Below the pieces are notes generated by a model. That model did not search any database. It was not told the origin of the DNA and saw nothing but the letters and a program-made list of their open reading frames with translations. A stretch of 31,533 bases of DNA, taken from positions 1-31,533 of the IMG/VR virus record IMGVR_UViG_3300036652_000714. One strand, 5' to 3'. Each line of letters opens with the position of its first letter. Position 1 is the first letter of the stretch. This document shows, piece by piece, positions 1 through 31,533 of this stretch. Source of the stretch: a virus. A program made the position numbers and the translations under genes.

Positions 1-1150
1 AGATCAGGCTGGGCAGGTTGGTGGCCGTCAGCGAGCCAGCGCCCGTAAGTGCTGTAGCGAGAATCAGCGAAGGCAGCACAGGAGCCGCCAGAGAGCCAGT
101 GCCCGAGAAGGATGCGGTCGCGGTGTAGAGCGGGCCACCGATGTAGGTCAGGGTGCCTGCACCGGACAGCCCCGCTGTGGTCACCAAGATAGGTGTAGCC
201 GACACTGAGAGGGCGCCAGCGCCGGTGAGGGTAGAAGCAGAAATAAGCGAGAGACCGGAGACGGCTCCGGTCAGAGCACCGGCACCAGTGAGCGCGGTCG
301 CCAGAATCAGGCCCGGCTTGACCGTGCTGGACAGCGTGCCGGAGCCGGTCAGGCTGGAGGCCAGGATCAGGCTGGGCAGGTTGGTGGCCGTCAGCGAGCC
401 AGTGCCAGAGAGCGTGGCCGTAGCGGTGTAGAGCGGGCCACCGACCGAGGTCAAGGAACCCGCACCGGTCAACTGGGGAGTGATGGGGAAGGATGGCAGG
501 TTGGTCGCCGTCAGCGCACCTGCTCCAGAGAGGGCAGCCGTCGTGGCTTCGAAGACGAGCGGGGCCACCGTCAAAGAGCCTGCTCCGGAGAGTGCAGCGG
601 TGGTGACCTCGATCGGCTTCAGGGTCGCGGTCAGGGCACCGGTTCCCGTGAGCGACTGGGCCAGGGTGATCGATAGAGCGGTGACAGCGCCCGACAGCAC
701 CCCCGCCCCTGCCAGGGCCGTCGCCAAAATCAGGCTAGGGGTGTTCGTGGCACTCAGTGCACCCGCGCCGGACAACTGCGGAGTGAGGATCAGGCTGGGC
801 AGGACGGTGGTGCTCAGTGACCCAGCACCTGCCAACTGCGGGGTGATCGAGAAGGAGGGAGTGTTGGTCGCGGTCAGTGCTCCTGCACCGGCCAACTGGG
901 GGGTGATGGGGAAAGAGGGCAGGTTGGCAGCGGTCAGTGCACCGGCTCCGGAGAGGGCAGCAGTCGTGATGACCGAGGGGGTGTTGGTCGCGGTCAGCGC
1001 ACCAGCGCCCCCCATACCGCCAGAAAAGACGATGTTGGGAACGTTGACCGCGGTCAGGCCGCCCGAGCCCGCGAGAGTTGCAGAGGAGGCCAGGCCAGGG
1101 AGCAGAGATGCAGAAAGGGATCCAGAACCTGAAAGCGCCGCGCTGGCTGA
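1..1150 (-). repeat. Coding tandem repeats, 60-nt period
   Basis: About 19 degenerate 60-nt units encode the repeat LxGxGxL-T/S-x4-P-x-LIL. Some stretches are nearly identical in DNA: the sequence at 2-41 recurs at 365-404, and the segment around 121-158 recurs near 423-460. This suggests unit gain, loss or conversion by recombination. One unit (encoding LTGAGALTGAVSGLSLISAS plus one residue) is 21 codons long rather than 20. The array continues past the left window edge. Confidence 0.8.
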
Positions 1151-1822
1151 ATAGGCTGCCGTCGTCCGGGGGTTGAGCACCAACTGGACGCTGATCCAGT
1201 CATCCGAACTGGTGGTCGGAGTTTTCGATCCAGTCGCCGTCCCAGCCCCAGCGGTCAGCGGGGCGTCAGCGGTATAGAGGCTGTAGTTCGAGGAGTCGGT
1301 ATATGAGGTGCGGCCAATGGCTCCTGAGGGGAAGGTGGTGACCGAGCCCCCGTTGAAGCCAGCCCACGCCTCGATCGAGGTGCCGTTCGCGGTCGTAGGG
1401 GTCACGCTGGCGGCGGCAGGCGCAGTCGTACCCGAGGTGTATGCCGTCCAAACGGGCGCGGCCGACACAGGAGTGATGGGGTCGATGCTTGCGTACTGGA
1501 GAATGGCAGTGTTCAAATAGTGGCCGCCCGCAGACGAGTATGTGCTCGTGAAGGTGTAAGTCGAAGGTTCGGCCCCAGAGGCGACTTTCCAGAATACCGA
1601 ACCGGTACCGACCGTGCTGCGGAAGAACGCTGAATCGGCCCGTGTCCACCCGGAGGGCGCAGTCAAGTCGCTCTGAACGCCACCGTTGTGGGAGTTGGTA
1701 AAAACAGCGACAAGAAGGTTGCCGGAGGCGATACTCGCTGGCGCGTTCACCACGATGGTGCCGGTCAGGGAAGATGCGCCAACAACGTGGTTGCTAGAAG
1801 AGGAGACAAAGGTTCCGGGCAC
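1..1822 (-). CDS. Fibre-like surface protein with 20-residue tandem repeats (partial, C-terminus beyond window)
   Basis: This minus-strand frame is open from a GTG at 1822 to the window edge (607 codons seen), so the C-terminus is missing. The start follows a good Shine-Dalgarno site (TAGGAGG, 8 nt spacer) and lies 12 nt after the preceding stop. Residues 1 to about 222 resemble the beta-sandwich module common in phage tail and secreted surface proteins: a TIVVNAP.ASGNLLVA strand pair, then an APSGWT segment and an AEPSTYTFT strand. From about residue 223 on, the protein is built of about 19 degenerate 20-residue units close to LTGAGSLTATNLPSLILATA, alternating Gly/Ala/Ser turns with hydrophobic strands, as in an extended shaft. 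No signal peptide or membrane segment is seen. Its place at the end of the structural operon suggests a tail fibre or virion surface protein; this is inference. Long plus-strand ORFs over the repeats are antisense shadows. Confidence 0.8.
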   Translation of the reverse strand, partial: MPGTFVSSSSNHVVGASSLTGTIVVNAPASIASGNLLVAVFTNSHNGGVQSDLTAPSGWTRADSAFFRSTVGTGSVFWKVASGAEPSTYTFTSTYSSAGGHYLNTAILQYASIDPITPVSAAPVWTAYTSGTTAPAAASVTPTTANGTSIEAWAGFNGGSVTTFPSGAIGRTSYTDSSNYSLYTADAPLTAGAGTATGSKTPTTSSDDWISVQLVLNPRTTAAYSASAALSGSGSLSASLLPGLASSATLAGSGGLTAVNVPNIVFSGGMGGAGALTATNTPSVITTAALSGAGALTAANLPSFPITPQLAGAGALTATNTPSFSITPQLAGAGSLSTTVLPSLILTPQLSGAGALSATNTPSLILATALAGAGVLSGAVTALSITLAQSLTGTGALTATLKPIEVTTAALSGAGSLTVAPLVFEATTAALSGAGALTATNLPSFPITPQLTGAGSLTSVGGPLYTATATLSGTGSLTATNLPSLILASSLTGSGTLSSTVKPGLILATALTGAGALTGAVSGLSLISASTLTGAGALSVSATPILVTTAGLSGAGTLTYIGGPLYTATASFSGTGSLAAPVLPSLILATALTGAGSLTATNLPSLI

Positions 1823-1834
1823 GGCTTACACCTC

Positions 1835-2634
1835 CTACGGGGCGACGTAGTACGTGACCTGCACGAAGACCGAAGTGGATGCCACCGAGTTGGTGTAGTT
1901 CAGAGCCGTCGCGGTCCCGACACGGATCGGAGTGTGGTACGAGGTGGGCGGCGCACTGCTTGTCACAGGGAGGTACTTCGCAGCGAGAGGCACCGTTGCA
2001 GCGCCCGCGAATAGAGACACAAGCGTGGCCGATGCCCCGGAGTTCGTGGCATTGATGTCGGTGATGTAGATCGAGAGCCCCGCGCCCGGAGCGCTGAGGA
2101 AGGCAGCGGCAGTGGTGACCGCAGCCGTGATGGTCGCTGCGGCGTGGCCAATCGTGCCCGTAGCACCCGGTGCAGAGTTCACCACAGTGGTCATCGTGGC
2201 CACCGCGGTCAGGATGGGCGAATCCACGACGGTGCCGATGACAGCGCTGGACGCTGCAAGCGACGGGTTCGGTTCCACCAACGTGGGACCGGGGGCCATG
2301 AGGACCGCGATGGTGCCCGACGTGAAAGCCGAGCAGCGGACACGGAAGTAGGCCACCCCGGGCAGGGCTGCCGTACGATCTGTGCCGTGGTGGAGGCGGT
2401 GACTGCCGTGCCTGGAGTGTTCGTCGCAGACGCGGAGATGGTGCCCGAGGTAGTGGTCTGGCCCCCGCTCTGCGCAATCGAAACCGGAATAGGAGCGGCC
2501 TGCGTACCAAGAAGGTTGCCGGAAGAGTCCGCGATGGTGATGACCTGCTGGTCGGCACTCGCGGTGCCCAAGGCAGTCAGTACACGGATGGGCGTGCCTG
2601 TACCGGCTGTGATCGCTACCGAGGAATCGGCCAT
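1835..2634 (-). CDS. Phage structural (tail-associated?) protein made by putative -1 frameshift
   Basis: Two overlapping ORFs seem to form one protein. The first starts at ATG 2634 (MADSSVAITAG) behind an AGGAAGGA Shine-Dalgarno site. It looks like a good protein up to about residue 93, then turns into Arg/Pro/Ser/Trp-rich sequence typical of a wrong frame, ending at 2209. The -1 frame is well behaved from 2356 (VAYFRVRCSAFTSG) to its stop at 1835. That second part has only a GTG without a Shine-Dalgarno site, so independent initiation is unlikely. A CCCGGGG heptamer in the correct X XXY YYZ phase lies exactly at the junction. Slippage there would give 93 + 173 = 266 residues. The first part is Ser/Thr/Ala-rich; the second has a YFRVRCSAFTSGT strand pattern seen in phage structural proteins. 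A sequencing indel is the main alternative. Plain gene calling would split it into 2209-2634 and 1835-2356. Specific role unknown. Confidence 0.65.
2356..2362 (-). other. Putative -1 ribosomal slippery site CCCGGGG
   Basis: Read on the minus strand in the phase of the gene starting at 2634, the bases are C CCG GGG. This is a canonical X XXY YYZ heptamer: after a -1 slip the P-site pairs CCC and the A-site still pairs GGG. The next codon in the new frame is GTG, continuing into VAYFRVR. It coincides with the point where coding character switches frames. Confidence 0.55.
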
Positions 2635-2673
2635 GGGCCTGGTCCTTCCTAAATCTTGTTCTGCCTAGGACCG

Positions 2674-2706
2674 AAAAGGGGCCGACCGCTCGTGGCAGTC
2701 GGCCCC
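2674..2706 (-). terminator. Rho-independent terminator
   Basis: On the minus strand GGGGCCGAC (2706-2698) pairs with GTCGGCCCC (2686-2678) over an 11-nt loop, followed directly by TTTT (2677-2674). It lies 20 nt past the stop of the gene at 2726-3091 and before the gene starting at 2634. This is the only hairpin in the window with a clear U-tract. Confidence 0.8.
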
Positions 2707-2725
2707 CAGTCAGCGTTCCCCCGGA

Positions 2726-3091
2726 TCAGGTCTGGGTGTAGGTCGGGGTGATCTGGTAGGTCCCCTGCGACGCGAAGTTCTGCGAGGTGATCGAGACCGA
2801 GTCCTGCACGTCCGCGGTGGCCGCAGTACCGGAGGTGGTCACACCGAAGTACGTCACCGTCGTGCCCGAAGCGATGTCGAAGGTGACCGCAGTCGAGGAG
2901 ACGACACCGGCAGCCGGGGAGCCCCAGGCGAGCACCTTCCGTGCATAGGCGGGAGAACCACCCGTGCACTCGTTGGAAGCAGTGTTCGACGCACCGGAGG
3001 CCGGACCGGCGCCGGTGAAGAGAGCGCCGTACACCGCCGCGCCCTTGTAGGCGTTCGCGAGGGTGTTCAGCATCGTGTTGTTGCGTACCAT
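2726..3091 (-). CDS. Small phage structural protein, 121 aa
   Basis: The start ATG 3091 is preceded by GGAGGGCTGATCC and lies 3 nt after the upstream stop. The pattern is familiar from many actinophage proteins: an N-terminal helix with LANAYKGAAVYGALFTG, then GGSPAYARKVLAWG, a strand AVTFDIASGTTVTYFGV, and a C-terminal FASQGTYQITPTYT. Such proteins are usually found near head-tail and tail genes and are annotated as putative minor tail or structural proteins. No catalytic motif is visible. It is followed by a strong terminator, so it closes the transcription unit that includes the small gene at 3095-3328. Virion location is inferred from context and family pattern. Confidence 0.75.
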   Translation of the reverse strand: MVRNNTMLNTLANAYKGAAVYGALFTGAGPASGASNTASNECTGGSPAYARKVLAWGSPAAGVVSSTAVTFDIASGTTVTYFGVTTSGTAATADVQDSVSITSQNFASQGTYQITPTYTQT

Positions 3092-3094
3092 GGA

Positions 3095-3328
3095 TCAGCC
3101 CTCCTGCGGGGGATTGGTGGCAGCAACCACGTCATACGTGCCGTCGGCCCCAGCGGGGCCATCGTCCGGCTCGTCTCCGACCGTGACGGCCTGCCAGCGA
3201 GTCTTCGCGTCGGCCACGTACTCATCGATGTGCTCGATGTCTACGAAGTCCTCAGCCTGGTGAATCTCCACCCCGTTTGCGGTGGCGACGGCATTGGTCA
3301 TTGTGACCCTGCGCCTATCGAGTGCCAT
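3095..3328 (-). CDS. Small acidic hypothetical protein, 77 aa
   Basis: ATG 3328 follows a GGAAGG Shine-Dalgarno site with a 7-nt spacer. The protein begins MALDRRRVTMTNAVATANGV and continues with an acidic, Asp/Glu-rich centre (EDFVDIEHIDEYVADAK) and a Gly/Ala/Pro-rich end. No motif is recognised. A promoter-like element (3371-3382) lies 42 nt upstream, so this may be the first gene of a short unit with 2726-3091. A short GC-rich inverted repeat (AGCCC/GGGCT, 3351-3363) lies in the leader. Function unknown; a small head-tail module protein by position. Confidence 0.7.
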   Translation of the reverse strand: MALDRRRVTMTNAVATANGVEIHQAEDFVDIEHIDEYVADAKTRWQAVTVGDEPDDGPAGADGTYDVVAATNPPQEG

Positions 3329-3370
3329 GAGTTACCTTCCGATTGGGTCCAGCCCTGAGGGCTCCCTCTC

Positions 3371-3382
3371 TACAATCGGCAG
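3371..3382 (-). promoter_or_regulatory. Promoter-like element, variant (CTGCCGATTGTA)
   Basis: Variant of the recurring CTGCCGATAGTA element with one changed base. It sits between the stop at 3395 and the start at 3328, 42 nt before that ATG, which has its own Shine-Dalgarno site. Confidence 0.45.
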
Positions 3383-3394
3383 GAGAGAAATGAC

Positions 3395-4117
3395 CTACTC
3401 GAAGAAGCCCTGCTGGTCGTTCGGGTACTCGATACCTTCCGCTGACCCACTGATGATGGAGGCCTGCGGGGGAGCGGACGGCTGCGGCTGGCCTGCGATG
3501 TAGATCGGAACGTTCCCATAGCCCTGAGCCGGGTCCCAGCCGATCCCGCCCAGGCCGCCCATGGAGAAGTCGAAGAGGTTCAGGTCGGAAGGCGAAAGCA
3601 TCCGACGGTTGAGGCCCTGGGCCGTCACCAGCGGAGCATCATGCTCCATGATTTCGATGCCCCCATTGAGGAACTGTCCACGCGCCGAGTTCTTGAGTCC
3701 GAGGGTGTCCACCGCGATGTCGAACCACATGCAGCCCGTGACGGAGCCCATGATGGCCGAGCGCGTCATCTTGGCGAAAGTGTTGCCCTGCAACTTCAAC
3801 GATGCCGTGGACACCGAGCGGCTGTACGACTTCATGTAGTGGTACGAGCCGATGCTCTCGGAGTTGATCGGAGAGGCAACGATCTGCTGGAACGGCTGCT
3901 GAAGAATGAGTTCGTCCGCTAGAGCGATGATGCCGTACCTGGCGATCTGGGCCGCGTCCGGATCCGTCGGGTAGAGGTCGTCCGAGATGCCCGTGGCAAT
4001 CTTGAAGAGGAGGGCTGCCTGGTGCAGCGCCATCGTAGAGAAGGGAACTGGGTAGGAGGAGATGTCCCTACCCGAGAAGTCAGCGACATCTTGGGCGGTG
4101 AAAGTCGGGTAGGGCAT
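3395..4117 (-). CDS. Probable head-tail connector/structural protein, 240 aa
   Basis: ATG 4117 is preceded by GAGGTAACCG and lies 11 nt after the upstream stop. The N-terminus (YPTFTAQDVADFSGR.) and the alpha-helical first half (HQAALLFKIATGISDDLYP, then QIARYGIIALADELILQQPFQQ) resemble head-tail adaptor proteins, which start with a short domain for building a ring under the portal. A Ser-rich segment (SYSRSVSTASLKLQGN) follows, then a C-terminal part rich in Gly, Pro and Gln. Downstream of the capsid gene and upstream of probable tail genes, an adaptor or connector is the expected product here. This is inferred from position and general pattern; no diagnostic motif is present. Confidence 0.65.
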   Translation of the reverse strand: MPYPTFTAQDVADFSGRDISSYPVPFSTMALHQAALLFKIATGISDDLYPTDPDAAQIARYGIIALADELILQQPFQQIVASPINSESIGSYHYMKSYSRSVSTASLKLQGNTFAKMTRSAIMGSVTGCMWFDIAVDTLGLKNSARGQFLNGGIEIMEHDAPLVTAQGLNRRMLSPSDLNLFDFSMGGLGGIGWDPAQGYGNVPIYIAGQPQPSAPPQASIISGSAEGIEYPNDQQGFFE

Positions 4118-4128
4118 CGGTTACCTCA

Positions 4129-4770
4129 CTAGCGGATGACGGGTGCAGCGCGGTTGCGCCGACGCTCGGCTTCGGCAGCGGTCTTGGCCGCTGCAATCTC
4201 CTCGGGGTCGGAGAGCACAGAGGTGTCTCCCCACTTCTTGCCACGCCACGGACCACGCTTGATGTACTGGGCGCCCCAGCGCTCGAACTGCGCGTCGATG
4301 TCGTCCAGCATGTCCAGCCAGGAGACGCCGTTGCGGTCCTTGGTCTGCTCGTAGGCCTCGGAGCCGACGACGAACTCAATCTCCTGGCCGCGGTACCAGA
4401 CGACACCCATGGCGATCAGGCCGTCCTCGCAGACATGAAGAAGAATTCGCTCTCCCTCACCTGAGGCTTCCTCCCACTCGGTGTCAGCGTCGTCCGCCTC
4501 CTGGCTACGACGGCGAGCGAGTTGGTCTTCGAGGTCGCGGATCTTCTTCTGGTCCGGCGTCAACTGGCTCTCGGGAGTGGGCCGAGCGTTCTTCTTCGGG
4601 GCGGGCTTGGCGAGTTCAGCCTGGAGTTCGCGGATGCGACGCTCTTCAGCCGACTCGGCAGGGACCATCTCCGGGTGCTCCGAGACGACAGCCGCAGCCA
4701 CGTCCTCATCGGTGCCGAGAAGATCGTCTAGATCCAGCGGCTCCTCTGAGCCTGAATTACGTGCGGGCAC
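4129..4770 (-). CDS. Acidic coiled-coil hypothetical protein, 213 aa
   Basis: The start is GTG 4770 with a perfect AGGAGG site and a 4-nt spacer. Residues 1 to about 50 are acidic (EEPLDLDDLLGTDEDVA). Residues about 40-90 are charged helix with heptad-like spacing (RRIRELQAELAK, KKIRDLEDQLARR). A compact C-terminal domain follows, containing ILLHVCEDGLIAMGVVWYRG and GSEAYEQTKDRNGVSWLDML. The end is Arg/Ala-rich. The layout resembles small head-module proteins found after the capsid gene in actinophages, but I do not recognise a named family. A promoter-like element lies 16 nt upstream of the start, so the gene probably opens the unit that continues with 3395-4117. Confidence 0.7.
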   Translation of the reverse strand: MPARNSGSEEPLDLDDLLGTDEDVAAAVVSEHPEMVPAESAEERRIRELQAELAKPAPKKNARPTPESQLTPDQKKIRDLEDQLARRRSQEADDADTEWEEASGEGERILLHVCEDGLIAMGVVWYRGQEIEFVVGSEAYEQTKDRNGVSWLDMLDDIDAQFERWGAQYIKRGPWRGKKWGDTSVLSDPEEIAAAKTAAEAERRRNRAAPVIR

Positions 4771-4786
4771 GTTTCCTCCTTGTTGG

Positions 4787-4798
4787 TACTATCGGCGG
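4787..4798 (-). promoter_or_regulatory. Promoter-like element (CCGCCGATAGTA)
   Basis: A strict copy of the recurring element (core CCGATAGT) in the gap between genes. It ends 16 nt before the GTG at 4770, with AGGAGG in between. If GATAGT is a -10 box, transcription would start about 7 nt downstream and give a short leader containing the ribosome site. Confidence 0.6.
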
Positions 4799-4823
4799 TT
4801 CGCCGCACATATAGTATGGGTGA

Positions 4824-4850
4824 CCAGAGTCTTCTTGTTGTAAACTCTGG
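4824..4850 (-). terminator. Weak hairpin, possible terminator
   Basis: CCAGAGT (4850-4844 on the minus strand) pairs with ACTCTGG (4830-4824) over a 13-nt loop, just after the stop at 4855. There is no U-tract, so termination is uncertain; it could instead be a regulatory structure upstream of the element at 4787-4798. Confidence 0.3.
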
Positions 4851-4854
4851 AGAA

Positions 4855-5208
4855 TTACTTCTGTCGGAGCACTCCGATGTTGATCACACCGGTGGTCTGG
4901 GGGACCACGACGATCTGTGACGTGTCGGTTCCCTCGGTCACGCGTAGAGAGTTCACGTCCCTCTTCACGGTGAGACGAGAGCCGTTCGGTAGATCGAAAT
5001 CTACTCCGGTGCCCTCGGGGATGAACTGTCTGATCTGCTCCCCACCCGCATCCTCACGCCGGATGGAGACAGTGGTCTGTTCCTTCCCGACGAGACGGGC
5101 GACGGTGGCGAGTAGGCGATCTATCTCCTCCTGCGCCCCCTTGAGTTCTTCCTTGGCCCACGCAGGTAGGTCATGAAACCGCTGGTCGTACGCTCGCATT
5201 CCTGGCAT
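4855..5208 (-). CDS. Hypothetical protein, 117 aa, with N-terminal helix and beta-rich C-terminus
   Basis: I chose ATG 5208 (MPGMRAYDQRF) over the in-frame GTG at 5223. No Shine-Dalgarno site precedes either, but a CATAGT box lies exactly 6 nt before ATG 5208, matching the spacing of other predicted leaderless starts here. The N-terminal half is helical and charged (LPAWAKEELKGAQEEIDRLLATVARLV). The C-terminal half alternates strands and turns (VDFDLPNGSRLTVKRDVNSLRVT, then QIVVVPQTTGVINIGVL). I do not recognise the family. It stands alone between a terminator-like hairpin on its downstream side and a strong hairpin (5272-5311) upstream, so it is probably its own transcription unit. A small virion accessory or regulator are both possible. 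Confidence 0.65.
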   Translation of the reverse strand: MPGMRAYDQRFHDLPAWAKEELKGAQEEIDRLLATVARLVGKEQTTVSIRREDAGGEQIRQFIPEGTGVDFDLPNGSRLTVKRDVNSLRVTEGTDTSQIVVVPQTTGVINIGVLRQK

Positions 5209-5214
5209 GCATAC

Positions 5215-5220
5215 ACTATG
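5215..5220 (-). promoter_or_regulatory. Putative -10 box CATAGT for a leaderless gene
   Basis: CATAGT ends 6 nt before ATG 5208 and lies in GGTGCATAGTGT, a degenerate match to the recurring TGCCGATAGTA element. It follows the hairpin at 5272-5311. Confidence 0.35.
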
Positions 5221-5271
5221 CACCCGACACGCCGAGAAGAGAAGTTGATTTCTTCTTTTACCAGACAGCGC

Positions 5272-5311
5272 GAAGGCCCCTCATGCACCGTCCGGAGCAC
5301 TCGGGGCCTTC
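5272..5311 (-). terminator. Hairpin terminator, GAAGGCCCC/GGGGCCTTC
   Basis: A 9-bp perfect stem (5272-5280 with 5303-5311) encloses a 22-nt loop. It lies 42 nt past the stop of the gene at 5354-5659. No run of U follows on the minus strand. The arm sequence AAGGCCCC is shared with the hairpins at 5704 and 30136, which supports a common role as phage terminators. Confidence 0.55.
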
Positions 5312-5353
5312 ACTTCTTCGGGCTAGTGCCCGTTGCAGGCGTCAGCCTACCAC

Positions 5354-5659
5354 TCAGACGGCGGGCGGGGTGGGTGCGGGGGCGGGCGCGGGGGCCGGAG
5401 CCACGGGCACGTCACCCTTGATGCGGGCCACGGCCGCGTCGAGCGCCGTGAAGTTGAGCGCGGCAGCCTGCGGCTGGCTCTTCAGCGCCGCAATCTCCGC
5501 CTCCACAGCGGTGAGGCCATCGGTGAGCGCCTGAACGTCGGCGTCGAGGTGGGTCTGGTCGTCGGACATGTGATGAATCTCCCTCCGCAGAGCGCGTAAC
5601 TCTGCGCTGATGTTCCGCATCCACTTCAGTAGAAGGTCGCGGTGTTCGTTTTCGAACAT
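5354..5659 (-). CDS. Small coiled-coil protein with Ala-Pro tail, 101 aa
   Basis: ATG 5659 begins MFENEHRDLLLKWMRNI. Residues 1 to about 62 form a long charged helix with heptad spacing (LRALRREIHHMS, then DADVQALTDGLTAVEAEIAALKS). The C-terminus is an Ala-Pro dipeptide run ending PTPPAV. Similar short coiled-coil proteins with a Pro tail are common next to capsid genes of actinophages; their role is unsettled. No Shine-Dalgarno site is evident, but a TAGGGT box ends exactly 6 nt before the ATG, which suggests a leaderless transcript. The gene is flanked by hairpins at 5704-5734 and 5272-5311, so it is likely a one-gene unit. Confidence 0.7.
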   Translation of the reverse strand: MFENEHRDLLLKWMRNISAELRALRREIHHMSDDQTHLDADVQALTDGLTAVEAEIAALKSQPQAAALNFTALDAAVARIKGDVPVAPAPAPAPAPTPPAV

Positions 5660-5665
5660 GCCACC

Positions 5666-5671
5666 ACCCTA
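5666..5671 (-). promoter_or_regulatory. Putative -10 box TAGGGT for a leaderless gene
   Basis: TAGGGT fits the actinobacterial TANNNT -10 pattern and ends 6 nt before ATG 5659. No clear -35 TTGAC at 17 nt is seen. Confidence 0.35.
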
Positions 5672-5703
5672 CACCACACAAGTGAACAATTGCTGTACCA
5701 CGA

Positions 5704-5734
5704 GAAAGGCCCCGGTGGTTAGCCGGGGCCTTTC
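5704..5734 (-). terminator. Hairpin terminator after the major capsid gene
   Basis: A perfect 12-bp stem, GAAAGGCCCCGG (5704-5715) with CCGGGGCCTTTC (5723-5734), closes a 7-nt loop. It lies 15 nt past the capsid stop, where termination of the highly expressed capsid transcript is expected. On the minus strand the stem ends in TTTC, giving only a short U-run. Confidence 0.7.
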
Positions 5735-5749
5735 ACTAGAGCATCATGC

Positions 5750-6793
5750 TCACGGAGCGGTGACATCCGCGACGTAGACGATCTGCTCGGGGCGCGTGAT
5801 GATCGGGAGCACGTTCCACTCCAGCAGGTACTGACGGGCCGAGGGGTCCTTCTCCTGCCAGGTCTTCGCGTACTTGCCGGTGAACCCGTCCGGGGCCTCA
5901 TCGTCGGCCGTCGGGCCCTGGATGAGTTCGAACGGACGGTTGTCCTGGAGGTTGGCGACGACGAGAGCGTTGTCCGGGAGGAACATCTGCTCCTGGCCGG
6001 GGTTGGTCGGGTTGGCCGTGTAGGCGGCGCCGGTGGCGTCGTACACGTTCTCCTGAACCTGCCAGTCGAGGCCCATGAACCCCGGCAGCGTGCCGTTGCT
6101 GTAGTACATGTCCTTCATGCGGTCGCTCAGCAGCGTTCCGGGCTGGGTGCCGGTGTTGGCGAAGGCGTTGAAGATGTACGCCAGGGTGGGCTCAGTCGCG
6201 TACGCGACCTGGGCCTGGACGCGGCCATCACGGCGGATGAGGCGCTTGATGGCGCGGATGTCCGACATGATCTGGATGGCGGTCGCGGAAGCCCAGGAGG
6301 CGACGACCCTCGGCTTGTGCGTCGAGAGGAACTTGTAGTTCACGCTCGCCTGCACGTCCGGGTAGTCCAGGGTGATCTGGCCCGTCAGGGACTGCCAGAG
6401 CAGGAACTCCGCGAAGTTGTCGAACCGTGTGTTGAGGTCCTGAATCTCGCGAAGAACAGCAGCCTCAGCGTTGACCTTGGCGAGTTCGGACGTGTTGTTC
6501 GCAGCCTGGCGCAGCCAGTGGAGCGTGGTCGGCTCGAAGACCTTCTTCTCCCGGAGGTAGATGAAGGCAGCCGACTGGCTCTCGCGACCGAGCCGGGGCA
6601 CGACGTGCGCCTCGGAGTTCGGGACGTTGGGCCGCGCGATGGCGCGCGAACCGCGGATGACCTCCCACTGGGCCGTGGGGAACGGCCACGGGGTCTTCTG
6701 AACGGAGTTCAGCAGCGTCAGATTCTCCGGCGTCGTGAACTTCTGAATCACGCCCATCAGTACGACGGGCTGGAGAAGCGAAATGACGGACAT
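5750..6793 (-). CDS. Major capsid protein, gpE-like
   Basis: At 347 residues it has the usual length for the lambda gpE capsid family and starts at ATG 6793 behind an AAAGGAAAG ribosome site. It forms the icosahedral shell. Supporting features are an N-terminal region with LLNSVQKTPWPFPTAQWEVIRG, a central helix-rich stretch (RQAANNTSELAKVNAEAAVLREIQDL), a shell-domain segment with KFLSTHKPRVVASW and DIRAIKRLIRRDGRV, and the typical C-terminal strand EWNVLPIITRPEQIVYVADV. It follows the decoration protein and protease/scaffold genes, the standard order for this capsid type, and is followed by a strong hairpin. The 169-nt gap upstream (6794-6962) carries the ribosome site and a short palindrome GACACCGTGGTGTC but no clear promoter element, so it is probably transcribed with its upstream neighbour. 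Confidence 0.9.
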   Translation of the reverse strand: MSVISLLQPVVLMGVIQKFTTPENLTLLNSVQKTPWPFPTAQWEVIRGSRAIARPNVPNSEAHVVPRLGRESQSAAFIYLREKKVFEPTTLHWLRQAANNTSELAKVNAEAAVLREIQDLNTRFDNFAEFLLWQSLTGQITLDYPDVQASVNYKFLSTHKPRVVASWASATAIQIMSDIRAIKRLIRRDGRVQAQVAYATEPTLAYIFNAFANTGTQPGTLLSDRMKDMYYSNGTLPGFMGLDWQVQENVYDATGAAYTANPTNPGQEQMFLPDNALVVANLQDNRPFELIQGPTADDEAPDGFTGKYAKTWQEKDPSARQYLLEWNVLPIITRPEQIVYVADVTAP

Positions 6794-6962
6794 CTCGACT
6801 TTCCTTTCGGATAGATGGGGTTGATGTCAGCGACACCGTGGTGTCCGACCTGCGCCCTCCCGCGAAAGGAGTCACTTGGCTGGTCTATTGAGTGGCTTTC
6901 GGGCCGCTCACGGATTGGCAGGGATTGCGCCCTGCCGCACCGTCAACTTCCCGATGTCAGAA

Positions 6963-7397
6963 TCAGAACTTGAAGAACCCCGCGGTCGTGTTGACCGTGG
7001 CGTTCAGCACCGAGGTCAGCGAGACGCCCGAGTTCGCCGCGGAGACCGCGGAGTACTTGAGCAGGCCGGAGTAGAGGATGTTCGCCTGCCAGATCTGGGC
7101 GTTGGCAGACGAGTCGGTCCCGGTGTCCACCGTGTTGCGCAGGATGCCCAGCGCGACGTTGGTGCCGTTGGAGCCGCCCGAGTTGTACGCGACGTAGCGC
7201 TTGGTGTCGGTACGACGAGCCAGGATGGTGCCGAGCGGGAGAACTCCGTTTCCGGGCTCCAGCGTCACACCCTTCTGGATGTAGTTGTGCGTGGAGAACA
7301 GCAACTCGTCGTCAACGAAGTTGTTGCCACTGGTGAAGCCTGCACCCGGAATTGCGTTACCGGGGTACTGCGTGAAGAACCCGAGAGAGTTCGTCAT
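6963..7397 (-). CDS. Head decoration protein, gpD-like
   Basis: The 144-residue product starts at ATG 7397 with GGAGGGCACC in front. It has the layout of lambda gpD-like head stabilising proteins: a strand with QKGVTLEPGNGVLPLGTILAR, then a YVAYNSGGSNGTNVALGIL segment and an IL-x-NTVDTGTDSS turn. Trimers of such proteins bind the outside of the expanded shell and stabilise it against DNA pressure. The N-terminal 35 residues (FFTQYPGNAIPGAGFTSGNN) are variable in this family. Its position between the protease/scaffold and the capsid gene is the canonical one. The function call rests on both pattern and order; no enzyme motif is expected. Confidence 0.8.
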   Translation of the reverse strand: MTNSLGFFTQYPGNAIPGAGFTSGNNFVDDELLFSTHNYIQKGVTLEPGNGVLPLGTILARRTDTKRYVAYNSGGSNGTNVALGILRNTVDTGTDSSANAQIWQANILYSGLLKYSAVSAANSGVSLTSVLNATVNTTAGFFKF

Positions 7398-7437
7398 GGT
7401 GCCCTCCTAAAATCTGATCTGGGGAGTTGAGTTGAGG

Positions 7438-7971
7438 TCAGGAACGAACGAACCCGCGCTGCTGGTCTGCCACCTGGGTCAGACGAGCAACTTCGGCCTC
7501 GACGGTCTGCTTCTGCTGGTCGTCCTCGACGTGGAATCCGGCTTCGCCGTCCTCCTCGTTGTTGGACAACTTCACGAGAGGCTTCTCGGGAAGCAACTTC
7601 TCGAACAGGTCGCTGTTCGAGAGCAGAAGTTCGATCTGGGCGTCCTTGTTCTTCGGGAGGATGTGGCCGCTACGGACCAGACCCTCGACCCGAGAGGCCG
7701 CCGCGTCCTTGGCACCCTTCTCGACCAACTCGTCCACCCGCGAGGAGAGGGAGACGATCTTCTGACCGGCCTCTCCGATGGCGTTGATGAGTTCGTCTGC
7801 GGTTGCCTTCTCGCCATTGCTCAGCGTGAGCACGCCAGCAGTACCGAGTTCGGTCTCGATCTTGTTGGAGAGGGCTGCGGCCATCTCGCTCTGCTCAGCC
7901 TTGGTCTGGAGTTCGGCAACGTCGATGCCGTGCTCAGACTTCAACTCAGCAAGAAGTTCCTCAAGCGTCAT
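7438..7971 (-). CDS. Possible separate scaffold from an internal in-frame start
   Basis: Inside the protease/scaffold gene, codon 191 is ATG (7971-7969), preceded by AGGAAGGAAG with a suitable spacer. This is a stronger ribosome site than that of the full-length gene, which has none. Initiation here would give a 177-residue protein equal to the scaffold domain alone (MTLEELLAELKSEHGIDVAE to the shared stop). Nested protease/scaffold genes of this kind are well known in lambda (C/Nu3) and related phages. The Shine-Dalgarno sequence also encodes part of DNQEGSV, a linker, so it is not forced by the protease fold. Expression is inferred, not shown. Confidence 0.5.
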   Translation of the reverse strand: MTLEELLAELKSEHGIDVAELQTKAEQSEMAAALSNKIETELGTAGVLTLSNGEKATADELINAIGEAGQKIVSLSSRVDELVEKGAKDAAASRVEGLVRSGHILPKNKDAQIELLLSNSDLFEKLLPEKPLVKLSNNEEDGEAGFHVEDDQQKQTVEAEVARLTQVADQQRGFVRS

Positions 7972-8541
7972 GACGCTTCCTTCCTGATTGTCCGTAGCCG
8001 TCAGCATGACGACCTCTTCGCCACTACCATCGGCAGAAGCAGCGAGGACTTCCTCGAAGTCCTCAAGACCCGTGATATACGGGCGGTTTGTGACCGCGAC
8101 GTGGAGAAGAGTCGGCCCGACCTTCGATCCCGTCTTGGTGTCGGTGTAGTCGAGGTGCAGCATCGCTGACGCCCCGAGAAGGGTCTTGCCCAACTTCTCA
8201 GCCGCCTCAGCATCACGAGCATCGAGGTGCGCGTAAATCTTTCCGTTGCGCTTCACAAGCCCAATGACCTCACCGATGTTGCGATCGGGGTCTTCGGTGT
8301 GCTCGTTATTCGGGCCAGCCTTCGGAACCTGGACGATGTCGCAGACTCCGTTGGAGAAGTTCGTGATGAGTTTGTCGGCCCACTCGTCATCGATGTGGAC
8401 CTTGCCACCCTTGACACCCGGGTAGAGCAGGTCCCCGTAATTGAGGATCTGCTTTTCGAAGACGCGGCCCTTGCGCGAGCGCGCGAGTTCTACGAATCCC
8501 TCACCCCGCACTGGGGGGACGATTGCACGACCGGTAGCCAT
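7438..8541 (-). CDS. Prohead maturation protease (Mu I-like) fused to scaffold
   Basis: This 367-residue protein joins a protease of the Mu gpI type to a scaffolding tail. Residues about 10-165 carry the protease: an FEKQILNYGDLLYPG start, His81 in NNEHTEDPDRNIGEVIGLV, then KIYAHLDARDAEAA, Ser125 in LLGASAMLHLDY and the closing LLHVAVTNRPYITGL. His81 and Ser125 are the likely catalytic pair. Residues 190-300 are helical and charged, as expected for scaffold (LEELLAELKSEHGIDVAELQ, KIVSLSSRVDELVEKGAKDA). The enzyme would cleave scaffold and capsid proteins inside the prohead. The start ATG 8541 has no Shine-Dalgarno site but lies 6 nt after a CTGCCGATAGTA element, suggesting a leaderless message. 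An internal start at 7971 may make scaffold alone. Confidence 0.85.
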   Translation of the reverse strand: MATGRAIVPPVRGEGFVELARSRKGRVFEKQILNYGDLLYPGVKGGKVHIDDEWADKLITNFSNGVCDIVQVPKAGPNNEHTEDPDRNIGEVIGLVKRNGKIYAHLDARDAEAAEKLGKTLLGASAMLHLDYTDTKTGSKVGPTLLHVAVTNRPYITGLEDFEEVLAASADGSGEEVVMLTATDNQEGSVMTLEELLAELKSEHGIDVAELQTKAEQSEMAAALSNKIETELGTAGVLTLSNGEKATADELINAIGEAGQKIVSLSSRVDELVEKGAKDAAASRVEGLVRSGHILPKNKDAQIELLLSNSDLFEKLLPEKPLVKLSNNEEDGEAGFHVEDDQQKQTVEAEVARLTQVADQQRGFVRS

Positions 8542-8547
8542 GACACG

Positions 8548-8559
8548 TACTATCGGCAG
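8548..8559 (-). promoter_or_regulatory. Promoter-like element (CTGCCGATAGTA), minus strand
   Basis: A consensus copy that ends 6 nt before ATG 8541 of the protease/scaffold gene, with no Shine-Dalgarno site between. It is divergent from the plus-strand copy at 8577-8588. Confidence 0.65.
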
Positions 8560-8576
8560 ACTCGGAATCCAGTTCT

Positions 8577-8588
8577 ATCCCGATAGTA
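8577..8588 (+). promoter_or_regulatory. Promoter-like element (ATCCCGATAGTA), plus strand
   Basis: The only plus-strand copy found. It ends 5 nt before GTG 8594, the chosen start of the only plus-strand transcription unit, with no Shine-Dalgarno site. That the element turns with the gene supports a promoter role. Confidence 0.6.
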
Positions 8589-8593
8589 GAAAC

Positions 8594-8914
8594 GTGTTTC
8601 GCCGCGTGATCAGCAGAGAGAACGGCTGCCCCTGGGGCACGTCGGGGAAGACCTCAGCGACATGGCTAGAGGTCCCAGTGGAGTCGGTGCGGATCGATAC
8701 TCTCACCGCCACACAGGATGGGATCTACTTCCAGCCCCTCATTGGCCCAGTGGCCACCCCGGTGGGGGGCGACGTTCATCCGCATGTCATCGTCTGGGGC
8801 GGAGAGAACTACCTGGAGGACGGCCACCATCGGGTGACCCGCGCCATGCTCGCTGGCCAAGAGACGATCGAGGCTAGAGTTCTTGTTCTAGAGGGTGTAG
8901 TATCTAGCACATGA
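8594..8914 (+). CDS. ParB-like N-terminal domain protein, 106 aa
   Basis: The frame is open further upstream, but GTG 8594 is chosen because the promoter-like element ends 5 nt before it. The protein has a ParB/sulfiredoxin-type core: VESVRIDTLTATQDGIYFQP at about residues 27-46, then VIVWGGENYLEDGHHRV and RAMLAGQETIEARVLVLEG. The DGHHR motif matches the conserved D/N-G-x-H-R of ParB-like domains, which bind or hydrolyse nucleotides. It is short, with no helix-turn-helix, so a partition role is unlikely. Stand-alone ParB-like proteins are common accessory genes in actinophages. It is on the opposite strand to all surrounding genes and overlaps the next gene by ATGA. It is probably a late-acquired accessory gene. 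Confidence 0.75.
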   Translation: MFRRVISRENGCPWGTSGKTSATWLEVPVESVRIDTLTATQDGIYFQPLIGPVATPVGGDVHPHVIVWGGENYLEDGHHRVTRAMLAGQETIEARVLVLEGVVSST

Positions 8915-9078
8915 TGGGACACAGGGACGAGAAGCAAGACGAGCACGACGCCTTCTGCAAGATGTGCAGGCGCTACGTCTCGCACACGCACAAGTACCTA
9001 GCGTGGGCGAAGCACTCCGCTGCGAAGCGGCAGCGCCGTATCGCGAAGCGACAGATCCGGTCAACCGACTGGGACTAG
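8911..9078 (+). CDS. Small basic CxxC/HxH protein, 55 aa
   Basis: ATG 8911 overlaps the stop of the ParB-like gene (ATGA), suggesting translational coupling. The protein begins MMGHRDEKQDEHDAFCKMCR and has C-x2-C followed by a SHTHKY segment (FCKMCRRYVSHTHKY), a possible single zinc-binding site. The C-terminal half is strongly basic (AAKRQRRIAKRQIRSTDWD), suggesting nucleic acid binding. No family is recognised. Its TAG stop (9076-9078) overlaps the TAG stop of the endolysin gene on the other strand (9077-9075) through the palindrome CTAG, so the two units converge with no space between them. Confidence 0.65.
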   Translation: MMGHRDEKQDEHDAFCKMCRRYVSHTHKYLAWAKHSAAKRQRRIAKRQIRSTDWD

Positions 9079-10613
9079 GAGTGCCACTGCACGTCGCCGC
9101 GGGCCAGGACCACGCCCGGCGTGAAGGCCGCGACCTGCACGCGAAGACGTTCGCCCTTCTTCAGTGCGACGAAGCGCCCGAGGGCAGCGAAGGTGCTGCC
9201 GGGCGTGCCCGCGAACTCCACCACCGGCGTCTGGTGCAGCACCTTGCCGTTGGCGTCCACGATCGCTAGACGTGCCTGCGCGCTGTCTCCCACCGGGATG
9301 CCTGCGAACTGGAACGACGCGTTGATGTCGTAGTTCCCATCCTCATTGGCGATGATGAAGGAGAAGACACCCTTCCCGTCCAGTTCGACGGTGGTCCATT
9401 CAGCGGGCTTGACAGGCTGATTCGGAGCGAAGGTACGGGAGTAAATGGTCTGCATGGCGTCATCCTTGGGGGGAACCGGAGCGGGAACAGGCGCCGGGGT
9501 AGGAGTAGGGGCTGGGATCGGCTTGGGGGCCGGAGCAGGTGCGGGCGCAGGAACCGGGGCAGGAACATGCGCAGGGGCCGGGGTGACAGCCTTAGCGACC
9601 GCAGCCCAGAGGGCAGCGTCGGGCACACCATTGGTCACCGAGCCGGTGTAGCCGCCCTTAGCCTTGGCCAAACGCTCGAACGCCTCGTAAGTGAGGGTGC
9701 CCGGAACGCCGTCCTCGATGCCGGTGTAGCCCCAGTCCTTCTTGAGCAGGACCTGGCAGGCCGTCCAGGTGTACTTCTGCGGGTCACCATCGATCGGACC
9801 CGTGTAGCCACCGTGCTTGGCCCACTCCTGAATGGCTGTGCCCTCGGCCTTGGTAGGCACAGCGGGGACAGGCTTGGGAACCGGCTTGGGAACCGGCGTC
9901 GGAGCAGGAAGCGGAGCGAAGAGGCTGGGGTGTGCGAAGTTGAGGTCCACCGCACCGGGGACACCCGCGATGCGACCGACGCTGGTGTACTGCCAGATGA
10001 TCCAGTTCTTCCAGTGCCCGACGACCGGGGTGCCCGACGGCTTGCTCCCGGTGTTGGCTCCGTAGTTCGCGACCCAGAGTTCGACACCGAACTTGACGAC
10101 CTCGGACCAATCGAAAGCAGTCGTCACGGAGGACGACATGTAGGCCACGAGCCGAGCCTTCGGCTTCAGCGCCCGGACCTCCTTGAACCATGCCAGAGCA
10201 TGCGACGGAGTCCATGGCGTACCCGGAATCTCCGACTCAATGTCTAGAACAAGAAGATCCTCGTCCTGGTAGTGCGAGAGGTTCGCGACGAAGTACCGGG
10301 CGTCCGCAACGGGGTCACCGGCTCCGTTGAACCAATAGTGCCCGAGGTGCTTCTTCGCGGCACGAACCTCGGGAGCCCAAGTGGAGTACATCCGGTCGGT
10401 GTAGCGGCCCGAATCCGAGCCCCCCAACTTGAGGATGACGAACTGGGCGCCCAGTTTCGCGATGTCAACGGCACCGTTCCAGTGGGAGAGGTCGCATCCC
10501 AGTAGAGATGCGGCGGCTGCGGCGAACCCGAAGTCCGGGCGCAGAAGGCCCTCACCACCCCCACTCAGGCGGGGGCGCGAGTTGTCAACATCAACTTCCG
10601 CTACATCAGTCAT
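9075..10613 (-). CDS. Endolysin: GH25 muramidase with cell-wall-binding repeats
   Basis: This 512-residue enzyme would cut the glycan strands of peptidoglycan for host lysis. Residues about 36-232 are a glycoside hydrolase family 25 domain: Asp41 in LLGCDLSHWNG, the DxE pair Asp124/Glu126 in LLVLDIESEI, then LVAYMSS and ELWVANYG, and WIIWQYT near the end. A Pro-rich linker follows, then three short units sharing GYTG (from about 269, 296 and 322), likely cell-wall-binding repeats. A long Ala-Pro linker leads to a C-terminal beta-sandwich-like domain of about 120 residues. No signal peptide is seen, so a holin is needed but was not found here. ATG 10613 has no Shine-Dalgarno site and lies 9 nt after a promoter-like element. 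Sitting between head genes is unusual for a lysin. Confidence 0.9.
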   Translation of the reverse strand: MTDVAEVDVDNSRPRLSGGGEGLLRPDFGFAAAAASLLGCDLSHWNGAVDIAKLGAQFVILKLGGSDSGRYTDRMYSTWAPEVRAAKKHLGHYWFNGAGDPVADARYFVANLSHYQDEDLLVLDIESEIPGTPWTPSHALAWFKEVRALKPKARLVAYMSSSVTTAFDWSEVVKFGVELWVANYGANTGSKPSGTPVVGHWKNWIIWQYTSVGRIAGVPGAVDLNFAHPSLFAPLPAPTPVPKPVPKPVPAVPTKAEGTAIQEWAKHGGYTGPIDGDPQKYTWTACQVLLKKDWGYTGIEDGVPGTLTYEAFERLAKAKGGYTGSVTNGVPDAALWAAVAKAVTPAPAHVPAPVPAPAPAPAPKPIPAPTPTPAPVPAPVPPKDDAMQTIYSRTFAPNQPVKPAEWTTVELDGKGVFSFIIANEDGNYDINASFQFAGIPVGDSAQARLAIVDANGKVLHQTPVVEFAGTPGSTFAALGRFVALKKGERLRVQVAAFTPGVVLARGDVQWHS

Positions 10614-10622
10614 TTCGACTTG

Positions 10623-10634
10623 TACTATCGGAGC
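10623..10634 (-). promoter_or_regulatory. Promoter-like element (GCTCCGATAGTA)
   Basis: Shares the CCGATAGT core. It ends 9 nt before ATG 10613 of the endolysin, with no Shine-Dalgarno site between. Its TAG is also the stop codon of the upstream gene at 10625-10909. This would allow the endolysin to be expressed separately from the giant-gene operon. Confidence 0.6.
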
Positions 10635-10909
10635 GGAGGTTTGTTGAGCCCCTGGTACTGGCTCCGGGCCTGATCAAGCGCCTGTCCCTTGTCCAGCGGG
10701 GTGTCATCGGACTGCCACAGCGAAGCGTGCGGCGTGCCCCGACTGAGTCCGTCCACGAAGGAGGACCACGGGTTCTTCGACCCACGGGAGTCGAAGGTCA
10801 ACTGCCCCCGGGTCTCGTACTTCGGATCGGCGTAGACGTGGTCTCCGGTGTCGTCCCAGATCCCGACCGGCTCACCATTGGGCTTGCAGTGGATCAGATA
10901 GAGCGCCAT
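10625..10909 (-). CDS. Hypothetical protein, 94 aa
   Basis: The start ATG 10909 overlaps the stop of the upstream gene by one base (TGATG), a coupling arrangement. The protein starts MALYLIHCKPNGEPVGIWDD and continues with a Gly/Tyr-rich stretch and a helical end (DKGQALDQARSQYQGLNKPPL). I do not recognise a family. It is the last gene before the endolysin promoter element, with which its stop codon overlaps. Being tightly linked to the giant gene, it may work with that protein as a chaperone or small virion component; this is a guess from position. Confidence 0.65.
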   Translation of the reverse strand: MALYLIHCKPNGEPVGIWDDTGDHVYADPKYETRGQLTFDSRGSKNPWSSFVDGLSRGTPHASLWQSDDTPLDKGQALDQARSQYQGLNKPPLR

Positions 10910-11214
10910 CAGATCGCCTCAATCTCCGCGTAGAGCGCTTGCCCCACTTGCTGGCTCAGCGGGGTGAGCAGGTAGCGGACGCTGCCCTTGTAGACGATCC
11001 AGCCTCGGGGTGTCTCGGTGGCGTCCGCGAGTTCGAAGGTCATCATCTTGTTCGGGTAGGCCCAGCCGCCCATGATCCATTCACCATCCGCGGCCTGCTT
11101 GACCTGGACATCCACGATCTTGAAGTCCGGCTGATTCGGATTCTCCGTCGCCGCCTGAGCCCCGTAGGGGAAGACCCGCTTCACTTCGACCCGAGGGTCA
11201 CCTTGGATGTTCAT
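10909..11214 (-). CDS. Hypothetical protein, 101 aa
   Basis: I place the start at ATG 11214, which overlaps the stop of the giant gene (ATGA) behind GGGGA, rather than an in-frame GTG at 11229 that lies inside the ribosome site. The protein begins MNIQGDPRVEVKRVFPYGAQ and is rich in alternating strands (FKIVDVQVKQAADGEWIMGG, then KMMTFELADATETPRGWIVY). It ends with a helix, LSQQVGQALYAEIEAI. No family is recognised. It is the second gene in the block coupled to the giant gene. Sequence gives no enzymatic clue. Confidence 0.65.
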   Translation of the reverse strand: MNIQGDPRVEVKRVFPYGAQAATENPNQPDFKIVDVQVKQAADGEWIMGGWAYPNKMMTFELADATETPRGWIVYKGSVRYLLTPLSQQVGQALYAEIEAI

Positions 11215-14200
11215 GTGTTCTTCCCCCACGCCGCCATGACGGTCGCCATGGCCTTGTTTACGTCCTGACGCATGATCAGCCGCTCCTCGATGGGTACACC
11301 ACGCAGTATGGCATGTCCGAGCGCCTTCATCTTCTGAATCGCGGCATTGCGGTTCTCTGCCAGATCGAAGATCATGATTTCCATGTAGTCGAAGACGGAG
11401 ATGGCGTTCTGGATGTCGGTCTCGTTGTCCATGTTCCCGTGGCGCAGTGCCTTCAGGATGTCGGCCTGTGCTCTATATAGAGAGTCCTGCTCGCCGTACG
11501 CGTCGTAGTTGAACCCCTTGGTTCCGGTCTGCAAGAACAGCGCCGGGTTCCAGTAGATGACGTGCGGACCGAAGCCCGCAGCCCCTTCGTACTTCGCCTT
11601 GTCATAGGCGGTACGGGCGAAGACGTAGTTGGCACCACCCTTGGGCTGGTCGGACTCCTTCGAGATACCGTGACCGAATACACCAAGCATGCGCAAGCGC
11701 TCCTCGGTGCTGATCGAGTTACCGGACTTGATGAAGTTGGCCAACGACTTGTCCTTACCCATGGTGCCCTGACCAAGCAGCGTCTGCTTCGCCAGGATCT
11801 GCTCCAGGGTGAAGTCGAGCCGGTTCCAGAAAGCGTGACCGGTCGTCTTCTCCGGGTTGGCCAGATCAAAGTGCTGGAACTGCGGCAGGTGCTTCTCCGC
11901 AGCCAGCCACTCATCGACCTTCTTCTGGCCGAATGCCTGCACCGCCTTGTCGTGCCAGAACTGATGCTGATCCGGAACAACCGTCTTCGACGCCGCAATG
12001 GCTTCGATCAGGTGCTTGTCCGCAATCCCGTCGTACGAGACACCATGCTCCGTCATGAGGTCATTCCGGAGTTGCGCCATGTCTTCGAGAACCTGCTTCT
12101 GAGCAGCCGGAATCTGCTGACTGCTGCCGATCAGAGCATTGAACATCTCCTTCCAGTAGATGTCCTCCGTGTGCTCAGGCTCGGCCCCGGACATGTCCAG
12201 GCCCATCTGATTGAGCACGGCCTCCACCCGAGACAGGCTGGCCTCGTGATCGGAACCGGAGAGCCGGAAGCGGATCTGGTCCCACTGCGACTGATCGGTG
12301 CTGGTGTGATCGCTGTTACGGAACCGGATGTACTCACCGGTAGTCAGATGAACGACGTACTCCGAACCATTGTGGCCCGCGGTGCTGAAGGTGTCGGACT
12401 GCTCCTTGAGCCCGCCCTCCTTCAGTGCCCCGGCCAGGTCGCCCGCGTGCTCCTTCACCACCGTGAGCCCGCTGGACTGCTGAGCCCCATTGATGGCAGT
12501 CCAGCCGTTCAAGCCCTCCTTCGCCCCGTCAGGCAACTGCGATGCCGGAACCACAACCCCCATGTTCGTGATGAAGTCTCCGGTAGTCAGTTCGGTGTAG
12601 GCCAGACCCTTCTCCGGGTTCAGGTAGGTGGCCGGAGTGGTCTTCGCCGCGATCGGGTGGTAGATCCCGAACAGTGACTTCTCGGTCTTACGCTGCTCCT
12701 TCTGCGCCTGCTCCACCTCGTAAGCGGCGTCCAGGTAGTGGGTGAGCGCAGCACGGTACTGACCCAGCGCGCCCGGATCCACTGCATTGCCCGAGGGGAA
12801 CTTGATCGGATCGGTGCCCTGCCCAGCAGTGACGGGAAGGGTGTCTCCGAACTGGGCATCCGCAAGAAGTTGATCCTTGGTCTCCTGGAACTTCTGCATG
12901 ACCTCCGGGCTGGGGTTCCCGGACTCCAGGTGATCACTGACCTCGCGACCCGCGGTGGAGAGGGCCTTGCGGAAGGGCTCCATGTTCGGGAAGTTGGCCA
13001 GCGACTGCGCACTCGCGTACGAGCCACTGGTATCAGTGCTGAGATGGCCATCAAGCCAGGACAGCAACTTGCCCTCGGCGTACTTGTTGACGGCGAACAG
13101 CCCCTTGGCGACCGGATCGCCGTTGGAGTTCTTCTCCTGCCAAATCAGGACGGAACCCTTCTTGATGTCCGGAGAAGCGTGGAACGTGGTCACGCCCCAC
13201 ACCGCCTTGTCCTGAATGGCCGCGCTGAGGTCGGGCTCATGGAAGCCAGACTGCAAGTCCTCGTTCAAGGCCTTGACGGGAGGCTCCGGCTTGGTCAGTC
13301 CGGACTTGGCGTAGATCCCCGTCCACAACTTGTTGATGTCATCCACGATCCCGTGCTTGCGATCGAGGAAGGCCTGGATGACGGCTTCCTTCGAGCCGGG
13401 ACCCTGCTGGTAGTGCGGCCGGTTCGCCAGGCCCTTCGCGATGATCGAGACAGCCGATGCATCCGGCGACTTGAAAATCTTGTTCGCAGCCTTCAGCGCC
13501 GCCTTGTACGCGCCATCCATCTGCTCCTGGGTGAGCACACCGGCCTTGGCCAGCATGAACAGTTTGGAAGCGATGGTCTCGGCCTGGTAGTTCATGCCGG
13601 GGCCGTTCAGCCCGTCCCAGGTGCCGAAGGCAGCGAAGGCACGACCCTTGTCAATGCCGACGATGTTGCCGTCCGGGGTCATCAGGAGGTTGTCGCCGTG
13701 GCCGTCGTTGTTGTCGATCGCCCAGTCCAGGACGTGCTCGGCAGCGATCTGGCCCAACTGCTTCGGGTGCAGGCTCGCGATGTCCACCGGGCCGTCAGCG
13801 AAGTTCATGTTCCCGACGTTCGGGATCAGGGACTGGAGGAGGCCAACCTGGCCACCGAACATGGGCTCGCCGGAGGCAGTCGGTAGAGACTGGACGGATG
13901 CCGTCGGCTCCGTGAAGCCCCAGAGCGCGCCCAGTTGCAGGGCAGCCGCCTCGATTTCTGCACGGTAGTCCTTGCCCGGATCCACCGGCTTGAAGATGTA
14001 CTGATTGCCGTGGTCTTCCACCAGGTAGGCGGGATGCTGGCCCTGGGCAATCTCCTTCACCAACGAGAACTTCGGCTTGGCTTCCTCCGCCGCAGCCTCC
14101 TCCCGGAGCCGGGTGAAGTGATCCGTCAGGAACTTCTTCTGCGTGCCCCAGGAGCCGCCGTGTGCCATATCCTGAAGGCTGGTGTAGTTGTTCTTGTACG

Positions 14201-17200
14201 GCGAGGACCAGGCGTCCCACGACTTCTGGAGTTCGGCGTTCCCGGCGTTGTCCTTCAGGTACTCGGCCGGGGCGTCGGTGAGCCCGTTGTAGATGTCGTT
14301 CTCGGTGGGGAACGGACCCTTGTCGAACCACACGGCGTACGACTTCGCAGGCTGGACGTTGTCCGTCCACACCGGAGTCGGACTGATCTGAGGGTCGCCG
14401 TTCTGCGCCTTCACAGCCGCCATGGCGGACAACTGATCCGTGGCCTGCTTGTCTCCGGTGCGGTGGTACGTGACCCAGGAACGCTGCTGCGCGAGGGTCA
14501 GGTGCTCCGGGTGCTGCATGTGCGCTGCGATGAGGTAGTTCTGCAACTCCTCGGTGGAAGCAGCCACACCGATGGAGGTCCAGTTACCCTCGACCGGAAC
14601 ACCAGCCGGGACCTCGCCCTCGACTGCGGGACCCCACTGGATCTTGTTCGTCGCCGCATTGCCCTCGTAGCCCGGGTGCAGGTACCCCGACGGGTGCACC
14701 TTCCCCTTGTTCGAGTGTGACGCGACCTCCAAATCGTAGGCGTGGGCGAAGTTGCCCTTCTTGACCGCGTTGATCCAATCCATCTTGGCGTACTTGGTCA
14801 TGCCGGTCAGGTTGAAAATCTTCTGCGCGCCGAGTGCTTCAGTGATCTGCTTCACATACGCGTTGAGCGTGGCCGGGTCGGTGCTGCTGCTGATCTTCGG
14901 GATCGAGACCAACTGGAGCGGGGGCTTCGCCTGGCCGTTCGTCGTCCAGTCGAACAGGGCCGACGTGTTGGCGTCGGGGATCGCCGTGTCCACCTTCGCA
15001 AGAAGATTTGCGACCGACTGCGAGAAGAAGTTGGCCATCGCCTCCTTCACATCCGCGGGTGCGTCCTGCATGAAGTAGTGCCCGGTGGTGGCTGCCATCC
15101 CCGGACCGGCCGTTTCGTTGTACGCCTTGACGAATGCGCTCAACGACAGAGGGAAACCCGCAGCGGACAAGTTGTCCGTGACGCCATACCAGTAGGGCGT
15201 CTTGAACAGGTCCGGATGCTGATCCAGGTACTTCTGGAGGTCGAGCAAAGCCGGAATGGTCGTCGGAGTATCGAGCAGGGAGACACCACCGGAGTAGCCA
15301 ACCGGTGTAATCGAGGTGCCGTTGAGGTCGAGGATCTGGCCCTTGTTGAAGGCCAACTTCAACTTCTTCAGGTCACCGATGTTCTCGCCGTTCTTCGCCA
15401 CCTGCTGACCATTGGCAGTAACGAGAATGCTGTCACCGGCCTTGGACTTCAGGTAGTAGTTGCCATCCGGGATGTCCTTGCTCGTCGGAACGGCAACGGC
15501 AGCCTTGGTGACCGCACCAGGAGCCTTCGACTCCTTGGGCGCAATCTCGGGCACCGGGTGGTTGGCACCCAGGTAGTTGCTCATCCCGGCGTCGTGGTTC
15601 TTCAGCACGTTCGCCTTGGACAACTTGGAAGTCGTGCCCGTGCTCGCGACGTAGACACCGGTGCCGTCCGGGAGGACGTGCATGGCGGCCTTGCCGTTGG
15701 AGATGTACTTCCCGGGTGCGAAGGGCTGTGCCTCGGTGGGGGTGTGGGTCAGTGTCGCGTGCCCATCGGCTACGTCCTGCGCGACGACGGCCGGGTTGAG
15801 CGTGCCTCCACTCTCGCCATCCGAGTTGTACAGGTTCCAGGCGTAGGCCATCTTCTTGGCCACGGCACCGTCGGCGTAGGTCACGACGCTGTTCGGCTTG
15901 GCATCCAGAATCTCAGGGCTGTAGCCGATGTTCGCCGGGTCGCCCTTGTCGGCCTCGGAGACCAGGTAGATGGGCGCCGTACCGATGCCGGTAACGTCTC
16001 CCACATCCTGCCCACCGGGGCTCTGCCACATGCCGTCGGGCTTGCGCTCCAGGACGCGACCGAAGCCGCCCGAGTAGAAGACACGGGAACCCACACCGAG
16101 AGCAGCGACCTCCGCAGGGGAGAGCGGATGAGCGTCGGGAGTGGGGATGTGCTCCACATGGAACTTCCCGGCTGTGATCTGGTCCTTCACACCCTCGGGC
16201 GTGTAGTTGCCCAGGCCTGCAATCTGCACGGTCCCCGAGGTGGACTTAGCCGCGTCATAGATCGTCCCGGATGCAGCGTGGTAGGTGAACTGCGTCTTCT
16301 CCGGGAAGGCGTGCATCTCCTCGACGGTCTTCGGGTCGCCGGTCGGCAACTTCTTGAGTTCCTTGGTCATCTCGAAATGACCCTTGCTGGCATCGATCTG
16401 GTCGGGGCTGAACTCACCCATCTGAGGGTTGTGCCACTGACCGTTAGTACCCATGGTGAAGGGATACTCAGTCCCATTCACTGAGTGAAGGATCATCTGC
16501 GAGCCCACACCGGCGTTGTTGATCTGGTCCTGCGTCGCTGGAGTGAACTCCTGGGTCTGCGCCACAGCCTGGTCGTGCGTCTGCATCTCAGCCTCAGAGG
16601 CCGCAGGGGTAGCCGACGGGGTTACAGCGTCATGAGAAGCATCATGCCCCTTGAACTCCATGCCGGTGTAGGCCGTCGGGTTCATCTCCTCCTTGTCGAA
16701 GAGACTGCCGGACAGGCTGGACTCGAAGGACTGACCACCGGGCATCAGCGTGTAGTAAACCGTGCCCCCCGGGTAGGTCTTGATCTGGTCACCGGGAACC
16801 AACTTGTCGAAGGCAGCCTGATCAACGTGGTCGCCCGGCTGAAGTCCGTGTCCGGTGTCCTCAGGCTTGTCGAAGTTCTCCAATGCAGTGGGCAACTTCG
16901 GCTCTTCGGCCTTGGAGAACTCGTTCTTGTACTTCGAGACATCCAACTTCGTTGCACCGGGACCGCCCACGTAGTGAACGCCATGCTTGTTCATCACAGA
17001 AGCAGAATTCGGATCGTGCGAGTTAGCCACGATGGCAAGTGTGCTGACGTTGTTCTGGGTCCCATGGTCGTTGTTGACCTTGTCGCCCGCCTTGATCCCG
17101 GTGTGCTGCACATCGGGGTGGGTCGCACCGTCATGGGTGTGCCACGCAATGACGTGCCCATCCGGGAGAGCCTTGACCTGCTCACCGGTAAGGAGGTCGC

Positions 17201-20200
17201 CCGGCTGATGGGGCAACTTCTCCTTGGCCTTGAAGCGCCCATCCTTCTCCAGCGGAGTACCCACCGTGCCCGTAGTGATGTCCTTCTCGGGGCGGACCGT
17301 GACCTTCTTCGGAGCGGCCTTGGGCGGGGCGACGAAGCGCCCGTCCTTCTCCAGCGGCGTGCCGATCGTGCCGGTGGTGATGTCCTTCTCAGGACGGACC
17401 GTGACCTTCTTCGGGCCAGTCTCCTTCGGCAGCAGGCTCTTCAGGTGGTCGATGAACTTCTGCTTGGTGATGGTCTTGTCCTTGTTGAACCCCACCTCCG
17501 GCAACGTGATCGGGCTCAACTCACCAAGCGGGCTGCCCGCCTTGTTGAGAATGGACTTCACCAACTTGCCGTTGTCGGCTTCCAGCGCCTGAATGGCGTG
17601 CCGGATTTCGTCTGCGGTGTAGTCACCACCGTTGAAGCCCTGCTGTGTGGGCTTCGGCTCCTTGGCTCCGATGTGGATCTTCGCGACCTCTTCGGCCTTG
17701 CTCTCCGCCTTCTGCTCCGGGGAGAGTTGGTTGTGCAGCAACTTCACGACGGCGGCCTTCGGCTGCATCGTCGGGAACTGCTTCTTGGCCTCGGCCTTGA
17801 GTTCGGCCTGGTGGCTCGCCAGCGGGTTGCTGGGGATGCTCTTGAAGCCGTAGGAGACCTGGAACGCACCGGCGTTCTTCAGCGCATCGTGCGCCGCCTG
17901 GATGTCCTGCGTGCTGAACTGCGGACCGTTCTCCCACAGTTGCTTGGAGTCGGACGAGCCAGACCCCTCCGCATTGCCCCCGCTGGGCGCGGCAGGCGCC
18001 TCGGGAGGCGTCGGAGGCTGCGCGGCCCCACCACCAGATCCTGCGGGCTCAGGAGCCTTCTCAGGAGCAGGCGTGGCAGCCTTCGGGGCCTCGTAACCGA
18101 TGAGAGTGGACTTGTTCCACTCCCCCTTCTGCATGACGCCCTTGTGGTTGTGGTAGTAGACGTGGACCTTGCCCTTGGGCGCGTTGATGTGATCGACGCC
18201 GAAGACGGTGCCCGTGGCGATCTTGTCGCCCTTGGTCAACTGCTCGGCCTTCTTCATCGCCGGACCGGACTTCTTCTCCGGAGCGGGAGCGGCCGGGGGC
18301 GCGGCGGGAGCCTTGGGAACCTCAGTGGCGGCCGGGGGCTCAGGAGCCTTCTCCGGAGCCGGGGCTGCGCCCGAGGTCTTGGAGTGGTACGCCATCTTGC
18401 CCGCGTCAGCAGCCGTCTTCATCAGGCCGACATCACCGACGCCGTTGCTCTTGTGTGAGAGGAACTGGCCCTGGCCCTGGCTGGTGTACTGAACTCCGGA
18501 GGGCGTGTGCTCCACCGTGTGCCCCGGAGGCAGGCTCTTCAGATCCTGGTGGGACAGGACTTCACCGGGCTGGTGGTGCACCTCTCCCGGCGTGGTGTTG
18601 GCCGGGTTGACCAGGCTCGGGTTGAGCGCGGCCTTCTTGGTGAACGCCTCCGCCTGGTCGTAGGAGGCGAACACCTTGCCCTCGCCCGGGTGGTACGTGC
18701 CATCCGAGTGGGCAGGATCATGAACCATGAACACCACGTCAGGCTCGCCGTTGTTCCACGGCTTGAAGGTGTTCTTGTCCCAGCCGTCCGGGGCGTAGTT
18801 GTCATCCCACTTCACGCGGGCGGACGGCACGTAGCCGACCTTGGCGTAGATCCCGGGCAGCACAGTGTCAAAGGCGTCGAGACGCCGGGCACCGAGTTCG
18901 GTCTGCATCGTGAGCATCGCGACCGAGCCACCCTTGTGCGGGGACTTCGGGCTGATGAACAGCGAGACGGCGTTGTTCCCATCGACGGCAAAGCCAGCGG
19001 TGCCGTCCTGCGTGACGAAGAGCCGCATGTTCTTGTACTCGTCCACCGGGTGGACGTAGACAGCAGCAGCGTAGGGGTTGTTCTCCTTGAGCCGGGAGAT
19101 GGCGTCCTGGAAGAACTGCGCGCCCTTGTCGGCGTGGAGTTCGACCATCTGCGGGGTGACAAGCCCCTTCGCGGCGAGGGCCTGGACCGCAGGAGAATGC
19201 GGCAGTTCACCCTTGACGATTTCGGGGGGGATTACCCCAGGCCCAGCCCCATTGCCATCAGGATGTTGCTGTCCGGCCACTGCTTCTGAAGATCCACCAG
19301 TTGATCCGGCGTTGGCGTTGCCGTTCCCGCCATCATGTGCAGGAACGTTTCCCGATCCTGCGGGCTGAGCGTTCCCGCTTGCAGGTTGGTTTCCACCTGC
19401 TCCTGCTCCGGCTTCTGATCCGACATTGCTCTCCTTCGGCGCTACGAATGGCTGATACTCCGGCTTAGCCAGATTCTCGTTCTTGGGCGGCGGGGTAGCC
19501 GCTGCGGGCTTCTCTACACTACCCGCGTCCGCCTTCTTAGGCGTGTTGAGACCCTGACCTGCCGTGCCTCCACCCGGAGTGTTGGTGAAGTCGTTCATCG
19601 ACTTCCCGGTGTTGGGCTTCCCGTTGTTCGCGTTCGGGTACTTCTCATCGAACGACAGACCGTGGTTGGCTCGCTCCACCCCGATTTGGGTCGTCTTCAG
19701 CCAGGAATGCTCCTGGAGCATTCCGGCCTCGCTCCGCGTGACAACGCGAACGCGACCGGGGGTCTCGGTCTTGAAGGTCTTCGTGACCGGGTCGCCATTG
19801 ACCTTGTCCCCAACCTGAATCTGGGCGGCCGTGATCTGGTCCGGCCCGGTGGGAACCGGCGACTCCTTCCACGCCTCCTGCGGAGCGGAGTACGGGCTGG
19901 CCGGTGCCTCCTTCTTCGGGATAGCCGGGCCGGTGCCGTCCTCATAGTTGTTGGCGATGAGCCGGAGGGTGCCCATCTTCTCGGCAGGAATGCCGTTCCA
20001 GGTCTTGTCCTCCCCCTTGACCATGTCCTTGCCGTCGATCTGGAACTTGGCCCCTACGGGAGCCTTGTTCAAGAACGCGAGCCACTGCTCCTTGGACATG
20101 CCCTTGAAATCATGAGTCAGGCCGGGAGCAGCACCCTTGATGTGGAGTTCGCCCGAGGTGACCAACTTCTGGACGACGGACTCATCCACCGTGGCGTTGA

Positions 20201-21296
20201 ACAGCGCGTGCTTCCACGTGCCATCGGGCTGCTTGATGAACTCGGTCTCACCATCACCGTTGACCAGTTCTGCCCCGGGGTGCGCGTGCATGAGCGCACC
20301 GGTGATCGACGCGTGCTGCCCCGCCTCCTCCGGGGTCATGGCAGCGGGCGGCTCCACGGGCGGAGCACCCTTGGCAGGAGGGGATGCGGCTGCCGCCGCC
20401 GTGTTGGCGTGGTCGCTCTGCACCAGGGCTGCGGCATAGCGCGCGGCGGCCTTGGTGTCGTGGGTGTTCTGGATGTGCGCCTTCAGGTCGCTGGTGACCG
20501 GAGCGGCGACATCGAAGTTCTTCGTCTGGTAAAGATCGTTGCTCTTCGCCCCCGGGGGGAGCACGTCAGCGAAGGCCTGCTGAAGATCCATCGGGACATC
20601 GACTTCGCCCACGTGGGTGAAGGCGTGCACGGTCTCGTCCGGCGTGATGAGGATGCGGACGTTCGGCATGCCCTTGGGCTGGAACATCCGGGAACCAGCC
20701 GGGACGTTGTACTTCATCGGCCCGACGGAGAACTCGTTCGGACCGGTCAACGTTGACGGGTGGGGCTGGAACTGCGTGTCGGGGTTGCCGCTGACCAGGT
20801 GATGCTGGTGGTCCAGCGCGAGGGCAGCCGCCTCGGAAGCGGGGGGAGCAAGGTGCCGGGGGTGATCTGCGGGCAGGTTGTACGGGTGGTGGCTCGGGAG
20901 GTTCTTGAAGATCGTGGCTGACGGGTTCTTGGCATATGCCGCGGCGGACTTCTCCGCCTCACTCTTCGTGCCCAGGGCGCCAGGCGGAACGCCCTTGAAC
21001 TTGAACTTGGCGATCTTGGAAGCAGCGTTCGCTGCCTTGGCCTGCGCATCCTGCGCGGCTTCCGCCTTGTCCGCAATTTCGTCGGACTGGGCCTCGGCTG
21101 CATCCTGCGCTGCCTCGGCCGCATCCTGCGCAAGATCGCCCCCGTTGGCTGCCGTGGCCGCCTCTATCTCCTCCGGCGTAATGAACGCACCGAGAGGGAG
21201 ATGGAAGAACTCAGCGCCCTGAAGGGTACGGACGTGCCGCATCCCGAGACTCAGGAGAAGAATCTCCTCGTACGGATCGAGGTCGCTCAAGGCCAT
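11211..21296 (-). CDS. Giant multidomain virion-module protein (3,361 aa) with acetyltransferase-like and PI3/4-kinase-like domains
   Basis: One uninterrupted frame fills nearly a third of the window. ATG 21296 directly abuts an AGGAG site; a TTG two codons later would have better spacing. Segments in order: an Ala-rich helix (about 45-95); SH3-like beta modules split by Ala/Pro/Gly linkers; an acetyltransferase-like region (about 740-858; LPGIYAKVGYVP, GEPDVVFMVHDP); more beta modules, many with xxGDK or PGDxxxxxxxxxLPxGH; a duplicated unit (1296-1355); helical parts (about 2010-2400); a PI3/4-kinase/HipA-like domain (about 2405-2665) with Lys2436, Glu2447 or Glu2449, Asp2531-x-His-x-Asp-Asn2536 and Asp2549-Lys-Gly; and a C-terminal domain (about 3179-3275; STEERLRMLGVFGHGIS, GGANYVFARTAY). 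It follows the MuF gene, so it is probably packaged in the head and ejected, like known polyvalent phage proteins. Host targets are unknown. Coding bias is normal except at 19232-19426. Confidence 0.85.
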   Translation of the reverse strand: MALSDLDPYEEILLLSLGMRHVRTLQGAEFFHLPLGAFITPEEIEAATAANGGDLAQDAAEAAQDAAEAQSDEIADKAEAAQDAQAKAANAASKIAKFKFKGVPPGALGTKSEAEKSAAAYAKNPSATIFKNLPSHHPYNLPADHPRHLAPPASEAAALALDHQHHLVSGNPDTQFQPHPSTLTGPNEFSVGPMKYNVPAGSRMFQPKGMPNVRILITPDETVHAFTHVGEVDVPMDLQQAFADVLPPGAKSNDLYQTKNFDVAAPVTSDLKAHIQNTHDTKAAARYAAALVQSDHANTAAAAASPPAKGAPPVEPPAAMTPEEAGQHASITGALMHAHPGAELVNGDGETEFIKQPDGTWKHALFNATVDESVVQKLVTSGELHIKGAAPGLTHDFKGMSKEQWLAFLNKAPVGAKFQIDGKDMVKGEDKTWNGIPAEKMGTLRLIANNYEDGTGPAIPKKEAPASPYSAPQEAWKESPVPTGPDQITAAQIQVGDKVNGDPVTKTFKTETPGRVRVVTRSEAGMLQEHSWLKTTQIGVERANHGLSFDEKYPNANNGKPNTGKSMNDFTNTPGGGTAGQGLNTPKKADAGSVEKPAAATPPPKNENLAKPEYQPFVAPKESNVGSEAGAGAGGNQPASGNAQPAGSGNVPAHDGGNGNANAGSTGGSSEAVAGQQHPDGNGAGPGVIPPEIVKGELPHSPAVQALAAKGLVTPQMVELHADKGAQFFQDAISRLKENNPYAAAVYVHPVDEYKNMRLFVTQDGTAGFAVDGNNAVSLFISPKSPHKGGSVAMLTMQTELGARRLDAFDTVLPGIYAKVGYVPSARVKWDDNYAPDGWDKNTFKPWNNGEPDVVFMVHDPAHSDGTYHPGEGKVFASYDQAEAFTKKAALNPSLVNPANTTPGEVHHQPGEVLSHQDLKSLPPGHTVEHTPSGVQYTSQGQGQFLSHKSNGVGDVGLMKTAADAGKMAYHSKTSGAAPAPEKAPEPPAATEVPKAPAAPPAAPAPEKKSGPAMKKAEQLTKGDKIATGTVFGVDHINAPKGKVHVYYHNHKGVMQKGEWNKSTLIGYEAPKAATPAPEKAPEPAGSGGGAAQPPTPPEAPAAPSGGNAEGSGSSDSKQLWENGPQFSTQDIQAAHDALKNAGAFQVSYGFKSIPSNPLASHQAELKAEAKKQFPTMQPKAAVVKLLHNQLSPEQKAESKAEEVAKIHIGAKEPKPTQQGFNGGDYTADEIRHAIQALEADNGKLVKSILNKAGSPLGELSPITLPEVGFNKDKTITKQKFIDHLKSLLPKETGPKKVTVRPEKDITTGTIGTPLEKDGRFVAPPKAAPKKVTVRPEKDITTGTVGTPLEKDGRFKAKEKLPHQPGDLLTGEQVKALPDGHVIAWHTHDGATHPDVQHTGIKAGDKVNNDHGTQNNVSTLAIVANSHDPNSASVMNKHGVHYVGGPGATKLDVSKYKNEFSKAEEPKLPTALENFDKPEDTGHGLQPGDHVDQAAFDKLVPGDQIKTYPGGTVYYTLMPGGQSFESSLSGSLFDKEEMNPTAYTGMEFKGHDASHDAVTPSATPAASEAEMQTHDQAVAQTQEFTPATQDQINNAGVGSQMILHSVNGTEYPFTMGTNGQWHNPQMGEFSPDQIDASKGHFEMTKELKKLPTGDPKTVEEMHAFPEKTQFTYHAASGTIYDAAKSTSGTVQIAGLGNYTPEGVKDQITAGKFHVEHIPTPDAHPLSPAEVAALGVGSRVFYSGGFGRVLERKPDGMWQSPGGQDVGDVTGIGTAPIYLVSEADKGDPANIGYSPEILDAKPNSVVTYADGAVAKKMAYAWNLYNSDGESGGTLNPAVVAQDVADGHATLTHTPTEAQPFAPGKYISNGKAAMHVLPDGTGVYVASTGTTSKLSKANVLKNHDAGMSNYLGANHPVPEIAPKESKAPGAVTKAAVAVPTSKDIPDGNYYLKSKAGDSILVTANGQQVAKNGENIGDLKKLKLAFNKGQILDLNGTSITPVGYSGGVSLLDTPTTIPALLDLQKYLDQHPDLFKTPYWYGVTDNLSAAGFPLSLSAFVKAYNETAGPGMAATTGHYFMQDAPADVKEAMANFFSQSVANLLAKVDTAIPDANTSALFDWTTNGQAKPPLQLVSIPKISSSTDPATLNAYVKQITEALGAQKIFNLTGMTKYAKMDWINAVKKGNFAHAYDLEVASHSNKGKVHPSGYLHPGYEGNAATNKIQWGPAVEGEVPAGVPVEGNWTSIGVAASTEELQNYLIAAHMQHPEHLTLAQQRSWVTYHRTGDKQATDQLSAMAAVKAQNGDPQISPTPVWTDNVQPAKSYAVWFDKGPFPTENDIYNGLTDAPAEYLKDNAGNAELQKSWDAWSSPYKNNYTSLQDMAHGGSWGTQKKFLTDHFTRLREEAAAEEAKPKFSLVKEIAQGQHPAYLVEDHGNQYIFKPVDPGKDYRAEIEAAALQLGALWGFTEPTASVQSLPTASGEPMFGGQVGLLQSLIPNVGNMNFADGPVDIASLHPKQLGQIAAEHVLDWAIDNNDGHGDNLLMTPDGNIVGIDKGRAFAAFGTWDGLNGPGMNYQAETIASKLFMLAKAGVLTQEQMDGAYKAALKAANKIFKSPDASAVSIIAKGLANRPHYQQGPGSKEAVIQAFLDRKHGIVDDINKLWTGIYAKSGLTKPEPPVKALNEDLQSGFHEPDLSAAIQDKAVWGVTTFHASPDIKKGSVLIWQEKNSNGDPVAKGLFAVNKYAEGKLLSWLDGHLSTDTSGSYASAQSLANFPNMEPFRKALSTAGREVSDHLESGNPSPEVMQKFQETKDQLLADAQFGDTLPVTAGQGTDPIKFPSGNAVDPGALGQYRAALTHYLDAAYEVEQAQKEQRKTEKSLFGIYHPIAAKTTPATYLNPEKGLAYTELTTGDFITNMGVVVPASQLPDGAKEGLNGWTAINGAQQSSGLTVVKEHAGDLAGALKEGGLKEQSDTFSTAGHNGSEYVVHLTTGEYIRFRNSDHTSTDQSQWDQIRFRLSGSDHEASLSRVEAVLNQMGLDMSGAEPEHTEDIYWKEMFNALIGSSQQIPAAQKQVLEDMAQLRNDLMTEHGVSYDGIADKHLIEAIAASKTVVPDQHQFWHDKAVQAFGQKKVDEWLAAEKHLPQFQHFDLANPEKTTGHAFWNRLDFTLEQILAKQTLLGQGTMGKDKSLANFIKSGNSISTEERLRMLGVFGHGISKESDQPKGGANYVFARTAYDKAKYEGAAGFGPHVIYWNPALFLQTGTKGFNYDAYGEQDSLYRAQADILKALRHGNMDNETDIQNAISVFDYMEIMIFDLAENRNAAIQKMKALGHAILRGVPIEERLIMRQDVNKAMATVMAAWGKNT
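17232..17412 (-). repeat. Direct repeat of 79 nt inside the giant gene
   Basis: Two nearly identical 79-nt copies (17232-17310 and 17334-17412, 102 nt apart start to start) encode KKVTVRPEKDITTGTI/VGTP followed by LEKDGRF. The repeat period of 34 codons keeps the frame. High DNA identity suggests recent duplication of a linker module. Confidence 0.8.
19232..19426 (-). CDS. Overprinted 64-aa ORF nested inside the giant gene
   Basis: ATG 19426 follows GAAGGAGAGCA, a strong Shine-Dalgarno site. The ORF lies in the +1 frame relative to the giant gene and ends at TAA 19234-19232. Its product has a normal composition (begins MSDQKPEQEQVETNLQAGT, then DRETFLHMMAG, DQLVDLQKQWPDSNILMA and GLGLG), unlike shadow ORFs. 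By my hand count 50 of 64 nested codons end in G or C, against 25 of 64 giant-frame codons over the same bases; flanking giant-gene codons are strongly GC-ending. The giant frame here encodes only a Gly/Asn/Ala/Ser linker. This suggests the nested frame is the one under selection. The product is probably two amphipathic helices; function unknown. It may be a former separate gene absorbed by fusion of two larger genes. Confidence 0.6.
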   Translation of the reverse strand: MSDQKPEQEQVETNLQAGTLSPQDRETFLHMMAGTATPTPDQLVDLQKQWPDSNILMAMGLGLG

Positions 21297-21336
21297 CTCC
21301 TGTCGTCGGGCGCCAACAAGATTTCGCCCACGAAGG

Positions 21337-21348
21337 GACTATCGACCG
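21337..21348 (-). promoter_or_regulatory. Promoter-like element, variant (CGGTCGATAGTC)
   Basis: Keeps CGATAGT. It lies in the 77-nt gap between the 74-aa gene (stop at 21374) and the giant gene, 40 nt before ATG 21296. It could drive the giant gene and the two small genes after it. Confidence 0.45.
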
Positions 21349-21373
21349 GAGCAGCCAAACAAGATTTTCGGAG

Positions 21374-21598
21374 TCAGTCCGGGAAGGAGACGGCGCCCGG
21401 GATCTTCTCCAGTTCAGCGGAGATGTCAGTGATGTCGCCTGTGAGAACGAGCCCACTGGTACGGATCTGCTTGGGGTCGAGGCCAGAGAACGTGTAGTCC
21501 TTCTCCGTAATCCTGGCATCCTGAAGCACGGTCAGCAGCGCCAGCACGGCGGAGGGAAAGGAGTCGAAGAGGAACCGGGTACTGGTGCTGACGATCAT
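21374..21598 (-). CDS. Hypothetical protein, 74 aa
   Basis: ATG 21598 overlaps the stop of the MuF gene (ATGA). The protein begins MIVSTSTRFLFDSFPSAVLA, a hydrophobic N-terminal helix, and continues with KDYTFSGLDPKQIRTSGLVL and DISAELEKIPGAVSFPD. I do not recognise it. The N-terminal stretch (FLFDSFPSAVLALLTVL) could be a membrane helix or a buried core helix; it is too short and polar-edged to be sure. By location it belongs to the head module, between MuF and the giant protein. Confidence 0.65.
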   Translation of the reverse strand: MIVSTSTRFLFDSFPSAVLALLTVLQDARITEKDYTFSGLDPKQIRTSGLVLTGDITDISAELEKIPGAVSFPD

Positions 21599-22389
21599 GA
21601 CTTGTGTCCGAACTTCGAGATGATCTTCTTCAGGGTCTTGACGACGGCCAAGAAGAACGCGAGCGGCATCTTGCGAACCTGGTCAGTGGACATGTCGGTG
21701 ACCACCTTCTGTGGGGCATCGAAGTTCATGCCCTCGTAGGCGTTCTCCAGCGTGCTGATCAGCACCACCAGGGTGCACTGGCAGTTCGGATGCCGGGGCG
21801 GCCCCTCCAGGTTGTGGTAGACCTTCGTCCCCAGCCCCTGGCCGAAGTCCTCTTCGAGTTCCACGTCCTTGCCGTGCAGCGCAGCACACATTGGGCAGGG
21901 GGTGTTGTTGACGAAGTTCGCCCACCAGACCTTGCGGAGTTGGAAGCCGAAGTCCTTGAGTTCCTTGTAGCCCTTGAGTTGCGCGTCGGTGTAGCCCCGC
22001 TGGGTGCCGACGCCGATGGAGGCCTGGATCCGCAACTGGAGTCGCCGCTGCGCTAGAGCATCCCGCTCCGAGGCCTTGTAGTCCTGGAGGTTCCGGCGCA
22101 CATCCATGAGGAGCGCGTTCAGGTACGCGGAGGAGAAGACTCGCTCCTGCGGCTGCCAGTCCTCCAGTCCGGACTGGGCAGCGACCAGATTGCTGCCTAT
22201 CTCGCCGGACGCCCGATACGCCTGGCGCACCAGATTCTCTAGACGGTAGCGGATCTGCTGGCCAGTGATCTGTCCGGCTTCATACTGCTGAATCAGTGCT
22301 GCCACACGGGAACGTGCCTGTGACTCCAGCGAGTTGACCGCGCTGTGAGCACCAACGGTGGCACTGATCTGGTCGCGGTACGAGGTCAT
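21595..22389 (-). CDS. MuF-like minor head protein
   Basis: The 264-residue product starts at ATG 22389, overlapping the portal stop (TGATG). The first 155 residues are helical. The C-terminal part holds the SPP1 gp7/Mu gpF head-morphogenesis motif: Cys165-x2-Cys168 and His172 in NTPCPMCAALHG, then GPPRHPNCQC with His200, Cys203 and Cys205, a probable zinc site. MuF proteins bind the portal, are present in a few copies per head, and help organise DNA entry or ejection. Standing directly after the portal is the standard place. In many phages MuF is fused to effector domains; here the effector-like domains are in the separate giant gene downstream. Confidence 0.88.
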   Translation of the reverse strand: MTSYRDQISATVGAHSAVNSLESQARSRVAALIQQYEAGQITGQQIRYRLENLVRQAYRASGEIGSNLVAAQSGLEDWQPQERVFSSAYLNALLMDVRRNLQDYKASERDALAQRRLQLRIQASIGVGTQRGYTDAQLKGYKELKDFGFQLRKVWWANFVNNTPCPMCAALHGKDVELEEDFGQGLGTKVYHNLEGPPRHPNCQCTLVVLISTLENAYEGMNFDAPQKVVTDMSTDQVRKMPLAFFLAVVKTLKKIISKFGHKS

Positions 22390-24131
22390 CAGAACGGCTC
22401 TTGATCTTCTTCCGGAGTCTCGTCCAGCATCTCTGACGCGAGGCGCAACAGGTTCTCATACCGATCGGGCTCGTCGGTCAACTTGGCCAGCGAGGACTGG
22501 AACGCCTCCACGCGCTGCGCGGGACTCAACTGCGTCGTCGTCCGACCAGCGGCCTGCTGCATGCCCGTCTGACCCGGCACCGGCGAGATGGTGCCCGGAG
22601 CGCCCGGGGTGAGCCGGTTCGGTGGGACCATCGAGGGCTGGACGGGAGCGCCCGGAGCGCCCGGACCGGCTGCGATCGGGGAGGCACCTGGCATGCCCAT
22701 GCCAGGAAGCCCACCAGGCATCCCCGGGAAGCCGCCAGCCAGTTGTTGCTGCTGCTCCTGCTCGCGCTTCTCGACTGCGTCGTAGTCGATTTCCAGGCCC
22801 ATCTCCTTGGCCTGCTTCTGCTCCAGAGCACGCATGAACTCGGGCGTGACGTTCATCGTCTGGCCAGCGATGGACAACTTGTCGAAGGAGTTCGCCACCG
22901 CGGCACGCTGCTCGTCGGTGAGTTCGCCCCAACTGAAGACCGGGTACTTGCCGCCCTCGAAGTTGAAGTCCACCAACTGCGGGATGATGTAGTGGTTGAT
23001 CGCCGTAGCGATGTCGTCCATCACGGCGCGCAGCATCATCAGGAACATGTCGTCGCCGGGGGCGGCGAAGGACACCAAGGAGCCCTCATTCGCTCCGGCA
23101 CCGGTGTTCGCGTCGAAGAACGCCGCGAGGACGCTCTTGCTCATCTGGCTGTTGTGGTGGTTGATGTAGCCCAGGAAGTCGAACGTGCCCGACTCCTTCA
23201 GCATCTCCACCTTGAAGTTCTCAGGCATGAGCATGAACTGCGCGAGGCTCAGGTTCGACAGCGACTTGGCGAACTCACCGCGCTGCGCGTTGTTCGCGTT
23301 CAGCGGGTAAGTGCCTGCTCGGGTGCCGACAGCGGAGCGCTGGGCCGCCACGTGGGCGATGTAATAGAGTTTGACCTTCTTGTCGTAGTGGTAGAAGGCG
23401 CTCTGGAAGAACGAGATTCCGTAGAACTTCCGCTCCTCCTCCTGGGCCGCGTAGTAGAACGCGTTGGAGGCGGGGATGTATGCGTCGAGGGCCTTGCCCA
23501 TGATCACGGCGCGCTGGCGGAAGCCTCGGAAGTGGCCCTGCCGGTCGGTGATGAAGGTGATCGTCTCGCTGGGCCGGTAGGCCAACTTCTTCAGCGTGAT
23601 CTTGCCCTTGAGGGGACCGTAGTCCGGGACCCAGAAAATCTTCTCGAAGGGCGCGAAGCCGTCGAAGAGCCCCTGGAGGATCTGGCTCATCACCCGGTGG
23701 AAGGTGACGGACATTCCGCCGCCCTCGGGGGGCGTGGTGAAGACCTTCGAGATGAAGTCGGCCTCAGCCGTGCCGCCCTTGGCCGGAATGAACGTCGCGG
23801 ACTTCAGCGCGGCACGGACAGGCAGCGAGAGCAGGCGGTAGAGCGCACGGGCCTGGCCGTCCATACGGCGCATGGTGACCAGTTGCCGAACGGTCGGCCC
23901 CTCATCCACCTCCCAGCCGGAGTTGCGCCGAATCTCCTGGAGTTCTTCGTCAGCAGTCTTCTGCACGCCGAGAGCAGTGCCGTTGAACGGCGTGCTGAAC
24001 GGCATGTTGAGGTCAGTGCCGATTTCGATTTCATACGACTTGGGATCAGGCTTCTTGTCCTGATGCTCATCGATGCCCTTGAGGCTTCTCTGCTCGGTCT
24101 GATCAGAGTTGTCACCAACCGAAGAACTCAT
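22389..24131 (-). CDS. Portal protein (Mu/DUF935-like)
   Basis: The 580-residue product starts at ATG 24131 behind AAGGAGG, inside the last 20 bases of the terminase gene. It forms the dodecameric ring at the head vertex through which DNA is packaged. The core (about 90-400) matches the Mu-like portal pattern: ARALYRLLSLPVRAALKSA, LFDGFAPFEKIFWVPDYG, KLAYRPSETITFI, a clip/stem region with FYGISFFQSAFYHYDKK, and PQLVDFNFEGGKYPVFSW near the end. A Gln-rich run then a Gly/Met/Pro-rich linker (about 455-530) follows, and a helical end rich in Glu/Asp. The flexible C-terminal extension is longer than in a minimal portal. Its place between terminase and MuF supports the call. Confidence 0.88.
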   Translation of the reverse strand: MSSSVGDNSDQTEQRSLKGIDEHQDKKPDPKSYEIEIGTDLNMPFSTPFNGTALGVQKTADEELQEIRRNSGWEVDEGPTVRQLVTMRRMDGQARALYRLLSLPVRAALKSATFIPAKGGTAEADFISKVFTTPPEGGGMSVTFHRVMSQILQGLFDGFAPFEKIFWVPDYGPLKGKITLKKLAYRPSETITFITDRQGHFRGFRQRAVIMGKALDAYIPASNAFYYAAQEEERKFYGISFFQSAFYHYDKKVKLYYIAHVAAQRSAVGTRAGTYPLNANNAQRGEFAKSLSNLSLAQFMLMPENFKVEMLKESGTFDFLGYINHHNSQMSKSVLAAFFDANTGAGANEGSLVSFAAPGDDMFLMMLRAVMDDIATAINHYIIPQLVDFNFEGGKYPVFSWGELTDEQRAAVANSFDKLSIAGQTMNVTPEFMRALEQKQAKEMGLEIDYDAVEKREQEQQQQLAGGFPGMPGGLPGMGMPGASPIAAGPGAPGAPVQPSMVPPNRLTPGAPGTISPVPGQTGMQQAAGRTTTQLSPAQRVEAFQSSLAKLTDEPDRYENLLRLASEMLDETPEEDQEPF

Positions 24132-25983
24132 CGTGCTGCACCTCCTTCATCCCAAGAAGTGGCGCGAAAGCCCCATCCGGCTGGAACACGTCCATGTCCT
24201 CCAACCCCTCTAGAGGGGTCAGAGCCTCACCTAGATCGAAATAGGTGGCACCGACTTCTACCTCGGTACCATCGACATCTTCTTCACCGCCCGCATTGAT
24301 GGCCCCAGTCACGGCACAGGCGAGCGCGTCCGCAAGATCCTTCGAGCCGTGCGGAGGGTGGTCCACCTTGCCCCCGATGCGGGACAGAGCACCGAGTTCG
24401 GTGAGCAGCAGCGGGTCGTACGGCATCTTCAGACGGCCATCGCTGGCCACATCCCGCAGCGTCATCCAGACATCGTCCGTGCGGTCAGCCGAGACCTTCT
24501 CGCTCGTGATGCCATGCATTTCTAGAATCTGCATGGAGTCGGTGGACTGGAAGCCGTCGAAGGTGAACCGGTCAATGACGAAGCCCCGCTTGATCAGCAG
24601 GTAGGCGAGTGACCGAGCCCAGCGGATCTGAATCTCCCGGGCGGGCATGATGCTCAGGTCGGCCTCGAATGAGATGACAAAGTCCACCTTGACGTGGGGC
24701 GCATAGGTGAAGACCTCGTAGTCACCGCCCTCTTCGTCTTGTAAAACGTCCTTCTTGTACTCCCAGCGCTCGACGTGCGCCATGGCGATACCGGCCCGGT
24801 CGCCCTTGATGGCGAGGTCGCCGTGGAGGGCGTAGCGCGCACCCTGGACGGGAACGAAGTCGGAGGCGAAGTCGAACTTCGGCGTCCACACCTGCTGGAC
24901 TGAGCCGGTGCGCTTGGACTTGATGTTCTCCAGTTCGTAGTCCACATGCAGCGGCTGATCCTCAGCATCGATCGCCTGCTTGAAGATTTCGAAGTTGCGG
25001 AAGTACGGGTCGGTCGCGAGGTGCGGCTTGCACTCGTACATGGCCGCGGCCTCCACCGGGTTGCGCCGGTAGTCAGAAGCGAAGGACTCCTTGCCCTTGA
25101 TGCGGGGGTTCACGTCCCACGTGGCATAGGGGCCGGACGCGAAGTAGATCGAGGTCGGTCCGACCTCCTTGATGTCATCCTCCGCCTCGGCAGTGAGCCG
25201 CTGGATCGTGGAGCCGACGTAGCGCGGGTAGGAGATGGCCACGCGCTTGTAGGACTCAGGGAATCGGGTCGAGGCCGAACCCTTCAGCATCTTCAGGATG
25301 GATTCGGCGGAGGTGGATGCCTCACGGGCTCGCTTGCCCTGGCCCACCATCTCGTCACTGGCCTTGAACGCATCAATCTCATCCGCGACACCGAGCAGAA
25401 TGTTCAATCCTTCCTGCCCTTCTGCATCAGAGTGCCCAGAGACGGACTCGATGTTCTTGGCATATTGGATGGAGTCGCGCTTCGGGTCTGCCTTGTCCGC
25501 GAACCACCCACGCTTCACCGACTTGGTCAGCGGGGTGAAGAACGCCCGGTTCGCCTGAGCCGAGTTCGCTGCGATGTTCAGCAGGTGGATGGAGTCGTCC
25601 TCCGGCATGTCGAAGTACTGAAGCGGGCTCTTCAGGCAGAGCAGCAGGTACGCCACCCGGAGGGACGAGATACGGCAGACGTGGTCCTTGCCGGATCCCT
25701 TGCCCCACTGGAGGGTGATGATGTTCTTCATCGGCATTGGCTCGGCCCAGTAGCCACCGAACTCTTTCGCCATCTCGGGGTACAACGAAGGCAGGTAGAT
25801 CCGCTCGATCGTGCGCACGGACTCGGCCTGGATGGGCGAGAGATTCCACTCGGAGCCCAGGTACTTCTTGTCCCGAATGAACACGTCGAGGGAGACGGGC
25901 TCCTCTTCGAAGATCGATTCGACCGTTGTGGGGGGAGGCGGCTCTGGCTGAGAGAAGAACTCAGCCATGTCACGCATCTTCAT
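24112..25983 (-). CDS. Terminase large subunit
   Basis: This 623-residue protein is the ATP-driven motor and nuclease that packages DNA into the head. The N-terminal ATPase has Walker A GKGSGKD (94-100) and Walker B ILLGVADEID (195-204) with the catalytic Glu202. The C-terminal RNase H-like nuclease has Asp389 in LHGDLAIKGD, Asp476 in FTFDGFQS and Asp549 in KDLADAL. ATG 25983 touches the upstream TAA with no gap and has a weak ribosome site; ATG codons at residues 3 and 6 are alternatives. Residues 1-30 are acidic and Pro-rich. The gene is followed by the portal with a 20-nt overlap. The type of DNA ends cannot be read from this sequence. Confidence 0.92.
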   Translation of the reverse strand: MKMRDMAEFFSQPEPPPPTTVESIFEEEPVSLDVFIRDKKYLGSEWNLSPIQAESVRTIERIYLPSLYPEMAKEFGGYWAEPMPMKNIITLQWGKGSGKDHVCRISSLRVAYLLLCLKSPLQYFDMPEDDSIHLLNIAANSAQANRAFFTPLTKSVKRGWFADKADPKRDSIQYAKNIESVSGHSDAEGQEGLNILLGVADEIDAFKASDEMVGQGKRAREASTSAESILKMLKGSASTRFPESYKRVAISYPRYVGSTIQRLTAEAEDDIKEVGPTSIYFASGPYATWDVNPRIKGKESFASDYRRNPVEAAAMYECKPHLATDPYFRNFEIFKQAIDAEDQPLHVDYELENIKSKRTGSVQQVWTPKFDFASDFVPVQGARYALHGDLAIKGDRAGIAMAHVERWEYKKDVLQDEEGGDYEVFTYAPHVKVDFVISFEADLSIMPAREIQIRWARSLAYLLIKRGFVIDRFTFDGFQSTDSMQILEMHGITSEKVSADRTDDVWMTLRDVASDGRLKMPYDPLLLTELGALSRIGGKVDHPPHGSKDLADALACAVTGAINAGGEEDVDGTEVEVGATYFDLGEALTPLEGLEDMDVFQPDGAFAPLLGMKEVQHDEFFGW

Positions 25984-26814
25984 TTAGTACCCCGCAGCGC
26001 GCGTGATCTTCTCCAGAGGCGTGTAGCCGACGAACGGGTTCTCGTCCTTGGCTGCCTGCTCCTCTTCGGGAGTCAATTCTTCGTCTTCGTCGTCCGGCTC
26101 CTGCGAGTCGTCGTCGCCGTCTTCGTCGGGCTGATTCGGGTCATCATCGCTGACCGGGACGTAGGCCTGCTTCACCTGCTGAGGGTTGTCGAACGAAACG
26201 GTGTTGCCCTCGACCGTGTAAGGATAGCGAGCGAAACTGGCGCCGACCCCATCCTTGTCGTAGTACTCCACGATGATGTAGTCCGAACCAAGTTCGATGA
26301 TGTAGCCCGAGGCCAACTCGGGGGAGTCGTCGTCGCCGTCGTTATCCGGGTCGTAGGGCCGGTGGCCCAACTGGAGGTCACGCTGCATCGCGGACCACGC
26401 CTGCCGGACCATCTCGGTGTTGAACGAGCCGATGTCGGTCAGCATCAGGTACTGGCCGCCTAGAGGGTGGGTGGCCTTGACGACGTGACCGGCATGTGCA
26501 CGAGCGCGCAGCGCCTCCCACTGGGCGACAGCGGCGGCGGCCTTGGCCTGGGTGGCTGGGTGCACCCTCTTCGCCGTGGCGGTTCCGTTGGTCGAGCCCC
26601 CGGCAGCCCAGCGCTTGGCCGTACCGATCGCCATGGGGATGGCCTCGTTGATGGAATGGCCGTTCCCGGTGATCGCGCGAGCGATGTGGCAGATGTAGTT
26701 CGGCAGGCCGCCGTTCTTCTGCACCCAGTTGCTCTTCGGGGAGCGGTCCAGCGAGCATGGACCCACACCACCGGTCAGGAACACAATCATGTTCCAGTCA
26801 TCGAGGGCGCTCAT
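25984..26814 (-). CDS. Head-associated protein with acidic tail, 276 aa
   Basis: ATG 26814 overlaps the preceding stop (ATGA). Residues about 25-110 carry a helical module frequent in actinophage head proteins: NWVQKNGGLPNYICHIARAI, AIPMAIGTAKRWAAGGST, then a KAAAAVAQWEALRARAHA helix. Residues about 170-220 form a small beta module (YIIELGSDYIIVEYYDKDGV, then RYPYTVEGNTVSF and AYVPVSDD) that I associate with actinophage capsid-protease and minor head proteins. The C-terminus is extremely acidic (runs of Asp/Glu) and ends NPFVGYTPLEKITRAAGY. Its place just before the large terminase suggests a packaging or head-assembly partner. The exact role is unknown. Confidence 0.7.
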   Translation of the reverse strand: MSALDDWNMIVFLTGGVGPCSLDRSPKSNWVQKNGGLPNYICHIARAITGNGHSINEAIPMAIGTAKRWAAGGSTNGTATAKRVHPATQAKAAAAVAQWEALRARAHAGHVVKATHPLGGQYLMLTDIGSFNTEMVRQAWSAMQRDLQLGHRPYDPDNDGDDDSPELASGYIIELGSDYIIVEYYDKDGVGASFARYPYTVEGNTVSFDNPQQVKQAYVPVSDDDPNQPDEDGDDDSQEPDDEDEELTPEEEQAAKDENPFVGYTPLEKITRAAGY

Positions 26815-27203
26815 GCCTGGGGCGCATCCTGGGCGTCAGCGATGGGCTCGGAGTCATTCGCCTCAGCGCGCTGCGCCGTGACGGGCTCGTTCGCCGTGGG
26901 CTGTGCAGCAGCCACGGCGGCAGCCACCGCAGCGTTCTCCGCGGCCCGCAGTTCCAGCGGGAGCAGACGGGTGACCAGGTGACCATCCGAAGTCACGAGA
27001 GCGGTGTTCACACCGGACTCGTCCACCGTGAGGACGGTCGTCGGGTTCGTGTCCACCGGGGACGGATCGGCGTGCTCACCAGCCACGATCTGGTCGTAGG
27101 TCGTGCCATCGATCATCTTCTCGCCAGGCTCCAGAGAATCCGACATGACGGTGTTGCCGTCCTTGTCGATCTTCAGCATCGAGTTGGGGAACACGTAACC
27201 CAT
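26811..27203 (-). CDS. Hypothetical head-module protein, 130 aa
   Basis: The start is ATG 27203 (MGYVFPNSMLKIDKDGNTVM) with GGAGG and a 6-nt spacer; an in-frame TTG at 27224 is rejected because it would lie inside the upstream gene and ahead of this ribosome site. The N-terminal half looks beta-rich (DGTTYDQIVAGEHADP, TTVLTVDESGVNTALVTSDG). The C-terminal half is an Ala-rich helix (ELRAAENAAVAAAVAAAQP) then a polar tail. It is coupled to the next gene by ATGA. No family is recognised; the location between the possible small terminase and the acidic head protein suggests a packaging or virion role. Confidence 0.65.
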   Translation of the reverse strand: MGYVFPNSMLKIDKDGNTVMSDSLEPGEKMIDGTTYDQIVAGEHADPSPVDTNPTTVLTVDESGVNTALVTSDGHLVTRLLPLELRAAENAAVAAAVAAAQPTANEPVTAQRAEANDSEPIADAQDAPQA

Positions 27204-27204
27204 T

Positions 27205-27648
27205 TCAGACCTCCATCTTTGCAAATTCTTCAGACAACTTCCGGCGCACGTTCTGCCGGTCAGCGGGGTCGGTGATCAACTTCAGAGTATCCGAGACGAT
27301 CGTCTGAATCTCGATCAGCATGGCCTCACGCAACTTCTCGTCGTTGGCCTGGAGCACCTTGTTGAACTCCTGGGTCAGACTCAGCCAGTAGGTGTTGAAT
27401 TCCTTCTGCTGGTAGCCCCGAAACTCCTGGTGATTCTCCTTGTACCGGATGGTCACGTAGAAGGATGCGATGCGCTCAATGAGCAGCATGTGGGCCGTCT
27501 TCATCGGCAGCCCCGCGGCCTCACGGCGGAGGCGCAGCACGATTTCGTGGTACAACCCGGACAGAACTTCGTCCTCAGCGATGTACTCCGGCAGTTCGAA
27601 GGCTGCCGCCAGTTCATCCAGCGGCGCGTCGAAGGGAGTTTCAGCCAT
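27205..27648 (-). CDS. Helical protein, possible terminase small subunit, 147 aa
   Basis: The protein is almost all helix: DAPLDELAAAFELPEYIAED, then LPMKTAHMLLIERIASFYVT, QEFNKVLQANDEKLREAM and a C-terminal DPADRQNVRRKLSEEFAKME. Its size and its position just upstream of the terminase block fit a small terminase subunit, which recognises phage DNA and regulates the large subunit. I see no clear helix-turn-helix, so the call is tentative. ATG 27648 lacks a Shine-Dalgarno site and lies 4 nt after a variant promoter element, so the message may be leaderless. It would be the first gene of the packaging/portal operon. Confidence 0.65.
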   Translation of the reverse strand: MAETPFDAPLDELAAAFELPEYIAEDEVLSGLYHEIVLRLRREAAGLPMKTAHMLLIERIASFYVTIRYKENHQEFRGYQQKEFNTYWLSLTQEFNKVLQANDEKLREAMLIEIQTIVSDTLKLITDPADRQNVRRKLSEEFAKMEV

Positions 27649-27652
27649 GCCT

Positions 27653-27664
27653 ATACCATCGACA
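27653..27664 (-). promoter_or_regulatory. Promoter-like element, variant (CTGTCGATGGTA)
   Basis: Differs from CTGCCGATAGTA at two positions. It ends 4 nt before ATG 27648, with no Shine-Dalgarno site between, in the 22-nt gap after the fibre genes. It probably starts the terminase-portal operon. Confidence 0.45.
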
Positions 27665-27670
27665 GGCAGG

Positions 27671-28612
27671 TTAGGTCCAGACTCCGCCCACCAAAACCTT
27701 GCTGGCGATGCCCGTCGCCGTGGCCGCGGGGACGACAGCGGTGCCGGTCGCAGTGTTGGACGAGCCCACCGAATCCGTGACGGTGTAGGTGTAGGTGGTC
27801 GAGGTGGATTGTGGGGTGGCCTTCCAAATCCCTGGGGCGAGCAAGGTCAGCCCGGTGCCGGGGGAGATGGAGAAGGTCAGCGTGCCACTGTCGTTCGTGT
27901 GCGATGCACTGGCGTCGATCACCGAAATGTTGTTCGAGACCGTCGCACTCGCGGTCGGAGGGGTAGCCGTGGACAGCAGCCCGATCGGACTGGTGCTGCC
28001 ATCGTTGAGTTGGAGGGAGTCCAGAGTCGCGGTGAATGCGGTAGCAGTAGTCGCACCGAGATGGGTGTAACTCATCGCCGTGGTGCCGAGGTTGCCGTTC
28101 GACACGTTCACCGTCGAGCCCACCTGGGTGCCTGCGGCGTTGTACACCTGAACGCTGAAGGTACCGGCAGTCGTTGACAGAGCCGAGACCTGAATCTCGA
28201 ACCGGAAGTACGTGTTAGCAGTCGCCTGCGCGGCCGTCAGCAGGGTGGTGTAAGTGTTTCCCTTGTCATTGAAAATGACATAGCCATTCGACCGGTACGC
28301 GAAACCGAAGCAGCGGGCACTTGACGTGTCATAGACAGTGAAGACACCATAGTCCGCTGCGGGGGTGGAAGCGGGAATCTTGAACGCGATCGAGATAGCG
28401 CACTGTGTGCACGAAGCGTTGAACGTCGCCACGGCGATAGAAGCATTGGTGCCATCAGATGTGAAAACAGCACCAGTGCTGCCCTGGAAGGCGGCGCCGG
28501 TCGAATAGACCGCCGTCGCACTACCCGAAGCGATGATAGAGGTGAACCCAGAGTTGGCGGTGGTGAGAGCGGCACCATTGGTACCGTCCATCCGCCACTG
28601 TAGAAGAGTCAT
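27671..28612 (-). CDS. Lectin-like fibre/receptor-binding protein, 313 aa
   Basis: ATG 28612 lies 9 nt after the upstream stop with a GGAA site. The first two thirds resemble a concanavalin/laminin-G jelly roll: LLQWRMDGTNGAALTTANSG at the N-terminus, AISIAFKIPASTP, GFAYRSNGYVIFNDKGN, then TYFRFEIQVSALSTTAGTFS and a closing ATLDSLQLNDGS strand. The last third looks like an Ig-like or cadherin-like repeat (DSGTLTFSISPGTGLTLLAP, TYTYTVTDSVGSSNT). It ends KVLVGGVWT, an ending frequent in phage fibre proteins. It probably binds host surface sugar or forms part of the tail tip. Folds are inferred from pattern, not from a search. Confidence 0.7.
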   Translation of the reverse strand: MTLLQWRMDGTNGAALTTANSGFTSIIASGSATAVYSTGAAFQGSTGAVFTSDGTNASIAVATFNASCTQCAISIAFKIPASTPAADYGVFTVYDTSSARCFGFAYRSNGYVIFNDKGNTYTTLLTAAQATANTYFRFEIQVSALSTTAGTFSVQVYNAAGTQVGSTVNVSNGNLGTTAMSYTHLGATTATAFTATLDSLQLNDGSTSPIGLLSTATPPTASATVSNNISVIDASASHTNDSGTLTFSISPGTGLTLLAPGIWKATPQSTSTTYTYTVTDSVGSSNTATGTAVVPAATATGIASKVLVGGVWT

Positions 28613-28621
28613 GATCTATTC

Positions 28622-29803
28622 CTAGTTGTAGGGGTTTCCACCGGTGGAGTAGAACGAAGAGGAGATGTCCGTCCCAGATGCGTTGTAGCACCGGAAGTTC
28701 GAACGACCGTAGTAGTTCGTGCCCCCATCATTGGCTGATCCGTAAAGAACCGAGATGGGCGAACCGGTGTACGGAGTGTCATCCAGGTTGCGGGGGTCGT
28801 GGATGTTGAACCGGAAGTTCTTCGCATCGGTTGCACCCCACGTAGCATCCGCCTCACAGAAGATGCCGGTGACTGCCGCACCCAACGTATGCAGGGTGCC
28901 AATGCGAGGCCGGTACAGGTCTACCGTTCCAGTCATGCGCTCGATGTTCCAGAAGCAGCGGCACATGTCGAATGTGCAGTCGTTGAAGGTGAAGGAGCCC
29001 TTCGACTCCCACAGCGCAATACCCCCCGAATACGGGTTGTTATGCGAGTACATCCGGTTGACCGTCATGTTCGTGGTACCAACCGTGGCACTCGTACCTG
29101 TACCGTTGACCCCGAGGTTGGATGCCGAGGCACCCTGTCCATCGATTTCGACATCTTCGATGAGAATGGTTCCGTAGGCCTTGAAGAGATTCAGCGGGAA
29201 CGTCTCACCAGGAGGGGCAGAATAGGTGCCGGGAACACCCAGGACCTTGATCCGCCGGATCGTCCAGTCGGATGCCACAATGGAGATGCCGTTGTAGGTG
29301 TTATTGGCATTGTGGCTGCTGCCGGAGTTGTCCGAGACTGACTGCGCGGTCGCAGTGAAGGTGAAGTCCTCCAAGAAACCACCGGGATCGGTGTTGAACC
29401 GCAGCGCCGTGTACGGATTAGTGTTGGAAGTGAAGGCCGCCCCACTGGAAGAACCGGCCGCCATCGTCAGGAACGTCTTTGACGACCCCGCGCCAATGAA
29501 CCCCGCAGACGTGGCGACGTGATTGCTGTCGTAGGCGTTGGAGGAGAAGCCCGCCAGCGTGTAGGTGCCAGGGCCCACCGACATGACGTGGGTGCCTGCC
29601 GCGGTGAGCCGCTGCACGATCGTCGCTCCGGACAGCGAGGAGTAACTGGTGTAGCCCGTGGGCTCCAGTCCGCCGTTCGTGCCCAGACCAGAGTCCTGCG
29701 TGTAGGGAGGCGGACCCGAGGGAGGCGGGGTGACTGGCGTCCCGGTACCCAGAACTGTCGTCCACGTGCCTGCCAGAAGTCGAGCAACCGCAGCGGTGGT
29801 CAT
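28622..29803 (-). CDS. Beta-helix-like tail spike/fibre protein, 393 aa
   Basis: ATG 29803 overlaps the stop of the small upstream gene (ATGA). A short N-terminal segment (VARLLAGTWTTVLGTG) and a Pro-rich linker are followed by a long region with the rhythm of a right-handed parallel beta-helix: VGPGTYTLAGFSSNA, TFLTMAAGSSS, NGISIVASDWTIRRIKVLGV, GTILIEDVEIDGQG, NMTVNRMYSHNNPYSGGIAL and SFTFNDCTFDMCR. Such folds occur in tail spikes that bind or cleave polysaccharide. I see no certain catalytic residues, so enzyme activity is open. The N-terminal WTTV segment echoes the C-terminal VGGVWT of the neighbouring fibre gene. Confidence 0.7.
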   Translation of the reverse strand: MTTAAVARLLAGTWTTVLGTGTPVTPPPSGPPPYTQDSGLGTNGGLEPTGYTSYSSLSGATIVQRLTAAGTHVMSVGPGTYTLAGFSSNAYDSNHVATSAGFIGAGSSKTFLTMAAGSSSGAAFTSNTNPYTALRFNTDPGGFLEDFTFTATAQSVSDNSGSSHNANNTYNGISIVASDWTIRRIKVLGVPGTYSAPPGETFPLNLFKAYGTILIEDVEIDGQGASASNLGVNGTGTSATVGTTNMTVNRMYSHNNPYSGGIALWESKGSFTFNDCTFDMCRCFWNIERMTGTVDLYRPRIGTLHTLGAAVTGIFCEADATWGATDAKNFRFNIHDPRNLDDTPYTGSPISVLYGSANDGGTNYYGRSNFRCYNASGTDISSSFYSTGGNPYN

Positions 29804-30090
29804 GAGGGAGAGAAGAACCAGACCGAGTCATTCGATCCGGTCGTGGGCGCCGGAGCCGACGGGTAGCCGACCGAGTAGAAGACCAACTTGCCCACGCTCG
29901 GTGAGGACGGCCAACCCCCGGTGGGGTCGTAGAAGATGAAGCCCGACGTGGCCGGGATGCCATACGTGACGACGCCCGTGCTGCTCACCACCGGCACGGA
30001 ACCGACCGCTGCGGACCCTGGAGCAAGGGTCAGTAGTGAGTTGATGGTATCCGTCACGTCCTGATGGATACTGGGGGGCCAAGTAGTCAT
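29800..30090 (-). CDS. Small tail/fibre-associated protein, 96 aa
   Basis: ATG 30090 has a GGAGGCGAATCGCC leader. The protein begins MTTWPPSIHQDVTDTINSLL, a start type seen in small actinophage tail-fibre accessory proteins, and continues with strands VGSVPVVSSTGVVTYG and GKLVFYSVGYPSAPAP. It ends in DSVWFFSPS. It heads the three-gene fibre unit, coupled by ATGA to the beta-helix gene. A promoter-like element lies 28 nt upstream and a strong hairpin beyond that. Role as a fibre base or adaptor is inferred from position only. Confidence 0.65.
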   Translation of the reverse strand: MTTWPPSIHQDVTDTINSLLTLAPGSAAVGSVPVVSSTGVVTYGIPATSGFIFYDPTGGWPSSPSVGKLVFYSVGYPSAPAPTTGSNDSVWFFSPS

Positions 30091-30118
30091 GGCGATTCGC
30101 CTCCGAAGCCTTTACCAC

Positions 30119-30130
30119 AACTATCGGCAG
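30119..30130 (-). promoter_or_regulatory. Promoter-like element (CTGCCGATAGTT)
   Basis: A strict copy 28 nt before ATG 30090, just downstream of the hairpin at 30136-30173 and followed by a GGAGG ribosome site. It probably starts the fibre-gene unit. Confidence 0.6.
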
Positions 30131-30135
30131 GCACG

Positions 30136-30173
30136 AAGAAGGCCCCGGGGAAAGGACTACCCGGGGCCTTCTT
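30136..30173 (-). terminator. Strong hairpin terminator
   Basis: A perfect 14-bp stem (AAGAAGGCCCCGGG at 30136-30149 with its complement at 30160-30173) closes a 10-nt loop. It lies between the stop at 30220 and the promoter-like element at 30119-30130, separating the replication-type genes from the fibre unit. On the minus strand the stem ends in CTTCTT with no clean U-run. Both strands form the same hairpin, so it could stop transcription in either direction. Confidence 0.7.
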
Positions 30174-30219
30174 AGGAGACAGCCCACCACCACGAGGACC
30201 TGTCTGGACTATAGCACAC

Positions 30220-30468
30220 CTAATCCGAGTCTGTCCAGTGCGACGAACTGAATCGTCGCTCGTAGCCGTGTCGGCAGACCACGTCGCAGTAGCCGATGCC
30301 CTGGCGGACCATGCGGCCACAGTGCATGCAGTGGCTGACCAACTCCGCCGCTAGGGAGTACACGGCCTGGAGACCCCGCCGCACTCGTCGTCGGTGAAGT
30401 AGCCAGGCGGCCAGAAGGACCCCCGCCTCAGGCAGCACCATCGCAGCGAGCATAAGCAGAATCCACAT
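30220..30468 (-). CDS. Small membrane-anchored Cys-motif protein, 82 aa
   Basis: ATG 30468 is one base after the upstream stop (TGATATG), so it is probably coupled to the clamp-loader gene. Residues 1 to about 25 are a hydrophobic helix (MWILLMLAAMVLPEAGVLLA) ending in a basic cluster (HRRRVRRG), which suggests a single membrane span with the rest inside the cell. The C-terminal half has C-x2-C-x9-C-x3-C (CMHCGRMVRQGIGYCDVVC), a possible zinc site, followed by HGYERR. No family is recognised. Holin function is possible from size and one membrane helix but the Cys motif is unusual for that. A CCGATAGT element inside the upstream gene (30566-30577) may provide extra transcription. Confidence 0.65.
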   Translation of the reverse strand: MWILLMLAAMVLPEAGVLLAAWLLHRRRVRRGLQAVYSLAAELVSHCMHCGRMVRQGIGYCDVVCRHGYERRFSSSHWTDSD

Positions 30469-30469
30469 A

Positions 30470-31533
30470 TCAGCGACCAGCCAAACGTTGACGAAGTTCT
30501 TCCGGTGTCAAAGGACGCTGCGGAGCCTGCACGGGGATCGACGCGGTAACGGGCTTGACAGCATGAACTATCGGCGGCGCGGCGGCCTTGCCACGCGCGA
30601 ACATGTCGGTCATCAGCACGAGAACGAGTTCTACGTTGGAGACCGGATCGTCGCTGGCGCGGACACGGGTACGAAGATCCCAGAGCAACTTGATCACGGA
30701 GACGATCCGGTCTGGGCCGAGCCTAGTGGCCAGTTCCATCCGGGCCTCCAGACCGGGCCCGGTGGTGGCGATCTTGCCCCCGGAGCGCAGCACCAGCACA
30801 TCCCGGAAGCAGTGCACCAGCCCACTCACGATCACGCCGGGGTTGCCCCCACGCGCCATCTGGGTTTCGAAGGCGATGAACACCTGCTCCAAGTCGCCGT
30901 TGGCACTCGCTGCGATGAGCGCCGGAGCAAAATCTTCTTCTCCGAGGAGGTCCAGAAATGACTCAACTGTGCCAATTCCGGCACGCCACACCTGGTCCAG
31001 CAGGGTCAGCGCGGTGCGCAGGTTGCCCTGCGCCCGGTGGGTGAGCAGCCGGAGCAGGTCACCGGTGATGTTGATCTTCTCGGCGGTGACGACCTGCACC
31101 ATCCGGTCGAAGATCGCCTCGGTGGGGATGCGCTGGAACTCGAACTCCATCACCCTGGTCTTCACCGTCTCCGGGATCTTCTCCGGCTCGGTGGTGATCA
31201 GGATGAAGTGCACGCCGGGCGGTGGTTCCTCCAGCGTCTTCAGGAGAGCGTTGTACGCCTCCCGGCTCATCGACTGGGCTTCGTCGTATGCGATGACGCG
31301 AGGCTCGCCGGTGCCGAACCGTAGAGAGTCGATCATCGTCCGGACGGCGTCCACCCCACCGTTGCTGGCGGCGTCCACCTCGATGTAGCCGAGTTCGGCG
31401 TCGGTGAGGGCGGATGCGAGGATCCGGGCCGCGGTGGTCTTGCCACTCCCAGACGGCCCGGAGAACAGGAGGCCCGCTGGCACTGAGCCGGTCTTCACCA
31501 TCTGCGCGAGGACGACGGCAGTGAGGCGCTGGC
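30470..31533 (-). CDS. Clamp-loader ATPase, DnaX (gamma/tau)-like, 5-prime end beyond window
   Basis: The frame is open to the right edge; residues before the first visible ATG (31501) read QRLTAVVLAQ, which aligns with the region ahead of Walker A in DnaX, so the true start is outside. Walker A is GPSGSGKTT, Walker B is VIAYDEAQSM, and sensor 1 is HFILITTEPEKIPETVKTR. Domain III helices follow (LLRLLTHRAQGNLRTALTLL, then a C-terminal collar part). The protein would load the sliding clamp at phage replication forks. It lacks the four-cysteine zinc module that cellular DnaX has between Walker A and B: that stretch is shortened to LASALTDAELGYIEVDAAS. There is no long tau-type extension; it ends after a short Pro-rich tail. 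Confidence 0.88.
   Translation of the reverse strand, partial: QRLTAVVLAQMVKTGSVPAGLLFSGPSGSGKTTAARILASALTDAELGYIEVDAASNGGVDAVRTMIDSLRFGTGEPRVIAYDEAQSMSREAYNALLKTLEEPPPGVHFILITTEPEKIPETVKTRVMEFEFQRIPTEAIFDRMVQVVTAEKINITGDLLRLLTHRAQGNLRTALTLLDQVWRAGIGTVESFLDLLGEEDFAPALIAASANGDLEQVFIAFETQMARGGNPGVIVSGLVHCFRDVLVLRSGGKIATTGPGLEARMELATRLGPDRIVSVIKLLWDLRTRVRASDDPVSNVELVLVLMTDMFARGKAAAPPIVHAVKPVTASIPVQAPQRPLTPEELRQRLAGR
30566..30577 (-). promoter_or_regulatory. Promoter-like element within the clamp-loader gene (CCGCCGATAGTT)
   Basis: A copy with the full CCGATAGT core, but inside the coding sequence (encoding PPIVHA in the Pro-rich tail). It lies 97 nt before ATG 30468 and could drive that small gene; it may also be chance. 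Confidence 0.35.

What the first reader, a model, noticed from the sequence alone, without database searches (positions are those of the whole stretch)
11211..21296. 10-kb single gene encoding a giant, probably ejected, multidomain virion protein
Seen: one uninterrupted 3,361-codon frame with linkers of low complexity, many short beta modules, an acetyltransferase-like stretch, a PI3/4-kinase-like domain and a conserved C-terminal domain, placed directly after portal, MuF and a small gene. Known: MuF proteins and polyvalent phage proteins often carry effector domains delivered with the DNA, and giant genes are known from some actinophages. Inference: this is a cargo protein packaged in the head that modifies host molecules at infection. 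The mix of a kinase-like and an acetyltransferase-like domain in one virion protein is unusual.
Basis: partly seen in the sequence, partly recalled or inferred. Interest (0 to 1): 0.88.

Follow-up and report, generated by a model that had tools for sequence, protein, structure and literature searches.

The report
Giant modular phage head-cargo protein
A phage of the kind that infects soil actinobacteria carries one 10-kilobase gene for a 3,361-residue protein that strings together several enzyme domains and looks built to be loaded into the virus head and sent into the host cell, which would let the virus start rewiring the cell the moment it infects.

Summary
The 10-kb gene is real: 3,361 codons, minus strand, identical in a second 124-kb contig. 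It lies between portal/MuF and the protease-scaffold and capsid genes, the slot of Microbacterium phage Magritte gp17. The acetyltransferase-like stretch, PI3/PI4-type kinase and beta modules hold up. Kinase and this ART occur together in 21 of 26 slot proteins compared, and sit in one chain with MuF in two metagenome-assembled genomes. The acetyltransferase is fused to a MuF-type protein in a cultured Microbacterium phage. The giant has no cysteine, like the 3,400-residue virion polymerase of N4-like phages. Its N-terminus carries a peptide (RxVRTPEGAxFYGLPIGxxI) found elsewhere almost only downstream of the portal, in portal tails, MuF proteins and, in other actinophage genera, ARTs. A coupled 94-aa gene follows 20 of 22 kinase-ART proteins and 0 of 5 others. 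Best reading: a packaged, ejected multi-effector ('polyvalent') protein with a candidate head-loading tag and a cognate small partner. Packaging, ejection and catalysis are inferred, not shown. New variant of a known kind.

The parts
11211..21296 (-). giant gene, 3,361 aa, 358 kDa, 0 Cys
   Evidence: identical copy L081
21171..21245 (-). residues 18-42: N-terminal tag (candidate head-loading peptide)
   Evidence: A3
20487..20774 (-). residues 175-270: N-terminal module shared by many giants
   Evidence: blastp
20169..20294 (-). beta module 1 (residues 335-376)
   Evidence: HMM
19995..20072 (-). beta module 2 (residues 409-434)
   Evidence: HMM
19215..19661 (-). longest low-complexity linker (residues 546-694)
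18630..19205 (-). residues 698-889: GNAT-like acetyltransferase domain
   Evidence: phrog_2563; A5
17427..17945 (-). residues 1118-1290: module M, function unknown, matched in 23 of 26 slot proteins (12 of them training rows, several others in part only)
16395..16523 (-). beta module 3 (residues 1592-1634)
   Evidence: HMM
16014..16109 (-). beta module 4 (residues 1730-1761)
   Evidence: HMM
13299..14078 (-). residues 2407-2666: PI3/PI4- and CtkA/HipA-like kinase domain; K2436, E2449, D2531, N2536, D2549
11256..11819 (-). residues 3160-3347: ADP-ribosyltransferase-fold domain; E3292 invariant in 30 of 30
   Evidence: model m7fe34ba7a723
10909..11214 (-). gene A, 101 aa, ATG overlaps the giant's TGA (ATGA)
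10625..10909 (-). gene B, 94 aa, ATG overlaps the stop of gene A (TGATG); tracks kinase-ART proteins
21374..21598 (-). 74-aa gene, 43% to Magritte gp16
21595..22389 (-). MuF-type minor capsid protein, 44% to Magritte gp15
   Evidence: PF04233 28.7 bits (cut-off 29.6), PHROG head morphogenesis
22389..24131 (-). portal protein (Mu type)
   Evidence: PF06074 E 1.5e-31
24112..25983 (-). terminase, 59% to Magritte gp12
9075..10613 (-). GH25 lysozyme gene inside the head operon
   Evidence: PF01183 E 2.9e-22
7438..8541 (-). Mu I-like protease/scaffold, 47% to Magritte gp19
   Evidence: PF10123 26.3 bits, cut-off 25.2
6963..7397 (-). 144-aa gene, 53% to Magritte gp20
5750..6793 (-). major capsid protein, 68% to Magritte gp21
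   Evidence: PF03864 E 1.7e-21

Best explanation
The gene encodes a polyvalent head-cargo protein. It is made late from the head operon, is drawn into the procapsid beside the portal by its N-terminal RxVRTPEGAxFYGLPIG peptide (inferred), and is kept free of cysteine so that the 358-kDa chain of small modules on flexible linkers can pass the tail unfolded (inferred). On entry it acts on host macromolecules with a GNAT-like acetyltransferase, a PI4K/HipA-like kinase and a DarT/SopF-like ADP-ribosyltransferase, to bias host transcription, translation or defence toward the phage (substrates unknown). Kinase and ART form one effector unit. The small coupled gene B (perhaps also A) is the unit's cognate partner, most likely an inhibitor/immunity or chaperone protein that keeps the enzymes harmless in the producing cell (inferred). 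Shown: gene, place, fold matches of predicted models, conserved catalytic-type residues, MuF fusions elsewhere, tag distribution, cysteine depletion, co-occurrence of gene B. Not shown: packaging, ejection, catalysis, targets.
For: (1) Place: terminase-portal-MuF-74 aa-giant-A-B-lysozyme-protease/scaffold-144 aa-MCP; the named genes other than lysozyme, A and B match Magritte gp12, gp13, gp15, gp16, gp19, gp20, gp21 in order, with gp17 in the giant's slot. (2) Fusions: the same kinase is in one chain with a VG15/MuF-type domain and another type of ART in prophiFVLQ01-1 gp56, one of five Mycobacterium records annotated 'minor capsid + ADP-ribosyltransferase'; MuF (weak), kinase and this same ART family are in one chain in MAG contigs L145 and L149; MuF matches at the N-terminus of the slot protein in L071 (E 3e-5) and, weakly, L091/L068; the same GNAT on the VG15 protein gp4 of UtzChips. 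(3) Fold: kinase best matches CtkA Z 15.5 and PI4KIIalpha Z 14.9, catalytic-type residues nearly invariant; C-terminus DarT Z 9.0/8.2/8.0, Tpt1 7.2, SopF 6.6. (4) Tag: 37 places in 23 of 30 records, 36 within 6.8 kb downstream of the portal start (of 21 that were not training rows or a copy, 20); 14 places in other actinophage genera, all downstream of the portal region; 0 in reversed ORFs. (5) Cysteine: 1 in 41,321 aa over 15 tagged giants, against 0.905% in terminase and 1.25% in MuF ORFs; N4-like virion giants are reported cysteine-free. (6) Gene B after 20 of 22 kinase-ART proteins, 0 of 5 without.
Against: No proteomics. The tag also sits in portal tails and MuF proteins, which stay in the particle, so it may mark head assembly rather than ejection. 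Ten of 26 slot proteins, nine of them kinase-ART, carry no recognised tag, and 7 of 30 records have none at all. The named tagged phages were found by searching with the tag, so '7 of 10' is no prevalence; Gordonia DalanDe gp27 with the tag lies behind genes annotated as minor tail proteins. A 16th tagged giant, L101, has 2 Cys. Untagged L111/L112/L117 hold 14-17 Cys, but untagged L092, L120, L128 hold none, so the link of tag and cysteine is loose. Portal and MCP are also cysteine-poor (0.16%) while MuF, a head protein, is rich. Part of the kinase-ART co-occurrence was selected: 9 of the 21 came from a query spanning both domains. Kinases without this ART exist (L121, L150, the Mycobacterium fusions). 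The ART has no Pfam match, and Z 7-8 is typical of models without a clear match. Pfam does not call this kinase at its cut-off. Magritte lacks kinase, ART and gene B, and its gp17 has no direct blastp match to the giant.
Confidence: 0.66

Rival explanations
1. A structural or assembly protein of the head interior (a scaffold-like or portal-collar filler) that stays in the capsid; the enzyme folds are relics or serve binding only.
For: The tag is shared with portal C-tails and MuF proteins; low cysteine is shared with portal and MCP; place beside the scaffold gene.
Against: Relatives with alignable portals often have no giant: 29 of 37 loci with both ends held have no ORF of 900 aa or more in the slot (several loci are copies of one virus, 2 of the 37 came from another query, and loci whose giant runs past the flank are not counted). 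Catalytic-type residues are kept almost without exception. Domain content is swapped between relatives (GNAT, NUDIX, kinase-ART), as for effectors.
Confidence: 0.15
2. A late intracellular takeover or anti-defence protein made in the producing cell and not packaged.
For: A related kinase exists as a stand-alone 271-aa gene elsewhere in one of these genomes (L121/G002). Onyinye gp16, a related kinase protein annotated ADP-ribosyltransferase, lies before the terminase gene, not after the portal.
Against: MuF fusions place the same domains on a head protein; tag and cysteine depletion are unexplained by it.
Confidence: 0.12
3. A phage-borne polymorphic toxin aimed mainly at competitors or at non-productive hosts, with gene B as immunity gene, rather than at easing the phage's own infection.
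For: [quoted passage not shown] PMC5576092 section 5); gene B tracks the kinase-ART half.
Against: MuF toxins are described from temperate phages; temperate life is untested here. Delivery would still be by the virion, so this differs in purpose more than in mechanism.
Confidence: 0.2
4. The giant is a precursor cut by the Mu I-like protease during head maturation into several separate effectors (the tag being a pro-piece).
For: A Mu I-like protease/scaffold is encoded four genes downstream. The Burro giant of over 4,400 aa is thought to be the band of about 250 kDa in virions, whole or processed (PMC7302621 passage).
Against: No cleavage site was looked for or identified here.
Confidence: 0.25

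Closest known systems
Polyvalent proteins (Iyer et al. 2017, PMC5512222)
   Same: several effector domains in one polypeptide, beside late virion genes; ARTs, GNATs and kinases among the domains; thought to be packaged and injected
   Different: the paper's kinases are a truncated Ser/Thr/Tyr type, mainly of Verrucomicrobia-Chlamydia and Bacteroidetes (pro)phages, and its polyvalent ARTs of the Tox-ART-HYD2 clade; here a PI4K/CtkA-like kinase with a DarT/SopF-like ART. The words 'PI3' and 'HipA' do not occur in its text. The tag and gene B were not in the passages I read
MuF toxins (Jamet et al. 2017, PMC5576092)
   Same: head-operon place after the portal; swapped effector modules; small ORF directly downstream
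   Different: MuF is a separate gene here; temperate life untested
Head-packaged ARTs, Nudix and MuF-fused ARTs of phages (PMC9503650)
   Same: ARTs and Nudix domains beside or fused to MuF, portal and other head genes, thought to be packaged
   Different: families named in the passages seen for MuF fusions are Alt/VIP2 and N4-ART; this ART has no sequence-library match
N4-like virion RNA polymerase (3,398-3,500 aa)
   Same: giant virion protein without cysteine, thought to thread through the tail
   Different: no polymerase match; long-tailed (siphovirus-type) gene order in Magritte
Giant genes of Microbacterium phages Burro and cluster EK (PMC7302621)
   Same: over 4,400-aa, probably virion-associated products in actinophages
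   Different: tblastn of kinase, C-terminal, GNAT, M and tag queries against 50,697 phage records gave no Microbacterium phage other than Magritte, UtzChips, Barnstormer and Caron; whether Burro is in that collection was not checked
'Minor capsid and ADP-ribosyltransferase fusion' of Mycobacterium prophages (prophiFVLQ01-1 gp56)
   Same: same kinase (31% identity, HMM E 1e-32) with an ART in a head protein
   Different: VG15/MuF-type N-terminus in the same chain; ART of the PF03496 type; 1,188 aa; no tag in the record

Membership tests
Polyvalent proteins | two or more effector/enzyme domains in one polypeptide | tested here: met
   GNAT-like, PI4K-like kinase, ART fold
Polyvalent proteins | encoded among virion genes | tested here: met
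Polyvalent proteins | packaged in the virion and delivered with the DNA | not testable with these tools
   needs proteomics and ejection assays
MuF toxins | MuF domain in the same polypeptide as the effector | tested here: not met
   MuF is a separate gene 21595-22389; fused in L071 and, by weaker matches, L145, L149, L091
MuF toxins | small ORF directly downstream | tested here: met
   genes A and B, ATGA and TGATG overlaps
MuF toxins | temperate phage | not tested
   no integrase or repressor search was made
PI3/PI4- and HipA-like kinase superfamily | fold (of the predicted model) | tested here: met
   CtkA Z 15.5 (rmsd 4.2, 215 aligned), PI4KIIalpha Z 14.9 (4.1, 226)
PI3/PI4- and HipA-like kinase superfamily | catalytic-type Lys, Glu, Asp, Asn, Asp (roles recalled) | tested here: met
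   invariant in 12 of 12; of 27 sequences: K2436 26, E2449 24 (2 D), D2531 25, N2536 21 (4 Q), D2549 25
PI3/PI4- and HipA-like kinase superfamily | Pfam PF00454 gathering score | tested here: not met
   15.1 of 27.1 bits in this protein; the stand-alone relative L121 reaches 27.2
ADP-ribosyltransferase superfamily | fold (of the predicted model) | tested here: met
   rows 1-19 are ART-fold entries by my reading of their titles, led by DarT Z 9.0 (3.3 A, 160 aligned); Foldseek SopF E 3.7e-4
ADP-ribosyltransferase superfamily | catalytic Arg/His and Glu | tested here: inconclusive
   R3159 27 of 27 rows that reach it, E3292 30 of 30; superposition on ART sites was not checked
GNAT acetyltransferases | homology to named acetyltransferases | tested here: met
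   28% to Streptomyces R4 gp79 'acetyltransferase'; named by annotators, activity not tested
GNAT acetyltransferases | match to a GNAT of known structure | tested here: inconclusive
   best 2qec E 0.11
N4-like virion RNA polymerase | RNA polymerase domain | tested here: inconclusive
   no such Pfam or PHROG match; only W2180-3361 was folded

The most novel reading that the evidence does not exclude
Large actinophages share a general cargo code: a peptide of about 25 residues (RxVRTPEGAxFYGLPIGxxI) that docks any protein bearing it to the portal/head interior, so that unrelated effectors (giant kinase-ART chains, VIP2-type ARTs, 2H/Acb1-like phosphodiesterases) are loaded by the same route. The kinase-ART pair is a conserved effector unit with its own neutralising partner (gene B), and kinase and ART work as a relay or switch on one host target.
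Probability: 0.35. Interest if true: 0.85.

Novelty: new variant of a known kind. Interest (0 to 1): 0.68.

Why it matters
If the tag is a loading signal, it gives a sequence handle to predict which unknown actinophage proteins are delivered with the DNA, and a way to load foreign proteins into phage heads. The kinase-ART pair with a coupled partner gene adds an effector type to the set of candidate ejected weapons and makes host targets testable. Lack of cysteine, known from N4-like polymerases, may serve as a cheap further predictor of ejected giants.

Tried and rejected
DNA-level relatives of the giant in named phages: none. The C-terminal domain by sequence: no phage tblastn match, no PDB sequence match, only scattered weak Pfam matches; only the fold search placed it. 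Module M: no phage match, not folded, function open; my first M profile (24 of 26) was built partly on rows aligned only by MAFFT, so I rebuilt it from 12 blastp-supported rows: 23 of 26, that is 11 of 14 non-training proteins, several in part only. Self-comparison by blastp found no repeats; only an iterated HMM did. The 102-aa ORF 21211-21519 was rejected as the small gene (overlaps the giant; no Magritte match). The GNAT-kinase mix as defining feature was rejected (GNAT 2 of 26). Families not listed in the fold tables are not excluded. Rows dropped: L105 from the gene-B count (identical to L082); the weak kinase match in L094 (1543-1620, E 0.007) not counted as a kinase; L122 counted although its kinase match is partial and lacks some residues; L101 not in the 15-protein cysteine count (with it 3 Cys in 44,127 aa); the gene-B match of G006 at 69251 (E 0.009) is far from its giant and not counted. 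Of the 37 tag places, 15 are training rows of A3 and one is the identical copy in G001. Places in named phages were set against annotated genes by hand; in GMA2 no portal is annotated. No paper search used the motif letters; I saw no description of the tag or of this kinase-ART pairing in the listings, a limited open-access library. Papers seen: PMC5512222 passages and section 11; PMC5576092 abstract, outline, section 5; PMC9503650 and PMC7302621 passages; PMC3715699 and PMC3915230 one passage each. T4 Alt is known to me from the PMC5512222 passages.

Full report
OBSERVATION. The reading frame is exact: 11211..21296 on the minus strand, 3,361 codons, with coding-type GC at the three codon positions throughout. 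The product is 358 kDa and has no cysteine. The window is a 31.5-kb linear virus record. The same protein, letter for letter, is in a 123,755-nt contig (L003/L081). Library matches are few: Pfam gives only a sub-threshold PI3/PI4-kinase hit (E 0.023), PHROGs only phrog_2563 at 748-858 (E 4.6e-9).

SURROUNDINGS. On the same strand, in order: terminase (24112-25983), Mu-type portal (22389-24131), MuF protein (21595-22389), a 74-aa gene (21374-21598), the giant, genes A and B, a GH25 lysozyme (9075-10613), a Mu I-like protease/scaffold (7438-8541), a 144-aa gene (6963-7397) and the major capsid protein (5750-6793). Microbacterium phage Magritte (133 kb, host M. foliorum) is the closest of the named phages by portal (59.5%; the other 19 rows listed are 25-29%, 174 rows were not listed). 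Terminase 59%, MuF 44%, capsid 68%; in the same slot it has gp17, a 1,991-aa 'hypothetical protein'. Magritte gp14 and gp18 had no match among the window's ORFs. The giant and gp17 have no direct blastp match; they are linked through the N-termini of other giants, the tag, and module M (E 1.4e-8 with a profile not trained on gp17). The giant's start has AGGAG directly against the ATG; TTG at codon 3 is a possible alternative start.

RELATIVES. The portal query gave 79 loci. Where portal and scaffold both lie in the held DNA (37 loci, 35 from the portal query and 2 from the kinase-ART query, several of them copies of one virus), the slot runs from 877 to 13,802 nt, and 8 of 37 have an ORF of 900 aa or more in it (loci whose giant runs past the 10-kb flank are missing from this count). 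So the giant looks like an optional insert. Twenty-six slot proteins of 966 to 3,542 aa were compared with HMMs made here: module M in 23, tag in 16, the C-terminal domain in 21, a kinase match in 22 (L094's is short and weak, L122's partial), the GNAT in 2. The 21 with the C-terminal domain all have a kinase match. Twelve of these (the window and 11 from portal loci) were picked by kinase tile or ORF length, not by the ART; the other nine came from a query spanning both domains. NUDIX domains are in two giants (L094, E 1.9e-8; an insert after the kinase of L092, seen in A1; 2 of 17 scanned). Magritte gp17 has a sub-threshold GNAT match (E 0.0012).

KINASE. Residues 2180-3361 were modelled with 12 sequences (pLDDT 78). 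Residues 2408-2664 align with Helicobacter CtkA (Z 15.5, 4.2 A over 215), PI4KIIalpha (Z 14.9, 4.1 A over 226), actin-fragmin kinase (13.0) and MavQ (12.4). The lysine, glutamate, aspartates and asparagine expected of such kinases are invariant in 12 of 12 and nearly so in 27 wider relatives: K2436 26 of 27, E2449 24 (2 D), D2531 25, N2536 21 (4 Q), D2549 25; most gaps and changes are in L094 and L122. That these positions are catalytic is recalled knowledge of the superfamily.

C-TERMINAL ART. Residues 2940-3361 were modelled alone with 30 sequences (pLDDT 88, pTM 0.87). Residues 3160-3347 align best with DarT (Z 9.0, 3.3 A over 160; 8.2; 8.0), then Tpt1 (7.2), SopF (6.6), CopC/OspC3 and CteC; the first 19 rows are ART-fold entries by my reading of their titles. 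Foldseek puts SopF first (E 3.7e-4) and DarT next (E 0.018-0.039 and probability 0.94-0.99 for four entries). The tool warns that Z below 8 may be background; the consistency of the list is what convinces me. E3292 is invariant in 30 of 30 and R3159 in 27 of 27 rows that reach it. The sequence libraries tried do not see this family.

GNAT-LIKE DOMAIN. Residues 698-889 share 40-43% identity with L094, with the C-terminal part of UtzChips gp4 and with a 3,125-aa protein of Limnohabitans phage DC33, and 28% with Streptomyces phage R4 gp79 'acetyltransferase'. UtzChips gp4 ('minor capsid protein') is a VG15 protein (PF25310 E 5.4e-20) with this GNAT at its end.

MuF FUSIONS. Five Mycobacterium records annotated as minor capsid plus ADP-ribosyltransferase match the kinase; the one analysed, prophiFVLQ01-1 gp56, has VG15 (E 2e-37) and PF03496 (E 1.5e-15) domains around it. 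In MAG contigs L145 and L149 one ORF of 1,519 and 1,537 aa holds a MuF match (E 2.6e-4 and 2.6e-6), this kinase and this same ART family (E 1e-35 and 5e-38), directly after a portal-sized ORF of about 510 aa and before a 158-aa ORF. In Gordonia phage Sixama a cysteine-free 774-aa protein with a weak kinase match (E 0.0026) lies between the portal and a tagged ADP-ribosyltransferase; a Sixama protein of the same length is among the structural matches of our model in the viral library. Kinase and ART thus recur together with different ART types, though kinases without this ART exist (L121, L150).

TAG. The N-termini of 15 giants and of Magritte gp14 share R-x-V-x-T-x-x-G-x(6)-P-x-G-x-x-I. Over 30 whole records its HMM finds 37 places at E <= 0.01 in 23 records; 36 lie within 6.8 kb downstream of the portal start, one does not (G031:101249, E 0.003). 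Sixteen are training rows or a copy; of the other 21, 20 are portal-side: portal C-tails, MuF proteins, gp14-like genes and second slot proteins. In ten named actinophage records (seven of them found by searching with the tag, three without) it finds 14 places in the seven at E <= 1, and none in the three. These seven belong to seven other genera. The places are Mareelih and Sixama ADP-ribosyltransferases and short frames just before the capsid gene, DalanDe gp21, gp22 and gp27 ('capsid maturation protease', behind genes annotated as minor tail proteins), Cantare gp11 and gp12, GMA2 orf10 and orf13, Chidiebere gp27 (twice) and Phinally gp18: all within about 14 kb downstream of the portal gene where one is annotated. 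Pfam sees an ART in Mareelih gp79 and Chidiebere gp26 (the latter with only a weak tag, E 0.11), and 2H/Acb1-like domains, below cut-off, in GMA2 orf10 and Phinally gp18. In the portal-centred loci all 65 hits among 6,639 ORFs are on the portal strand and none is in reversed sequences. Peptide searches of 50,697 phage records gave 22 and 53 records, mostly Gordonia, many at weak E-values.

CYSTEINE. Fifteen tagged giants have 1 Cys in 41,321 residues; ORFs of the loci scanned: terminase 286 in 31,597, MuF 80 in 6,381, scaffold 70 in 14,487, portal 65 in 39,571, capsid 19 in 12,065. A 16th tagged giant has 2. Untagged slot proteins vary: L111/L112/L117 have 14-17, L071, L091 and L122 4, L127 2, L092, L120 and L128 none. 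N4-like giants found in virions are reported free of cysteine, explained by passage through the tail (PMC3715699, PMC3915230).

PARTNER GENES. Gene A begins on the giant's stop (ATGA) and gene B on the stop of A (TGATG). An HMM of B, iterated on these downstream regions, finds a relative shortly after 20 of 22 distinct kinase-ART proteins (two of the 20 only in part; missing in L111, and in L092 with only 558 nt downstream) and after 0 of 5 slot proteins without kinase-ART (Fisher p 2.6e-4, not corrected for relatedness). With the single window sequence, 10 of 12 kinase-ART records have B at that place and 0 of 4 others have it anywhere. B has no PHROG and no tblastn match in the phage collection.

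MECHANISM. Most likely: synthesis from the head operon, capture beside the portal through the tag, ejection as an unfolded cysteine-free chain, refolding of modules, and modification of host macromolecules by acetylation, phosphorylation and ADP-ribosylation, with B (and A) guarding the producing cell. All steps after synthesis are inferred. T4 Alt and the N4 polymerase are the working precedents.

KNOWN VERSUS NEW. Polyvalent and MuF effectors, head-packaged ARTs and Nudix proteins, cysteine-free ejected giants and giant virion-associated proteins in Microbacterium phages are known, and PI3/PI4-kinase-like phage proteins exist in databases by name. New here, as far as the named searches show: the kinase-ART unit on a non-MuF giant, an ART family without a sequence-library match, the recurring portal-side tag, and the coupled partner gene. 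On re-checking, the confidence of the best explanation was lowered from 0.68 to 0.66 because the tag and cysteine evidence proved looser than first written.

Noticed in passing
window 9075-10613: A GH25 lysozyme gene stands inside the head operon, between the giant cassette and the protease/scaffold gene; Magritte's annotation has none there.
   Followed up: no
L121 9995-10810 (G002:22344-23147): A stand-alone 271-aa relative of the kinase, about 55 kb from the portal of the same genome; it passes the Pfam PF00454 cut-off.
   Followed up: partly
L137 876-10253: Limnohabitans phage DC33, filed under Inoviridae though 39 kb, has a 3,125-aa protein with the same GNAT family at 41%; the classification looks wrong.
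   Followed up: no
L092, between kinase and C-terminal ART: A NUDIX-like insert within the kinase-ART half, seen in alignment A1; NUDIX in 2 of 17 giants.
   Followed up: no
L145 9056-9532, L149 11397-11873: 158-aa ORFs directly after MuF-kinase-ART genes, not matched by the gene-B HMM: possibly analogous partners.
   Followed up: no
window 27671-28612 and 28622-29803: Two genes upstream of the terminase with weak Ig-like (Big_9) and DUF1565 matches, E 0.006 and 0.009; possible surface or fibre-like proteins.
   Followed up: no
window 21285-21301: AGGAG abuts the giant's ATG without a spacer; the true start may be the TTG at codon 3.
   Followed up: no
G031 101249-101314: The one tag-like match far from the portal (E 0.003, frame of 1,944 codons).
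   Followed up: no
L122 4472-13357: A kinase-ART giant whose kinase match is broken and lacks some catalytic-type residues; perhaps a decayed or interrupted copy.
   Followed up: no
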